A stretch of 44,267 nt of DNA from a virus, in IMG/VR virus record IMGVR_UViG_3300032224_000241, positions 1-44,267 of that record; one strand, written 5' to 3'. A model generated the notes under the pieces. It did no database searches, had not been told where the DNA came from, and saw only the letters and a program-made list of their open reading frames with translations. This document shows positions 1 to 44,267 of the stretch, piece after piece. Both the position numbers and the translations under genes were made by a program. How positions within the stretch are numbered: position 1 is the first letter of the stretch; every line of letters starts with the position of its first letter.

Positions 1-123
1 AATAGGTTCTCAAGGTTTGACTGGTAGCCAAGGATTAACTGGCATACAAGGAAACCAAGGAACAACAGGCTCTCAAGGATTAACTGGTTCGCAGGGTGCG
101 CAAGGGGTTCAAGGATTACTTGG
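1..123. repeat. Terminal direct repeat, left copy (contig closure)
   Basis: Bases 1-123 are identical to bases 44145-44267. The reading frame of the fibre gene is preserved across the overlap, so the contig closes to a circle of about 44,144 bp. The repeat lies inside collagen-like coding DNA. It is most simply an assembly overlap of a circular or circularly permuted genome rather than a biological end, but collapse of internal repeats cannot be excluded. Confidence 0.9.
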
Positions 124-271
124 TCTGCAAGGTACTCAAGGAATTCAAAGTAATCAAGGAACAACTGGATTACAAGGTTTTACTGGTTCGCAAGGCGTTC
201 AAGGAATTACAGGAACATCACCTGCGGGCGGTGCAACAATTTCAGATATTTTAATGCTCGGTGGAATGTAA
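2..271 (+). CDS. Collagen-like tail fibre, C-terminal end (partial, continues from window end)
   Basis: This is the 3' end of the fibre gene that begins at 41797 and is cut by the window boundary. The frame is open from base 2 and reads as Gly-X-Gln triplets (for example GSQGLTGIQG) for about 70 residues. It then leaves the repeat for a short tail ending SDILMLGGM and a TAA stop. Joined through the 123-base overlap, the full gene would encode about 872 residues. The repeat is expected to form a collagen-type triple helix, making a long thin trimeric fibre. The short non-repeat end may serve as a trimerisation or attachment cap. Two small fibre-associated genes follow at once (287 and 607). 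Confidence 0.85.
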   Translation: MGSQGLTGSQGLTGIQGNQGTTGSQGLTGSQGAQGVQGLLGLQGTQGIQSNQGTTGLQGFTGSQGVQGITGTSPAGGATISDILMLGGM

Positions 272-286
272 AGAAAATGGAGAACA

Positions 287-607
287 ATGCCAACCTATAA
301 GGTATTAGCACAATCAGCGCCAAGCGCAGCAACGGCAACAACGCTTTTAACCGCCACTAGCGCAACAATCATTTCCACTCTTAATGCTTCAAATATTGGT
401 AGTACTCAAGATACTATTCGTGTTGCAGTAAGACCTGCTGGAGCAACATTAGCCAATCAACATTATATTGCTTATGGTGTACCTTTAGCAGCAAACGCAG
501 TATTTTCAATGCAAGGTGGAATTACTTTAGCCAATACAGATGTGGTTACGGTTTATTCAACTACTGGCACTACTTCATTCTCAGCATTTGGAAGCGATGG
601 TAACTAA
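287..607 (+). CDS. Small Ala/Thr-rich virion protein, fibre-associated
   Basis: The 106-residue product is rich in Ala, Thr and Ser and looks all-beta, with no cysteine and no signal peptide. It opens MPTYKVLAQS. Small proteins of this look are common next to fibre genes in phages of aquatic bacteria and are usually structural, but I cannot assign a named family. The start is supported by a GGAGAAC ribosome site just upstream. Its stop overlaps the next start (TAATGG), so the two genes are probably translationally coupled. Role inferred from position between a fibre and another fibre-like protein. Confidence 0.7.
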   Translation: MPTYKVLAQSAPSAATATTLLTATSATIISTLNASNIGSTQDTIRVAVRPAGATLANQHYIAYGVPLAANAVFSMQGGITLANTDVVTVYSTTGTTSFSAFGSDGN

Positions 608-975
608 TGGCAATTAACATAGTAGGCGGAACAGTAAGCCCATCAACGGCTTTAACCCTTAATGCTCAAACAGGAACTACATACACATTTGTTTTAACTG
701 ATGCTAACAACACATTGGTTACAGCCTCTAATGCTTCGGCTCAAACTTTTTCAATTCCTACCAATGCTTCAGTTGCTTATCCAGTAGGCGCACAAATAAA
801 TATTATTCAAATTGGTGCTGGACAAGTAACAATTCAAGCGGTAACTAGCGGAACAACTACTGTTTCTTCAACGGGAACAACTTCTACCGCACCTAAATTG
901 CGAGCGCAATATTCATCGGCGACTTTGATTAAAGCGGCAACCGATCTTTGGTATGTAATTGGTGATATAAGTTAA
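607..975 (+). CDS. Short fibre/adhesin module protein
   Basis: The 122-residue beta-rich protein is a paralogue of the C-terminal 110 or so residues of the product of 16568-17578. Both read roughly Q-(T/S)GTTYT, then PVG-Q-I, GAGQVTI, STGAT or STGTT, QYS, and end W-x-VIGDI. The module therefore occurs once as a free protein and once as the end of a longer fibre, which suggests a receptor-contacting or capping beta domain reused in two virion proteins. The start overlaps the previous stop by one base. The biochemical role is not known to me. Confidence 0.72.
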   Translation: MAINIVGGTVSPSTALTLNAQTGTTYTFVLTDANNTLVTASNASAQTFSIPTNASVAYPVGAQINIIQIGAGQVTIQAVTSGTTTVSSTGTTSTAPKLRAQYSSATLIKAATDLWYVIGDIS

Positions 976-978
976 TCA

Positions 979-1980
979 ATGAACTTAGTGGAGAAGGCGG
1001 TAGGCAAAGGCGGTAAGTTAGCGCCATTAGTTATTCCACAAGGATTAACTTCAGGAACTGGCTTAATGAATCCATCTATCTTTATAGATAATGATGGCGA
1101 TATATTAGTTAATCTCCGGCATGTTAATTATACGCTTTACCACGCAGAAAATGAACAAAGATTTCCAAGTAGGTATGGACCTTTATCTTACTTACACCCA
1201 GAAAAAGATCACAGATTAGTCACAGTTAATTACATCTGCAAGTTAGATGAAAACTTAAATATGACTAACTTTGCAAAAGTTGATACATCTGAATTAGATG
1301 TTGAACCAATTTGGGAGTTTGTCGGTGAAGAAGATTGCCGATTAGTGCAATGGGATAATAAATACTATCTAGTTGGAGTTCGGCGCGATACAACTACAAA
1401 TGGTGTTGGTCGCATGGAATATAGTCAAATAAAGATAGATAAGATCAATTGGACAGTAAAAGAAGTTAGCCGCTTAAGAATACCAGCACCTAAGCCTGAT
1501 ACCTCTTATTGCGAAAAAAACTGGGTTCCAGTAATCGACAAACCTTATCACTTCATTAAATGGTCAATGCCTACCGAATTGGTTTATGCCGACCCAAACG
1601 AAGCAAAGTGCGATCAAATATTTTTAAAGAAAACAATTACAGCCCCGGCAGATCAAAGAGGTAGTTCTCACCTTATTCCATGGGGCAATATTCACATAAG
1701 CATTACCCACGAAGTTAATTTGTTTAAGAATTATCTAAAACAAAAAGATGCTATTTATAGGCACAGACTTCTAGTGTGGGATAAAGAATTAAACTTAGTT
1801 GGATTAACTCAACCATTTTCTTTCTTAGACGGCAGGGTTGAGTTCTGTGTTGGTATAGCAAAACAAGATGATAACTTGCTTGTTAGTTTTGGCTTTCAAG
1901 ACAATGCCGCTTTTGTATTACGCGTGCCTAAATTGGTAGTGGAAGACATGATACTAGAGGCGCTATCTTATGAAAATTGA
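979..1980 (+). CDS. GH130-like beta-propeller (glycoside phosphorylase/hydrolase fold)
   Basis: The 333-residue product resembles the five-bladed propeller of the GH130 family and its relatives found beside glycosyltransferases. Visible signals are the blade motif around residues 115-135 (EEDCRLVQWDNKYYLVG), NWVPV near 182, GSSHLIPW near 230, and the closing VEFCVGIA...LLVSFGFQDN near 288-307. GH130 enzymes act on beta-mannosides, but phage and glycosyltransferase-linked members may only bind sugars. It overlaps the TPR gene by 11 bases and heads a glycan cassette with that gene and FkbM. The ribosome site is weak, so coupling with the gene before is possible. Catalytic activity is not established here. 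Confidence 0.6.
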   Translation: MNLVEKAVGKGGKLAPLVIPQGLTSGTGLMNPSIFIDNDGDILVNLRHVNYTLYHAENEQRFPSRYGPLSYLHPEKDHRLVTVNYICKLDENLNMTNFAKVDTSELDVEPIWEFVGEEDCRLVQWDNKYYLVGVRRDTTTNGVGRMEYSQIKIDKINWTVKEVSRLRIPAPKPDTSYCEKNWVPVIDKPYHFIKWSMPTELVYADPNEAKCDQIFLKKTITAPADQRGSSHLIPWGNIHISITHEVNLFKNYLKQKDAIYRHRLLVWDKELNLVGLTQPFSFLDGRVEFCVGIAKQDDNLLVSFGFQDNAAFVLRVPKLVVEDMILEALSYEN

Positions 1981-2533
1981 AGATTTAATCTTTGATCTAT
2001 CTAAAGAACCTTTTAAGGCTAGTCTAAACTTTGCAGTAGCGGTTGAATATGAAAAATTAAATCAAACCGCATCTGCGGTATCATTTTATTTACGAACAGT
2101 TGAATATAGTAAGCAGGCAAACGACCCATTTGTTTATGCTTCACTACTTAAAATGGCGCATTGTTTTAATGACCAATCAGATAGACAATATACAGTAAGT
2201 AATTGCTTACTTCAGGCTATTGCTTATTGGCCAGAGCGCCCAGAAGGTTATTTTTTACTATCACAATTCCACGAACGCTTATCTCAATGGCAAGAATGTT
2301 ATACATATGCCGAGATTGGATTGCACCGAGCCACATATCCTTCACTTCCTGCTGAAGTAGGTTACTACGGTGCTTATTGCTTAGAGTTTGAAAAAGCGGT
2401 AAGCGCATATTGGGTAGGGCGCAAAAAAGAAAGTATAGAATTATTGAATAAATTATCTAACATGGATATTGCTCCTGAATATAAAGCAACAGTAAAGCAT
2501 AATCTTGATAGGATTAAAGATGCTGTTATTTGA
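1970..2533 (+). CDS. TPR-like helical protein of the glycan cassette
   Basis: The 187-residue protein is built of helix pairs with TPR-like spacing, for example NFAVAVEYEKLNQTASAVSFY near 20-42 and RPEGYFLLSQFHERLSQW near 90-107. Such TPR proteins often sit beside or are fused to glycosyltransferases that modify surface glycans or proteins. It overlaps the GH130-like gene before it (ATGA-type, 11 bases) and the FkbM gene after it (14 bases), so the three are probably one translational unit. It likely acts as a scaffold or substrate adaptor. No catalytic motif is visible. Confidence 0.6.
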   Translation: MKIEDLIFDLSKEPFKASLNFAVAVEYEKLNQTASAVSFYLRTVEYSKQANDPFVYASLLKMAHCFNDQSDRQYTVSNCLLQAIAYWPERPEGYFLLSQFHERLSQWQECYTYAEIGLHRATYPSLPAEVGYYGAYCLEFEKAVSAYWVGRKKESIELLNKLSNMDIAPEYKATVKHNLDRIKDAVI

Positions 2534-3191
2534 TATAGGCGCAAATCGCGGTGATGCTACTTGGGTTGGCTTAAACAAAGGCTATAAAGTAATAGCATTA
2601 GAACCAGCGCCACGCATTTACAAAGAACTTGTTAAAAACTTTGTTTATAGCAACAATGTTGTTCCACTTCGCTATGCGGTATCTGATAAAGATAATGATA
2701 GGCTTAAGTTTTACGAATGCGTAGAAGATGGATTATCTACTTTAAATAAAGAATGGCTAACTAGCGACTCCATGCCATATTCAGGTAAAGAATTTCGTGA
2801 AATAGAAGTCAATACCATAACCATAGACACGCTTGCTGAAATCTATGGAAAACCTGATCTAATTAAGATAGATGTTGAAGGCGCTGAATGGTCGGTCTTT
2901 AACGGAATGACTAAATACTATGGGCAACTATGTTTTGAATGGACTTTTGAAACAATGGTAGAACATGAAAAACAACTAGATTACCTATATACTTTAGGTT
3001 ATCGAACAGTAGCACCTCAGTATATTGTAGGACACCTACAAGAACCTGAAGTAAGTTTTGAATTAAAAGAGGATAATAAACACCAACTTATTATCTGGCA
3101 TCAAGAAACTTCTGACGCTTGGATTGAAGGCGGTTGGCAAATAAGTAATTTGCGACCTACGGCAGATGTTGGAATGATATGGGTAAAATGA
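2520..3191 (+). CDS. FkbM-family SAM-dependent methyltransferase
   Basis: The 223-residue protein opens with MLLFDIGANRGD, the SAM-binding motif I of the FkbM family. It continues with an acidic motif II (IALEPAPR near 30) and the family hallmark DLIKIDVEGAEW near 118-129. FkbM enzymes O-methylate sugars or hydroxyl groups on small molecules and glycans. With the GH130-like and TPR genes it probably caps or decorates a glycan on host surface or virion. The ATG at 2520 is preferred over an upstream TTG (2505) because AGGA lies about seven bases ahead of it. It is a glycan-type, not a DNA-type, methyltransferase. Confidence 0.85.
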   Translation: MLLFDIGANRGDATWVGLNKGYKVIALEPAPRIYKELVKNFVYSNNVVPLRYAVSDKDNDRLKFYECVEDGLSTLNKEWLTSDSMPYSGKEFREIEVNTITIDTLAEIYGKPDLIKIDVEGAEWSVFNGMTKYYGQLCFEWTFETMVEHEKQLDYLYTLGYRTVAPQYIVGHLQEPEVSFELKEDNKHQLIIWHQETSDAWIEGGWQISNLRPTADVGMIWVK

Positions 3192-3206
3192 AACTAGAGG
3201 AGAACA

Positions 3207-5078
3207 ATGGGCTTATTAGATAGGTTCGCATTACGCGTTGCTAAAGAAATAAATAAAGCACCTGCCCTTCCTGCTGGTTCTGTAACTATGACTGAGCAAC
3301 AAATGATTAACAATGCAGGAATTATGACTCAGCAATATGGTCAATCAGTTTCGTTACCTAGAAACCCTATATGGCCAAATGTTCCATTTACTCCGGGTAA
3401 TCCTTTAATTCCCGGAGCGATCAACCCAGTCCGTGAAGATGGACGCGCTGACCCTAGAAGATATGAATATCAAGTTGCGCAAAATATCAACATCACGCCA
3501 ACTAAACTTATACCTTTTACAACACTACGCTCTACCGCAGATCAAGTAGATATCATTCGTAGATGTATTGAAGTAGTCAAAAATAAAATAACAGGAATGA
3601 ACTGGGATATTGTTTTATCAGATGATGCTTCAGAAAAGATTGCTGCTGAATCAGGCAAAGATCATGTTCGCGCAATGGCAGAAGCAAGAACTAAATATAC
3701 AGACGACATTGATAGACTTCGTTCGTTTTGGGAAAATCCTGATAAATCAAACGGATATACATGGTCTGATTGGATTAACTTAGCGCTAGAAGAAATCTTA
3801 GTTATTGATGCTTGGGCTATATGGCCACAGAAATCAGTAGGTGGGGATTTATACGGATTTCAAATACTTGATGGCTCAACTATCAAGCCTTTGATTGATG
3901 ATCGCGGTATGCGACCAGCACCACCTAACCCTGCGTTTCAACAAATATTGTTTGGCTTCCCTCGCTCTGAGTTTATGGCGCCAAATGAAATTGAAGACGC
4001 TGATGGTGAATTTACAGCAGACGAATTATCTTATTTAGTTAAAAACCGACGCACTTGGACTATCTATGGATTTAGCCCGACCGAGCGAGCGCTACCTTTG
4101 GCTGATATTTATTTACGCAGACAACAATGGATACGCGCTGAATATACAGATGGCGTATTACCTGAATTATTATTTACAACTGATGCTACTTTCGGCAACA
4201 ATCCAGAGTTGCTTCGTGCATACGAAAACATATTCAACGATGATTTGTCTGGACAAACTGCGCAACGCAAACGCGCTCGTTTATTACCAGCAGGTATGGC
4301 ACCAATTCAATTTGATGGATATGGCGAAAAATTCAAAGATGTATTAGATAAATATATTGTTACATCAATCTGTGGACACTTTGGCGTATTGCCTAGTGAA
4401 ATTGGATTTAGTGGCTCAGGTTCATTAGGCGCAAGCGGATTACAAGCAGGAGAAACTCTTTCAGCAGAAATAATTGGTATTCAACCTTTGGCTGATTGGA
4501 TTAGCAAGCAATTAACTAATCTATCTTATGTATATCTAGGCATGCCACGCGAACTTGAATTCAAAATATTATTTGAATCAAAGATTGATACTGAATCAGA
4601 AGCGCGTCGGGTCGATATTGAATTGAAGAATGGTGGTCGCACCGTAAATGAAGCCCGAAGCAATATGGGATTACCACTTCTTGATACCCCACAGGCTGAT
4701 ATGCCTATGCTCTACTCAGGATCAGGATTGTTCTTCTTGTCGCCAGATGGAATTATTGATGCTACAACTGCGGCAGGTGCTTCTGCGCTATCAGGAGATG
4801 AAGCCACCCCAGTAACAGATCAAATAACAACAGGAAATAAACCAACCACAGAAACAGGCAAACCAACTCCTAATGTAGTTGAAACAATGTCTGAAGATAC
4901 TCCTAGTGCTACACAAGAGGTTAAAAAATTCTTAAAGTGGATGCGTAAAGGTAATTTCAAGCGACCATTCAATTTTGAAATAGTTGAATCAGAATACGCT
5001 GAAGTGATAAATAAATATATCGCTATTGGCGATACTGAATCGGCTCGCTGGTTTGCTGAGAGATATATAGGGTTGTAA
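3207..5078 (+). CDS. Portal protein
   Basis: The 623-residue protein occupies the classic portal slot, directly ahead of a MuF-like head morphogenesis protein, protease-scaffold and capsid. The middle contains the portal-type segment IIRRCIEVVKNKITGMNWDI (about residues 114-133), then a long helical region and a clip-like part near 395-470 (SAEIIGIQPLADW). Portals form the dodecameric DNA channel at one capsid vertex and dock terminase and connector. The start has a strong GAGGAGAACA ribosome site. The C-terminal 100 residues are low-complexity Thr/Pro-rich followed by a basic patch. Its stop overlaps the next start by one base (TAATG). Confidence 0.85.
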   Translation: MGLLDRFALRVAKEINKAPALPAGSVTMTEQQMINNAGIMTQQYGQSVSLPRNPIWPNVPFTPGNPLIPGAINPVREDGRADPRRYEYQVAQNINITPTKLIPFTTLRSTADQVDIIRRCIEVVKNKITGMNWDIVLSDDASEKIAAESGKDHVRAMAEARTKYTDDIDRLRSFWENPDKSNGYTWSDWINLALEEILVIDAWAIWPQKSVGGDLYGFQILDGSTIKPLIDDRGMRPAPPNPAFQQILFGFPRSEFMAPNEIEDADGEFTADELSYLVKNRRTWTIYGFSPTERALPLADIYLRRQQWIRAEYTDGVLPELLFTTDATFGNNPELLRAYENIFNDDLSGQTAQRKRARLLPAGMAPIQFDGYGEKFKDVLDKYIVTSICGHFGVLPSEIGFSGSGSLGASGLQAGETLSAEIIGIQPLADWISKQLTNLSYVYLGMPRELEFKILFESKIDTESEARRVDIELKNGGRTVNEARSNMGLPLLDTPQADMPMLYSGSGLFFLSPDGIIDATTAAGASALSGDEATPVTDQITTGNKPTTETGKPTPNVVETMSEDTPSATQEVKKFLKWMRKGNFKRPFNFEIVESEYAEVINKYIAIGDTESARWFAERYIGL

Positions 5079-5932
5079 TGAAGCCGAACAGAACGCGATT
5101 GAAAGTTCAATTCGCGGCTCGGCATGCTCGTTCAATAAAACAAGGCATGAAGGCTATGTTCTCGCCAAAAGAAATAGCAGATTTTTGGTTTGCTTCTAAT
5201 CACCCAGTAGGAAACATAGAAACAAACGAGCCATATAAATTACAGCCAGTATTGGCTAGGGATTGGTCTAAAATCTTCATCAACCCTAAAAGTACAGAAA
5301 AACTTTACAATGCTTTAGGCAAAGTTTATGCAGACGCTTTCATATTAGGTGAAGATATAACCAGTTATGAATTAGCCAAAGCAATAGGATTGCAGAAAGC
5401 AGCACCTAGTAAGCAAAAACTGCAAAGAGCATTGACTATTAACTGGAATAAATGGACTCCCGGAAATCGCGCTGCTGCTGCTTTAGTTGACCCACCAGAA
5501 GGTCTTAAACGCCTATTACAGAGCCGAAGAATAGTTATTCAAGGACTCACTAACACCACTTTGAATCAGATTGGCACAGCGCTCGCTGAGGGGCTTAAAC
5601 AAGGTTCCACACCGAAAGAAGTAGCCGACGATCTTTCCTACATAATAGGAAATGATGACAGAGCAATAACTATTGCTCAAACTGAAATGAGCCGAGCAGT
5701 AGTGCAGGCTAGCAAGGAACTTTATGCCGAAAGCGGTGTAGAGAAGATTCAATACCTAGTCGCAGACCCTTGCGACGACTGTCAAGAAAACTACGATGCT
5801 TCGCCAATAGAGATTGGTGAGCAATTCCCCAATGGCGACCCACCAGTCCACCCAAACTGCATGTGCGATATTGCACCTTATGTAGTGGATACTGGATTAT
5901 GGGAATATGTATATGGCGAAGAAACCGAGTAA
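5078..5932 (+). CDS. MuF-like head morphogenesis protein
   Basis: The 284-residue protein ends in the Mu gpF/SPP1 gp7 type C-terminal domain. That domain has a CDDCQ cysteine pair near residues 228-232 followed by the signature PPVHPNCMCDI near 250-261, which carries the conserved His and the second cysteine pair. The N-terminal part is helical and basic. MuF proteins bind portal and are packaged in low copy in the head, sometimes carrying toxins. No extra effector domain is visible here. It is coupled to portal by a TAATG overlap, and a GGAAAAC site for the protease gene follows. Confidence 0.85.
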   Translation: MKPNRTRLKVQFAARHARSIKQGMKAMFSPKEIADFWFASNHPVGNIETNEPYKLQPVLARDWSKIFINPKSTEKLYNALGKVYADAFILGEDITSYELAKAIGLQKAAPSKQKLQRALTINWNKWTPGNRAAAALVDPPEGLKRLLQSRRIVIQGLTNTTLNQIGTALAEGLKQGSTPKEVADDLSYIIGNDDRAITIAQTEMSRAVVQASKELYAESGVEKIQYLVADPCDDCQENYDASPIEIGEQFPNGDPPVHPNCMCDIAPYVVDTGLWEYVYGEETE

Positions 5933-5941
5933 AGGAAAACT

Positions 5942-7330
5942 ATGAGCGAAAAAACAAGTGTCTATGCAGACATTCTAAAGTACGATGATAATGGCGACGG
6001 AACTCTTACCGTATATGGAAAAGCAACAGATGATGCGTTAGACATTGACCAACAAATCTGTGACCCAGTATGGCTAGACAAAGCAATGCCTGATTGGTTT
6101 AGAACTGGCGGAAATATTCGCGAGCAACACAGCAATATCGCTGCTGGTGTGGCTAAGGAGTATGAAGCAAAAGCAGACGGACACTACATCAGCGCTCTAG
6201 TTGTTGATCCAGTTTCAGTTAAAAAGGTTCAAAATCGCGTATTACGCGGATTCAGTATTGGTATCAAATCACCTCGCGTGGTTCGTGACCAAAAAGCAGC
6301 AAATGGTCGTATCATAGATGGTCAGATTGTTGAAGTATCTCTAGTAGATAGACCAGCAAACCCTAATTGTCAATTAGTTTTGGCAAAATCAATTAATGGT
6401 GAGAAAACACTAACGAAAGTAGAGGAACTCTTGGAAACCAACATAGAGAAAGAAATAGCGGGAGATTCAATGGCTATGGGTGGAGAAACCAAGACCATTC
6501 CTTCTCGCGATGAAATGATTAGTCGTTATGCATCTGCTCGCAAAGCCGTAGATGATTTAATGATGGAATGCAAGTCATACGGATATGATGACATTGACAA
6601 ACAATACGGCGAATCAGCCGAACAAGAAACTGCTGAAGGTCCTGCCGGTAGCGGAGCCGAACATGAACTTGGCGAAGTCAAAAAAGAATTAGTAGATCAA
6701 GATGGTGGCGAAACTGATTTAGCCGCTACTCCATCAACTCATAAATGTTTAGAATGTGGTTGCAATACACCACAATTAACACACGGATTAACACAAGTTG
6801 AAGTTACTGGTGCAACACCGGGAAATGAAATAGCAAATGTATCAACTGCTACTATGATTTCACCTGATCAAACACCACTACCTAAATCAACAGAAACAAT
6901 CGTTCCACCTGCAACTATTGAAGAAGTAGGAACAATTATCGAAGAAGAAGATTCTGATGAGGACAACTCAGCAGATAAGTCCCTGCTCGCTGATGTTAAA
7001 TTAAATGACATCATTGAGAAAGCCGTAAAGAGTGCTATGAGTTCGGTTGAAGCCGAAGTCGCATTGTTAAAATCTGCAAAAGAGGCAGTAGAGAACAAAG
7101 CAGCATCCCTTGAAACTGAATTAGCAACGGCAAAATCTCTCGCAATAGGTGGCGGTCCTAAAAGGGCAACCATAGCGACAGGTGCTAACAAAACAAACGA
7201 GTGGAAAGCCAAAGCAGATTTGTATTACGCAAAGGCTTCCGCAACAACCGACCAGATTCTTGCTAAAGGATTTCGTGATATGGCAAAAGAATTCTTAGCC
7301 AAATCACAGCCTGAAGTAGAATCTAAATAA
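5942..7330 (+). CDS. Prohead protease fused to scaffold
   Basis: The N-terminal 150 residues match the phage prohead protease fold (S78/U35 type). They show IREQH near 59-63 with a candidate catalytic His, then the signature RGFSIGIKSP near 99-108, and VEVSLVDRPANP near 130-141. The remaining 300 residues are acidic and low-complexity, with a CLECGC motif near 263-268 and a coiled coil near 370-395, as expected of an internal scaffold. Protease-scaffold fusions assemble inside the prohead, cut the scaffold and often the capsid N-terminus, then self-destroy. The capsid gene follows after 24 bases. Confidence 0.82.
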   Translation: MSEKTSVYADILKYDDNGDGTLTVYGKATDDALDIDQQICDPVWLDKAMPDWFRTGGNIREQHSNIAAGVAKEYEAKADGHYISALVVDPVSVKKVQNRVLRGFSIGIKSPRVVRDQKAANGRIIDGQIVEVSLVDRPANPNCQLVLAKSINGEKTLTKVEELLETNIEKEIAGDSMAMGGETKTIPSRDEMISRYASARKAVDDLMMECKSYGYDDIDKQYGESAEQETAEGPAGSGAEHELGEVKKELVDQDGGETDLAATPSTHKCLECGCNTPQLTHGLTQVEVTGATPGNEIANVSTATMISPDQTPLPKSTETIVPPATIEEVGTIIEEEDSDEDNSADKSLLADVKLNDIIEKAVKSAMSSVEAEVALLKSAKEAVENKAASLETELATAKSLAIGGGPKRATIATGANKTNEWKAKADLYYAKASATTDQILAKGFRDMAKEFLAKSQPEVESK

Positions 7331-7354
7331 CTCTTTACAGGAGAAAACAACTCA

Positions 7355-9007
7355 ATGGAAAACTTAAAAGTTCAGGACTTGTTTGATGAGTCCAATCCTA
7401 AAGTTGCTGCAGAACGCCACGAAGAATATCTTGGAGAATTAAGCAAATCGCTTTCTTCACCACGACCATTTATCAATGGCGAACTAGGAGCAGATCCAGT
7501 CAAGCAGTTAGAATCACTTGCGCTTAGCAAGTCACTAACTCCTGATGCACTTGCATCTCTAAATTCTGCATTAACTTCACAACGCGGTGCTATTGGTGAT
7601 ATCAATAAAGAAATCACTCTTACTAATCCGTTATCAACATCTTTTGCTGCTTTCGATTTGGAAGCACCAGCAAAGATGCTCACACCTCGCCCAACTCCAC
7701 TACGCAATAAGATTCCTCGTAAAAAAGGAATTGGTACTTCTCGCCGTGTAAAGCGTATTACTGCTTACACAGGTACAGGTACAGGCGTTGGAAATCAATG
7801 GCCAGGAATTGTTGAAACAACACAAAACAACTTCGCACCAGGATCATCTACAGCGCTAGAGTTAATTCGCGGTCCACAGATTTCCTACATTGCAGATGAC
7901 TTAGTGTTGCCATACAACTCATACTCACTATCTGATCAAGTATCTTTCGATGCTAATTTCTCAGGTATGGGCTATCAAGACCTTCGTCAACTATCTTCAA
8001 CCTCAACACTTTATGCAACAATGTTGATGGAAGAAAGAATGATGCTATACGCACGCGGAACAGCATCACCATATTCAGGCGCTATTGCTGCCCCAACTAT
8101 CACAACAACAGTTCGTGACAAGGCTGGTTCAGAGCAAAACATTACAACTGTTACAGGCGGACATATTTATGTATTTGTAACCGCTTCTGCTGGTTCATTT
8201 GGTGAATCTGTTTCATCAGTAGCCGTAGATACAACAGTTGCCAACAACGCAAAAGTTGTTGATGTAAATGTAACTGTTCCTTCAACTGGCGCAGTTGGTT
8301 ACAATGTTTATGTTGCAACAGGAGCAAGTAACCCAGGTCGCGCTGCTGCGTTCTATAATGGAACAACATCAACATCTGGAACTGCTGCTTTCACAATCTC
8401 AGGCGTACTTGCTACATCTGGAAATGTGCCACCAGCATCAGATACATCCGCTTACGCAACAGGATACGATGGAATTATTCCTACCGTGCTTGGCGCAAAC
8501 ACAGGTTACAACAACAATGTAAATGCTGTATTTAACACTTCTAATCCGGGTGTTGAATATCAGACAGTATTCTATAACTTGTACAACAATGTTAAGGCTG
8601 ACCCAGATGAGATTCTCATTAACGGCTCAGACCGCAAGCAATTGTCTGATGCAATTAAGAATGGCTCAACCGCTAACTACCGTATCAATCTACAACAGAC
8701 TGATGTCGGAAGTTATGTAGGTGGTACTACAATCGGCGCGCTTTACAATGAAATCACAGGTAAAATGGTTCCTTTGACCGTTCACCCATGGTTACAACAA
8801 GGCGTATCCCCTGTTCTGTCTTACACTCTGCCAATTCCTGATACTGAAGTATCAGATGTTTGGGCAGCAGTAAATGTTCAGGATTACATGGGCATTCAAT
8901 GGCCAGTAGTACAATTTACTTACGACTTCTCAACTTACTTCCGTGGAACTTTCTTCTGCTACGCACCTGCGTGGAATGGAGCAGTTTCAGGAATTAAGAG
9001 TGCTTAA
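7355..9007 (+). CDS. Major capsid protein with Ig/FN3-like insertion
   Basis: The 550-residue protein follows the protease-scaffold, as HK97-fold capsids do. The N-terminal 100 residues are charged and helical, like a delta or scaffold segment that the protease may remove. The HK97-like core appears as IPRKKGIGTSRRVKRIT near 118-134 and a long C-terminal part ending YFRGTFFCYAPAWNGAVSG. Residues about 245-365 are a Thr/Val/Ala-rich stretch that looks like an Ig or FN3 domain inserted in the core (VPSTGAVGYNVYVATGASNP), probably displayed outside as decoration. The ribosome site is CAGGAGAAAACAACTCA. A hairpin follows the stop. Confidence 0.85.
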   Translation: MENLKVQDLFDESNPKVAAERHEEYLGELSKSLSSPRPFINGELGADPVKQLESLALSKSLTPDALASLNSALTSQRGAIGDINKEITLTNPLSTSFAAFDLEAPAKMLTPRPTPLRNKIPRKKGIGTSRRVKRITAYTGTGTGVGNQWPGIVETTQNNFAPGSSTALELIRGPQISYIADDLVLPYNSYSLSDQVSFDANFSGMGYQDLRQLSSTSTLYATMLMEERMMLYARGTASPYSGAIAAPTITTTVRDKAGSEQNITTVTGGHIYVFVTASAGSFGESVSSVAVDTTVANNAKVVDVNVTVPSTGAVGYNVYVATGASNPGRAAAFYNGTTSTSGTAAFTISGVLATSGNVPPASDTSAYATGYDGIIPTVLGANTGYNNNVNAVFNTSNPGVEYQTVFYNLYNNVKADPDEILINGSDRKQLSDAIKNGSTANYRINLQQTDVGSYVGGTTIGALYNEITGKMVPLTVHPWLQQGVSPVLSYTLPIPDTEVSDVWAAVNVQDYMGIQWPVVQFTYDFSTYFRGTFFCYAPAWNGAVSGIKSA

Positions 9008-9024
9008 TAAGTAATTGAATAATG

Positions 9025-9052
9025 GTGGTGCGTCATATATTGGGCGCACCAC
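9025..9052 (+). terminator. Hairpin after the capsid gene
   Basis: An 8-bp perfect stem GTGGTGCG (9025-9032) pairs with CGCACCAC (9045-9052) across a 12-base loop. It lies between the capsid stop and the next gene. There is no long T tract (CTATTTAAC follows), so it may be a weak terminator or an mRNA 3'-end stabiliser that lets capsid mRNA outlast its neighbours. Confidence 0.55.
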
Positions 9053-9071
9053 TATTTAACAAGGAGGCAAA

Positions 9072-9362
9072 ATGTCAAGAATAATTCCACCACAGGGATT
9101 ACGAGAAATAGAAGTAGAAACAAATAGAGGCAAAAAAGTTTTAAGGGCAGGCAAAGATGGATTGTTCAATATTCAAGACCCAAAACTGGCAAAGAAATTG
9201 AAACAAGAAGGTTTAGGCGAAGCAGGATTAAATGGTTTTAGCACCAATGGCGGATACCCATGCAGTAATTGTGGATTCGGTAGTTGGTTTATGAAATGTT
9301 CGCGTTGCGGACAAGAAAATATACGATTAGAAATGGATGGGTCAAGTGGCAGCAGCGATTAA
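9072..9362 (+). CDS. Small zinc-ribbon protein of the head module
   Basis: The 96-residue protein has a basic N-terminal half (KKVLRAGKDGLFNI) and a C-terminal zinc ribbon with cysteines spaced CSNCGFGSWFMKCSRCG. Small proteins of this kind are seen behind capsid genes of actinophages. Whether it is a capsid accessory or a regulatory protein is unknown to me. It has an excellent AAGGAGGC ribosome site. It overlaps the start of the next gene by 26 bases. Confidence 0.7.
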   Translation: MSRIIPPQGLREIEVETNRGKKVLRAGKDGLFNIQDPKLAKKLKQEGLGEAGLNGFSTNGGYPCSNCGFGSWFMKCSRCGQENIRLEMDGSSGSSD

Positions 9363-10248
9363 CCCCACAACTCAACAAGGTTCAATTCCGTATTTAACTA
9401 TTCAAGAATACAAAGATGCGCCTACCGCTATTGATATTGATAATTTAGTATTTAATTCTCAAGACCCTGAAGCACAAAACAATGAATTAGCGAATGTAAT
9501 TGCTCGCGCTTCTTCATGGGTTGATACATATTGTAATCAAGTATTAGGCGCAACGACAGAAACTGAAACTCAAAGAGCGCGTGTATCAAACGACGGAACA
9601 ATTAAGTTCCACCCAAGATACAATCCAATTATTGCTTTAACCGCTTTGGCTTATGGCAACCCATCAACAGAGTTAATTACAGTAACTGATTGTTCGGTAG
9701 CGTGGTTAGAAAATCAACAGGTTATTTTTCCTTTCGCAAATCTAGGTTTTACAATGACCAATCAAGGTCCTATTCAATTTGGATTTCCAGCATATAGCAG
9801 TGGGTTGCAAGTTTATTTGAAATACAGTTATGTTAATGGTTATACAAATACTTTAATAGCAAGCGCAACTGCTACACAAACAACATTAACAGTTGTAGAT
9901 GGAGTAGGCATTACAGCAGGACAACATTTGAAGATTTATGATGGCGTATATTCTGAATATGTTACAGTTGCAGATACTTATGTATTTGGTTCTACAACTG
10001 TTCCATTAGATCATGCTTTGCTATACACACATAACGCAGGAATTTCTATCTCTGCGTTGCCACCAGCCGTTAAAGAGGCTACTATTCTTGCTACAACTGC
10101 AATGCTAAAAATTCGCGGAGATGCTAGTTTGACTATGTCGGTAGGAACTTTGCCTAATTCAAGCGCCACTTCAAATATTCAACAAAACATTGGAAGTGAT
10201 ATGGCGATGGCGATGGATTTATTGAAACCTTATCGTAGGATTAGATAG
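9337..10248 (+). CDS. Head-tail connector/adaptor protein
   Basis: The 303-residue product begins with a short helical head-tail adaptor region (NNELANVIARASSWVDTYCNQVLG near 48-71), as in gp6/gp15-type connectors. A beta-rich insert of about 150 residues follows (YVNGYTNTLIASATATQTTLTV near 170-191), and the end PPAVKEATILATTAML is helical. The gene sits between the capsid block and tail genes, where adaptors that dock to portal are encoded. The ATG at 9337 lies inside the preceding gene. A GTG a few codons later is an alternative. Family call is by position and general pattern. Confidence 0.65.
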   Translation: MGQVAAAINPTTQQGSIPYLTIQEYKDAPTAIDIDNLVFNSQDPEAQNNELANVIARASSWVDTYCNQVLGATTETETQRARVSNDGTIKFHPRYNPIIALTALAYGNPSTELITVTDCSVAWLENQQVIFPFANLGFTMTNQGPIQFGFPAYSSGLQVYLKYSYVNGYTNTLIASATATQTTLTVVDGVGITAGQHLKIYDGVYSEYVTVADTYVFGSTTVPLDHALLYTHNAGISISALPPAVKEATILATTAMLKIRGDASLTMSVGTLPNSSATSNIQQNIGSDMAMAMDLLKPYRRIR

Positions 10249-10760
10249 TGTCTAGATCAACTGTGCGCGAAGCCGTGCGCAATTGGATTGCTAGCGCACA
10301 AATAAATACACTAAACCAAACATTATCTTCATTTCCAAAGCGTATAAACTTTCAAGAAAATGCTTTTCCCGGACAATCATCTAGAGCAGCAGCAGTAGTA
10401 TTCATTGAAAACGAACAAGAAATGCGTATCGCTATTGGTGGTGTAGCACCAATGAATACAGGTGGCGAAGGTAAAGGCTGGAAGCGCGTTGATTATGGAA
10501 TTGCTCTACAAGTATTCCACCATTCACTTCAGAGAAACGCTGAAGATGCTATGGCGGATTTTGACTGCTTGATAGATGCGATAAAAACTAGATTAAGAGC
10601 GGGTCAGCATACTCTTGGAGTAGATAACCCAAATATAATCTGGCAAGCAGCAGAACCCGGAATAGATGTCCAATATGGCGAACCGCTTTCTAATGAAGGT
10701 GGCGCAACCGAAACTTGGGCTGCTATCCGTTTTACAGTAACCGAAATGATTGAATCATAG
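10248..10760 (+). CDS. Tail terminator/completion-like protein
   Basis: The 170-residue protein opens with a GTG that overlaps the previous TAG stop (TAGTG). It has an alpha/beta pattern with a helix REAVRNWIASAQI and later DAMADFDCLIDAIKTRL followed by beta strands (AIRFTVTEMIE). That pattern fits tail terminator or minor tail proteins which lie between connectors and the tail tube gene. It would cap the tube and join tail to head. I assign it from position and secondary-structure look only. Confidence 0.6.
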   Translation: MSRSTVREAVRNWIASAQINTLNQTLSSFPKRINFQENAFPGQSSRAAAVVFIENEQEMRIAIGGVAPMNTGGEGKGWKRVDYGIALQVFHHSLQRNAEDAMADFDCLIDAIKTRLRAGQHTLGVDNPNIIWQAAEPGIDVQYGEPLSNEGGATETWAAIRFTVTEMIES

Positions 10761-10769
10761 GAGAATCCA

Positions 10770-11021
10770 ATGGCTCGTTATACATATAATGGTGAAGGGT
10801 CGCGGACATTTCCAACACTCGGAATCACCGTGAAAAAAGGTGAATCGTTTGATGGTCCTGAAGGTCTAAGGGCTAGAGGATTATCTCTTGCTTCATCAGC
10901 GCCAAAGACCGCACCTGCGGTATCAGAAGCACCAAAAGAAGCAGTAAAAGAAAAACCAAAAGAAGATATTAAATCAGAAAACAAGCCGTCAGCCTCGTCT
11001 GACATTACAGCAGGAGCGTGA
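10770..11021 (+). CDS. Small Lys/Glu-rich protein before the tail tube
   Basis: The 83-residue protein has a folded N-terminal part (MARYTYNGEGSRTFPTLGITVKKGESFDGPEGL), typical of short accessory domains beside tail tube genes. A disordered Ala/Lys/Glu/Pro tail follows. A GGAGAATCCA ribosome site precedes the ATG. Function unknown; probably a minor head-tail joining or tube accessory. Confidence 0.6.
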   Translation: MARYTYNGEGSRTFPTLGITVKKGESFDGPEGLRARGLSLASSAPKTAPAVSEAPKEAVKEKPKEDIKSENKPSASSDITAGA

Positions 11022-11025
11022 ATAA

Positions 11026-12015
11026 ATGGCATCAGCAAAACCATCGGTACGCAGTTATGTGGGAATCGCTAAAGAGGTAACTCCGGGAACACCAGTAGCG
11101 GCAACCGACTTTATTCCATTGGCTAAAGATTCATTAAAGCCAGTAGATATTATTGCACCACTCTACGACACAGGACTTCGTGGTTCTATGGCGCAGAATT
11201 ACAATTACATTCAAGGTCGCCGTCATACAGAAATTGATCTCGGCGGTCCAGTATTCGCTGACACAGTTGGATATTGGTTAGGCGGAATTATGGGGTCAGT
11301 TGTTACAACTGGCGCTTCTGCACCTTACGAACACACAATTACATTAAAGAACGCAACAGGTATTGGCGCAGACGCTCAACCTACATCTTTTACTATTGAA
11401 GATATGTATGTTGCTGAAAATCGCTTCTATCCTGGTTGCAAAGTAACAAACTTTGTTCTTACATTTAACTCAGAAGGTATGTTGGAATATACCGCTAAGT
11501 TAATGGGTTGGCCATCAGAAACTACTGCTGTTGCTACACCAACATTTAGTGATGTAGTTCCTACTCCAGTATGGCGTGGAGAAGTATCTATTGGTGGAGA
11601 TGTTATTGGTTACACAACCAATGGTTCAGTCACTTGCACTCGCGCAGCCGAAGCCATCTTTGGAATCAATACAGCACAAGGTCCTTATGAGATTTTCGTA
11701 GGCGCTTTAGATTCAACCGGCAACTTCACTTTCGTGATGGAAAATGACGATCAACTACTAGAGTTTTTAGACAATACTCAACCTGAGTTAATTGTTACAT
11801 TCACTCAAGGTGCTGGTGCCACACAGACAAGCATTGTATTCCATGTTGGAAAAGGTGCTTACACAACCGCAGCGATTGATCGCTCAGCCGATCATGTTTC
11901 GCTAACAGTTGATTTCTCAGCAATTGCCACAACTGGCGACGCTGGCACAACTGGCGGATATAGCCCAATTACTTGGGTGTTAGAGAATGCTGTTCCTACT
12001 GGTACATATCAGTAA
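11026..12015 (+). CDS. Major tail tube protein
   Basis: The 329-residue beta-rich protein opens with RSYVGIAKEVTPGTPVAATDFIPL, a typical opening of siphoviral tube proteins. It continues with LTFNSEGMLEYTAKLMGWPS near 145-164 and a C-terminal Gly/Thr-rich part. The gene sits just upstream of the two tail assembly chaperone frames and the tape measure, the canonical tube position. Subunits stack as hexameric rings around the tape measure. A long hairpin separates it from the chaperones and may keep tube mRNA more abundant than what follows. Confidence 0.85.
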   Translation: MASAKPSVRSYVGIAKEVTPGTPVAATDFIPLAKDSLKPVDIIAPLYDTGLRGSMAQNYNYIQGRRHTEIDLGGPVFADTVGYWLGGIMGSVVTTGASAPYEHTITLKNATGIGADAQPTSFTIEDMYVAENRFYPGCKVTNFVLTFNSEGMLEYTAKLMGWPSETTAVATPTFSDVVPTPVWRGEVSIGGDVIGYTTNGSVTCTRAAEAIFGINTAQGPYEIFVGALDSTGNFTFVMENDDQLLEFLDNTQPELIVTFTQGAGATQTSIVFHVGKGAYTTAAIDRSADHVSLTVDFSAIATTGDAGTTGGYSPITWVLENAVPTGTYQ

Positions 12016-12030
12016 TTAACAGCGCAATTC

Positions 12031-12086
12031 GGTAAGTAGGGATTTCAAGTGAGTGTGCCGCCTTCCCACACTCTGCCCTACTTACC
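12031..12086 (+). terminator. Long two-part hairpin between tail tube and chaperones
   Basis: An 11-bp perfect outer stem GGTAAGTAGGG (12031-12041) pairs with CCCTACTTACC (12076-12086). A 7-bp inner stem GAGTGTG (12051-12057) pairs with CACACTC (12067-12073). There is no T tract, but TATAAT (12089-12094) follows directly. It may be an attenuator or mRNA end protector that lowers chaperone expression relative to the tube. Confidence 0.7.
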
Positions 12087-12123
12087 TCTATAATCAGAGA
12101 AGGCAAACTACGGAAGGAAAACC

Positions 12124-12480
12124 ATGTCAGAAAAGAAAAAAGTAGAACTACCTTCAGGCGGTTGGGCAACTTTCAAAGATGCTTCAACCCTCAGAGTAAA
12201 AGATCGCAAAAAAGTATTAAAAAATGCAAGCGCAGAAGAAGGTTTAATGCAAGCATTATCTATAGTTGATGGATTGATCGCAGTACTTGTTGAAGAATGG
12301 TCATTCGAAATGTTAATTCCAGCATTGAAAATCAACAATCTTGAAGAATTAACAATGGCTGATTATGATGTATTAGCCGAAGAAGCAGGCAAAGCGCAAA
12401 AAATGTTATTTCCAGCATTAAGTAAAACAGAAGAAACCGAGGCTGACCCTGAATCCCCTTTCGGAAAAGCCAACGATTAA
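12124..12480 (+). CDS. Tail assembly chaperone, upstream frame (G-like)
   Basis: The 118-residue protein lies between tail tube and tape measure and is rich in charged helices (KVELPSGGWATFKD, then KDRKKVLKNASAEEG). It is the short product of the usual siphoviral chaperone pair. Near its 3' end the frame contains the X XXY YYZ heptamer C CCT TTC (12456-12462), 18 bases before its own stop. Slippage by -1 there joins it to the frame ending at 12692. Chaperones coat the tape measure during tube assembly and are not in virions. Ribosome site ACGGAAGGAAAACC. Confidence 0.8.
   Translation: MSEKKKVELPSGGWATFKDASTLRVKDRKKVLKNASAEEGLMQALSIVDGLIAVLVEEWSFEMLIPALKINNLEELTMADYDVLAEEAGKAQKMLFPALSKTEETEADPESPFGKAND
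12456..12462 (+). promoter_or_regulatory. Candidate -1 ribosomal frameshift heptamer
   Basis: CCCTTTC reads in the zero frame as tcC CCT TTC. After -1 slippage both tRNAs re-pair on CCC and TTT, and decoding continues CGG AAA AGC. The overlap of the two chaperone frames contains it, and the downstream frame opens only after a TGA at 12450-12452. The match of the heptamer position to the only useful window is good evidence for use. Confidence 0.7.
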
Positions 12481-12692
12481 AATGGTTGCTTGAAGGTGGC
12501 GAAAGACACGAAGCATTCACTTATCCTGATGAGGAATGGTTCTATTATTCTGCTGCTGAAAAGTTTGGCTGGACACCGAATCAAGTAGATGAACAACCAG
12601 CCTATTTAGTTGATTGGCTATTATCAATAGCAACTCTAGTAGATGAAGCGAAAGCGAAAAAAATTGATAGCAAACAACCTAAGACTCGTTAA
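12462..12692 (+). CDS. Tail assembly chaperone, frameshift extension (T-like)
   Basis: This frame is read as the C-terminal part of a fusion with the upstream chaperone. Joining 12124-12462 to 12462-12692 gives about 189 residues. The extension starts RKSQRLKWLLEGG and ends IDSKQPKTR. It has no convincing ribosome site of its own and only a TTG at 12486 as a possible separate start. Size, position before the tape measure gene and the slippery heptamer fit the lambda G/GT arrangement. The T part is expected to contact tube protein. Confidence 0.7.
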   Translation, partial: RKSQRLKWLLEGGERHEAFTYPDEEWFYYSAAEKFGWTPNQVDEQPAYLVDWLLSIATLVDEAKAKKIDSKQPKTR

Positions 12693-13080
12693 GAAGGCTT
12701 GGGAAAATCAAACTAGCAAAATTGATCTTGCTACTCGTGCCGCTAGAGATGAAATGATGACTGCTCTGATTCAGTTATCAAAAGAGCAAATTGAAGGCAA
12801 AAGACCTAAAGGTCAAGTTGCTTGGACTGGTACGCCTACACCGCCAATGAATAGAACAGGTAATTTGAGGCGTTCTATTACTGGTCAAAAGTTTAGGACA
12901 GGGTTTGCTTCATACGAAGCGATAGTAGGACCTACTATTATTTATGGTCGCAAGGTAGAATTAGGTGGACCAAATTGGAAAGCAGGAGTGCGCTTTCCTT
13001 ATATGGAACCTGCTTATCAACAATATAGAGCACAAGTGCACAAACAAATCATTGACAAATACTTTAGGAGATTCAGATGA
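12643..13080 (+). CDS. HK97 gp10-like minor tail/connector protein
   Basis: The 145-residue basic protein resembles gp10-like tail-completion proteins. It shows helical DLATRAARDEMMTALIQLSKEQIEG, the mid motif NRTGNLRRSITG near 91-102, YGRKVELGG near 120-128 and FPYMEPA near 137. It is unusual for this family to sit between the chaperones and tape measure rather than before the tube. The start is uncertain: ATG 12643 overlaps the chaperone frame by 50 bases, while TTG 12664 is an alternative and neither has a clear ribosome site. Its stop overlaps the tape measure start (ATGA). Confidence 0.65.
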   Translation: MKRKRKKLIANNLRLVKKAWENQTSKIDLATRAARDEMMTALIQLSKEQIEGKRPKGQVAWTGTPTPPMNRTGNLRRSITGQKFRTGFASYEAIVGPTIIYGRKVELGGPNWKAGVRFPYMEPAYQQYRAQVHKQIIDKYFRRFR

Positions 13081-15656
13081 ATACATTTTATCCGCCTGTA
13101 ATCTTTGAAGTAAAAGCAAAGGCCATGGAAGCCATTGCTGAATTTAAGAAAATCAATGCTGAATTAACTAAGATGGAAGCGAAAGCAGATAAAGCAAGTC
13201 TTAGTATGATGAAGATTGAAAAAGCAGCAAAATTAACTAAAATCGCTCTTGCTGGTGCCGCATTAACTTTCGGCGTGTTTGCTGCTGCTGGATTGAAAGC
13301 AGCCATGGATCAAGAAGCAGCCATGACAAGGCTTCAAATAGCAGTACAAAATGCTGGTCAAAGTTTTCAAGCAGCATATCCTTTAATTACAGAAACTAGC
13401 AACGCATTAGTCAAATTAGGTTTTCATGACGAAGAAGTTTATGGTTCTTTAGCCAAATTAACTGCTGCTACTGGCAATGTTAAAACAGCCATGAAGACTA
13501 TGTCTGTTGCTGCTGACTTAGCCCGATTCAAACAAATTTCATTAGCAGAAGCATCTGATCTAATTGCTAGGGCAACTACTGGTCAGGCTAGAGGTTTGCG
13601 TGACTTAGGTATTGCTATGGGTCAAAATATTGACAAAGGCGCAACTCTTGAAGATATATTGAAAGCGATTGAAGACAGAACTAAAGGAACTGCCGAAGCG
13701 TTCAGCAAAACTGCTGCTGGTGGATTAAAAACATTTGACGCACAATTAGATCAACTTAAAGAGCAAGTTGGTTTTGTTTTATTGCCAGCATTGATAAAAG
13801 TAACTAATTGGTTAAATACATCATTACTTCCTACGCTGAGCAAATTTTTCGGTTTCTTAGAACGCAATAAAACAATTCTTATTAATTTCGGTTTAGCGTT
13901 TGCCGCTATTTGGTCTTTCGCTAAGATACAAGCAGGAGTTACTGCTGCTATAACAGCAATCAAATTATTGGTTGGCGCATACAATACATTGAAAGTATCT
14001 GCTATTGCTGCTGCTGTTGCAGAAAGACTAGCGATTAATCCATTATTGGGTGCTGCTGCCGTAGCAATTACATTAGGTGCTATTGTTAAAACTATTGCTG
14101 ATGTAAAGAAAACTAACGAAGAAGTAAAAGACCTCAAAGTCAATTTAGATGGTATTGGCGACGGAACTAATCGCGCTGGCGACGGATTGAATAAATTATC
14201 TGATGCTTTAATTAATGCTAAACAAAGAGTTACAGATTTCAATACTGCTATTAAATCAACATTCGTAGATTTGAAAGGTGCTTGGGCTGCTATTGCCGGT
14301 AGAGATTCTAATGCTGCGATTCAAGAAGGTTTATTAAACCCTATTGACAAATTAGTCACAAAAACTCAAACTGCAATAAATGCTTATCAATCAGCATCTA
14401 ATCAATATCAAGGCGCATTATCTCAATTAACATTCGCTCAAAATAATTACACCAACGCTGTAAAAAGTGGCAACAAAACCCTTATTGCTTCAACCGAAAG
14501 CGCATTAAAGCGTGCTGAAGATTTAGTTAAAAGCCTACAAGATGGCATGGGTGCGGCATTAAAAGATATTACTCAATTACAGCAGGAAATGATTGACGCT
14601 GTTGTTGAAACAGAAAACAAACTTACAGAACTAAGGTTAGAGCGCAAAAAAGTATTAGATGATTCATTAAAAGATGAATTAGCGCTACAAAAAGATTACA
14701 ACGCTAGAGTATTACAATTACAACAAGATGCTGCTCGCCGTAGCGCAGAAATTGTAAAACAGTCAGTTGATCAACTTCGCAGTGCATTCAAAGGTTCAAC
14801 TTATAGAAGCATAGGCGATATATTTTCAGGATTAACATTTGAAGGTAAATACCTCAAAGGTGGTTCTATTGAGGCGATCACTAATGCGTTAGCGGTTCAA
14901 TCACAGAAGGCTACTTCGCTTGCTGATAAAGCAGGCAAATTGCAAGCATTAGGATTCACTCAAACTTTCATTGAAGAAGTTATTTCTCAGGGTCCTGATG
15001 TTGGTGGCGCTTTAGCAGACACTATTATTAGCGGAACACCTGAATCTGTTGCTCAATTACAATCATATTGGCTTGCGTTAGAAAAAGTATCTTCACACGG
15101 AGTAGATACCATAGCAAGAAAAATGAACTCAGGTATAACTCTTGCTACCGAGGAATTAACTGCTCAATTAGCAGGTGTTCAAACAGAATTGACCTCTGCG
15201 CTTTCATTGGCGTTTGATGAATACACTTCTGCATTAGACACTATTCGCGCTAAAACTTCAGAGCAAATTAAATTGATTGATGATCAAATTACTGTATTGA
15301 TGGCAAAAATTGCACAATTGCAAGCCGCACTTGCTCAATTAGCAACTTTGTCAGCCCCGGGAGTTACTACAACTGCCCCGACTTTAATTACACCAATTCC
15401 TACAATTCCTACATATCAAACTGGTGGAATTACTACGCCTTGGGATACTGGTGCTGGAACTACAATTATTGTTAATCAACAAAACAATACAAATGCTACG
15501 GCAGATAGTATTGCAGCAAGCACTGCTTGGGCTATTAGAAGTTCGGGCGACTTAAACTTTGCTGAAACTCGCGTTATGGAAAGAAATACATCAATACAAC
15601 CAACTGCTTGGGCTAAACAACAAGAATATCGCGATTACAGAGCAGGTGAAAGGTAA
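13077..15656 (+). CDS. Tail tape measure protein
   Basis: At 859 residues this is the longest complete gene in the tail module. It has coiled-coil N- and C-terminal regions (LTKMEAKADKASLSMMKIEKAA near 31-52; long Gln/Glu/Lys helices near 470-560). A hydrophobic central section (LINFGLAFAAIWSFAKIQAGV near 268-288 and AAVAITLGAIVKTIADV near 328-344) could cross or insert in the host membrane. No lytic domain is visible. Length suggests a tail of roughly 120-130 nm at about 1.5 angstrom per residue, an estimate from the usual rule. Start overlaps the previous stop. Confidence 0.9.
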   Translation: MNTFYPPVIFEVKAKAMEAIAEFKKINAELTKMEAKADKASLSMMKIEKAAKLTKIALAGAALTFGVFAAAGLKAAMDQEAAMTRLQIAVQNAGQSFQAAYPLITETSNALVKLGFHDEEVYGSLAKLTAATGNVKTAMKTMSVAADLARFKQISLAEASDLIARATTGQARGLRDLGIAMGQNIDKGATLEDILKAIEDRTKGTAEAFSKTAAGGLKTFDAQLDQLKEQVGFVLLPALIKVTNWLNTSLLPTLSKFFGFLERNKTILINFGLAFAAIWSFAKIQAGVTAAITAIKLLVGAYNTLKVSAIAAAVAERLAINPLLGAAAVAITLGAIVKTIADVKKTNEEVKDLKVNLDGIGDGTNRAGDGLNKLSDALINAKQRVTDFNTAIKSTFVDLKGAWAAIAGRDSNAAIQEGLLNPIDKLVTKTQTAINAYQSASNQYQGALSQLTFAQNNYTNAVKSGNKTLIASTESALKRAEDLVKSLQDGMGAALKDITQLQQEMIDAVVETENKLTELRLERKKVLDDSLKDELALQKDYNARVLQLQQDAARRSAEIVKQSVDQLRSAFKGSTYRSIGDIFSGLTFEGKYLKGGSIEAITNALAVQSQKATSLADKAGKLQALGFTQTFIEEVISQGPDVGGALADTIISGTPESVAQLQSYWLALEKVSSHGVDTIARKMNSGITLATEELTAQLAGVQTELTSALSLAFDEYTSALDTIRAKTSEQIKLIDDQITVLMAKIAQLQAALAQLATLSAPGVTTTAPTLITPIPTIPTYQTGGITTPWDTGAGTTIIVNQQNNTNATADSIAASTAWAIRSSGDLNFAETRVMERNTSIQPTAWAKQQEYRDYRAGER

Positions 15657-15659
15657 TTT

Positions 15660-16559
15660 ATGCCAGTAGCATCATTACTTAACTATCGCTTTGCTTTTAA
15701 CGATTTTGAATTTGGTGGCGGTAATTCTGTTTATCAAATTATGACTCTTGACGGTCTTGAAGATTTACCTGTAATTCGCAATCAAGACGATAACCGAGGT
15801 TATCAAGATGGTATGTGGACAGGTAGGGATTTTCTTTCAGGTCGCACATTAACTTTTGTTATTATGGTATTTGGCGATGCTAACCATTCAATGCAAGAAA
15901 ATCTAAACTTATTACAAGCAGCCCTTGTGCCACAACAACAAGGAACTGGATTATTACAATTTCAACTTCCCGGTGATGATTTACAAAGAATAAACGCACG
16001 CGTTCGTCGCAGAGCAATTCAAATCAATACAGATTATTCATCAGGTCGCGCAACCGTAATGTATGAATTCTTTTGCCCAGACCCACGCTATTATGATGAC
16101 CAATTAAAGACTACTAACTTATTTGGTTCATCAGTTGGAACTATTGGTAGGACTTATGATCGAGTTTATACATATCCAGCATCACCAATTGCCAATCCAA
16201 ATGAAACTGGCATGTATTATGGTGGCGGAACAACAACCGCTAATTTAATTATTAATGATGGCTGGACCACCACTTACCCAACCATAACCATTACAGGAAG
16301 CGCAGTTAATCCTCGAGTTAATGACTTGACATCAGGATTATTTTTGCAATTTAACTGCACGCTTTCATCAAGCGACACGCTTGTTGCTAATACAGATTAT
16401 AGAACCGTAACAATTAACAATGTAAATAGACGAGCCGTATTGGACAATAATTCAACATGGTTTGCCGCCCCACCGGGAACATCAACATATAGTTTTATTG
16501 CTACCTCGACAGACGGCAATACTTCCTGTATTGTTACTTACCGCAATGCTTATATCTAG
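15660..16559 (+). CDS. Distal tail (Dit-like) protein
   Basis: The 299-residue protein follows the tape measure. It has the usual Dit look: an N-terminal beta region with DRGYQDG-like RNQDDNRGYQDGMWTGRDFLSGRTLTF near 40-66, a helix ENLNLLQAALVP near 80-91, and RVRRRAIQINTDYSSGRATVMYEFFCPDPRYYDD near 115-148. Dit hexamers form the hub at the tail tip to which fibres attach. The C-terminal half is a separate beta domain. It is followed after 8 bases by a fibre/baseplate protein. Confidence 0.8.
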   Translation: MPVASLLNYRFAFNDFEFGGGNSVYQIMTLDGLEDLPVIRNQDDNRGYQDGMWTGRDFLSGRTLTFVIMVFGDANHSMQENLNLLQAALVPQQQGTGLLQFQLPGDDLQRINARVRRRAIQINTDYSSGRATVMYEFFCPDPRYYDDQLKTTNLFGSSVGTIGRTYDRVYTYPASPIANPNETGMYYGGGTTTANLIINDGWTTTYPTITITGSAVNPRVNDLTSGLFLQFNCTLSSSDTLVANTDYRTVTINNVNRRAVLDNNSTWFAAPPGTSTYSFIATSTDGNTSCIVTYRNAYI

Positions 16560-16567
16560 GAGATAAA

Positions 16568-17578
16568 ATGGCACTAAGAACCCCACCAAGTTGGTTACAA
16601 AATGGTTCTCACCCTGCTGAGAATGATCGTTTAACATCAACTGGTATTTTGTGGAAATCACAAGGCGTTGCTGATTATGGGTCAATGGTTGTTGGACAAA
16701 CTGCCACACCATCTATGGCAGTTACAATTGCTGCTGGACATGCTTTAATTGCTGGAGATCAAACAAGCACTCAAGGTTTTTATATTGCATACAATGATGC
16801 TAGTACAACAGTTGCTATTGCTAATGCTGATCCAACTAATCCTAGAATTGACAGAATTGTTGTAGCCGTTCAAGATGCTTATTATGGCGGCACCGCAAAT
16901 AATCAAGTATTATTTCAAGCAGTAACAGGAACTCCTGCTGGAAGTCCAGTAGCACCTGCCGCACCTGCCAACTCATTAACCCTTGCTTTTGTTGCCGTAG
17001 GCGCAGGAGTAACTTCTATTGTTACTGCTAACATTACAGATGCTCGCGTAACTGCACAATTTTCAGAACATGCTTTTACAGCACAAAATACTGCCGCTAA
17101 TACATTAGTAGTTAATGGAATTGCATCACAATCAGGCAAAGCATTACGGATTAACAATTCTGCTGGTATTCAAAAATTTGCCGTTGCGGTTGATGGAACC
17201 CTTACTTTTCAAGATGGTTCAACTCAAACTACTGCCGCAACTTATGACCCTAATATAGTTGTTAATACTCAATCAGGAACTACATACACTTTAGTTGCTA
17301 ATGATGCTCAAAAACTTGTTACATTATCTAATTCAAATCCAATTACTTTAACTATTGCTTCTAATGCTACACAAGCACTTCCAGTTGGAACGCAAATAGC
17401 GTTAGCGCAATACGGAGCAGGACAAGTAACTATCGTTGGCGCTTCAAGTCCAAACCCAGTAACGATAGTTTCAACTGGCGCAACCGCAAATCAACCCAAG
17501 ATTCGCACCCAATATTCAACATGTAGCGTAGTTCAAACATCAACTGATAATTGGTTAGTGATTGGAGATATTGTCTAA
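16568..17578 (+). CDS. Tail fibre/baseplate protein with reusable C-terminal module
   Basis: The 336-residue protein has an N-terminal segment (RTPPSWLQNGSHPAENDRLT) seen in baseplate-attached fibre proteins. It then has a repetitive beta region (NPRIDRIVVAVQDAYYGG near 96-113) and a C-terminal module paralogous to the product of 607-975. The end W-x-VIGDIV is shared. It probably anchors at the tail tip by its N-terminus and displays the beta module. A GGAGATAAA ribosome site precedes the ATG. Its stop overlaps the next start (TAATG). Confidence 0.75.
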   Translation: MALRTPPSWLQNGSHPAENDRLTSTGILWKSQGVADYGSMVVGQTATPSMAVTIAAGHALIAGDQTSTQGFYIAYNDASTTVAIANADPTNPRIDRIVVAVQDAYYGGTANNQVLFQAVTGTPAGSPVAPAAPANSLTLAFVAVGAGVTSIVTANITDARVTAQFSEHAFTAQNTAANTLVVNGIASQSGKALRINNSAGIQKFAVAVDGTLTFQDGSTQTTAATYDPNIVVNTQSGTTYTLVANDAQKLVTLSNSNPITLTIASNATQALPVGTQIALAQYGAGQVTIVGASSPNPVTIVSTGATANQPKIRTQYSTCSVVQTSTDNWLVIGDIV

Positions 17579-18714
17579 TGCCATTTTTAGGAGCATTTGC
17601 ATCAGGCGGATTAGCACCTTCAGCACCTACTATTGGAACTGCTACGGCTGGAATAAATTCAGCAACGGTTACATATACTGCCCCTACTTGGGTTGGTAAA
17701 GGAACTGGCGCACTAACTTATACTGCTACTTCATCTCCTGGTGGATTTACTGGAACAGGTGCATCACCTATTACGGTATCGGGATTAACTGCTGGAACCT
17801 CTTATACATTTACTGTTAAAGCAACAACTTCTTATGGCGTAACTGGGCCAAATAGTTCTGCATCTAATAGCGTGACACCTACTGCTGCGTTTTCTTATAC
17901 TTCAAATGCTAACTCTGTAAATAATGATGGTACTTATACTTATTTAGCATTTACAAGTAGCGGAAATATTACTGTTAATGCAGGAAGTAAAGCAATGCTA
18001 TATTTACTTTGCGCAGGTGGCGGTGGCGGTGGTACTGGTATTACAGGATATAATGGAAAAAACTCAGTTCCTTTTGGTTATGGTGCTGGCGGTGGCGGTG
18101 GCGGTGGTATTGTTTATGCTAACGGAACACTTAATACACAAAATTATGTAATAACAGTTGGCGCTGGTGGTACTGGAAGTCCTGCTTCACCTACTGTGGC
18201 TGGTTCTAGTGGTGGTGACAGTTCAATTTCAAATGTTGCTACGGCTACTGGTGGTGGTGGTGGCGGTAGTTCTAGTTCTGCTGCTGGTGGTGCTGGTGGA
18301 TCAGGTGGCGGTGGCTCAGCAGGAGGTGCTGGTGGTACTGGTAATCAAGGATATAATGGTGCTGCTTCAGCAAGCGTTAGTACTTTTTTTTATACTGGTG
18401 GTGGCGGTGGTGGTTCAGGAGCCGCAGGTTCCAATCAAGCAGGTGGTACTGGCAGTAGTTATTTTACTTATACTAGCATTGCTCCCGGTGGCGGTGGTGG
18501 TGGGCCAACCGCAACAGGCAGTGGCGGATATTTAGGTGGAGGAACTGGCGGCAACAAAAGCGCAAGTGTAAATACTGCTAATAATGGTACTGCTGGAACT
18601 GCTTATGGCGCGGGCGGTGGCGGTGGCGGTACTAACGGAAGCGGTTCAAACACAAGTGTTACCTACGCAAGCGGTGGCGTTGGTTACGCAGGATTGGTGG
18701 TAGTAAGAATATGA
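17578..18714 (+). CDS. FN3 plus poly-glycine adhesin
   Basis: The 378-residue protein has an N-terminal FN3 domain (APSAPTIGTATAGINSATV to about residue 100, ending TVKATTSYGVTGPN). A C-terminal domain of about 230 residues is dominated by runs of glycine (for example GGGGGGGIVYANG) and ends YAGLVVVRI. Glycine-rich polyglycine-II sandwiches at fibre tips determine receptor choice in several phages, so this is a likely host-range protein. The ATG at 17578, overlapping the previous stop, is chosen over an upstream start at 17551 because the fold begins at MPFLGAFASGG. Repetitive GGT/GGC codons make it recombination-prone. Confidence 0.8.
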   Translation: MPFLGAFASGGLAPSAPTIGTATAGINSATVTYTAPTWVGKGTGALTYTATSSPGGFTGTGASPITVSGLTAGTSYTFTVKATTSYGVTGPNSSASNSVTPTAAFSYTSNANSVNNDGTYTYLAFTSSGNITVNAGSKAMLYLLCAGGGGGGTGITGYNGKNSVPFGYGAGGGGGGGIVYANGTLNTQNYVITVGAGGTGSPASPTVAGSSGGDSSISNVATATGGGGGGSSSSAAGGAGGSGGGGSAGGAGGTGNQGYNGAASASVSTFFYTGGGGGGSGAAGSNQAGGTGSSYFTYTSIAPGGGGGGPTATGSGGYLGGGTGGNKSASVNTANNGTAGTAYGAGGGGGGTNGSGSNTSVTYASGGVGYAGLVVVRI

Positions 18715-18968
18715 GTCATTTAGAATTTCACGAACACGCATTTTTAGATAGCAATAATGTTGTTATCAATATTGCTGTCTTTGATGAATCTGCTCACGAT
18801 TCTGGATTGTTAAATGATGTTTTGAAAGTAACTCCAAACGCCGTCAAAGTAATTTGTTGTTGCACTTTTGGCGCAGCATTTATTGGTCAGTCTTGGGATG
18901 AATCAACATCTAGTTGGTTGCCATTACCAGTTTTAGAATTGCCTGAGTTTTCCAACGAAAATGCTTGA
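18711..18968 (+). CDS. Small acidic fibre-associated protein
   Basis: The 85-residue protein starts four bases inside the previous gene (ATGA). It opens MSHLEFHEHAFLDSNNVVINIAVFDE, contains CCC near 50 and ends acidic. The middle GAAFIGQSWDESTSSWLPLP resembles the small proteins found behind fibre genes of aquatic phages. Its last 82 bases overlap the 3' end of the minus-strand cysteine-cluster gene. Role unknown; a chaperone or cap for the glycine-rich adhesin is possible. Confidence 0.65.
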   Translation: MSHLEFHEHAFLDSNNVVINIAVFDESAHDSGLLNDVLKVTPNAVKVICCCTFGAAFIGQSWDESTSSWLPLPVLELPEFSNENA

Positions 18969-19369
18969 GTAAACTCTGGACTCCCAACCCAATTTAATCC
19001 ACCATCAACTTCCCAAGTTGCATTAAGTCCTTTATTTAATATGTATTGGAAAAACCAATTTAATACACGCGCTTGCATAGGATTACCTGCTTCTTTCAAA
19101 GAAATATATTGATGTCCGCCTAACTCACGCATATCAATAATTGCATCTATTTCGCTAGGTTTCATCCATTCAGGTATATCTTCATTAGTTAGCCAAGAAC
19201 ATTTGTAAGATACGCAAGGGTCTTTGGGGCGTTTAGTGTAAATAGTGCAACCTTTACCAATAGCAACAAAATGACAAGGTTTACCTTTGTAAAAATTATG
19301 ACCCAAGGCTGAACCCAATAAATTGCCTTCGCAACATTTGGTGCAAGTGCCGCAAATTCTTTTTGTCAT
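18887..19369 (-). CDS. YkgJ-type cysteine-cluster protein
   Basis: The 160-residue protein opens with C6-x2-C9-x2-CC (12-13) and continues with Cys 32, 41, 52 and 57. This is the pattern of YkgJ-family zinc/iron-chelating cysteine-cluster proteins. The motifs GKPC, CTIYTKRPKDPC and YKCSWL are well preserved. The function of the family is unknown, with metal-centre or modification roles proposed. It overlaps the upstream oxygenase gene by four bases on the same strand, so they form a two-gene unit. Its 3' end overlaps the convergent 18711-18968 gene by 82 bases. The last 30 residues are low-complexity Ser/Asn-rich. Confidence 0.75.
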   Translation of the reverse strand: MTKRICGTCTKCCEGNLLGSALGHNFYKGKPCHFVAIGKGCTIYTKRPKDPCVSYKCSWLTNEDIPEWMKPSEIDAIIDMRELGGHQYISLKEAGNPMQARVLNWFFQYILNKGLNATWEVDGGLNWVGSPEFTQAFSLENSGNSKTGNGNQLDVDSSQD

Positions 19370-19878
19370 TTAATTAAAAATTCTTCTTCTTTTTTAAGGG
19401 TAAATTCTATTGGCATAGTGTATCTAGTTCCTGAAGTAACAGGATAAACGCCATGTTCATATTCAGAATCGTTGCAAGGAAAAAAAATTATTGAACTTTT
19501 TTTGGGTTTGTAATAAAAATCATAATTAGAAAAAAAGATTTCCCCACCTTCAAAATTGTCATTAAAATAAATAACAGCACCTAAATTATTCCTAAAAAAT
19601 GTGTGTTCGTCCCAATGAGGCGCAATAAACGCTCCGTCTGAATACAAAGACAAAAGAATATCTCTAATATAAAAAGTAGTTTTATAGGCTTTGTTGATTT
19701 TGGGTAAATATTTATTAACTAAATCAAGCGGAAATCCTTGATTTGCATTTTTTAACAATAACCTGCCATCACCAACTTTTTGAAATTTGCCTTGGGTTAC
19801 TAATTTATCATAATGAGTAACAGCCAAATCGCAATCTTCTTTGGAAATAAAATCTTCAATAACCTTAATTTTATCCAT
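19366..19878 (-). CDS. 2-oxoglutarate/Fe(II) dioxygenase
   Basis: The 170-residue protein shows the full 2OG-Fe(II) oxygenase set: His88-x-Asp90 (APHWDEH), distal His142 (YEHGVYP) and the 2OG-binding Arg152 (GTRYTMPIEF), with FEGGEIFF near 109-116. It is about the size of prolyl-hydroxylase-like phage enzymes. The substrate is unknown. It is the first gene of a minus-strand pair inside the tail module and has an extended -10 so close to its ATG that the mRNA is likely leaderless. Alternatives such as DNA or glycan oxidation are less likely given its distance from the TET/JBP cassette. Confidence 0.85.
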   Translation of the reverse strand: MDKIKVIEDFISKEDCDLAVTHYDKLVTQGKFQKVGDGRLLLKNANQGFPLDLVNKYLPKINKAYKTTFYIRDILLSLYSDGAFIAPHWDEHTFFRNNLGAVIYFNDNFEGGEIFFSNYDFYYKPKKSSIIFFPCNDSEYEHGVYPVTSGTRYTMPIEFTLKKEEEFLIK

Positions 19879-19884
19879 ATATCC

Positions 19885-19893
19885 ATAGTATCA
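19885..19893 (-). promoter_or_regulatory. Candidate extended -10 promoter for the minus-strand pair
   Basis: On the minus strand TGATACTAT reads as an extended -10 (TG-n-TACTAT). About seven bases separate its end from the oxygenase ATG at 19878, so transcription would begin at or next to the start codon, giving a leaderless mRNA as is common in Actinobacteria. No clear -35 was seen. Confidence 0.45.
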
Positions 19894-19930
19894 GGTGATA
19901 GGATAAACTCTCTATTGAGGAGGCTATAAA

Positions 19931-20617
19931 ATGCAAATAATCTTTACAAATACTGTGGGCGTGTCAGACAAATACGCTCCAACCGCAGCATCCGCTTCAG
20001 TGCCTGACTGGTATAAAAACCTTGAATCTTACATTTCGGGTTCAAAAAAACCTACTGGCGATGGAAAAACAACCGCAACAATCAAAAGGTGTATGCCAGT
20101 TTTTGATGCAATTACTAGCGGCTACATTATTTATACATACACAGACCTTTTTGTATCTCAAAAAGATGGGCAACCTTGGTATGAGTGGCCATCATTTGAA
20201 CCTCTTGGATTTCACCCAATAGAACAAGCGCCAACACATCCAAACAATACTGGACATTTATCTTATCCTAAATGGAATAATCCTTGGGCTATTAAAACAC
20301 CAAAAGGATATTCTGTTTTATTTACTGCGCCTATGCACAGAAATTCTGTGTTCACAATTTTAGATGGAATTGTAGATACTGATGAATATAACGCATCAGT
20401 TAATTTTCCGTTTGTGCTTAATGATATTAAATATGAAGGTTTAATTCCTGCTGGAACTCCAATGGCTCAAGTTATTCCTTTCAAAAGAGAATCTTGGAAA
20501 ATGGAAATAGGCAACCAAAAAGAATTTGAAGATCAAAATAAAGTAACAGGATTATTAAGAACTAGATTTTTTGATTCATATAAAACTTTATTTAGGCAAC
20601 CAAAAGAATATAAATAG
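19931..20617 (+). CDS. Conserved phage protein of unknown function (DUF6065-like)
   Basis: The 228-residue protein is Trp/Pro-rich with IKRCMPVFDAITSGYII near 51-67, NNPWAIKTPKGYSVLF near 116-131 and GLIPAGTPMAQVIPFKRE near 174-191. I recognise the pattern from aquatic phages and think it is the DUF6065 family, but this is from memory. The function is unknown; the fold looks cupin- or double-psi-barrel-like from its strand pattern, which is speculation. It has a GAGGAGGC ribosome site and is divergent from the minus-strand oxygenase across 52 bases. Confidence 0.65.
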   Translation: MQIIFTNTVGVSDKYAPTAASASVPDWYKNLESYISGSKKPTGDGKTTATIKRCMPVFDAITSGYIIYTYTDLFVSQKDGQPWYEWPSFEPLGFHPIEQAPTHPNNTGHLSYPKWNNPWAIKTPKGYSVLFTAPMHRNSVFTILDGIVDTDEYNASVNFPFVLNDIKYEGLIPAGTPMAQVIPFKRESWKMEIGNQKEFEDQNKVTGLLRTRFFDSYKTLFRQPKEYK

Positions 20618-20626
20618 GGGGAATAG

Positions 20627-21763
20627 ATGGCTACGCAATACAGGTATCTATTTGCCGACCTAATAACCAACGACATATTGGCTGAAATACCACTTACTAA
20701 TGTCAATTTTACCCAGTCGTTGAATACACCAGGTAGTTTTAGCGGAACCATTCTTGGCTCAGATGTTAATGAAATAGACTACGATATACCAAATAGCACG
20801 ATTCCTGCTAGAACTGCTATTTATGTAGATAGAGATGGCGTTCTTATTTGGGGTGGAATTATTTGGGTTCGCACTTGGAATAGTGATACGCAACATTATA
20901 CATTTCAAGCGCGTGAGTTTGGTTCATATTTGGAACGCCGAAGAATTACTTATGATTTTATGGATGGCAATCAAGCATTAGTATATGACAATGAAGATCA
21001 ACTATTTATAGCACAAGATTTAATGTATTTAGCGCAACAACAGGCTGGTGGCGATATAGGAATAGTAATTCCAAATAACACTTCAGGAGTAAATGTAACT
21101 CGTGTTTATTATGATTATGAATTTAAAGATGTATGGGGCGCGATCAAAGACCTTTCAAATCAACAAGACGGATTTGATTTTAATATAGATGTTGCTTATG
21201 ATTCTAATTTAGAGCCACGCAAATATGCGCAAACTGCATATCCGCAACGCGGAGTTACTTACAATGCAAATAGTCCTAGCGCATTGGTGTTTGAATTTCC
21301 CGGAAACATAGTTTTATATGAGTGGCCTGATGATGGTTCGGTAGTTGCCAATGAAATGTATGGAATTGGACCACAATCTAATGAAGCAAAGATTCGCGCA
21401 GTTGCCGTAGCACCAACAGATCAAATTGCGGCAGGTTGGCCATTACTTGAAGATACAGTTTCTTATACCGATCAATACGACCCAACGCTTTTATACCAAC
21501 AAACTCTTGGTGAAGTAACTGCTAAACAACTTCCAGTTGTAACGCCAAAGATTGTGGTTCCTGCTTATGCTTCGCCAGTTCTAGGTTCATATAAAACTGG
21601 TGATGAGTGCTTGTTAAGAATTACAGATGACAGATTCCCTAATAATGGAAGCGGTTATGGATTAGCGCAGGTTTATAGAATTGTTGCAATTAGTGTTCAG
21701 CCCGGAGAAGATGGACCTGAAAGAGTAACATTAACTTTGACCGACCCAACAGTAGGAGTGTAA
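20627..21763 (+). CDS. Minor tail/baseplate protein (gp37-like)
   Basis: The 378-residue beta-rich protein opens with YRYLFADLITNDILAEIPL and continues FTQSLNTPGSFSGTI, GVLIWGGIIWVRTW near 69-82 and QHYTFQAREFGSYLERR near 87-103. These are typical of siphoviral baseplate hub proteins from actinophages (ReqiPepy6 gp37-like). It probably forms part of the tail tip with Dit. An insertion of the oxygenase/YkgJ/DUF6065 genes separates it from the other tail genes. The next gene starts directly after its stop. Confidence 0.75.
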   Translation: MATQYRYLFADLITNDILAEIPLTNVNFTQSLNTPGSFSGTILGSDVNEIDYDIPNSTIPARTAIYVDRDGVLIWGGIIWVRTWNSDTQHYTFQAREFGSYLERRRITYDFMDGNQALVYDNEDQLFIAQDLMYLAQQQAGGDIGIVIPNNTSGVNVTRVYYDYEFKDVWGAIKDLSNQQDGFDFNIDVAYDSNLEPRKYAQTAYPQRGVTYNANSPSALVFEFPGNIVLYEWPDDGSVVANEMYGIGPQSNEAKIRAVAVAPTDQIAAGWPLLEDTVSYTDQYDPTLLYQQTLGEVTAKQLPVVTPKIVVPAYASPVLGSYKTGDECLLRITDDRFPNNGSGYGLAQVYRIVAISVQPGEDGPERVTLTLTDPTVGV

Positions 21764-21991
21764 ATGCCATTTATTAACCTACCACCAGTTGTATCTGAAA
21801 TGTTTTGGGATTTAGATAGAAGAATTAGATCGCTAGAAACAGCATTTAGATTTAACGCACCAAATATAGATTTTGCAACAAACGAACCAACCAACCCTCG
21901 CGCTGGTGATATTTACTACGATACTGATTCCGAACAATTAGTTTATTGGGATGGAACAGCGTGGTACAAACTCACACAAACCGCGCTATAA
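21764..21991 (+). CDS. Small tail-tip protein with coiled coil and GDIYYDT motif
   Basis: The 75-residue protein has an N-terminal short helix (FWDLDRRIRSLETAFRF) followed by the widely shared virion motif GDIYYDTDSEQLVYWDGTAWYKL. It looks like a trimeric stem plus small beta cap, possibly a spike or fibre adaptor at the tail tip. It starts one base after the baseplate gene stop (TAAATG). Confidence 0.7.
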   Translation: MPFINLPPVVSEMFWDLDRRIRSLETAFRFNAPNIDFATNEPTNPRAGDIYYDTDSEQLVYWDGTAWYKLTQTAL

Positions 21992-22004
21992 AAGAAAGAT
22001 AAAT

Positions 22005-22265
22005 ATGGACTTATTAAATAGCAACTTAGGCGTTACTATGATTTGGGCAGCATTAGATAGCATTGTAATTATTGGTGGCGGTTTTAGATTTTTATACATT
22101 ATGAACAAGCGTTTAGATCGCATTGAGTATCAACTATATAATAATGGTGGCGAGAGCATGAAAGACGCGGTAGATAGAATTGAACTAGATTTAGTTATAC
22201 TTAAAACCCAACTTGGTCAAAAACCAAGCAGAAAGAAGGCAAGAAATGAATCAGAAAATAGTTGA
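22005..22265 (+). CDS. Holin-like membrane protein with coiled coil
   Basis: The 86-residue protein has one membrane segment (VTMIWAALDSIVIIGGGFRFLYIM near 8-31) and then a charged helix (MNKRLDRIEYQLYNNGG), ending in a basic tail. This is the layout of DUF2746-type proteins beside actinophage lysis genes. It is likely a holin or holin partner. The ATG at 22005 is chosen over 21951 because the latter would give an untypical basic extension overlapping the previous gene. It overlaps the endolysin gene by 20 bases. Confidence 0.65.
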   Translation: MDLLNSNLGVTMIWAALDSIVIIGGGFRFLYIMNKRLDRIEYQLYNNGGESMKDAVDRIELDLVILKTQLGQKPSRKKARNESENS

Positions 22266-22704
22266 GATAGCCAAATACGAATTAGGTTATCAAGAAAAGT
22301 TTAATAACGATACTAAATACGGAGCGTGGTATGGGCTCAATAAAAACCCATGGTGCGCGATGTTTGTGTCTTGGTGCTACGACAAAGCAGGATTATCTGG
22401 CGCAGTAGCAGCACAGACTAGAAAAGGCTTCGCTTCCTGCGACGCAGGGTTGAAATGGTTTGCGAAAAATAATAAGTTAATTCCAGTAGGACAGGCTGAA
22501 GCAGGCGATATAGTTTTCTTCCAGTTTGATAAAGACGCTGAACCCGATCATGTGGGAATAGTAGTTGATAACGACGGAAAGAAAAATCTATGGACTATTG
22601 AGGGCAATACAGCAGGCGACAGTAAAGGCTCTCAATCTAATGGCGATGGCGTATATCAAAAGAAACGCTCTTATGCTATCGTTATGGCAGTTGCTAGACC
22701 CTAA
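22246..22704 (+). CDS. CHAP-domain endolysin
   Basis: The 152-residue protein is a single CHAP domain. Cys37 lies in NPWCAMFVSWC, His102 in PDHVGIV and Asn121 in TIEGN, giving the usual Cys-His-Asn catalytic set. CHAP amidases or endopeptidases cut peptidoglycan stem peptides or cross-bridges. No separate cell-wall binding domain is present, which is short for an endolysin. The ATG at 22246 has the ribosome site GAAGGCAAGAA. Holin-like genes lie on both sides, completing the lysis block. Confidence 0.88.
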   Translation: MNQKIVEIAKYELGYQEKFNNDTKYGAWYGLNKNPWCAMFVSWCYDKAGLSGAVAAQTRKGFASCDAGLKWFAKNNKLIPVGQAEAGDIVFFQFDKDAEPDHVGIVVDNDGKKNLWTIEGNTAGDSKGSQSNGDGVYQKKRSYAIVMAVARP

Positions 22705-22719
22705 CGGAAGGAAGAAAAG

Positions 22720-22962
22720 ATGAATAAAAAAATGAAATCAGCACTCGCTTCTTATGCTCGTTCTTTCGCGGTAGCAGTATTAACCGCTTACAGCATGGGC
22801 AAAACAGATGTACAAGACTTAGCAGTAGCAGGTTTAATTGCAATTCTAGGACCAGCGATTCGCGCTATCAATCCTAACGATGCTTCATTCGGCATAGTTG
22901 CGGACAAGGTAGATGTAGAGTTAAATAAACTCGCTAAAGCGGATAAAAAGAAAAAGAAGTAA
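22720..22962 (+). CDS. Small holin
   Basis: The 80-residue protein has a basic N-terminus, hydrophobic stretches (SFAVAVLTAYSMG near 14-26 and LAVAGLIAILGPAIRAI near 34-50) and a highly basic C-terminus ending KADKKKKK. This is the usual small phage holin pattern. It follows the endolysin by 15 bases with ribosome site GGAAGGAAGAAAAG. It would oligomerise in the membrane to release endolysin. Confidence 0.75.
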   Translation: MNKKMKSALASYARSFAVAVLTAYSMGKTDVQDLAVAGLIAILGPAIRAINPNDASFGIVADKVDVELNKLAKADKKKKK

Positions 22963-22965
22963 CCA

Positions 22966-23211
22966 GTGGGATTGCTGGAAGACCTCGGTAACGAGAGCAA
23001 TTTCCCTGACGCTCGTAGAGCATGGTGCACTGTTTGCGAGTTGTTAAAATCGTTATTGCCTAAAGAAAGTGAAGCGTTGAAACTTCGCTTAGATAATAAA
23101 AATATTACCCACATGTCTATTGCTAATGTCTTAAAAAATAACGGACACCCGATTAGCGATAGCACGGTAGGGCGACACAGGCGAGGAAGTTGTGCTGGTG
23201 TCGCTAGATAA
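22966..23211 (+). CDS. Helix-turn-helix protein
   Basis: The 81-residue protein starts at a GTG after the holin. The middle and end read SIANVLKNNGHPISDSTVGRHRRG, a helix-turn-helix with a basic recognition helix. Two cysteines near 21-24 (CTVC) could bind metal with C-terminal residues. It overlaps the phosphoesterase start by 20 bases. It is probably a DNA-binding accessory of the downstream phosphoesterase or a regulator; I cannot decide. Confidence 0.6.
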   Translation: MGLLEDLGNESNFPDARRAWCTVCELLKSLLPKESEALKLRLDNKNITHMSIANVLKNNGHPISDSTVGRHRRGSCAGVAR

Positions 23212-24229
23212 AGATTTAGAAAAACTAGACAAAGAAGCCGATCCTGAGATAGCGGAGTTGCGTAAAGCGTTACAGCGAACGCAAAAACAATTACAACAGG
23301 CAAAGCAAAGAACTGATGAATTAGTTGAAGCAACTATTCAAGCATCTTATGATGCTGTATTAGCGGTCGGCAAAATACCGGCAATCAAAGAACCCGATAC
23401 AGATAAAAGAAGAACTAAACCTGAAATCGCATTATGGCATTTGACGGATTGGCAAGGCGCTAAAAGAACACAATCTTACGATAGTGAAGTTATGCGCAAA
23501 CGCGTAATGGATTTTGCTGAGAAGGCTGTTCGCATTACAGATATTCAAAGAGCTGATCACCCAGTCAAAGAAGTCACTATTATGTTTGGTGGCGATATGG
23601 TTGAAGGTTTGTTCAATTTTCCCGGACAGGTATTTGAAATTGATTCAACCCTATTTGAGCAATATGTGAATGTATCTAGGCTATTAGTAGAAGTTGTTAG
23701 ATACGCTTTATCAAATTACGAGAAAGTGTGTGTCGTTCCCGAATGGGGCAACCATGGTCGTATAGGGTCAAAGCGTGATAATGTACCGCGATCAGATAAT
23801 TTTGACAGAATGTGCTACGAACTTGCCCGACAACTATTATCGGGAGAGAAACGACTTACATGGCAGGAGTGTCCAGACGATATCCAAAGAGTTCAAATCG
23901 GAAACTACAAAGCACTCCTTATTCATGGCGACGAAGTTGGTCGGAATGGATTTGCGAGTCCGGCGGCAATTGTCCAACACGCGAACCGATGGCGGTCAGG
24001 GGCATACGATTGGGATTTCAGAGATGTCTATATTGGTCACTACCACACCCACGCAGAATGGCCAATGGCTAACGGACAAGGGTCTGTGTACCAAACAGGA
24101 AGCACGGAATCTGATAATCGCTATGCTGGTGTTATGTTGGCAGCAAGCGCAACACCTTCACAACGATTACACTTCATTGACCCAGTCAAAGGTAGGGTCA
24201 CAGCAGCATATAAAGTTTGGTTAGACTAA
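23192..24229 (+). CDS. Calcineurin-like metallophosphoesterase
   Basis: The 345-residue protein has a coiled-coil N-terminal region (residues 8-58) and then the phosphoesterase motifs: D86-x-Q88 (LTDWQ, replacing the usual D-x-H), GGD (133-135), GNH (186-188), HGD (245-247) and GHYH (282-285). The first motif's Gln in place of His is seen in some phage members. Substrates may be nucleic acid or nucleotide phosphates. GTG 23192 is preceded by GAGGAAG at good spacing. Together with the HTH gene it may form a DNA-processing pair late in infection. Confidence 0.82.
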   Translation: MLVSLDKDLEKLDKEADPEIAELRKALQRTQKQLQQAKQRTDELVEATIQASYDAVLAVGKIPAIKEPDTDKRRTKPEIALWHLTDWQGAKRTQSYDSEVMRKRVMDFAEKAVRITDIQRADHPVKEVTIMFGGDMVEGLFNFPGQVFEIDSTLFEQYVNVSRLLVEVVRYALSNYEKVCVVPEWGNHGRIGSKRDNVPRSDNFDRMCYELARQLLSGEKRLTWQECPDDIQRVQIGNYKALLIHGDEVGRNGFASPAAIVQHANRWRSGAYDWDFRDVYIGHYHTHAEWPMANGQGSVYQTGSTESDNRYAGVMLAASATPSQRLHFIDPVKGRVTAAYKVWLD

Positions 24230-24504
24230 TGGACATAAATGATTTACTTGCAGAAGCAAGTTGTTTATTGAATGATGCTCGCAAAGAAACTTACGGAGAC
24301 TTCTGGGATAACCATAGAAGAATTGGTGTTATGTGGTCAGAGTTATTACAACTTGACGAACCGATAACTCCTGAACTAGTAGCCGTAATGATGGCTCTAG
24401 TTAAAATATCTAGAATTGCTAATGATTCAACACATACAGATAACTACATAGATGCAATTGCTTATATCGCTGGTGCTGGAGAGTTAGCAACCAATTTACA
24501 ATGA
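24229..24504 (+). CDS. DUF6378-like protein
   Basis: The 91-residue protein has the pattern ETYGDFWDNHRRIG near 20-33, MWSELL near 35-40, MMALVKISRI near 55-64 and DAIAYIAGAGEL near 76-87. I recognise this as a small phage family (DUF6378) of unknown function. Spacing of acidic and basic residues suggests an all-alpha MazG-like or nucleotide-binding fold, but that is inference. It starts at the phosphoesterase stop (TAATGG) and overlaps the next tiny gene by four bases. Confidence 0.7.
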   Translation: MDINDLLAEASCLLNDARKETYGDFWDNHRRIGVMWSELLQLDEPITPELVAVMMALVKISRIANDSTHTDNYIDAIAYIAGAGELATNLQ

Positions 24505-24584
24505 CGGATGCAGGATACGATCAAACTTGGATTGATACAGATGATTTAAGAATTACTTATTGCATAGAGCCCCTACTACGGTAG
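24501..24584 (+). CDS. Tiny ORF ending in the late terminator
   Basis: A 27-residue acidic frame (MTDAGYDQTWIDTDDL...) starts in an ATGA overlap with the previous gene and stops inside the terminator stem. The coupling to its neighbour is the only evidence for expression. It has no recognisable domain. Confidence 0.35.
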   Translation: MTDAGYDQTWIDTDDLRITYCIEPLLR

Positions 24585-24599
24585 GGGTTTATTTTTTTT
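24570..24599 (+). terminator. Intrinsic terminator of the late unit
   Basis: A perfect 7-bp stem CCCCTAC (24570-24576) pairs with GTAGGGG (24581-24587) across a TACG tetraloop and is followed by TTTATTTTTTTT. It is the clearest intrinsic terminator in the window and lies after the last late gene, just before the minus-strand gene. Confidence 0.9.
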
Positions 24600-24601
24600 G
24601 C

Positions 24602-24811
24602 CTATTCGTCTTCTTCTTCTTCGTCGTCGCCATAATCAACCCAAGTAGATGCCATAATGTTTAGATCGCTTGCTTGCGCTTGTGCTAATGCGGTTCCAAA
24701 TAAACTAGCAGCACGATTGCATAAGTCTGTAACCATATCGGGATATGCAGATTCTTGTTCTAACTTGATATTCAATCCGCCTAGATTGATTACAACTCGG
24801 GCTAGTGGCAT
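24602..24811 (-). CDS. Small acidic-tailed protein, convergent to the late unit
   Basis: The 69-residue protein opens MPLARVVINLGGLNIKLEQE, has an amphipathic helix (LCNRAASLFGTALAQAQAS) and ends in an acidic run DDEEEEDE. It is not recognised. ATG at 24811 is used; a TTG at 24829 is an alternative. TATTCT lies six bases upstream of the ATG on this strand, so it may be leaderless. It is one of only three minus-strand genes and faces the early region, a position often held by regulators, but no DNA-binding motif is visible. Confidence 0.6.
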   Translation of the reverse strand: MPLARVVINLGGLNIKLEQESAYPDMVTDLCNRAASLFGTALAQAQASDLNIMASTWVDYGDDEEEEDE

Positions 24812-24900
24812 AAGGCGAGAATACCCCAAAAAACCCCGCCACGCCGAAAGGCGCTTCTAAGCCTCATTATTAAGCCGACCTGCTTGGCGAGCCTCGGGGG

Positions 24901-24928
24901 TTGTCTTACAGGCTCAGGCTGTTATACT
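24901..24928 (+). promoter_or_regulatory. Candidate early promoter
   Basis: TTGTCT (24901-24906) and TATACT (24923-24928) are spaced by 16 bases, and TG lies one base before the -10 (TGTTATACT). It is the best promoter-like sequence upstream of the early genes and would start a leader of about 460 bases. A related extended -10 (TGTTATGCT) lies at the late boundary. Confidence 0.55.
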
Positions 24929-25309
24929 GAAGGGACTGGCACGGCTGAGTTTTTAGAATCCCCGAGGGGCAAAACTCAAAAGTGAAAAATCAGTGGTCAG
25001 GGATAAAACTCTGGTGAACTTAGGAAGTCATTAAATCCCTAGGGAACTTCTTAAGGTGACAGAAAGATTATTACCTGATAATTACATAGCGAAGCCAAGA
25101 AGTTGTTAAGTTAGATTCTAGAATCGGCTAGACCTACTACGGTGCGACGCCCGAGGATAACCTGATTGACATGTTACGCGATGACTACTTATTAGCAGAT
25201 ATGTATAGCGATTACTGACCTCTATCAATTACGCAACGCACCGAGTTCTAGATACAACGACGATTGGCGATATATCGAAAGTGCTGTCGCTCTAAATTAT
25301 TAAGGCGAA

Positions 25310-25376
25310 ACACACAAGTAATTATGAGTTGCTTGTGTGTCTTGTGTTATCAGACACAACTGACGAGCCTCGTCAG
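25310..25376 (+). promoter_or_regulatory. Three tandem hairpins in the early leader
   Basis: Hairpin 1 is ACACACAAG (25310-25318) with CTTGTGTGT (25332-25340). Hairpin 2 is TTGTGT (25342-25347) with ACACAA (25354-25359). Hairpin 3 is CTGACGA (25360-25366) with TCGTCAG (25370-25376). They end six bases before the GAAGGGTAA site of the first early gene. Hairpin 3 and its flank recur at 26253-26289. Confidence 0.75.
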
Positions 25377-25396
25377 CGACACGAAGGGTAATAAAT

Positions 25397-25771
25397 ATGA
25401 ATACAACAATCGATATCCGTGACATCAAGTTCAACCAAGTAATAACAGTTGAACTAAAAAATGGCCAATTCATTACCGGTCATTTTCGTGGCAAAAGTAA
25501 AATCGTGAATAACGATTGCGAAATCACTGACCGCAAAGTTATTAACTTAGCAGCAACAACTGTTGATTCAAAACAACCTGAAGCATCAATTCTTGAAAAC
25601 TTTGCTATCAACTGTTCACAAGTTGTTAGATATTCAGTGAACGAAGAATATGCTGACAAAGTCAAGAAGGCTATGTGGCAACGATCATTAGATCAAGTTG
25701 CTGATTCATTAAACAAAATTGACTGGTCAAAACTTGACGAGTCATTGATAACAAAAGAGGTGGAAGCATAA
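25397..25771 (+). CDS. First early protein, possible Sm-like barrel
   Basis: The 124-residue protein is not recognised with certainty. Residues 12-46 read NQVITVELKNGQFITGHFRGK..VNNDCE, and the pattern of strands and LKNG turn recalls the Sm1 motif of LSm/Hfq-type RNA-binding barrels. The second motif is weak (SQVVRYSV near 73-80). The C-terminal 40 residues are helical and charged. It is the first gene after the structured leader and has the GAAGGGTAA site. An RNA-binding role would fit the structured RNAs around it, but this rests on pattern only. Stop overlaps the next start (TAATG). Confidence 0.65.
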   Translation: MNTTIDIRDIKFNQVITVELKNGQFITGHFRGKSKIVNNDCEITDRKVINLAATTVDSKQPEASILENFAINCSQVVRYSVNEEYADKVKKAMWQRSLDQVADSLNKIDWSKLDESLITKEVEA

Positions 25772-25950
25772 TGAAAACTTACGAAGTAGTTTATCAAGTC
25801 AAAGCAGTTATCACTGCTAACAGTAAAGAAAGAGCAACTGCCGAAGTTAGTCATGCGTTCTGGGACGCAGATCGCGGTATGGCAAATTTCGCTGTCTATG
25901 AAGTTGAAGAAAAATCAATGAAAATAACAGAAAGGGAACTTAGTCTATGA
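25771..25950 (+). CDS. Small early protein of unknown function
   Basis: The 59-residue protein (MKTYEVVYQVKAVITANSKERATAEV...) has a strand-helix-strand look similar to the small ferredoxin-like or dodecin-like early proteins of phages. It is coupled on both sides, starting at TAATG and ending at ATGA. The codon use matches its neighbours. Function unknown. Confidence 0.7.
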   Translation: MKTYEVVYQVKAVITANSKERATAEVSHAFWDADRGMANFAVYEVEEKSMKITERELSL

Positions 25951-26201
25951 CTACTTCAACACAATTGATTAAATGGCGTGGCAATCCGCAACGCAACAAA
26001 CAGTCTGACCGGCAATGCTATGACTGCGGTTATTTCTTTACAACCAAAGTTGATTTGATGTTGCATGCCGATTTTCACCGAGGCGAACGAGTTGTTCGTG
26101 AAACTGCTTGCATCTGTGGTGAAATGTACGATGTCCGTATGGGTAATTGCACCTACTGTAATCGTGTTCATTCTGCTGGCTGGACATTAGATTCTAACTA
26201 A
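25947..26201 (+). CDS. Classical C2H2 zinc finger plus zinc ribbon protein
   Basis: The 84-residue protein contains a canonical C2H2 finger, C24-x2-C27-x12-H40-x3-H44, with the hydrophobic positions of TFIIIA-type fingers. A zinc ribbon of C55-x-C57 and C68-x2-C71 follows. Such fingers are uncommon in bacteria but occur in phage and Ros-like regulators. It probably binds nucleic acid. It begins in an ATGA overlap with the previous gene. A structured intergenic region follows. Confidence 0.75.
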   Translation: MTTSTQLIKWRGNPQRNKQSDRQCYDCGYFFTTKVDLMLHADFHRGERVVRETACICGEMYDVRMGNCTYCNRVHSAGWTLDSN

Positions 26202-26212
26202 TTTATGGCGAA

Positions 26213-26289
26213 ACCGTGCTTCCGTCAGCACGGTCTATCGGTAAATGCCGGTACTGACGAGCCAATCGTTAGAAAAACATGAAGGGTAA
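26213..26289 (+). promoter_or_regulatory. Second early leader: hairpins plus GAAGGGTAA
   Basis: An 8-bp perfect hairpin ACCGTGCT (26213-26220) pairs with AGCACGGT (26227-26234). CTGACGA (26254-26260) can pair with TCGTTAG (26266-26272). The block ACTGACGAGCC...CGT-AG...GAAGGGTAA (26253-26289) copies 25359-25391 of the first leader, with a G-T pair and a longer loop in place of the perfect stem. This suggests a maintained RNA structure ahead of two early units. Confidence 0.65.
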
Positions 26290-26292
26290 ATC

Positions 26293-26745
26293 ATGACAAC
26301 AGAAACACAATATAACGAACCAACAGTAGAAGCAATTGCTGAGGAATTCGTTAAAGATAACACTACCTCTGAGATAGTAAAAGAGTTAGTTAAGTACAGC
26401 AATTCAGTTGATTCATTACGAAGCAACCTTGAATATGAAAGAAATCGCAATACAGCCTTGGCTAATAAATTAGATATAGTCAAGAATTTCATCACCGAGC
26501 ATGTTAAAGATGACGAACCTGCTTCTGTTGATGAACTGAAAGAACTAGCAGCCGAACTTGACTTCACTCTAACTAAACGAGTCACAGTTGAATTCACAGT
26601 CACATACAACTTGACTATTGAATGTGATTTAGATGAAGAAGTTACCGATAATGACTTCCGCGTTAATATGGATTACAACGGAGTTGGTGAAGTGTATGAC
26701 GAAAACGAAGACTGGTCTGAAATCACGATTGAAGACGAGGATTAA
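26293..26745 (+). CDS. Acidic coiled-coil early protein
   Basis: The 150-residue acidic protein has a helical N-terminal part, a likely coiled coil (SLRSNLEYERNRNTALANKLDIVKNF near 48-73), then a beta-type region (KRVTVEFTVTYNLTIECDLDEE) and an acidic end. I do not recognise the family; similar coil-plus-strand proteins occur in actinophage early regions. GAAGGGTAAATC precedes the ATG. Next gene follows after two bases. Confidence 0.65.
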   Translation: MTTETQYNEPTVEAIAEEFVKDNTTSEIVKELVKYSNSVDSLRSNLEYERNRNTALANKLDIVKNFITEHVKDDEPASVDELKELAAELDFTLTKRVTVEFTVTYNLTIECDLDEEVTDNDFRVNMDYNGVGEVYDENEDWSEITIEDED

Positions 26746-26747
26746 TT

Positions 26748-26966
26748 ATGAGTCCCGTATTTGTTTTCAATAAAGACTGGTTAATTTGTTATTGTGGCAA
26801 CGAACCACACATGTCAGGTTTCTATGCCTGCAATAAAGACGGAAATAAACAACACGACGAATTGGGTAGCCCGACTGATGATTGGTCGGGCACTCATTAT
26901 TACTGCGCTGATTGTGCGTTAGTAATCAATATGAAAAAGAAAACTACTAGAAGGGTAAGCGCATGA
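26748..26966 (+). CDS. Small zinc-binding early protein
   Basis: The 72-residue protein has cysteines in C14-x-C16 (CYCGNEPHMSGFYAC) and later C53-x2-C56 (YYCADC), with His residues nearby (PHM, THY). This suggests one zinc site. The C-terminus is basic (KKKTTRRVSA). It overlaps the next start by four bases. Function unknown; a nucleic-acid-binding or host-takeover role is plausible. Confidence 0.65.
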   Translation: MSPVFVFNKDWLICYCGNEPHMSGFYACNKDGNKQHDELGSPTDDWSGTHYYCADCALVINMKKKTTRRVSA

Positions 26967-27169
26967 AATCAATCAAACACTCTATAAAGTTAGAAACTTT
27001 ATTAGATGAAAACAGTGAAGTAGGTATGCAGATGTTGGCACTACCTGCTGCGACTAGAAACGCAATGCTCAATCAAATGGTCAATGACCTGCTAGTTCCA
27101 AGAATCGAGCCAATTCTTGAAGAACTAAATCAACATGGCTCTTATGCAATACTAAAAGTGAGGCAATAA
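26963..27169 (+). CDS. Small helical early protein
   Basis: The 68-residue protein (MKSIKHSIKLETLLDENSEVGMQMLALP...) is all helix in appearance, with LPAATRNAMLNQMVNDLLVP in the middle. It has no recognised domain. The GAAGGGTAAGCGC element precedes the ATG, and the stop overlaps the next start (TAATG). Confidence 0.62.
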   Translation: MKSIKHSIKLETLLDENSEVGMQMLALPAATRNAMLNQMVNDLLVPRIEPILEELNQHGSYAILKVRQ

Positions 27170-27432
27170 TGTTAAATACAGAAACAGATAGTTATGTAGT
27201 TCTATCTCCTGGTGGCCATTATCACGATTGGGCTACTAAATGCACAATGATCAAATCAAACCAATATGCTGTTATGCGGTTTTCTGCATATACAAAATGG
27301 TTCAACACGGCACGATGGGCTAAATCAAATAAAGAAATAGCACTAGCACTACCGGCACCAGCATTCGTTGGCGATACTTACGCAATTGCGCAAGATATGG
27401 CTGACGAGTTAAACCAACCAATGAAAGGGTAA
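27169..27432 (+). CDS. Early protein of unknown function
   Basis: The 87-residue protein has a mixed pattern (YVVLSPGGHYHDWATKCTMIKSNQYAVMRFSAYTKWF) rich in aromatic residues, with a C-terminal helix. The strand-rich first half could be a small barrel. It starts at a TAATG overlap and its stop is only four bases from the next ATG. No family is recognised. Confidence 0.62.
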   Translation: MLNTETDSYVVLSPGGHYHDWATKCTMIKSNQYAVMRFSAYTKWFNTARWAKSNKEIALALPAPAFVGDTYAIAQDMADELNQPMKG

Positions 27433-27436
27433 ATAA

Positions 27437-28423
27437 ATGGCACATAACATAGAAGAATTCGCAGACGGAAGTTCTGCGTTCTTTTCAGCAAGGGAAGTTG
27501 CTTGGCACAAACTAGGCACAATAACTCCTGACGCATTGACAGCAAAAGATGCGTTGAAAACTGCACAATTAGATTGGGTAGTCAAAGTGACTGAACAACC
27601 TATTTACAGCAAAGTTGATGACAAAACAATGCAACTCGATGACAAGTATCTAACATATCGTGATCACCCAAAGACAGGATTATCTGCTTTAGGTGTTGTC
27701 GGTAATCGTTATACACCTATTCAAAACTTAGAGGCATTTGATTTCTTGAATCATATAGCCGACGAGTCAGGTGCTTCATTTGAAACTGCTGGTTCGCTGA
27801 ATGGTGGCGCACGAGTATTCATGACTATGAAATTCCCCGAGTCAATGAAGTTAGCAAGCGGTCAAGATGTAATTGATAATTACATCATGGCTGTTAATAG
27901 TCATGACGGCTCATCTTCTTTCACCGTAGCCGTAACACCCATTCGTGCTGTATGTACTAATACAGTTCGCTTAGCACTTAATTCAGCCGTATCAAAACTT
28001 TCGTTGAAGCATACTGCTGGTGCTAGTGCCAAAGTTCAACAAGCACGCGAAACTCTAGGTATTGTGTTTAAGTATCAAGAGGAATTCGAGAAAGAAGTTG
28101 AACGCTTACTATCTGAGAAGTTCACAGATACGCAATACAAGAAGTTCGTTGAGGCACTTATTCCAGAGCCAAAAGACGATTCAACAACACGCAAAGAAAA
28201 TTCAGTCGAGAAGGTTCGCTCTGAATTGATGGGATTGTGGAAAGCGCCTACGCAAGCCATAGTAGCAAATACTAAGTGGGCTGCTTACAATGCTGTTGTC
28301 GAATACTCTGACTGGGTCAAACCAGTTCGTGGTGGCGAAGATAAGCAAGAACTTCGTGCTGAAAAAATCATTCTAGGCAATAGTGAGAAGTTGAAGCAGA
28401 AAGCACAACTTCTTCTAGCCTAG
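27437..28423 (+). CDS. DUF932 / phage-plasmid-like protein
   Basis: The 328-residue protein matches DUF932 (the phage/plasmid-like family TIGR03299). It opens ADGSSAFFSAREVAWHKLG near 9-27 and has YRDHPKTGLSALGVVGNRYTPIQN near 73-96, the internal FTVAVTPIRAVCTNTVRLAL near 161-180 and a long C-terminal helical part. It is widespread in phages and plasmids and of unknown function, with a suspected role in DNA metabolism or host defence evasion. GAAAGGGTAAATAA precedes the ATG, the longest match to the loop complement of the late hairpin (12 bases). Confidence 0.9.
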   Translation: MAHNIEEFADGSSAFFSAREVAWHKLGTITPDALTAKDALKTAQLDWVVKVTEQPIYSKVDDKTMQLDDKYLTYRDHPKTGLSALGVVGNRYTPIQNLEAFDFLNHIADESGASFETAGSLNGGARVFMTMKFPESMKLASGQDVIDNYIMAVNSHDGSSSFTVAVTPIRAVCTNTVRLALNSAVSKLSLKHTAGASAKVQQARETLGIVFKYQEEFEKEVERLLSEKFTDTQYKKFVEALIPEPKDDSTTRKENSVEKVRSELMGLWKAPTQAIVANTKWAAYNAVVEYSDWVKPVRGGEDKQELRAEKIILGNSEKLKQKAQLLLA

Positions 28424-28451
28424 TTGCTAATCCTGTTTGTTTAACAATTCC

Positions 28452-28591
28452 TGTGCGCCTCTTATAGTGATTCATTTATGCGGTCTAACCCTTTACCCGA
28501 CCCAATAATGAAAACCGCTCTAATAGGCGCACAAGGCTTCTAAATGAACGGCGAAAACTGACCGCGAGCCTGACTTGATTAGGCAGGGTCA
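28452..28591 (+). ncRNA. Candidate structured RNA with pseudoknot pairing
   Basis: Helix A is TGTGCGCCT (28452-28460) with AGGCGCACA (28525-28533). Helix B is TTCATTTA (28471-28478) with TAAATGAA (28541-28548) and crosses helix A as a pseudoknot or alternative fold. Helix C is GCGGT (28480-28484) with ACCGC (28514-28518), or alternatively ACCGC at 28561-28565. Helix D is TGACC (28559-28563) with GGTCA (28587-28591) around GCCT/AGGC. The loop of C contains TTTACCC (28492-28498), complementary to GGGTAAA of early ribosome sites. No gene fits here. Confidence 0.6.
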
Positions 28592-28602
28592 AACTGTAAA
28601 AT
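28575..28602 (+). promoter_or_regulatory. Candidate internal early promoter
   Basis: TTGATT (28575-28580) and TAAAAT (28597-28602) are spaced by 16 bases, the same spacing as the first early promoter. It lies at the end of the structured intergenic region. A small hairpin ATGAAG (28608-28613) with CTTCAT (28623-28628) follows, then the gene at 28648. Confidence 0.4.
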
Positions 28603-28647
28603 AAGACATGAAGTCAAAGTGGCTTCATAAATTAACGGAAGGTATAT

Positions 28648-28827
28648 ATGGCGAAGGCAACAAAACTAAACGGCTCATCACGCAATCTATGTGATGGTTC
28701 ATTACAAGAATCACCATACGAAGCAGGAACTAAAAATGCTTGCATAGTTTGCGGACGAATGACTACTACAAAACGCGAAGGTGTACAGCGTCGTCATACT
28801 GCTAAAAAAATAAAACAGGAAGCATAA
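28648..28827 (+). CDS. Small basic cysteine protein
   Basis: The 59-residue basic protein (MAKATKLNGSSRNLCDGSL...) has C15 and a pair C32-x2-C35 (ACIVCGR) in a context like a half zinc ribbon. It ends KKIKQEA. It is preceded by ACGGAAGGTATAT, a variant of the early ribosome element lacking one G. Such small basic zinc-ribbon proteins are frequent in actinophage early regions. Function unknown. Confidence 0.65.
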   Translation: MAKATKLNGSSRNLCDGSLQESPYEAGTKNACIVCGRMTTTKREGVQRRHTAKKIKQEA

Positions 28828-28851
28828 CAAACTAACGGAAGGGTAATAAAA

Positions 28852-29091
28852 ATGCTGTTTATGATCGGTTCATTCATTGTTAGTGGCTTAGTCGGCACAC
28901 TAATAGCGCTACGCCTTATGGCTATTGATGCACAAGAACATGGAACTAAATTAACTGTTCGTGGTCGCATAGTTGTAGGGGTTGCTATCGGATTAGGAAT
29001 TGCTTTATTCATAGTCCTAGTCAATGGCATGTGGTGGGATTGCACTATTTACGATAGTGGTTCTGCCTGTCATTTCACTTGGGGGTATTAA
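28852..29091 (+). CDS. Two-pass small membrane protein
   Basis: The 79-residue protein has two hydrophobic segments (MLFMIGSFIVSGLVGTLIALRL and GRIVVGVAIGLGIALFIVLV) joined by a short basic loop. The tail has two cysteines (DCTIYDSGSAC). It is an early membrane protein, perhaps for superinfection exclusion or membrane modification; nothing in it decides this. It has the GAAGGGTAATAAAA site. Its stop overlaps the next start (TAATG). Confidence 0.65.
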   Translation: MLFMIGSFIVSGLVGTLIALRLMAIDAQEHGTKLTVRGRIVVGVAIGLGIALFIVLVNGMWWDCTIYDSGSACHFTWGY

Positions 29092-29750
29092 TGCAAACAT
29101 TCATGCCTGATAGTGATTTCAAAGGAGTTGCTAAGTCGCTTGATAATAAGCGACTTGGCAAACAAAGAGTTGAGGCTTATCAAATACTCAATGCTTTAAC
29201 TGGCAAATCAAAAGGTTGGATTCATCACCCTGCTACAAGAATGTGGCGTGGTTATGAATGGCAACTTGCTAATTACGGCCATGAAATATGCCGGGAATGG
29301 ATTGCTAGAGGATTTCAAGATTCTTTAGCGCCAGACTTTTGGAACTTCATGGAACAAAACACGCCATGTCATAAACCTTGGTGGGTTAATAATCGCGCAT
29401 TACAACTTACACACCAATCTAATTTGTTAAGAAAAGATTGGACTTACTACTCTAAATACTTCCGAGTACCTGATGACCTACCTTACATATGGCCATTAGA
29501 TGACGAGCAAGCATTTTGGTGTGGTGACCTACGAGAAAGGAATGGAACTGAATTGCTACCAAACGGAATAGTGTATTTGACTTCAAAACAGGTGGCTGAG
29601 TTATTAGGTGTATCACCTAAAACTATTAGTGCTTACAAAGCGCGTGGTCAAATGCCCGAGCCTGACCGTGAATACGGCAGGACACCATTGTGGAAACATT
29701 CCACGATTCAAGAGTGGCGCAAAGATTTACGCACTCCAATTATCAAATAA
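29091..29750 (+). CDS. MSMEG_6728-like protein fused to MerR-type HTH
   Basis: Residues 1-125 match MSMEG_6728-family proteins, which I recall as pyrimidine-dimer-glycosylase related. The match covers MQTFMPDSDF, SLDNKRLGKQRVEAYQIL near 16-33, HHPATRMWRGYEWQLANYG near 45-63 and CREWIARGF. Residues 160-210 add an excisionase/MerR-type HTH (LTSKQVAELLGVSPKTIS near 163-180 and PLWKHSTIQEW). The N-terminal part would act on DNA and the HTH would recruit it. ATG 29091 at a TAATG overlap is preferred over the in-frame TTG at 29079. This fusion is unusual to my knowledge. Confidence 0.72.
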   Translation: MQTFMPDSDFKGVAKSLDNKRLGKQRVEAYQILNALTGKSKGWIHHPATRMWRGYEWQLANYGHEICREWIARGFQDSLAPDFWNFMEQNTPCHKPWWVNNRALQLTHQSNLLRKDWTYYSKYFRVPDDLPYIWPLDDEQAFWCGDLRERNGTELLPNGIVYLTSKQVAELLGVSPKTISAYKARGQMPEPDREYGRTPLWKHSTIQEWRKDLRTPIIK

Positions 29751-29764
29751 CGGAAGGAAGGGTA

Positions 29765-29944
29765 ATGAAACCAATTCATGTATATAAGTTAGCGGTATAT
29801 CTGAAAGATGATGCCGAAGACTTGAATGCTGAAGAAATACAAGAAGCAATAAAAACTGAACTTGATGGCACTTATTATTTAAGTGTATTTGAAGTTGAGT
29901 GGCAAGGCGTAATTAGAACAGATGCGATCAGCCATGAAGAATAG
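29765..29944 (+). CDS. Small acidic early protein
   Basis: The 59-residue acidic protein (MKPIHVYKLAVYLKDDAEDLNAEEIQ...) has a beta-alpha-beta appearance with a Glu-rich helix. ATG 29765 is decided by the element GAAGGGTAATG whose last A is the start codon A; an in-frame upstream ATG at 29690 lies in the previous gene and lacks a site. Function unknown. Confidence 0.68.
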   Translation: MKPIHVYKLAVYLKDDAEDLNAEEIQEAIKTELDGTYYLSVFEVEWQGVIRTDAISHEE

Positions 29945-30062
29945 ACCTGATTGGTTAAATATCATGGAAAAAATCGCTACCGAAAAACTTGCAGAAGTCC
30001 TGCAAGAAATAGAAGAAGAAGGGGAAGGCAATAATGAGTACATCACTAGCAATAACGAATGA
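29934..30062 (+). CDS. Tiny coupled ORF before RecT
   Basis: The 42-residue frame (MKNRPDWLNIMEKIATEKL...) overlaps the previous gene by 11 bases and the RecT gene by 29. It is helical and acidic (EEEGEG). It has no ribosome site, so expression would depend on coupling. The GAAGGGGAAGGCA in its end is the RecT ribosome site. Moderate doubt remains. Confidence 0.45.
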   Translation: MKNRPDWLNIMEKIATEKLAEVLQEIEEEGEGNNEYITSNNE

Positions 30063-30813
30063 TCAAACCTATTGGTCACCACAACAACTATCAGCGTTGA
30101 AATCATTAGGATTGTCGCAAGCCGATTCAGGTGATTTAGCGTTCTTTTTTCACCAAGCACAACGGACTGGGTTAGATCCATTTGCTCGTCAGATTTATAT
30201 GATAAATCGTGGCGGAAGATGGGGCATTCAAACCAGTATTGATGGCTTTCGTATTATCGCTCAACGAAGTGGTCAATATGCTGGACAGACTGCGCCTTAT
30301 TGGTGCGGAGATGATGGTGTTTGGAAAGATGTATGGCTTTCTAATACGCCACCAGTAGCAGCAAAAATCGGTGTTTATCGTCAAAACTTTGCTGAGGCAA
30401 CTTGGGCAGTTGCTCGTTGGGAATCTTATGCTGTATTGAATAATCCAATATGGAAAAAGATGCCCGATGTTATGTTGGCAAAGTGTGCTGAATCATTAGC
30501 ACTACGCAAGGCTTTTCCTAATGATTTGTCAGGTATTTACACTGATGAAGAAATGAGCCAAGTTGATGTGTCGGTAGAAGATAAAGTCAAACCCAAGAAG
30601 GTTGATTTACAGATACCGGCAAAAGAGCCAATAGATACAACTGGTGTTGATTGGGAATCATTAGCCCAAGCAATAGAAAACCTATCCGACAAAGACGCAG
30701 TCAAAAGAATGTGGAATGCTCGGAAAGAAATGCTTGACGCAGTTATCCCCGACAGTAATCCCCCTACTACCCTGCGTGAAGTGCTGATACAGAAAGTTGC
30801 CGCACTAGCATAA
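30034..30813 (+). CDS. bet: RecT/Bet-family single-strand annealing protein
   Basis: The 259-residue protein matches phage Bet/RecT recombinases in its N-terminal 180 residues: FFHQAQRTGLDPFARQIYM near 38-56, GGRWGIQTSIDGFRIIAQRSGQYAG near 60-84, and the C-terminal core PDVMLAKCAESLALRKAFPNDLSGIYTDEEM near 144-174. It anneals single strands during phage recombination and repair. The C-terminal 80 residues are acidic and low-complexity. Partners in the same unit are a Cas4/RecB-like nuclease (32885), SSB (36491) and RusA (35229). Confidence 0.92.
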   Translation: MSTSLAITNDQTYWSPQQLSALKSLGLSQADSGDLAFFFHQAQRTGLDPFARQIYMINRGGRWGIQTSIDGFRIIAQRSGQYAGQTAPYWCGDDGVWKDVWLSNTPPVAAKIGVYRQNFAEATWAVARWESYAVLNNPIWKKMPDVMLAKCAESLALRKAFPNDLSGIYTDEEMSQVDVSVEDKVKPKKVDLQIPAKEPIDTTGVDWESLAQAIENLSDKDAVKRMWNARKEMLDAVIPDSNPPTTLREVLIQKVAALA

Positions 30814-30977
30814 TGACAAGAATAATCAATCCATTAGTGGCTGACTACATGGTCAAGTCATCTAAAAAATTATTCAATGCGGCAACTAGTGGTGACCCTG
30901 AATTAGCAGAGGCAACTTTGCTTAATATCAGGGCATCAATTGACAGTTATATCCTAGCCATAAAAGATGAAGGGTAA
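30813..30977 (+). CDS. Small helical protein after RecT
   Basis: The 54-residue protein (MTRIINPLVADYMVKSSKKLFNAATSGD...) is helical with a TPR-like short core (DPELAEATLLNIRASIDSYI). It starts in a TAATG overlap with RecT and ends in the GAAGGGTAA of the next gene, whose TAA is its stop. Unknown function; coupling to RecT suggests a recombination accessory. Confidence 0.65.
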   Translation: MTRIINPLVADYMVKSSKKLFNAATSGDPELAEATLLNIRASIDSYILAIKDEG

Positions 30978-30979
30978 TC

Positions 30980-31552
30980 ATGAAACTTATGGAAGATAAA
31001 TGCTTTTGGTGCGGAACTCGCATCACAAGACCAAGCAATAATATGTTATGGGTATGTGACTATGAATCTACACATTGTGAAGATCACCCAGTCGCATACA
31101 ATTTGATGGACTTGACTAAGACTGACGAGTGGGCGCCTCATCAGTCTAGGAAAGATGTATTTCAAATAATAAGACAAAATCATTACATCACTAAAGCGCA
31201 ACGAAGCGGTAAATACATACGCGGAATTGACGATAATGTTGTGATGATTAGCAACAAAGCAAGAAGCACTAGTCGTAAGTCTGCGGAAAAGGTATTACCA
31301 AATACCGGCACTATACGCAGACTGGTTTATGACACGATTGCTGCTAACAATGATAAAGGATATACCGATTACGAATTAGAAACGGTATTAAAGGGCAGTC
31401 ATCAAACAATATCAGCAAGTAGGCGCACATTAGTTTTGGACGGCTTCTTGATTGATTCAGGCAAGACACGCATAAATCAAAACGGAAACGATTGTATTGT
31501 GTGGATCACTGCTGATGAGTTTAGCAACGGAATGCTGTTTGCTAATGTCTAA
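30980..31552 (+). CDS. Zinc-finger plus winged-helix protein
   Basis: The 190-residue protein has an N-terminal zinc site (C8-x2-C11, then CDYESTHCEDH near 26-36). A C-terminal winged helix occupies residues 109-175 (TGTIRRLVYDTIAANNDKGYTDYELETVLKGSHQTISASRRTL to GFLIDSG). The winged helix is common in actinophage early genes. It is probably a DNA-binding regulator or replication accessory. It uses the GAAGGGTAATC site. It overlaps the next start by eight bases. Confidence 0.72.
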   Translation: MKLMEDKCFWCGTRITRPSNNMLWVCDYESTHCEDHPVAYNLMDLTKTDEWAPHQSRKDVFQIIRQNHYITKAQRSGKYIRGIDDNVVMISNKARSTSRKSAEKVLPNTGTIRRLVYDTIAANNDKGYTDYELETVLKGSHQTISASRRTLVLDGFLIDSGKTRINQNGNDCIVWITADEFSNGMLFANV

Positions 31553-31721
31553 AGAATACTCATGGAAAGATGGGTGGGCATTAAGTTATCCTCACCCATT
31601 ACCTGAGCCACCTAAACAAATACAACGCGAAACGATTTTTCGTTGTTCTTGCACAGGTAATTATGTAGAAATAAACCGCGAGTGTTCGCTATGCGGTCAG
31701 ACTATGAAAGGAAGCGCATGA
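31545..31721 (+). CDS. Small zinc-ribbon early protein
   Basis: The 58-residue protein (MSKEYSWKDGWALSYPHPLPEPPKQI...) ends with a zinc ribbon of C-x-C and C-x2-C (FRCSCTGNY and RECSLCGQT). ATG 31545, inside the end of the previous gene, is chosen because upstream in-frame ATGs would give a Cys/Leu-rich extension. It ends in an ATGA overlap. Function unknown. Confidence 0.65.
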   Translation: MSKEYSWKDGWALSYPHPLPEPPKQIQRETIFRCSCTGNYVEINRECSLCGQTMKGSA

Positions 31722-32065
31722 CAATAACACCTGAAAAAGTAGAAACACGACTATACGAATTGAGCAAAGAAATTGATTCTGCTCATGACGAATTGGTCGC
31801 TGCTGAAAAGAAATATCACACCGATAAAGCAGTTTTTGAGATAGCGATTGCTAGATCAAGAATTCATATTGGTATGAATAATCAAAAACTTCGAGTAGGT
31901 GATATCGCAGATAAAGCATTACTAGAAGTTGAAAAAGAATGGGTTGATTTACAAACTGCAGAAGCGTTAGTTAAAGCCGCAAGAGGTAATGCTGCTCGCG
32001 TAAGAACTCAAGTAGATATCGCTCGTTCAATCGGAACGAGTGTTCGTGCCTCTTTAGAGGTATAG
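31718..32065 (+). CDS. Coiled-coil early protein
   Basis: The 115-residue protein is almost entirely helical with a heptad-like pattern (VETRLYELSKEIDSAHDELVAAEKKY near 9-34 and LEVEKEWVDLQTAEALVKAARGNAARV near 69-95). It resembles small phage proteins of unknown role that bind RecT or SSB partners. ATG 31718 is supported by AAAGGAAGCGC and the ATGA overlap with the previous gene. Confidence 0.7.
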   Translation: MTITPEKVETRLYELSKEIDSAHDELVAAEKKYHTDKAVFEIAIARSRIHIGMNNQKLRVGDIADKALLEVEKEWVDLQTAEALVKAARGNAARVRTQVDIARSIGTSVRASLEV

Positions 32066-32083
32066 TAGATAAGGAAGGGTAAA

Positions 32084-32632
32084 ATGAGAAAAAAAATAAC
32101 AATATCAATAGTGATATTCGCGCTAGTTTTTTTGGCGTTGAATGTTGCTAACGCGAGGGCAGATGTTTATGTCAAGGTAGATGCTAGCGGTAATGCTATC
32201 GGTGGCGCAATCATGTGTGATGCTGGAACTTGTGCTGCTGGTTCATTATATTCAGAATCAACATTACAACCAGGCGAGCAATATGTTTTGCAAGGGACTG
32301 GTTTTGCGGGTATTGGAAATAACAATCCAAATACACAAGTAACAGTTGATCTACAAACAAATGTTTGGACTATAAACAGTCAAGCACAGGTAATTATGCC
32401 TGACACATTTGAACCAGTTTTAATACAATCTGTTCAAACATTTACACCCGAAACTAATCCTTGGAATCCTGCACCTGTTATTGCAGAACCTATATTTATT
32501 AATCCACAAGATGTTCTTATGACAACTTTAAGTGTTCAAACATTTAATGTAGTTATGGCAACAAAAAGCGGAATAAAAATTACTAAAAAAGAAAATGCTA
32601 AAGTGTTAATCAGAAAGAAGGGTAAAAAATGA
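32084..32632 (+). CDS. Secreted or surface early protein
   Basis: The 182-residue protein has a clean signal peptide (MRKKITISIVIFALVFLALN) with probable cleavage after ANARA at residue 26. The mature part is beta-rich with a Cys pair (MCDAGTCAAG near 44-53), and the end is basic (RKKGKK). Export of an early protein suggests a role at the cell envelope such as superinfection exclusion. No family recognised. It has the GAAGGGTAAAATG site and a four-base overlap with the next gene. Confidence 0.7.
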   Translation: MRKKITISIVIFALVFLALNVANARADVYVKVDASGNAIGGAIMCDAGTCAAGSLYSESTLQPGEQYVLQGTGFAGIGNNNPNTQVTVDLQTNVWTINSQAQVIMPDTFEPVLIQSVQTFTPETNPWNPAPVIAEPIFINPQDVLMTTLSVQTFNVVMATKSGIKITKKENAKVLIRKKGKK

Positions 32633-32904
32633 AAGTAAAAGAACTAAAAGAAGTCATCAAAGATATGCTTGATGATGATATTTTGTTTGTTGCTTTATTT
32701 GATAAAGACGAAGCCGACGAACATGCAATGAATAACTTAAATGACGCAAAAGATTTTAAGTTCTCAGAATATGATTGGTCAGATATTGTTGATAAAATGA
32801 ATAATGATGAAGGTATCTGGCAAGAAATTATGGGTTCATGGAGATACTTTATTGAGTTAGAGTTCAACAAAATCAAGAAGGGTAATGATGACAATAGTCA
32901 ATGA
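32629..32904 (+). CDS. Small acidic early protein
   Basis: The 91-residue acidic protein (MKVKELKEVIKDMLDDDILFVALFDKDEADEH) has helix-strand-helix character. The N-terminal half resembles the short DUF6225-like phage proteins of unknown role, a weak call. It has the GAAGGGTAAAAA site. Its 3' end contains the ribosome site and start codons of the Cas4-like gene and overlaps it by 20 bases. Confidence 0.65.
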   Translation: MKVKELKEVIKDMLDDDILFVALFDKDEADEHAMNNLNDAKDFKFSEYDWSDIVDKMNNDEGIWQEIMGSWRYFIELEFNKIKKGNDDNSQ

Positions 32905-33553
32905 TCTAATCAAAACTATTGCCGGTAGTAGCAAAACAAGTGCTAGGTCTTTGCAAGAAGAAGTAGGACCTAGTGAGATTGGTGGCTGTCGCCGTAAAGT
33001 GTGGCTAAAAATGCGTAATCAAGAAAAAACTAATCTCAACACAATAAACCTACCGGCAATAATGGGAAACGCTATTCATGCATACATACATGAAGTTTTC
33101 AAGAAAGAAGACCCATTCAATGAAAGATATTTATTAGAAGAATCAATGGAATCTGAAGGCATCAAGGGTCATATTGATTTATTCGACATAGAAAATTGCG
33201 AAGTAGTTGATTGGAAAACAATTACTAAATCAAAAATACCTCGCTTCCCTTCACAACAACAACGCTGGCAAGTTCAAGTATATGGTTGGCTATTAGAGCA
33301 AAATACTTATCCAGTCAAAAATGTAACACTCGTTGGCATTCCTCGAGATGGTGATGAGCGAGATATTGTTTATCACACAGAACCCTATGATAGAGAGATT
33401 GCTAAAGAAGCAATCAAATGGTTAGAGATGGTTCGTGAATCTGTTGGTGGTGGACCTCTAGCAGAAAAAGACCCATTTTTCTGTAAATCATATTGTGGTT
33501 ATTACGATGCTACTGGCGCTAAAGGTTGTGCTGGTAAAAGGAAAGGGGAATAA
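32885..33553 (+). CDS. Cas4/RecB-like PD-(D/E)XK exonuclease with Fe-S cysteines
   Basis: The 222-residue nuclease has the PD-(D/E)XK set: D98 (GHIDLFD), D109-W-K111 (VVDWKT) and the Q-x-x-x-Y type helix near 129-133 (QVQVYGWLL). Four cysteines fit a Cas4/AddB-type 4Fe-4S site: C35 (GGCRR), then C200, C204 and C215. No CRISPR array is present, so it serves phage recombination with RecT rather than spacer capture. ATG 32885 has GAAGGGTA directly before it; the next codon is also ATG, so 32888 is possible. Confidence 0.87.
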   Translation: MMTIVNDLIKTIAGSSKTSARSLQEEVGPSEIGGCRRKVWLKMRNQEKTNLNTINLPAIMGNAIHAYIHEVFKKEDPFNERYLLEESMESEGIKGHIDLFDIENCEVVDWKTITKSKIPRFPSQQQRWQVQVYGWLLEQNTYPVKNVTLVGIPRDGDERDIVYHTEPYDREIAKEAIKWLEMVRESVGGGPLAEKDPFFCKSYCGYYDATGAKGCAGKRKGE

Positions 33554-34314
33554 TGGGTTGGGTACGATTAGATGATAACTTCGCAGATCACCCGAAAGTA
33601 ATTGCTTTAAGTGATACTGCTTTCCGTCTATATATTGAAGGTTTGTGTTATTCAAACAGGCAATTAACAGATGGATTTATACCCAATGCTGTCTATACTA
33701 AATTGAGCAAGAACGATGATGCTCAATTTCTTATAGAAGCAGGGTTATGGGAAGACACTGAGGGTGGTTTCAACATTCGTTCTTACACGGAATATCAACC
33801 AACGAGAGAGAAGGTTGAAAAGAAGCGTGAGGAAGCGAAAGAACGATTGAGGCGGTACAGGGAAAGAAACGCAAATGAAACGACACCCCCAACCCAACCC
33901 AACCCAACCCAACCCAATAAAGATATAAAAGATAACTACTCCCTAGAGATAATTCCTGAGCCAAGAGTAAAATCAGCAAAAGATGCTGTTGTCAGGATAG
34001 GTAACAAATTAGAAGACGCAAGAAACGCAGGCGTCAATGCGTGGAACATTTCTAAATTGGTCGAAGATGAATGGGATAACCTTCACCAAGCCAATGACAT
34101 TGGTGGCTGTATAGCCTTGACAGCGTGGTATGTGTCAGAATTGCAGTCACGAAAACTTACCTCTGCGGAGATATCACGCATAGGGCAAATGACTAAGCGG
34201 TTCGGCAGAATAGCCCTGTTAGCAATAGACGAAGCAGCCAGTAAAGACTTGACCGACTTAGTGAGTTATGCTTTCCGAGTGGCTCAAAGAATGTATGCAG
34301 ATAGGAAAGCGTAG
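33553..34314 (+). CDS. Replication-initiator / replisome-organiser-like protein
   Basis: The 253-residue protein opens with GWVRLDDNFADHPKVIALSDTAFRLYIEGLCYSNRQLTDGFIP, the winged-helix domain of phage replication initiator or DnaD-like proteins. A basic region follows (KREEAKERLRRYRERN near 93-108). Then comes a Pro/Thr linker encoded by short CCCAACCCAA repeats (33888-33918) and a helical C-terminal domain (ISKLVEDEWDNLHQANDIGG near 168-187). No helicase or polymerase gene is in the window, so it likely loads host replication proteins. ATAATG overlaps the nuclease stop. Confidence 0.75.
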   Translation: MGWVRLDDNFADHPKVIALSDTAFRLYIEGLCYSNRQLTDGFIPNAVYTKLSKNDDAQFLIEAGLWEDTEGGFNIRSYTEYQPTREKVEKKREEAKERLRRYRERNANETTPPTQPNPTQPNKDIKDNYSLEIIPEPRVKSAKDAVVRIGNKLEDARNAGVNAWNISKLVEDEWDNLHQANDIGGCIALTAWYVSELQSRKLTSAEISRIGQMTKRFGRIALLAIDEAASKDLTDLVSYAFRVAQRMYADRKA

Positions 34315-34511
34315 TGATAGTTGGCGGACATGAAATTCCTGAAGATTGGGAGAGTATGACTTGTATCTATAACTGTGGATACATACTCGTTTGGAAAAGA
34401 GGGGAAGCCTTTGATTCAGGCATTCAAATGGAAACTCATATCGCCATATCACACGAAAAACCATTGCCTTCATTTATGGACTGGTTTCGATTTAGAAGAA
34501 GGGATTACTAA
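34314..34511 (+). CDS. Small C2H2-like zinc finger protein
   Basis: The 65-residue protein has C17-x3-C21 followed by H42-x4-H47-type residues (THIAISH), a C2H2-like finger. It ends basic (MDWFRFRRRDY). The start is GTG 34314, overlapping the previous stop (TAGTG), with GGAAAGC six bases ahead. It may bind nucleic acid; nothing more can be said. Confidence 0.65.
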   Translation: MIVGGHEIPEDWESMTCIYNCGYILVWKRGEAFDSGIQMETHIAISHEKPLPSFMDWFRFRRRDY

Positions 34512-34819
34512 TGAACTTAGATAAGCATTGCGGAACGGCTGGTTGTATATGCACACACACGGAAGGTTGCGAAAAGGGTTGGATATGGGGGAAGTTTACA
34601 GACGATAAGACTGTTAGATTACCTAATGATGTTTATACTACCGTAACAGAAACATTTGAGGGAGTTAGTCCCTGCCCGATCTGCGACCCTGACAGATATG
34701 AAATATTCCTAACTTCAAAATCACGCGAGGAATTATTAGAAAGACTACGCAATCGCGGAACTCATCAAAGAGCGAAAGCCTATAAAGAAGACGAAAAGTC
34801 TAAAACAAGAACCCTATGA
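34511..34819 (+). CDS. Zinc-binding early protein
   Basis: The 102-residue protein has a Cys/His-rich first half (HCGTAGCICTHTEGC near 6-20, then CPICDPD near 55-61) and a charged helical tail. The spacing suggests one or two zinc sites. GAAGGGATTACTA, a relaxed form of the early element, precedes the ATG. Similar proteins occur in actinophages; function unknown. Confidence 0.68.
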   Translation: MNLDKHCGTAGCICTHTEGCEKGWIWGKFTDDKTVRLPNDVYTTVTETFEGVSPCPICDPDRYEIFLTSKSREELLERLRNRGTHQRAKAYKEDEKSKTRTL

Positions 34820-34828
34820 GGTGTAAAT

Positions 34829-35266
34829 ATGAAAACAAACAAAGTCCTAAAAGGCGCTGTAAGTAAAAGCAAAGCACAGCGCGTAAGGTTTACCGTTGGG
34901 TTTTACTTTGCCCTTCTAATGACCCTTCTAGCCCCGATTTCCCCCGTTCATGCCCCATCGTTTGAACTATCAAGGGCGCAGGCAGTCAATATAGATTACA
35001 AACTCTATGCAAAATCTTTAGCCGAACTTGAGTACAACTGGAACAACAATCAATATCAATGTCTGGCGCAACTCTGGGGCAAAGAAAGTGCATGGAATCC
35101 TGAAGCCGATAATCCTAATAGCACTGCATACGGAATCGCTCAAATGTTAAATGAAGATTCCGACAATGGCATGGTTCAAATTGCTAATGGGTTACGGTAT
35201 ATTGATCATCGTTACACAACTCCGTGTAATGCTTGGAAATTCTGGCAAAGGAACAACTGGTATTAG
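34829..35266 (+). CDS. Secreted lytic-transglycosylase-like protein
   Basis: The 145-residue protein has a basic leader and hydrophobic segment (TVGFYFALLMTLLAPISPVHA near 22-42). A small SLT-type domain follows: the catalytic-type Glu86 (WGKESAWNPEADNPNSTAYGIAQM) and RYIDHRYTTPCNAWKFW near 122-140. C78 and C132 may form a disulphide. This short form is common in Actinobacteria. It sits in the early region next to RusA rather than in the lysis block, so it may remodel the wall or block superinfection. Its end overlaps the RusA frame by 38 bases. Confidence 0.8.
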   Translation: MKTNKVLKGAVSKSKAQRVRFTVGFYFALLMTLLAPISPVHAPSFELSRAQAVNIDYKLYAKSLAELEYNWNNNQYQCLAQLWGKESAWNPEADNPNSTAYGIAQMLNEDSDNGMVQIANGLRYIDHRYTTPCNAWKFWQRNNWY

Positions 35267-35651
35267 TAGTTCATTTTTTGTTAAAGGAAGACCTATTCCG
35301 CAAGGTTCTATGAAATTTGTGCGTCCGGGAGTGATGATTCATTCGCGCTCGCAAGATTTAGCATTATGGCGTGCTGATATTGCTAGAAATGCAGAACTTG
35401 CTGGATTCAAACCAGTTGCTGGTGGAGTAAAAGTAGAAATTGATTTCATATTCTTAAAACCCAAATCAAGCAAACGAGCATTTCCTTGGGTAAAACCTGA
35501 CATAGATAAATTAGTTCGCGCCGTATTAGACGGATTGACTGGAGTAGCCTATGAAGATGATTGTCAAGTAATATTATTGCAAGCAACTAAAACTTATGGA
35601 CAACGAGAAGGAGCGTGGGTAACCATCGAACAGGTATGGAATCACCAGTAA
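35229..35651 (+). CDS. rusA: RusA-family Holliday-junction resolvase
   Basis: The 140-residue protein carries the RusA motifs: FFVKGRPIPQGSMKFV near 16-31, KPDIDKL (89-95), LDGL (100-103) and YEDDCQV (108-114), with the metal-binding aspartates in place. It resolves four-way junctions before packaging. ATG 35229 inside the end of the previous gene is the nearest reasonable start; the domain itself begins around residue 14. An in-frame ATG at 35151 would extend into the transglycosylase gene and is unlikely. Confidence 0.88.
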   Translation: MLGNSGKGTTGISSSFFVKGRPIPQGSMKFVRPGVMIHSRSQDLALWRADIARNAELAGFKPVAGGVKVEIDFIFLKPKSSKRAFPWVKPDIDKLVRAVLDGLTGVAYEDDCQVILLQATKTYGQREGAWVTIEQVWNHQ

Positions 35652-36166
35652 GATTATTAGACGAAATACTTAGCGACTACCCACGCATTTGGGAGTTTTA
35701 CAAACAAGACGAAGGCGATAAAGGTCGCGCACCGAAATATGCGCAAAGATATCCACTCCCTATGGGTACTCTAAGCATGATAATTGATTTTCATGAATGG
35801 GTTCATTTTTCATCTAAATTGATATCAAGTTCAAGCAAGATTGAATTATCTAATCATGTTAGAAAAACTGAAGTAGGTCCATGTCCAGTTGTTATGTATC
35901 GCATTAAATGGATTAGCAACAACTGGCATATATTGAAACAGCGTAACAAATCGTTATCTAAGACTTTAGGCGACGAGGTAATTGATTGGCACACCCGAAT
36001 TAGGGTCAAAGTCAATGACGGAGATATTTATACCTATCAATCCGAAATGCTCTGCGATAGTTGTTCGCACAGATCCGTAGTGCGTATCAATGACACATTC
36101 CTCTGCGTAAATATTGCTTGCAAAAATCCTATCACTGGGAAGTGGCTCACATGGCAACAAACCTAA
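35636..36166 (+). CDS. Zinc-ribbon protein of the early module
   Basis: The 176-residue protein has a helical N-terminal part (SPVRLLDEILSDYPRIWEFYKQ near 3-24). A C-terminal zinc ribbon has CDSCSHRS near 138-145 and C-x4-C (LCVNIACKN near 154-162), followed by WLTWQQT. It resembles early proteins of actinophages that bind nucleic acid. ATG 35636 overlaps the RusA stop by 16 bases; GTG 35615 is a less likely start because GGAG lies only three bases ahead. Function unknown. Confidence 0.68.
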   Translation: MESPVRLLDEILSDYPRIWEFYKQDEGDKGRAPKYAQRYPLPMGTLSMIIDFHEWVHFSSKLISSSSKIELSNHVRKTEVGPCPVVMYRIKWISNNWHILKQRNKSLSKTLGDEVIDWHTRIRVKVNDGDIYTYQSEMLCDSCSHRSVVRINDTFLCVNIACKNPITGKWLTWQQT

Positions 36167-36501
36167 ATGAAATGAGGGAGATTGTTTTCGCACGATGCAA
36201 AGGATACTGCGAGAAATGCGGAAATCGACTACCTGAAGGTTGGGCGTTGCACCATAGAAAATTAAAATCTCGTGGCGGAAAAGATGAAATATCTAATTTT
36301 GTAGCCCTGCATCATGGTTGTCATAATCTAGATACAGATTCAGTGCATTTGAATCCTGAGAAGGCTGAAAGAACAGGATTGATGGTTCCGAGTTGGCAAG
36401 ACCCTTGGGAGTGTCTTGTTACACTTCCTGATAAAAGTATTGTTATGCTTGACAATGAAGGCAACTACAAATACCTAGAAAGGAATGGCAATGGCTGGTG
36501 A
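36151..36501 (+). CDS. HNH endonuclease
   Basis: The 116-residue protein shows C20-x2-C23, the HNH core H34-H35 (WALHHRKLKSRGG), N49 (EISNFVALHHGCH) and C57-H58 with H66. The paired cysteines indicate a zinc-stabilised HNH. HNH enzymes near terminase help packaging; here it is before SSB, so it may cut host DNA or act in recombination. ATG 36151 overlaps the previous gene by 16 bases; the coding start at 36118 would extend into that gene's zinc ribbon. Confidence 0.85.
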   Translation: MATNLNEMREIVFARCKGYCEKCGNRLPEGWALHHRKLKSRGGKDEISNFVALHHGCHNLDTDSVHLNPEKAERTGLMVPSWQDPWECLVTLPDKSIVMLDNEGNYKYLERNGNGW

Positions 36502-36889
36502 ACCAACTGTTACGGTTGTAGGCAATTTAGGTAGTGATGCAGAATTTCGCAAAACACCAAAAGGAACACCTGTAACATCTTTCAACTTAGCAAACACCCC
36601 ACGCAAACAAGTAAATGGCGAGTGGGTAAATGATGACACAACATGGTTCAGAGTTTTCGTATGGAATTACGAGGCTGCTGGAACTGCCAATGCCCTAAAG
36701 AAGGGCGATAAAGTAATTGTTACAGGACGGTTTCAATTATCTAAATACACAACCAAAGACGGAGAAGAACGCCAGTCTTTAGAAATCAATGCTGATGGAG
36801 TAGGTGTTGTGCCTAAGTATGCTCCTGAACCACAAGTACCGATATCGGATAAATCAGATGAAGAACCTATTGACCAATTTCCTTGGTAA
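36491..36889 (+). CDS. ssb: Single-stranded DNA-binding protein
   Basis: The 132-residue protein is a standard OB-fold SSB: TVTVVGNLGSDAEFRKTPKGTPVTSFNLA near 6-34, TTWFRVFVWNYEAAGTANALKKGDKVIVTGRF near 51-82. The acidic C-terminal tail ends EEPIDQFPW, related to but not identical with the host DDIPF tail. It coats single strands and recruits host repair proteins. ATG 36491 is preferred to 36485 because AGGA at 36481 leaves six bases to 36491. It overlaps the HNH gene. Confidence 0.92.
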   Translation: MAGEPTVTVVGNLGSDAEFRKTPKGTPVTSFNLANTPRKQVNGEWVNDDTTWFRVFVWNYEAAGTANALKKGDKVIVTGRFQLSKYTTKDGEERQSLEINADGVGVVPKYAPEPQVPISDKSDEEPIDQFPW

Positions 36890-36992
36890 ATCGCAAACTA
36901 TCAAAACACAGTGTTATCACTGCGGTAAATGGTATGTCATAGGAAAAAAAGAAATAAGAGCAGTTAATTATTGTTTTGACTGCGTAGATTAA
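36858..36992 (+). CDS. Small four-cysteine zinc protein
   Basis: The 44-residue frame overlaps the SSB end by 32 bases. It carries two C-x2-C pairs (TQCYHCGKWY and NYCFDCVD) in a basic context, a compact zinc-ribbon pattern. The N-terminal part is read over the SSB tail, so the real start may be later. Expression is probable but not certain. Confidence 0.5.
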   Translation: MKNLLTNFLGKSQTIKTQCYHCGKWYVIGKKEIRAVNYCFDCVD

Positions 36993-37003
36993 CAGGGGGA
37001 TTG

Positions 37004-37183
37004 ATGAGTGAAGGCGACAGTATTATTGATTCCGAAGTGGCTGCAATGATGCTTGGGGTGAGTCCTGATGCATTACGCATGCTGGTATATAGAAAAAAAT
37101 TAGTGCCAGTAGGAAGGCAAAAGCGAAGAAGCCGATTCCTTCTCGCTGATGTTCTGGCACTACAAACACGCCGAAGCAGGTAG
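37004..37183 (+). CDS. MerR/excisionase-type HTH regulator
   Basis: The 59-residue protein reads IIDSEVAAMMLGVSPDALRMLVYRKKLVPVGRQKRRSRFLLADVLAL, the full winged HTH of the excisionase/MerR-like class. ATG 37004 follows GGGGGATTG. It is the last early gene, directly upstream of the late promoter-like sequence, so it is a good candidate for a late-unit regulator or for controlling its own boundary. No integrase is present to make it an excisionase. Confidence 0.78.
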   Translation: MSEGDSIIDSEVAAMMLGVSPDALRMLVYRKKLVPVGRQKRRSRFLLADVLALQTRRSR

Positions 37184-37207
37184 TTGGAATACTTTCTTGC
37201 TAATGTG

Positions 37208-37216
37208 TGTTATGCT
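37208..37216 (+). promoter_or_regulatory. Candidate late promoter, extended -10
   Basis: TGTTATGCT reads as an extended -10 (TG-n-TATGCT). It is close to the early TGTTATACT at 24920-24928. No good -35 was seen. Transcription would start near 37222-37224, precisely at the base of the large hairpin that follows. Confidence 0.5.
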
Positions 37217-37222
37217 TCCTGT

Positions 37223-37288
37223 CAATGGGTGAGGTCTATCTGAAATCTGTTATTTACCCTTCCAGAAATTAGATAGCCTCGCCTGTTG
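37223..37288 (+). ncRNA. Late-leader hairpin with loop complementary to early ribosome sites
   Basis: Bases 37223-37234 pair with 37277-37288, 37236-37241 with 37271-37276, 37242-37243 with 37269-37270 and 37246-37249 with 37263-37266. That is 24 pairs including four G-T wobbles, one bulged T and a 2x2 adenine internal loop. The terminal loop 37250-37262 is TTATTTACCCTTC, exactly the reverse complement of GAAGGGTAAATAA. It begins at the predicted late start site and lies in the leader of the ParB-like gene. It could act as an antisense RNA on early mRNAs, as a protein site, or as a leader regulator. Confidence 0.75.
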
Positions 37289-37303
37289 TAACGAAAGGCA
37301 AAC

Positions 37304-37945
37304 ATGGAAGCAATCAAAGTATCAGTTGATACCTTAAAAGAATTTCCCGGCAATCCGCGTAAAGGTAATGTTAAAAAACTAGCGGAATCATTGACGACTA
37401 ATGGTCAATACAAACCTATTGTCGTGCAAAAATCAACACAACAAATTCTTGCTGGTAATCATTTATGGAAAGCAGCAAAAGAATTAGGTTGGCAAGAAAT
37501 TAACATTGTTGAAATTGAAGTCAATGATGATCAAGCGAAAAAAATTGTTGCCGCAGATAATCGCTTAGGCGAATTAGGAACATACGACGAGCAAGCATTA
37601 TTAGATTTATTAGAAGAAATCAATTTAGAAGGAACTGGTTACGAACCAGCAGATGTTGATGATTTATTAGCATTCTTAGAAGAAAAAGTTGAAGTTGATT
37701 GGAAAACCGGCAACACTTTAGAGGGACAACAAGAAAATGTGCAGCGTCGCCCAACATTATCTGAAAGAGCAGAACATTACGCAGAACGCACAATTAGATT
37801 ATTGATGTGTGAATATCCAAACGCACAATATGTTTGGATAATTGAAAAACTGACAGCACTCAGAGAACAATATGGCGTCGAAAGCAACGCTGATGCAATT
37901 CTAAAACTGGTAGAACAAACAACAGGAGAAAACAGCCCATCATGA
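37304..37945 (+). CDS. ParB-like nuclease-domain protein
   Basis: The 213-residue protein has the ParB/sulfiredoxin-type N-terminal domain: the box LKEFPGNPRKGNVKKLAESL near 11-30, PIVVQ near 38-42, and ILAGNHLWKAAKELG near 48-62 with the G-N-H nucleotide-binding motif. The C-terminal part is helical. ParB-like proteins of this type often stand beside base-modification genes in phages and may act as CTP-dependent or nuclease-like partners. GAAAGGCAAAC precedes the ATG. It overlaps the dioxygenase by four bases. Confidence 0.85.
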   Translation: MEAIKVSVDTLKEFPGNPRKGNVKKLAESLTTNGQYKPIVVQKSTQQILAGNHLWKAAKELGWQEINIVEIEVNDDQAKKIVAADNRLGELGTYDEQALLDLLEEINLEGTGYEPADVDDLLAFLEEKVEVDWKTGNTLEGQQENVQRRPTLSERAEHYAERTIRLLMCEYPNAQYVWIIEKLTALREQYGVESNADAILKLVEQTTGENSPS

Positions 37946-38805
37946 TTGACTTAGAAGTAATTCCAGTCAAGCGAGTAATTTCAAGAGATCAATCAAAAGA
38001 AATCAAAGGCAATGATGTTCCTGATTTAGAAGCAAATGTTACTAAAGCAGGTATCTATGTTGATGCTGAAACTAATGAACCATTTTTAGTTTATTGTGAG
38101 ATGCCGGCAGATGCAGTTCCTAAATTGCGTCAAGCAGTGCGTAATGTTAAATACAGTTCATCAGGCGTGACTCGTCAATCAACTGGAACCGAAAATCATT
38201 CTCGTACATTCGGTATGGCACCACGCAAACCATTTCAAACTCGTGAAGCATGCAGACCTACTAGTCTTACATACGAACAACCCGAAGAACATGATGTGTT
38301 AGTTGAAACAGCAGATTTATTAGCAGACATGATGCGTGAATTTGCACCTGATATCTATGACAAAGATGTGCAAGAAACTGGCGCAGTCACAGATGAGTGG
38401 CGTATCAGCGAGCGCTCGCTATGGACTAGCGGAGTTATCAATAAAACTTCTACACTTCCATATCATTTCGATGGCAACAATTTTGATATGTGGTCTGCTA
38501 TGCCGGTAATACGCAGAGGCACTCGTGGTGGTTATTTATCTATGCCTGAATATGATTTGACTATTGAATGTCGCGATGGCTGGGTGTTATTTTTTCCAGG
38601 ATTTAGATATCTGCATGGCGTAACGCCAATTAAACATGTTGCTAAAGATTCTTACAGATACACAGTTGTTTATTATTGCTTGAAAGGCATGAAAGATTGT
38701 TTTACTTATGCAGTAGAACAGAAGGAAGCACGGAAGCGCAGAACTGATCGCGAAGTTGGATTAGCGTCAGCAGTCAAAGGTGATACCGCTTTCAAAATAA
38801 AATGA
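37942..38805 (+). CDS. TET/JBP-family 2OG dioxygenase for DNA base oxidation
   Basis: The 287-residue protein shows the TET/JBP pattern: H175-x-D177 (PYHFDGNN), GGYLSMPEYDLTIECRDGWVLFFPG near 196-220, distal His225 (LHGVTPI) and Arg239 (SYRYTVVYY). An N-terminal helper region carries NHSRTFGMAPRKPF near 85-98. These enzymes hydroxylate 5-methylcytosine or the methyl of thymine. It is encoded between a ParB-like gene and a glycosyltransferase with four-base overlaps, so it would produce hydroxymethyl base for glucosylation. No cytosine methyltransferase is in the window, so thymine is a possible substrate. Confidence 0.85.
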   Translation: MIDLEVIPVKRVISRDQSKEIKGNDVPDLEANVTKAGIYVDAETNEPFLVYCEMPADAVPKLRQAVRNVKYSSSGVTRQSTGTENHSRTFGMAPRKPFQTREACRPTSLTYEQPEEHDVLVETADLLADMMREFAPDIYDKDVQETGAVTDEWRISERSLWTSGVINKTSTLPYHFDGNNFDMWSAMPVIRRGTRGGYLSMPEYDLTIECRDGWVLFFPGFRYLHGVTPIKHVAKDSYRYTVVYYCLKGMKDCFTYAVEQKEARKRRTDREVGLASAVKGDTAFKIK

Positions 38806-39587
38806 AATACACTATTGCGATACCGTCTTATCGACGACCTGATATATTAAAAAATCAGACACTCGCAGTATTAGACAGACTTTCGGTTAATCGTGACAAC
38901 ATTGTTATATTTGTTGCCAACGAAGAAGAATACGAAACGTACAACACGGTACTCAATGGCGAGTATCAAATAGTTGTAGGTGTTCGTGGCATATCTAGTC
39001 AAAGAAAGTTTTATCATAACTGGTTTCCAGTCGGCGAACGCATTGTTAGCATTGATGACGACATGGCAGACCTATTAGAACTCGGCGACAAACAGTTAAT
39101 TCCTACGCAATATACGATAGATCAAATCGTTGAAATGGGATATAAATACGCAGAACTAGAAGGCGCAAAGATGTGGGGCATCAATCCCACAATGAATCAT
39201 TTCTTTCTTAAAAATCATGTGTCAGTAGGTTTGCGATATATTTGCGCGAACTTCATGGGAACATTCGCAGGTGATTGGATATTCACAGACCCTAATCGCC
39301 GCATGACACCAACAGGCGAAGACCATCACAGCACTCTTAGAGGCTTCACTCGTTATGGTTCAGTAGTTAGATTAGAATTCCTATGCCCCAAGACAAAGTA
39401 TTTTGCTACTGGCGGTATAGATGCTTGCGTTACAGAAGACGGAGCAAAGAGAGCGGATAGGCACGCTGAAGAATTAAGATGGGTTCAATCAAGATACCCT
39501 GATATATCTTCAATTCAAATCAAAGCAGGCGGAGTAGTCAATCTTCGCTTAAAGCCTATTACCTTCAATAAATACCCACGACCATAA
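38802..39587 (+). CDS. TET/JBP-associated GT-A glycosyltransferase
   Basis: The 261-residue protein has a GT-A type start YTIAIPSYRRPDILKNQTLAVL near 3-24 and the nucleotide-sugar/metal motif IDDDM (84-88). MWGINPTMNHFF and GEDHHSTLRGFTRYG lie later. It matches the TET/JBP-associated glycosyltransferases predicted to add sugar to oxidised bases in phage DNA. Its four-base overlap with the dioxygenase supports joint action. The sugar and base are not known. The terminase small gene follows after 11 bases. Confidence 0.82.
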   Translation: MKYTIAIPSYRRPDILKNQTLAVLDRLSVNRDNIVIFVANEEEYETYNTVLNGEYQIVVGVRGISSQRKFYHNWFPVGERIVSIDDDMADLLELGDKQLIPTQYTIDQIVEMGYKYAELEGAKMWGINPTMNHFFLKNHVSVGLRYICANFMGTFAGDWIFTDPNRRMTPTGEDHHSTLRGFTRYGSVVRLEFLCPKTKYFATGGIDACVTEDGAKRADRHAEELRWVQSRYPDISSIQIKAGGVVNLRLKPITFNKYPRP

Positions 39588-39598
39588 AGGAATAGGCA

Positions 39599-40096
39599 AT
39601 GGCTCGCCCAAGTAAATTAACAGAAGATGTAAAGCGTAGGTTCTTAACCTCTATACGAGCAGGTAATGACAAGAAGGTTGCTGCTGCTATGTCGGGAATC
39701 AGTGAATCAACTTTATATCACTGGCTAGAACAAGCAAGAAAAACAGATGCGGAACCAGAGTTTCTGGAGTTTTCGGAGTCACTTACACAGGCTGAAGCCG
39801 AGGCTGAAGTGGCTGCAGTAGCAAGAATTCAACAAGCAGCAACAAATGGTAGATGGCAAGCATCAGCGTGGTGGCTTGAAAGAAAATACGGAGAACGCTG
39901 GGGCAGGAACGATAGAATAAGGCAAGAAATTAGTGGTCCAAATGGAACACCATTAGCACTATCAATTGAAGATGCGAAGAAGGCAGTTCTAGCATACTTA
40001 GACGAGGGCGATTCAAAAGATGAGTTCATCAATTCGGGAGACGATTCAATCGTTATCGAAAACAGAACGACAGAAGTGGATTCAGACCCTTCCTGA
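39599..40096 (+). CDS. terS: Terminase small subunit
   Basis: The 165-residue protein has a HTH (LTEDVKRRFLTSIRAGNDKKVAAAMSGISESTLYHWLEQA near 7-46). Helices for oligomerisation follow (AEAEAEVAAVARIQQAATNGRW), then WWLERKYGERWGR and an acidic tail. It binds the packaging site and feeds the large subunit. AAAGGAATAGGCA precedes the ATG. It overlaps the large-subunit gene by 77 bases. Confidence 0.88.
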   Translation: MARPSKLTEDVKRRFLTSIRAGNDKKVAAAMSGISESTLYHWLEQARKTDAEPEFLEFSESLTQAEAEAEVAAVARIQQAATNGRWQASAWWLERKYGERWGRNDRIRQEISGPNGTPLALSIEDAKKAVLAYLDEGDSKDEFINSGDDSIVIENRTTEVDSDPS

Positions 40097-41447
40097 AGAT
40101 GTAGTTGTTGATTTAAGTCGTAAGCCATGGTGGTTTATTGGCAGACCAGAACAACAAGAGCCAGAAGGCGATTGGAATGTTTGGTTAATTCTTTCAGGTC
40201 GCGGTTGGGGCAAAACAAGAACTGGTGGCGAATGGTTAGCGCGAAAGATATTAGAAACTCCTAAAGCACCCGATGGTAGCCCTACACAATGGGCGATTAT
40301 CGCACCACGCTTCGCTGACACCAAGAATGTTTGCGTTGAAGGTCCATCAGGATTTCTTAAAGCATTAAATCACAGAGGATTAATCTCTGATAAAGATTAT
40401 ATTTACAATAAGTCCTCTTACAAGATTATATTTAAAGATGGACAAGTCGTTCATATGTTCGGTGCTGACAGTCCCGACGCAGGACGCGGATTGAACTTAT
40501 CAGGCGCTTGGCTAGATGAGTTGGCTATGTGGCCATATCCTTATGAAACTTGGACAGAAGGCTTAGCACCAGCACTCCGTATAGGTGACAGACCTAGAGT
40601 GGTTGTTACTACAACACCGAAGCCAATCCGACTTCTCCGCGATTGGACAACACGATCAGATGGCTCTGTTTATGTTACGCGTGGAAGTACATTTGATAAT
40701 GCTAAGAATTTATCTGAGACCGCACTCATTGAGTTGCGTTCGCGCTACGAAGGAACGCGCACAGGAAGGCAGGAATTATATGGCGAACTGCTTGATGCTG
40801 CTGAAGGCGCATTATGGTCTAGGGATTGGATTGAAGACTCTAGAATAACCATAGATAAACTTCCACCTCTTTACCGCATAGTAGTAGCGATTGACCCAGC
40901 AGTAACTAGCGGAGAGAACTCAGATGAAACCGGAATTGTCACAGCAGGCGCAACAGCAGACGGACAATTCTATGTCCTCGCTGATGACACTTTACGCGCT
41001 ACTCCAAACGAGTGGGGTAAGCGAGCCATTGAAGCATTTAGGAAATGGAAAGCAGACCGAATCGTCGCTGAAGTCAATAATGGCGGAGATATGGTCATTA
41101 TGGTTTTACAACAAGTAGATAGAAACGCGCCTGTTACCAAAGTTCACGCAACTAGAGGTAAAAGAGTAAGAGCCGAACCTATCTCTGCATTATACGAACA
41201 GCAAAGAGTTCATCATGTTGGCGCATTCCCACAACTAGAAGACCAGATGGTAATGTGGACACCAGAATCAGATGATTCACCTGATAGACTTGACGCATTA
41301 GTTTGGGCATTAACAGAATTAAAAGACGGTTCAGTATCTCAGGCTGGACTTGCCGGTATGGCAATTATCTGTTCTAAATGTCAAATGCCTAGCCCTAAAA
41401 CAACAAAGATTTGCACATATTGTAATGAACCTCTGAACGGAGAATAA
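40020..41447 (+). CDS. terL: Terminase large subunit with C-terminal zinc ribbon
   Basis: The 475-residue protein has Walker A SGRGWGKT (59-66), Walker B D166-E167 (AWLDELA), coupling motif TTTP (197-200) and nuclease aspartates/glutamate at D292 (VAIDPAV), E351 (VAEVNNGGD) and D422/D425 (DRLDALVWA). It packages DNA through portal and cuts it. An unusual C-terminal extension bears C451-x2-C454 and C465-x2-C468, a zinc ribbon not part of standard TerL proteins, perhaps contacting small subunit or portal. The next gene starts directly after its stop. Confidence 0.95.
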   Translation: MSSSIRETIQSLSKTERQKWIQTLPEDVVVDLSRKPWWFIGRPEQQEPEGDWNVWLILSGRGWGKTRTGGEWLARKILETPKAPDGSPTQWAIIAPRFADTKNVCVEGPSGFLKALNHRGLISDKDYIYNKSSYKIIFKDGQVVHMFGADSPDAGRGLNLSGAWLDELAMWPYPYETWTEGLAPALRIGDRPRVVVTTTPKPIRLLRDWTTRSDGSVYVTRGSTFDNAKNLSETALIELRSRYEGTRTGRQELYGELLDAAEGALWSRDWIEDSRITIDKLPPLYRIVVAIDPAVTSGENSDETGIVTAGATADGQFYVLADDTLRATPNEWGKRAIEAFRKWKADRIVAEVNNGGDMVIMVLQQVDRNAPVTKVHATRGKRVRAEPISALYEQQRVHHVGAFPQLEDQMVMWTPESDDSPDRLDALVWALTELKDGSVSQAGLAGMAIICSKCQMPSPKTTKICTYCNEPLNGE

Positions 41448-41804
41448 ATGGCCAGTACCTACAACACAGTAATTGACCAAGGCGCTGACTGGTTTCTGAA
41501 TGTAACATGGGAAGATGTAAATGAAGACCCAATAGATATAACTGGCTACACTGCTGCTTTACAATTAAGAACTTCACCGTTGGCTAGAGTTGTATCATTA
41601 AACTTAACAACTGAGAATGATGGAATTGCTATTACTGGCGCAAGTGGTTTAGTTTCTATTCATGCAACTAACGATCAAACAGCAGATTTGACACCACAAA
41701 GATATACATACGATTTAGAATTATATTCACCTGCAAACCCAACAGTTGTAACTCGTTTAATTCAAGGCACAGTAGAAGTATCGGCGAATACAACGCGTGA
41801 GTAA
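41448..41804 (+). CDS. Small beta-sandwich virion protein before the fibre
   Basis: The 118-residue protein (TVIDQGADWFLNVTWEDVNEDPIDITGYTAALQLRTSP) has the look of the BppU-like N-terminal or short immunoglobulin-type domains found ahead of fibre genes. Later strands read GLVSIHATNDQT and QRYTYDLELYSP. It probably attaches the collagen-like fibre to the virion. It starts one base after TerL and overlaps the fibre start by eight bases. Confidence 0.75.
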   Translation: MASTYNTVIDQGADWFLNVTWEDVNEDPIDITGYTAALQLRTSPLARVVSLNLTTENDGIAITGASGLVSIHATNDQTADLTPQRYTYDLELYSPANPTVVTRLIQGTVEVSANTTRE

Positions 41805-44267
41805 TTGTAACTGCGCAGATTGCTGCGAAAACATTGTAGTCGTTCGCGAACCAGTAACGACAATAGCAATAACTGGTGGTGGTCCAGCAGGTCCTCAAGG
41901 AACTACTGGCGCGCAAGGAACTCAAGGTATCCAAGGAACTGAAGGACTTCAAGGTATCCAAGGACTTGATGGCATTCAGGGTGCGCAAGGTGTTGATGGC
42001 TTACAAGGCTTGCAAGGAATTATTGGCGCACAGGGCGTTCAAGGAACTCAAGGATTAGATGGAGTTCAAGGCTCTACTGGTACTCAGGGAAATACTGGAA
42101 GCCAAGGAACTTTAGGCACACAAGGTGCGACAGGTACACAAGGTTTAATTGGAATCCAAGGTGTTGAAGGAATACAAGGAATCCAAGGCACAGACGGAAT
42201 CCAAGGAACGCAAGGCATTCAAGGAGATGGCACACAAGGAACTATTGGTGCGCAAGGTGAAACTGGTACTCAAGGCTTAATTGGCATTCAAGGTGAAATT
42301 GGAATCCAAGGAATTCAAGGTTTAGAAGGTTTACAAGGATTAGAAGGATTGCAGGGTGTACAAGGCACAGACGGCATCCAAGGTTTTGATGGCACACAAG
42401 GCACGCAAGGTTTAGAAGGATTACAAGGCGTTGAAGGTTTGCAAGGCATTCAAGGCACCGATGGTTTACAAGGTTTTGACGGAACCCAAGGAACACAAGG
42501 TTTAGAAGGCTTACAAGGTTTGCAAGGAGTTCAAGGAATTGAACCAGCCCAAGGCATCCAAGGTCTTATTGGTATTCAGGGAGAAACTGGATCACAAGGC
42601 TTAGATGGAATTCAAGGATTAGAAGGCGCACAAGGAACTCAGGGAATTCAAGGCCACGATGGAACACAAGGCATTGAGGGCTTGCAAGGACTTGAGGGCG
42701 CTCAGGGTGTCCAAGGAATTCAAGGACATGACGGAACTCAAGGACTTGAGGGATTACAAGGTTTAGAGGGTGCGCAGGGTACACAAGGCATTCAAGGCCA
42801 TGATGGAATTCAAGGTCTTACAGGCATTCAAGGCGAAACAGGTTCTCAAGGCTTAGATGGAATCCAAGGACATGATGGCACGCAAGGTATTAGCGGAATT
42901 CAGGGAACAACTGGTTCACAAGGTTTAGTTGGTATTCAAGGCGAGCAAGGACTTCAAGGAATTGATGGAACACAGGGTGTTCAAGGAATAATCGGTTCTC
43001 AAGGAACCCAAGGTTTAATTGGTATTCAAGGATTTGACGGTATTCAAGGAGTTCAAGGTAATACAGGTGCTAGTGGAACCTCATCTTCTATTTTTGATTA
43101 CCAAGCAAGAACTAACTCACAAACTCCACCACCTAATGCTGGCGACATTAAATGGAATAATGCAGTACAAATTCTTGCAACAAACATTTATGTATCTCAC
43201 TTAACAGCGCCAAATGTAGATATAGATGTTTTATTAGCAAACATAAAAAATGGCGACATCTTCTTTGTTCAAGATAGAAATAACTCTACTAATTATCAAG
43301 AATGGCAAGTAAACGGAACACCTACAACTGTTCCCAATGATTATTGGACTTATCCTGTAACACTTTTAACATCAAGTGGAACAGGTACAACAGGTTTTGC
43401 AAATGGTCACAATATTTCTCTTATTACACAAAGCGTTGGTGTTCAAGGCGTTACTGGTGCGCAAGGAACAAATGGCGCACAAGGAACTACTGGCGCGCAA
43501 GGGTTACAAGGGCTTCAAGGAATTTTTGGCATTCAAGGTGAAACAGGAACTCAAGGTTTAACTGGATCACAAGGAATTACTGGAACACAAGGTGCGACTG
43601 GAATTCAAGGACTTCAAGGTCTGCAAGGACATGATGGTAGCCAAGGTCTTGACGGAATTCAAGGCATAACTGGCGCACAAGGTTTAGACGGTATTCAGGG
43701 TCAGCGCGGATTACAAGGTGTTACAGGAACTCAAGGCGCTGAAGGATTACAAGGTACTCAAGGTTTACAAGGCCACGAAGGTATCCAAGGACAAATTGGA
43801 TTACAAGGTTTAACTGGCAGCCAAGGCACTCAGGGTTTACAAGGTGTTACAGGTAGCCAAGGTTTAGAAGGAATCCAAGGAACTCAAGGCGTACAAGGTT
43901 CTCGCGGCTTGCAAGGAATAACTGGTAGCCAAGGAACTATTGGTGAAACTGGTGCGCAAGGAACACAAGGTGTTACAGGTTCTCAAGGAACTAATGGATT
44001 AAATGGTTCTCAAGGAACTCAAGGTGCTCAAGGTAATCAAGGTCTAGTTGGTAGCCAAGGCACTAACGGATCAGACGGAAGCCAAGGAACTACTGGTAGT
44101 CAAGGATTAACTGGTAATCAAGGCTTAACAGGTTCGCAAGGTTTAATAGGTTCTCAAGGTTTGACTGGTAGCCAAGGATTAACTGGCATACAAGGAAACC
44201 AAGGAACAACAGGCTCTCAAGGATTAACTGGTTCGCAGGGTGCGCAAGGGGTTCAAGGATTACTTGG
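41797..44267 (+). CDS. Collagen-like tail fibre, N-terminal part (partial, continues at base 2)
   Basis: GTG 41797 starts a frame that stays open to the window end and continues in frame at bases 2-271, about 872 residues in total. The N-terminus SNCNCADCCENIVVV has five cysteines, unusual for a virion protein and possibly disulphide or metal linking. From about residue 22 the chain is a Gly-X-Gln repeat (QGTTGAQGTQGIQG), interrupted near bases 43081-43440 by a globular beta domain (DYQARTNSQTPPPNAGDIKW to FANGHNISLITQSVG). The collagen-type arms should form a long trimeric fibre with a knob in the middle. Gln in place of Pro implies hydrogen-bonded stabilisation. Confidence 0.85.
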   Translation, partial: MSNCNCADCCENIVVVREPVTTIAITGGGPAGPQGTTGAQGTQGIQGTEGLQGIQGLDGIQGAQGVDGLQGLQGIIGAQGVQGTQGLDGVQGSTGTQGNTGSQGTLGTQGATGTQGLIGIQGVEGIQGIQGTDGIQGTQGIQGDGTQGTIGAQGETGTQGLIGIQGEIGIQGIQGLEGLQGLEGLQGVQGTDGIQGFDGTQGTQGLEGLQGVEGLQGIQGTDGLQGFDGTQGTQGLEGLQGLQGVQGIEPAQGIQGLIGIQGETGSQGLDGIQGLEGAQGTQGIQGHDGTQGIEGLQGLEGAQGVQGIQGHDGTQGLEGLQGLEGAQGTQGIQGHDGIQGLTGIQGETGSQGLDGIQGHDGTQGISGIQGTTGSQGLVGIQGEQGLQGIDGTQGVQGIIGSQGTQGLIGIQGFDGIQGVQGNTGASGTSSSIFDYQARTNSQTPPPNAGDIKWNNAVQILATNIYVSHLTAPNVDIDVLLANIKNGDIFFVQDRNNSTNYQEWQVNGTPTTVPNDYWTYPVTLLTSSGTGTTGFANGHNISLITQSVGVQGVTGAQGTNGAQGTTGAQGLQGLQGIFGIQGETGTQGLTGSQGITGTQGATGIQGLQGLQGHDGSQGLDGIQGITGAQGLDGIQGQRGLQGVTGTQGAEGLQGTQGLQGHEGIQGQIGLQGLTGSQGTQGLQGVTGSQGLEGIQGTQGVQGSRGLQGITGSQGTIGETGAQGTQGVTGSQGTNGLNGSQGTQGAQGNQGLVGSQGTNGSDGSQGTTGSQGLTGNQGLTGSQGLIGSQGLTGSQGLTGIQGNQGTTGSQGLTGSQGAQGVQGLL
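41870..43077 (+). repeat. Collagen-like repeat tract, arm 1
   Basis: Nine-base units encoding Gly-X-Gln dominate this stretch, with many near-identical sub-repeats such as GGAATTCAAGG and GGTTTACAAGG. It is a coding repeat, not a CRISPR array, but it is a hotspot for slippage, recombination and assembly collapse. The second arm runs from about 43440 through the junction to base 210. Confidence 0.85.
44145..44267. repeat. Terminal direct repeat, right copy (contig closure)
   Basis: This is the second copy of the 123-base overlap described for bases 1-123. No mismatch was seen on reading both copies. Confidence 0.9.

Follow-up and report, generated by a model that had tools for sequence, protein, structure and literature searches.

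Ten early genes of this phage are preceded by a conserved start tag, GAAGGGTAA, whose exact reverse complement, UUACCCUUC, lies in the loop of a strong RNA hairpin encoded in the same genome (Table 1). The hairpin is kept in related phage records with compensatory changes in its stem, loop and tag change together from lineage to lineage, and hammerhead ribozymes precede many of the tags. We consider it probable, on the evidence of these sequences, that a phage small RNA or the leader of a late mRNA pairs with the ribosome-binding sites of the early genes and represses them.

The first-pass annotation had described an extended motif at ten early starts, and this description was borne out: nine carry GAAGGGTAA and one carries the AAAGGGTAA form, each before an early start. 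In the window, that is, the whole 44,267-nt stretch of DNA analysed here, there are nine copies of GAAGGGTAA on the + strand and a single one on the - strand (37254-37262), compared with a mean of 0.28 and a maximum of 1 in 100 shuffled sequences. At all ten tags an open frame of 59 aa or more starts with an ATG that lies -1 to 5 nt past the motif; as had been noticed, the last A of the tag is the A of the ATG in two cases (29765 and 32885), the ATG at 32888 being an equally good alternative to that at 32885. According to start lists compiled in this analysis, the tag is present at 10 of 28 early-side starts and at none of 36 late-side starts, which confirms the earlier impression that late starts lack a full copy. 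The tag is all-or-none: AAGGGTAA with at most one mismatch is found at chance level (35 observed versus 40.1 expected), and the remaining + strand copy of AAGGGTAA, at 19396, has no downstream start. The - strand copy, absent from the first-pass annotation, is the most informative of the copies.

The bacterial anti-Shine-Dalgarno tail pairs with AAGGG. The proposal that the motif exceeds normal anti-16S pairing is supported, as AAGG and one G-U are covered and GTAA is left unpaired when a general bacterial tail, which may differ from that of the host, is used. The hairpin (computed fold, z -6.1) lies in the interval that separates the replication genes from the terminase block. Its loop gives computed duplex energies of -13.4 to -17.0 kcal/mol at the ten tagged starts, compared with -7.3 to -12.0 kcal/mol for the bacterial anti-Shine-Dalgarno tail at the same starts; the means for the 36 late starts are -5.4 kcal/mol with the loop and -7.5 kcal/mol with that tail. 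A simple sigma-70 scan found no standard promoter at the hairpin, and no terminator was found 3' of it on the + strand. Rfam returned for the hairpin only sub-threshold matches, which we take as chance; one of these is potC RNA (15.5 bits against a gathering score of 44, E 3.5), whose consensus loop is also UUUACCC, a resemblance that may serve as a lead only.

Table 1. Start tags, anti-tag hairpin, neighbouring genes and hammerhead folds in the window
Feature	Position	Strand	Remark
Type II hammerhead fold	25303..25370	+	Descriptor match; 17 nt 5' of AAGGGTAA of the first tag
Start tag GAAGGGTAA	25383..25391	+	Precedes gene 25397-25771
Type II hammerhead ribozyme	26206..26267	+	Precedes second tag; Rfam RF02276 and descriptor
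Start tag	26281..26289	+	Precedes gene 26293-26745
Start tag	26950..26958	+	Precedes gene 26963-27169
Start tag, AAAGGGTAA form	27424..27432	+	Precedes DUF932 gene 27437-28423
Start tag	28838..28846	+	Precedes gene 28852-29091
Start tag	29757..29765	+	Final A is the A of ATG at 29765
Start tag	30969..30977	+	Precedes gene 30980-31552; TAA of tag is stop of upstream ORF
Start tag	32074..32082	+	Precedes gene 32084-32632
Start tag	32617..32625	+	Precedes gene 32629-32904
Start tag	32877..32885	+	Precedes PD-(D/E)XK/Cas4-like nuclease gene (start 32885 or 32888)
Small helix-turn-helix (HTH) gene	37004..37183	+	Directly 5' of hairpin in most of these phages
Extended -10-like element TGTTATGCT	37208..37216	+	Kept in most single-hairpin relatives; putative promoter
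RNA hairpin with anti-tag loop	37223..37288	+	Proposed regulator; fold, relatives, stem covariation
Hairpin loop UUAUUUACCCUUC	37250..37262	+	Includes UUACCCUUC, reverse complement of tag
ParB_N-domain gene	37304..37945	+	3' of hairpin; other genes there in other lineages

Among the related records, stem pairs changed on both sides number 8 of 12 in A4 and 8 of 16 in A3. In A3, G-U pairs exceed A-C pairs (46 versus 9), and the + strand is therefore the likely RNA; A4 has no G-U bias (4 versus 5). The gene 3' of the hairpin varies between lineages, several of which have two hairpins in tandem. Tag and loop covary as the pairs AAGGGTAA/UUACCC, AAGGACAG/CUGUCC, AAGGGATA/UAUCCC, AAGGGACA/UGUCCC and GTTAGGG/CCCUAAC, and a matrix of loops against tags falls into blocks in which each loop fits the tag of its own record. 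This covariation also appeared in a test independent of the motif, in which hammerheads located the start zones and each zone was fixed at 40 nt: over 21 loop sets the mean longest loop-zone match was 8.11 nt with own loops, against 6.06 nt when loops were swapped, a Shine-Dalgarno-like core common to loop and tag alone accounting for 4-6 nt of match. None of 20000 permutations, made at the level of records with relatedness ignored, reached the own-loop mean, and when each of six tag classes was represented by a single record, the true assignment came first of 720. The tag classes require 7 changes on the DUF932 tree, on which AAGGGATA with UAUCCC loops and AAGGGACA with UGUCCC loops each occupy separate places.

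The agreement has exceptions. For most of the starts tested in the AAGGGAGA class (G015, G019 and G040) the loop pairs over just 7 nt, and the loop of G056 matches its own starts less well (5.0) than other loops do on average (5.7). Where hairpins are in tandem, first loops that end in CCGUCCCUUC lack counterpart starts with AAGGGACG. Hammerheads and AAGGAGGC starts are present in G042, in which no hairpin with a matching loop was seen. Eight hairpin-bearing records (G050-G055, G058 and G059) yielded neither a hammerhead nor a clear tag class, perhaps because their early region is missing. The hairpin with GUUAUCCC in L037/G029, which lies in a fragment without the HTH gene, was left out.

The descriptor found 123 type II hammerheads on the + strand, none on the - strand and none in shuffled sequence, with 1-5 in each record having any. 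They show CUGANGA, GAAA, a UH cleavage site and three stems with stem II open; the copy before the first tag runs GAAA, stem III, UC, stem I, CUGACGA, stem II, and had no Rfam hammerhead match. The copy before the second tag scored 33.6 bits (E 0.0003) against RF02276, below the gathering score of 37, which was reached by no hammerhead copy searched. Core and stem order are the same as in known type II hammerheads (RF02276; PMC3088659). The same source already reports intergenic hammerheads in phages, one of them 13 nt 5' of a phage start, whereas here they recur immediately 5' of the tags.

The tag looks like an address for an antisense regulator overlaid on an ordinary Shine-Dalgarno sequence (AAGGG), to which the address would be joined. 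The hairpin RNA would be a small RNA, or else the leader at the 5' end of a late transcript, with an unpaired loop complementary to the address; once made, it would pair through its loop with the tags of all the early mRNAs and hide their ribosome sites, so that early genes are turned off and untagged late starts are spared. The sequences argue strongly for pairing of the hairpin with the tags in trans, and we infer that the hairpin is transcribed, that the effect is repression and that the timing is that of the early-to-late switch. The first-pass annotation had read the motif as a class-specific ribosome element; its early specificity and a difference in regulation between early and late mRNAs are retained, but an alternative ribosome-recognition element is not the best reading, because the additional conserved bases correspond to the phage hairpin loop and vary along with it.

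It is unlikely that regulation runs in the reverse direction, with hammerhead-trimmed early leaders binding the 5' hairpin of the late mRNA and altering its translation or stability. Complementarity and covariation would be equally expected, many tag copies face one hairpin, hammerheads would yield defined leaders and the -10-like element lies immediately before the hairpin base; however, the inconstant gene 3' of the hairpin speaks against a fixed target, for which ten tags over ribosome sites would also be unneeded. We think it quite improbable that GAAGGGTAA at the early genes and the inverted repeat at 37223-37288 are DNA operators of a phage protein. Although an HTH gene adjoins the hairpin in most lineages and Cluster A stoperators are repeated asymmetric sites, the tags lie a few nt 5' of ATG in a single orientation, the hairpin copy is invariably in the opposite orientation, and the stems covary, with G-U pairs on the + strand. 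A strong preference for ordinary Shine-Dalgarno sequences, or a specialised host anti-Shine-Dalgarno, with a coincidental hairpin match would explain the pairing of AAGGG and the core that most tag classes have in common, but the bases past AAGGG are unpaired with the general bacterial tail and vary among relatives in step with the loop, which makes it very improbable. Sites for a RegA-like protein, an RNA-binding translational repressor of phage, would lie over early starts only, as observed, but with an irrelevant hairpin they leave the complementary (not identical) and covarying loop unexplained and deserve very little credence.

The preferred reading, repression by a phage RNA, bears on the SAS/ESAS (Start-Associated Sequences) of Cluster K mycobacteriophages and Cluster EF Microbacterium phages. 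The reports (PMC3203893, PMC7302621) describe these as strongly conserved and oriented, in ribosome-site position a few nt 5' of ATG, with conservation beyond anti-Shine-Dalgarno pairing, as for our tag; in Cluster K they accompany non-structural genes only, which is similar to the early-side restriction found here. Their authors left the roles open, asking whether protein or RNA binds, and SAS, described in phages since 2011, have stood without a reported partner. Because the 13-bp consensus (GGGATAGGAGCCC or GGGAAAGGACCCC) is not matched by GAAGGGTAA and its lineage variants, the tag is SAS-like and not the Cluster K/EF sequence itself. One reverse SAS copy is reported in each of four Cluster K phages; that of Anaya falls in the loop of a hairpin that is similar to the anti-tag hairpin here and no more stable than shuffles (z -0.11). 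The DarthP anti-tag hairpin is imperfect, and none was found in TM4, AnnaSerena or SirPhilip. Our literature search, which covered listings and selected passages of mainly open-access papers, turned up no account of an RNA complementary to SAS. The hairpin, which the tagged genomes themselves carry and which covaries with the tag, is a candidate partner for start tags; it would suggest a purpose for the hammerheads of phages and provide matched addresses and loops with which translation could be controlled orthogonally. More tentatively, and at somewhat less than even confidence, one phage RNA may act as an addressable translational off-switch, in which hammerheads trim many of the early mRNAs and so expose the addresses, the late transcript carries the loop, and early translation ceases as late transcription begins. 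Address and loop would drift in concert, and unrelated mycobacteriophages might have arrived at this design independently, which would explain SAS.

The 6C/B11 small RNA of Actinobacteria, as described in PMC10470900, has two hairpins whose C-rich loops pair with ribosome-binding sites and repress. The phage hairpins likewise have C-rich loops complementary in sequence to ribosome sites, and the tandem pairs of several lineages resemble its two hairpins; in contrast to the host-encoded 6C/B11, the loop here corresponds to a special tag that recurs among the genes of the phage itself. Membership of the 6C family was rejected, no Rfam 6C match being found in the window or in nine hairpin loci. 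HTH and DUF932 profile searches of genome contigs found no relatives. The best 20 listed phage matches to DUF932 all come from phages of Actinobacteria, and our guess is therefore that the host is an actinobacterium.

A first-pass annotation had reported a shared word before ten early genes, and a count on both strands bore this out: GAAGGGTAA occurs nine times on the + strand of the window and once on the − strand, against a mean of 0.28 and a maximum of 1 in 100 shuffles. A tenth start carries AAAGGGTAA, and ATG directly follows this tag in all ten cases. The window takes in the whole of its virus record, G000 (44,267 bases). The claimed lack at late starts also held, as 10 of 28 early-side but 0 of 36 late-side starts in our own start lists are tagged. 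Allowing up to one mismatch brings no surplus of copies (35 versus 40.1 expected), so the tag is a fixed word rather than the peak of a gradient in Shine-Dalgarno strength.

The − strand copy is also kept in related phage records and, read on the + strand, forms the loop (UUAUUUACCCUUC) of a predicted RNA hairpin. The fold of 37215-37300 reaches −32.6 kcal/mol, compared with −15.8 ± 2.7 for shuffled sequences (z −6.1); among 12 regions treated in this way, z was −3.4 to −7.5 in 11 and −0.11 in the twelfth, that of phage Anaya. A search for hairpins whose loops complement start-zone words yielded such hairpins in further lineages, among them one with CCUGUCC to match AAGGACAG. In most records a small HTH gene lies immediately 5' of the hairpin (none was found beside it in G003, G004 and G013), and the gene 3' of it varies, being ParB-like (two kinds) or epimerase-like. 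Several lineages carry a tandem pair, the first hairpin overlapping the final HTH codons. A profile search with the HTH protein, of which the best 80 of 95 matching loci were taken, placed a C-rich-loop hairpin by an automated criterion in 50 of the 55 loci L111-L165, the loop sequence being spotted by eye in the other five, and in 1 of the 25 loci L166-L190, where the HTH protein is only 44-49% identical. A separate large hairpin 3' of the DUF932 gene resembles one at about 19732 in the related record G007.

Features of the window and their coordinates
Feature	Position	Strand	Remarks
GAAGGGTAA copies	25383-32885	+	all nine
AAAGGGTAA start	27424
GAAGGGTAA copy	37254-37262	−
Tag-complementary hairpin	37223-37288	+
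Match to Rfam potC RNA	37220-37291		sub-threshold, 15.5 bits; potC loop also UUUACCC
Hairpin 3' of DUF932 gene	28447-28535		loop UAACCCUUUACCCGACCC
Hammerhead	26206-26267		Rfam Hammerhead_II, 33.6 bits, E 0.0003, under gathering score 37
Type II hammerhead	25303-25370		noted alongside the 26206-26267 copy
TET/JBP-like oxygenase, adjoining weak TET-associated glycosyltransferase match	37942-39587
Collagen-like gene	~41820-44267		runs past record end

The stems covary in two alignments whose members were hand-chosen, mostly from a non-redundant list plus loci of a DUF932 scan. In the 18 second hairpins (A4), 94.8% of cells are paired, both sides change in 8 of 12 pairs and the covariation score is 0.505 versus 0.232 shuffled; the corresponding values for 15 single long hairpins (A3) are 84.9%, 8 of 16 pairs, and 0.438 versus 0.267. 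Sliding the partners gave scores of at most 0.252. The excess of G-U over A-C cells in A3 (46 versus 9) is what a + strand RNA should produce; A4 has no such bias (4 versus 5). When the strands of 56 distinct hairpins were compared, the better fold was that of the + strand in 41 cases and that of the − strand in 8.

The DUF932 protein scan yielded 43 loci. AAGGGTAA is enriched and placed upstream of starts where DUF932 identity is at least 59%, and more distant relatives have AAGGACAG, AAGGGATA, AAGGGACA, AAGGGAGA or AAGGGAAA at the same position. Loop and tag change together, as tabulated from 29 records hand-chosen among those with loops.

Tag words in records grouped by hairpin loop (start zone/all + strand)
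Loop	Word	Counts
UACCCUU	AAGGGTAA	G000 (the window) 10/11, G003 11/14, G007 6/7, G010 7/7, G012 5/5, G057 8/8, G062 6/6, G014 3/3
CUGUCC	AAGGACAG	G016 8/8, G033 7/7, G017 3/3, G034 3/3, G064 3/3
UAUCCC	AAGGGATA	G030 5/5, G038 5/5, G025 3/3
UGUCCC	AAGGGACA	G047 6/6, G049 6/6, G036 3/3, X131 1/1

In the start zones of records with another of these loops, each of the four words is mostly absent and is never counted more than twice. AAGGGTAA stands at 1/1 in G059, whose loop is AAACCC; G050, G054 and G056 have none of the four words, and the G056 loop does not fit its own starts (5 nt). The fit is only 7-9 nt in the AAGGGAGA class (G015, G019 and G040). The AAGGGAAA records (loop CCCUAAC) were considered as an exception and rejected, as their hammerhead-adjacent starts carry GTTAGGGA, with a loop fit of 7-8 nt. 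Mapping the six tag classes onto a tree of 45 DUF932 proteins takes 7 changes (AAGGGATA alone 3, AAGGGACA 2, AAGGGAGA 2), and the loop follows the tag in the records that include the hairpin, namely G030/G038 and G025 for AAGGGATA, and G036 and G047/G049 for AAGGGACA. Recombinational module exchange could lower the number of independent changes.

Many tags are preceded by a hammerhead, GGC-GAAA-[stem III]-UC-[stem I]-CUGAYGA-GCC, mostly 7-24 nt ahead and with 1-5 per hammerhead-bearing record; 2 of the 10 window tags have one. A purpose-written descriptor gave 123 matches on the + strand in records that include near-duplicates, none on the − strand and none in one shuffle per record. The word AAGG[AG]NNN lies within 45 nt of 107 of the 123, and 12 of the other 16 are of the GTTAGGGA class. 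G042, the record behind locus L050, has hammerheads ahead of AAGGAGGC starts, with no HTH gene and no hairpin with a matching loop found; this is perhaps an older state. When start zones were set by hammerheads, leaving the tag unused, 29 records with both elements gave 21 distinct loop sets, in which the longest exact loop-zone match averaged 8.11 nt for own loops versus 6.06 ± 0.27 (maximum 7.34) for swapped loops; none of 20,000 record-level permutations, which retain kinship, reached the own-loop value. With one hand-chosen record for each of six classes, the true assignment ranked best of 720 (51.5; runner-up 49.0). The loops of G016, G020, G023, G033, G036 and G047 were re-entered with closing bases from printed hairpins.

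At the ten tagged starts, duplexes with the loop have energies of −13.4 to −17.0 kcal/mol, versus −7.3 to −12.0 kcal/mol with an actinobacterial anti-Shine-Dalgarno tail, which may not be the host's; the means over 36 late starts are −5.4 with the loop and −7.5 kcal/mol with the same tail. At tagged starts the loop could therefore have the advantage over the ribosome, which on average it would lack at other starts; −9 kcal/mol or lower with the loop also occurs at untagged early starts and at 6 of the 36 late starts. By inference, the hairpin would be expressed, its loop would pair in vivo with tagged early starts and displace the ribosome, and early genes would be repressed at the early-to-late switch. 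A conserved TGTTAYRCT element, which a simple promoter scan did not pick up, precedes the hairpin in most single-hairpin lineages, and its placement would put the 5' end of the late transcript at the hairpin base.

The closest known tags are the Start-Associated Sequences (SAS) of Cluster K and EF phages (PMC3203893, PMC7302621). The Cluster K authors left open whether the SAS binder is RNA or protein, and described four phages that each have a single reverse copy. The reverse copy of Anaya (JF704106), at 59870, lies in a hairpin loop with one mismatch to the reverse complement. In the Cluster K comparison, this loop is kept in six of eight aligned phages, is absent from SirPhilip and is imperfect in DarthP (NC_051607; CTCCTTCCCC), though the SAS tag there is unchanged; no anti-SAS hairpin was found in TM4 or AnnaSerena. 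BLAST matches to this part of the Anaya genome came from 130 phage records, in some of which the loop was read. The C-rich loops of the mycobacterial 6C/B11 small RNA act on ribosome sites, according to PMC10470900, which is the mode of action proposed for the phage hairpin. Kinship with 6C/B11 was rejected by Rfam. The tag is classed here as SAS-like and the hairpin as 6C/B11-like in its proposed working, and neither is a member of the known kind.

The hairpin has SSB/HTH genes on its upstream side and ParB-like, TET/JBP-like, glycosyltransferase-like and terminase genes on the other. The TET/JBP-like oxygenase and the adjoining glycosyltransferase match suggest DNA base hypermodification. 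At the end of the window, a long gene of collagen-like G-X-Y repeats (GIQG and GTQG units) was read by eye.

Follow-up and report, generated by a model that had tools for sequence, protein, structure and literature searches.

The locus and its boundary hairpin

The DNA analysed here (the window) spans the 44,267 bases of a virus record. From 25.4 to 37.0 kb it carries genes for RecT, a PD-(D/E)XK exonuclease, a replication-initiation-like protein, RusA, SSB and HTH proteins. A ParB-like gene, a TET/JBP oxygenase, a TET-associated glycosyltransferase and the terminase follow from 37.3 kb, and the record opens with the structural genes. From 25.4 to 41.8 kb the main genes share one strand. We infer the label 'early' from gene content (RecT, exonuclease, replication protein, SSB), and the labels 'late' and 'promoter' are putative too. 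A DNA similarity search against isolated phages gave no match. A proteobacterial host was set aside, as the assignment came from a single 6.8-kb contig, possibly mis-binned, in a MAG labelled as a proteobacterium.

At 37942-39587 a TET/JBP-family oxygenase gene is followed by one for a TET-associated glycosyltransferase (weak Pfam score), and the pair is likely, from its sequence, to be a DNA base hypermodification cassette. No closed long ORF was seen at 41820-44267; the + strand there can be read as a long series of collagen-like G-x-Q-G units that runs past the window end and probably encodes a fibre-like protein. The region 24820-25380, about 550 nt without a convincing ORF, lies 5' of the first early target gene. 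It has moderate structure (z -1.9) and no Rfam match, and is perhaps an early promoter region or a non-coding RNA.

The features at the boundary between early and late genes are the following.

37001 to 37183, + strand: small HTH (excisionase/MerR-like) gene, 5' of the hairpin(s)
37208 to 37216, + strand: extended -10-like TGTTATGCT, a putative leader promoter read from the sequence
37223 to 37288, + strand: boundary hairpin, 24 pairs (12+8+4)
37250 to 37262, + strand: terminal loop TTATTTACCCTTC, 13 nt, antisense to the early ribosome-binding site (RBS)
37304 to 37945, + strand: ParB-like gene, 3' of the hairpin, with its own RBS ACGAAAGGC, a non-target

The hairpin folds at -36.3 kcal/mol (z -6.0), and equal stability was seen in 0 of 200 shuffles. 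As in antisense RNAs of the RNAIII/6C kind, it is a stable hairpin with an exposed C-rich loop. It is not cis-encoded in the manner of OOP or sar, since its targets lie 4-12 kb upstream on its own strand. No Rfam family reached the gathering score across the window, and at E<=10 the hairpin gave only four unrelated weak matches, 6C and C4 antisense RNA not among them. No intrinsic terminator (stem plus U-run) was found in 36950-37400, the hairpin being without a T-run. The ParB RBS ACGAAAGGC showed no complementarity to the loop.

The initial annotation had predicted a transcription start from the extended -10. The motif GTTAYRCT is indeed kept immediately 5' of the hairpin among close relatives of the window, but a two-hexamer scan found no sigma-70 promoter at TGTTATGCT. 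The extended -10 is also flanked by inverted repeats (37150-37216; AGTGTGTTACACT in relatives), in which ACACGC/GTGTGT is replaced by ACATAC/GTATGT in one relative (L033). These repeats resemble a DNA operator, perhaps for the adjacent HTH protein.

We observed nine exact + strand copies of GAAGGGTAA from 25383 to 32885, each just 5' of a start, and the variant AAAGGGTAA at 27424, ahead of a tenth early start. The one copy of GAAGGGTAA on the - strand was the hairpin loop. The ten target sites, with predicted duplex energies of -13.4 to -17.0 kcal/mol, are listed below.

25383 to 25391, + strand: GAAGGGTAA, RBS of gene 25397; -13.7 kcal/mol
26281 to 26291, + strand: GAAGGGTAAAT, RBS of gene 26293, exact 11-base match; -15.1 kcal/mol
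26950 to 26958, + strand: GAAGGGTAA, RBS of gene 26963; -14.4 kcal/mol
27425 to 27436, + strand: AAGGGTAAATAA, RBS of DUF932 gene 27437, exact 12-base match; -14.6 kcal/mol
28838 to 28846, + strand: GAAGGGTAA, RBS of gene 28852; -16.2 kcal/mol
29757 to 29765, + strand: GAAGGGTAA, RBS of a small gene starting near 29764; -16.1 kcal/mol
30969 to 30977, + strand: GAAGGGTAA, RBS of gene 30980; -13.4 kcal/mol
32074 to 32082, + strand: GAAGGGTAA, RBS of gene 32084; -17.0 kcal/mol
32617 to 32625, + strand: GAAGGGTAA, RBS of gene 32629; -14.8 kcal/mol
32877 to 32885, + strand: GAAGGGTAA, RBS of PD-(D/E)XK exonuclease gene 32885; -13.6 kcal/mol

We further slid every + strand 13-mer of the window along the 25 early RBSs, using mechanically called gene starts. 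The loop 13-mers (37250-37253) had 9-nt antisense matches to 8 of the 25, which no other + strand 13-mer equalled; the next best unrelated 13-mer matched 2. Shuffled loops attained the observed match count with a frequency of 0.0009. None of the 28 RBSs of later genes in the window matched the loop. The RBS word of many early genes is AAGGGTAA, and later genes mostly have AGGAG-type sites. The target site is absent from more than half of the early genes, including RecT and SSB. Thus the hairpin with its 24 pairs, coordinates and loop, TGTTATGCT at 37208-37216, the nine GAAGGGTAA starts with AAAGGGTAA at a tenth, and the 12-base and 11-base matches were all exactly as the initial annotation had given them, and its view that the loop match exceeds chance is borne out by the shuffles and the 13-mer scan.

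Hairpins at the same boundary in relatives

Hairpins at the same boundary were found in about 35 viral contigs (fragments of uncultured viruses), which fell into clades A and B. Clade A contigs were found by scans with the TET protein, the ParB protein and the promoter-hairpin word. A scan with TTATTTACCCTTCCAG was rejected, as 5 of its 9 contig matches were chance matches without a hairpin. In clade A a strong hairpin occupies the equivalent place, mostly shortly 5' of ParB. The stems diverge strongly among subgroups yet remain paired (18 aligned hairpins), and RNAalifold gave double compensatory changes in 7 of 8 consensus pairs. While the stems diverge, the loop core is nearly invariant, with ACCCTT kept except in G018. 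The gene 3' of the hairpin is sugar-nucleotide-epimerase-like in G014, G015 and G023-G026 and another gene in G022; since the downstream gene differs among relatives, the hairpin is not tied to ParB.

The exceptional contig G018 has the loop TTAATCCCTTTTC and early RBSs of the form AAAGGGA, and no AAGGGT remains before its starts. A site of the target kind precedes the DUF932 gene in all 12 orthologs examined; it reads GAAAGGGAAG in G018 (loop AATCCCTTTT), CAGAAAGGGTTAAAA in G022 (loop ACAAAACCCTTTCTG, 11 contiguous pairs) and GGGTA in the others. For the ortholog of gene 26293, the RBS is ACAAAGGGAGAT in G018 and AAGGGTAAA in the remaining orthologs, the site having changed to AAAGGGAGAT along with the G018 loop. 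The loop-site pairing in G018 is only 6-7 bp. Covariation in clade A beyond the core was weak (p 0.02-0.3). We had first suspected a simple GAAG/GAAAG covariation, which proved unreliable, both forms being mixed in G024 and in G005-G009. It was dropped because, in a matrix test on clade A alone, a genome's own loop did no better than other clade A loops.

Clade B contigs were added by a scan with a replication-protein alignment. In these, the same boundary carries a tandem pair of hairpins: HP1 overlaps or touches the HTH stop codon, and HP2 lies before ParB. HP1 is located in the last part of the HTH gene and thus doubles as coding sequence. Upstream of these hairpins we saw nothing that resembles a promoter. 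We also searched without bias for hairpins presenting a loop that matches several RBSs of their own locus, and this recovered the clade B hairpins, with different words: loop CCTGTCCT with RBS AGGACAG (L179, L204, L211), loop TTTATCCCTT with RBS AAGGGATAAA (L205, L207), loop TTGTCCCTT with RBS AAGGGACAA (L193, L196) and loop TTAATCCCTTTT with RBS AAAAGGGA (L202). In a replication-protein tree, some forks of which are weakly supported, the TATCCC, TGTCCC and CTGTCC loops stand on separate clade B branches, so that several switches of loop together with word are needed.

Hairpins with a CCGTTCA loop were seen 5' of ParB or epimerase genes in L213 (13472-13600), L220 (13424-13550) and L243 (28150-28190), and also in Arthrobacter phage Ottawa; they had no matching RBS words, and such a hairpin is perhaps a terminator replacing HP2. 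Ottawa was rejected as a member, since its RBSs, once read, gave no set matching the hairpin before ParB.

Covariation of loops and ribosome-binding words

When loop sets were permuted among the 35 genomes, pairings of at least 8 bp with the own loop numbered 126, against a permuted mean of 51.0 and a maximum of 92. After deduplication to 25 genomes the count was 100 against a mean of 42.8 and a maximum of 88 (20,000 permutations), and the result was also seen at 7 and 9 bp. Deduplicated clade B gave p = 0.003-0.006 at 7-9 bp. As the count at 8 bp or more misses most of the CTGTCC class, whose core has 7 bp, and also G018, we added the 7-bp threshold and tables for each class, for which Fisher values ignore shared ancestry:

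TTACCC/GGGTAA: 63 of 379 RBSs with the loop word, 6 of 580 without
CTGTCC/GGACAG: 18 of 120 with the loop word, 1 of 839 without
TGTCCC/GGGACA: 11 of 204 with the loop word, 2 of 755 without
TATCCC/GGGATA: 11 of 87 with the loop word, 17 of 872 without

For two words, GGGAGA (common among the RBSs) and CGTCCC (in loops), there was no exact partner. Late RBSs of the same genomes never paired with their own loop over at least 8 bp (0 of 175, versus 51 of 506 early RBSs). The four RBS words were found at 129 of 959 RBSs, versus 14 of 1656 in outgroup loci (those with more distant TET proteins) in which no such hairpin was found. A tandem-hairpin finder recovered 12 of 19 positive controls and gave only look-alikes in the outgroup (3 of 88 loci).

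One contig, G027 (L177), stops short of the hairpin region; its RBSs are AAGGGACA. From these we predicted a TGTCCC loop before the hairpin sequence was fetched. The other contig end, fetched later, carried tandem hairpins with the HP1 loop CTATGTCCCTTC, as predicted. The remaining contigs tried gave no hairpin at their other end.

A candidate antisense switch of early translation

The hairpin, its complementarity, the restriction to early RBSs and the co-evolution of loop and sites are established at the level of sequence, and pairing of the loop with many early RBSs is well supported by these comparisons. Such pairing is likely to repress translation, because the paired bases are the Shine-Dalgarno (SD) sequence close 5' of the start. 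We therefore propose, with a probability of roughly three in four (0.74), that a phage antisense RNA, with the hairpin as its active part, represses early translation through SD pairing. A rigid stem would present the loop (two loops in relatives), which would base-pair with the SD region of the phage's own early mRNAs, about ten in the window. The paired region would be hidden from the 30S subunit, and early translation would be shut down once the boundary region is transcribed. In clade A the hairpin would act as a 5' leader at the early-to-late transition, for which the conserved extended -10 directly 5' of it is suggestive, and in clade B it would give feedback from where the early operon ends; both forms would be a switch acting after the early genes are expressed. 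We infer that this RNA is expressed, works in trans and arises at one of these two points, the early-to-late transition or the early operon's end.

The initial annotation had named a trans-acting, single-RNA riboregulator and had put forward loop/site covariation in relatives as one check. The covariation was found (100 against 42.8, maximum 88, in 25 genomes), and multi-target pairing is strongly supported by it and by the L177 prediction; action in trans and late onset are proposed. 'Single RNA' is correct as far as the window goes, but in many relatives two hairpins with unlike loops stand in tandem.

The same pairing could also be used by a hairpin at the 3' end of the early polycistronic RNA, giving autogenous feedback (in cis or by a processed 3'-end RNA) and not a late-onset switch. 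We consider this possible, with the odds against it. The main genes of 25.4-41.8 kb are on one strand with no terminator predicted 5' of the hairpin, and the clade B hairpins overlap the HTH stop codon with no promoter-like sequence before them; as they adjoin the 3' end of an early gene, feedback fits them equally well, in cis or in trans. Against it stands the conserved GTTAYRCT just before the first stem base in the window's close relatives, which places the hairpin at a 5' end. Antisense pairing is able to activate translation in known systems, so pairing here might open structure in early mRNAs or shield them from RNases. This is very unlikely, as it is the SD itself that is paired, a few nt 5' of the start codon, and the 30S subunit should be excluded.

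More improbable still is that GAAGGGTAA is the RNA operator of a RegA-like phage protein, with the hairpin unrelated or bound by the same protein. T4 RegA does repress about 30 mRNAs at their start regions (PMC3014915), but the loop on the + strand complements the sites instead of repeating them, so a single RNA-binding protein would not recognise both, and loop and sites co-vary as complements in four classes. We rate equally low the reverse direction, in which early RBSs would pair with the late leader and delay late expression until early mRNA decays. Pairing is symmetric, so direction cannot be read from sequence, but many early genes would have to keep the same site for one target, and the downstream gene is not conserved. 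The least probable reading is a cis element only (a terminator, an RNA-stability leader or a ParB autoregulator) with an incidental loop match. Intergenic hairpins are common in phages, and Ottawa has one before ParB without a matching RBS set; yet there is no T-run, the ParB RBS is unpaired, the hairpin stays while the downstream gene differs, and incidental matches would not be expected to covary.

The proposed antisense RNA has partial counterparts. In Staphylococcus aureus RNAIII, the C-rich loops 7, 13 and 14 bind G-rich SD regions on several mRNAs by base pairing, so that the ribosomal initiation complex is blocked (PMC2837412). The likeness lies in a hairpin loop with a C-rich core directed at several SD regions. 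RNAIII is, however, a long host RNA acting on host genes, whereas here a short phage element has the phage's own early genes as proposed targets, the loop and its sites change together, and one loop accounts for the whole duplex of about 7-12 bp. Mycobacterial B11 and actinobacterial 6C RNA likewise use a C-rich stem loop, which pairs with G tracts beside the RBSs of several targets (PMC12395582); their loops are C runs, unlike the lineage-specific words TTACCC, TATCCC, TGTCCC and CTGTCC. The c4 antisense RNA of phages P1 and P7 pairs around an RBS, through complementary sequences likely to be in loops, and blocks translation (PMC12197685), but of one target (ant) and for immunity, compared with about ten dispersed early genes here. 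T4 RegA silences many mRNAs by acting where their translation starts, at about the time of the late transition (PMC3014915). It is a protein on AU-rich start regions, whereas the proposed repressor here is RNA and its operator a G-rich SD word; a scan of the window proteins, run without a dedicated RegA family model, gave no RegA match.

Among phage-encoded antisense RNAs in developmental control, lambda OOP and P22 sar are cis-encoded, long and directed at one gene each; here the complementarity is short and involves many genes on the hairpin's own strand. Searches of an open-access library turned up no phage RNA credited with an early regulon of several genes.

In phages, the shut-off of early translation is known to be carried out by proteins (RegA and RegB in T4). 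In the present case the evolution of the sequences alone suggests that an RNA hairpin has this role, for about ten genes together. We hold it somewhat better than an even chance that it is a phage RNA analogue of RegA, a protein-free early-regulon switch working through a shared, lineage-specific RBS word. The loop/word pairs, of which there are at least four distinct ones, would make the switch of each lineage largely private to its own mRNAs. RBSs rewritten to keep complementarity after a loop change are natural compensatory mutants on the scale of a whole regulon. The several distinct loop/site pairs are potential translation controllers, and they provide a search rule for uncultured phages: a hairpin whose loop is antisense to the most frequent RBS word of its own genome is a candidate.
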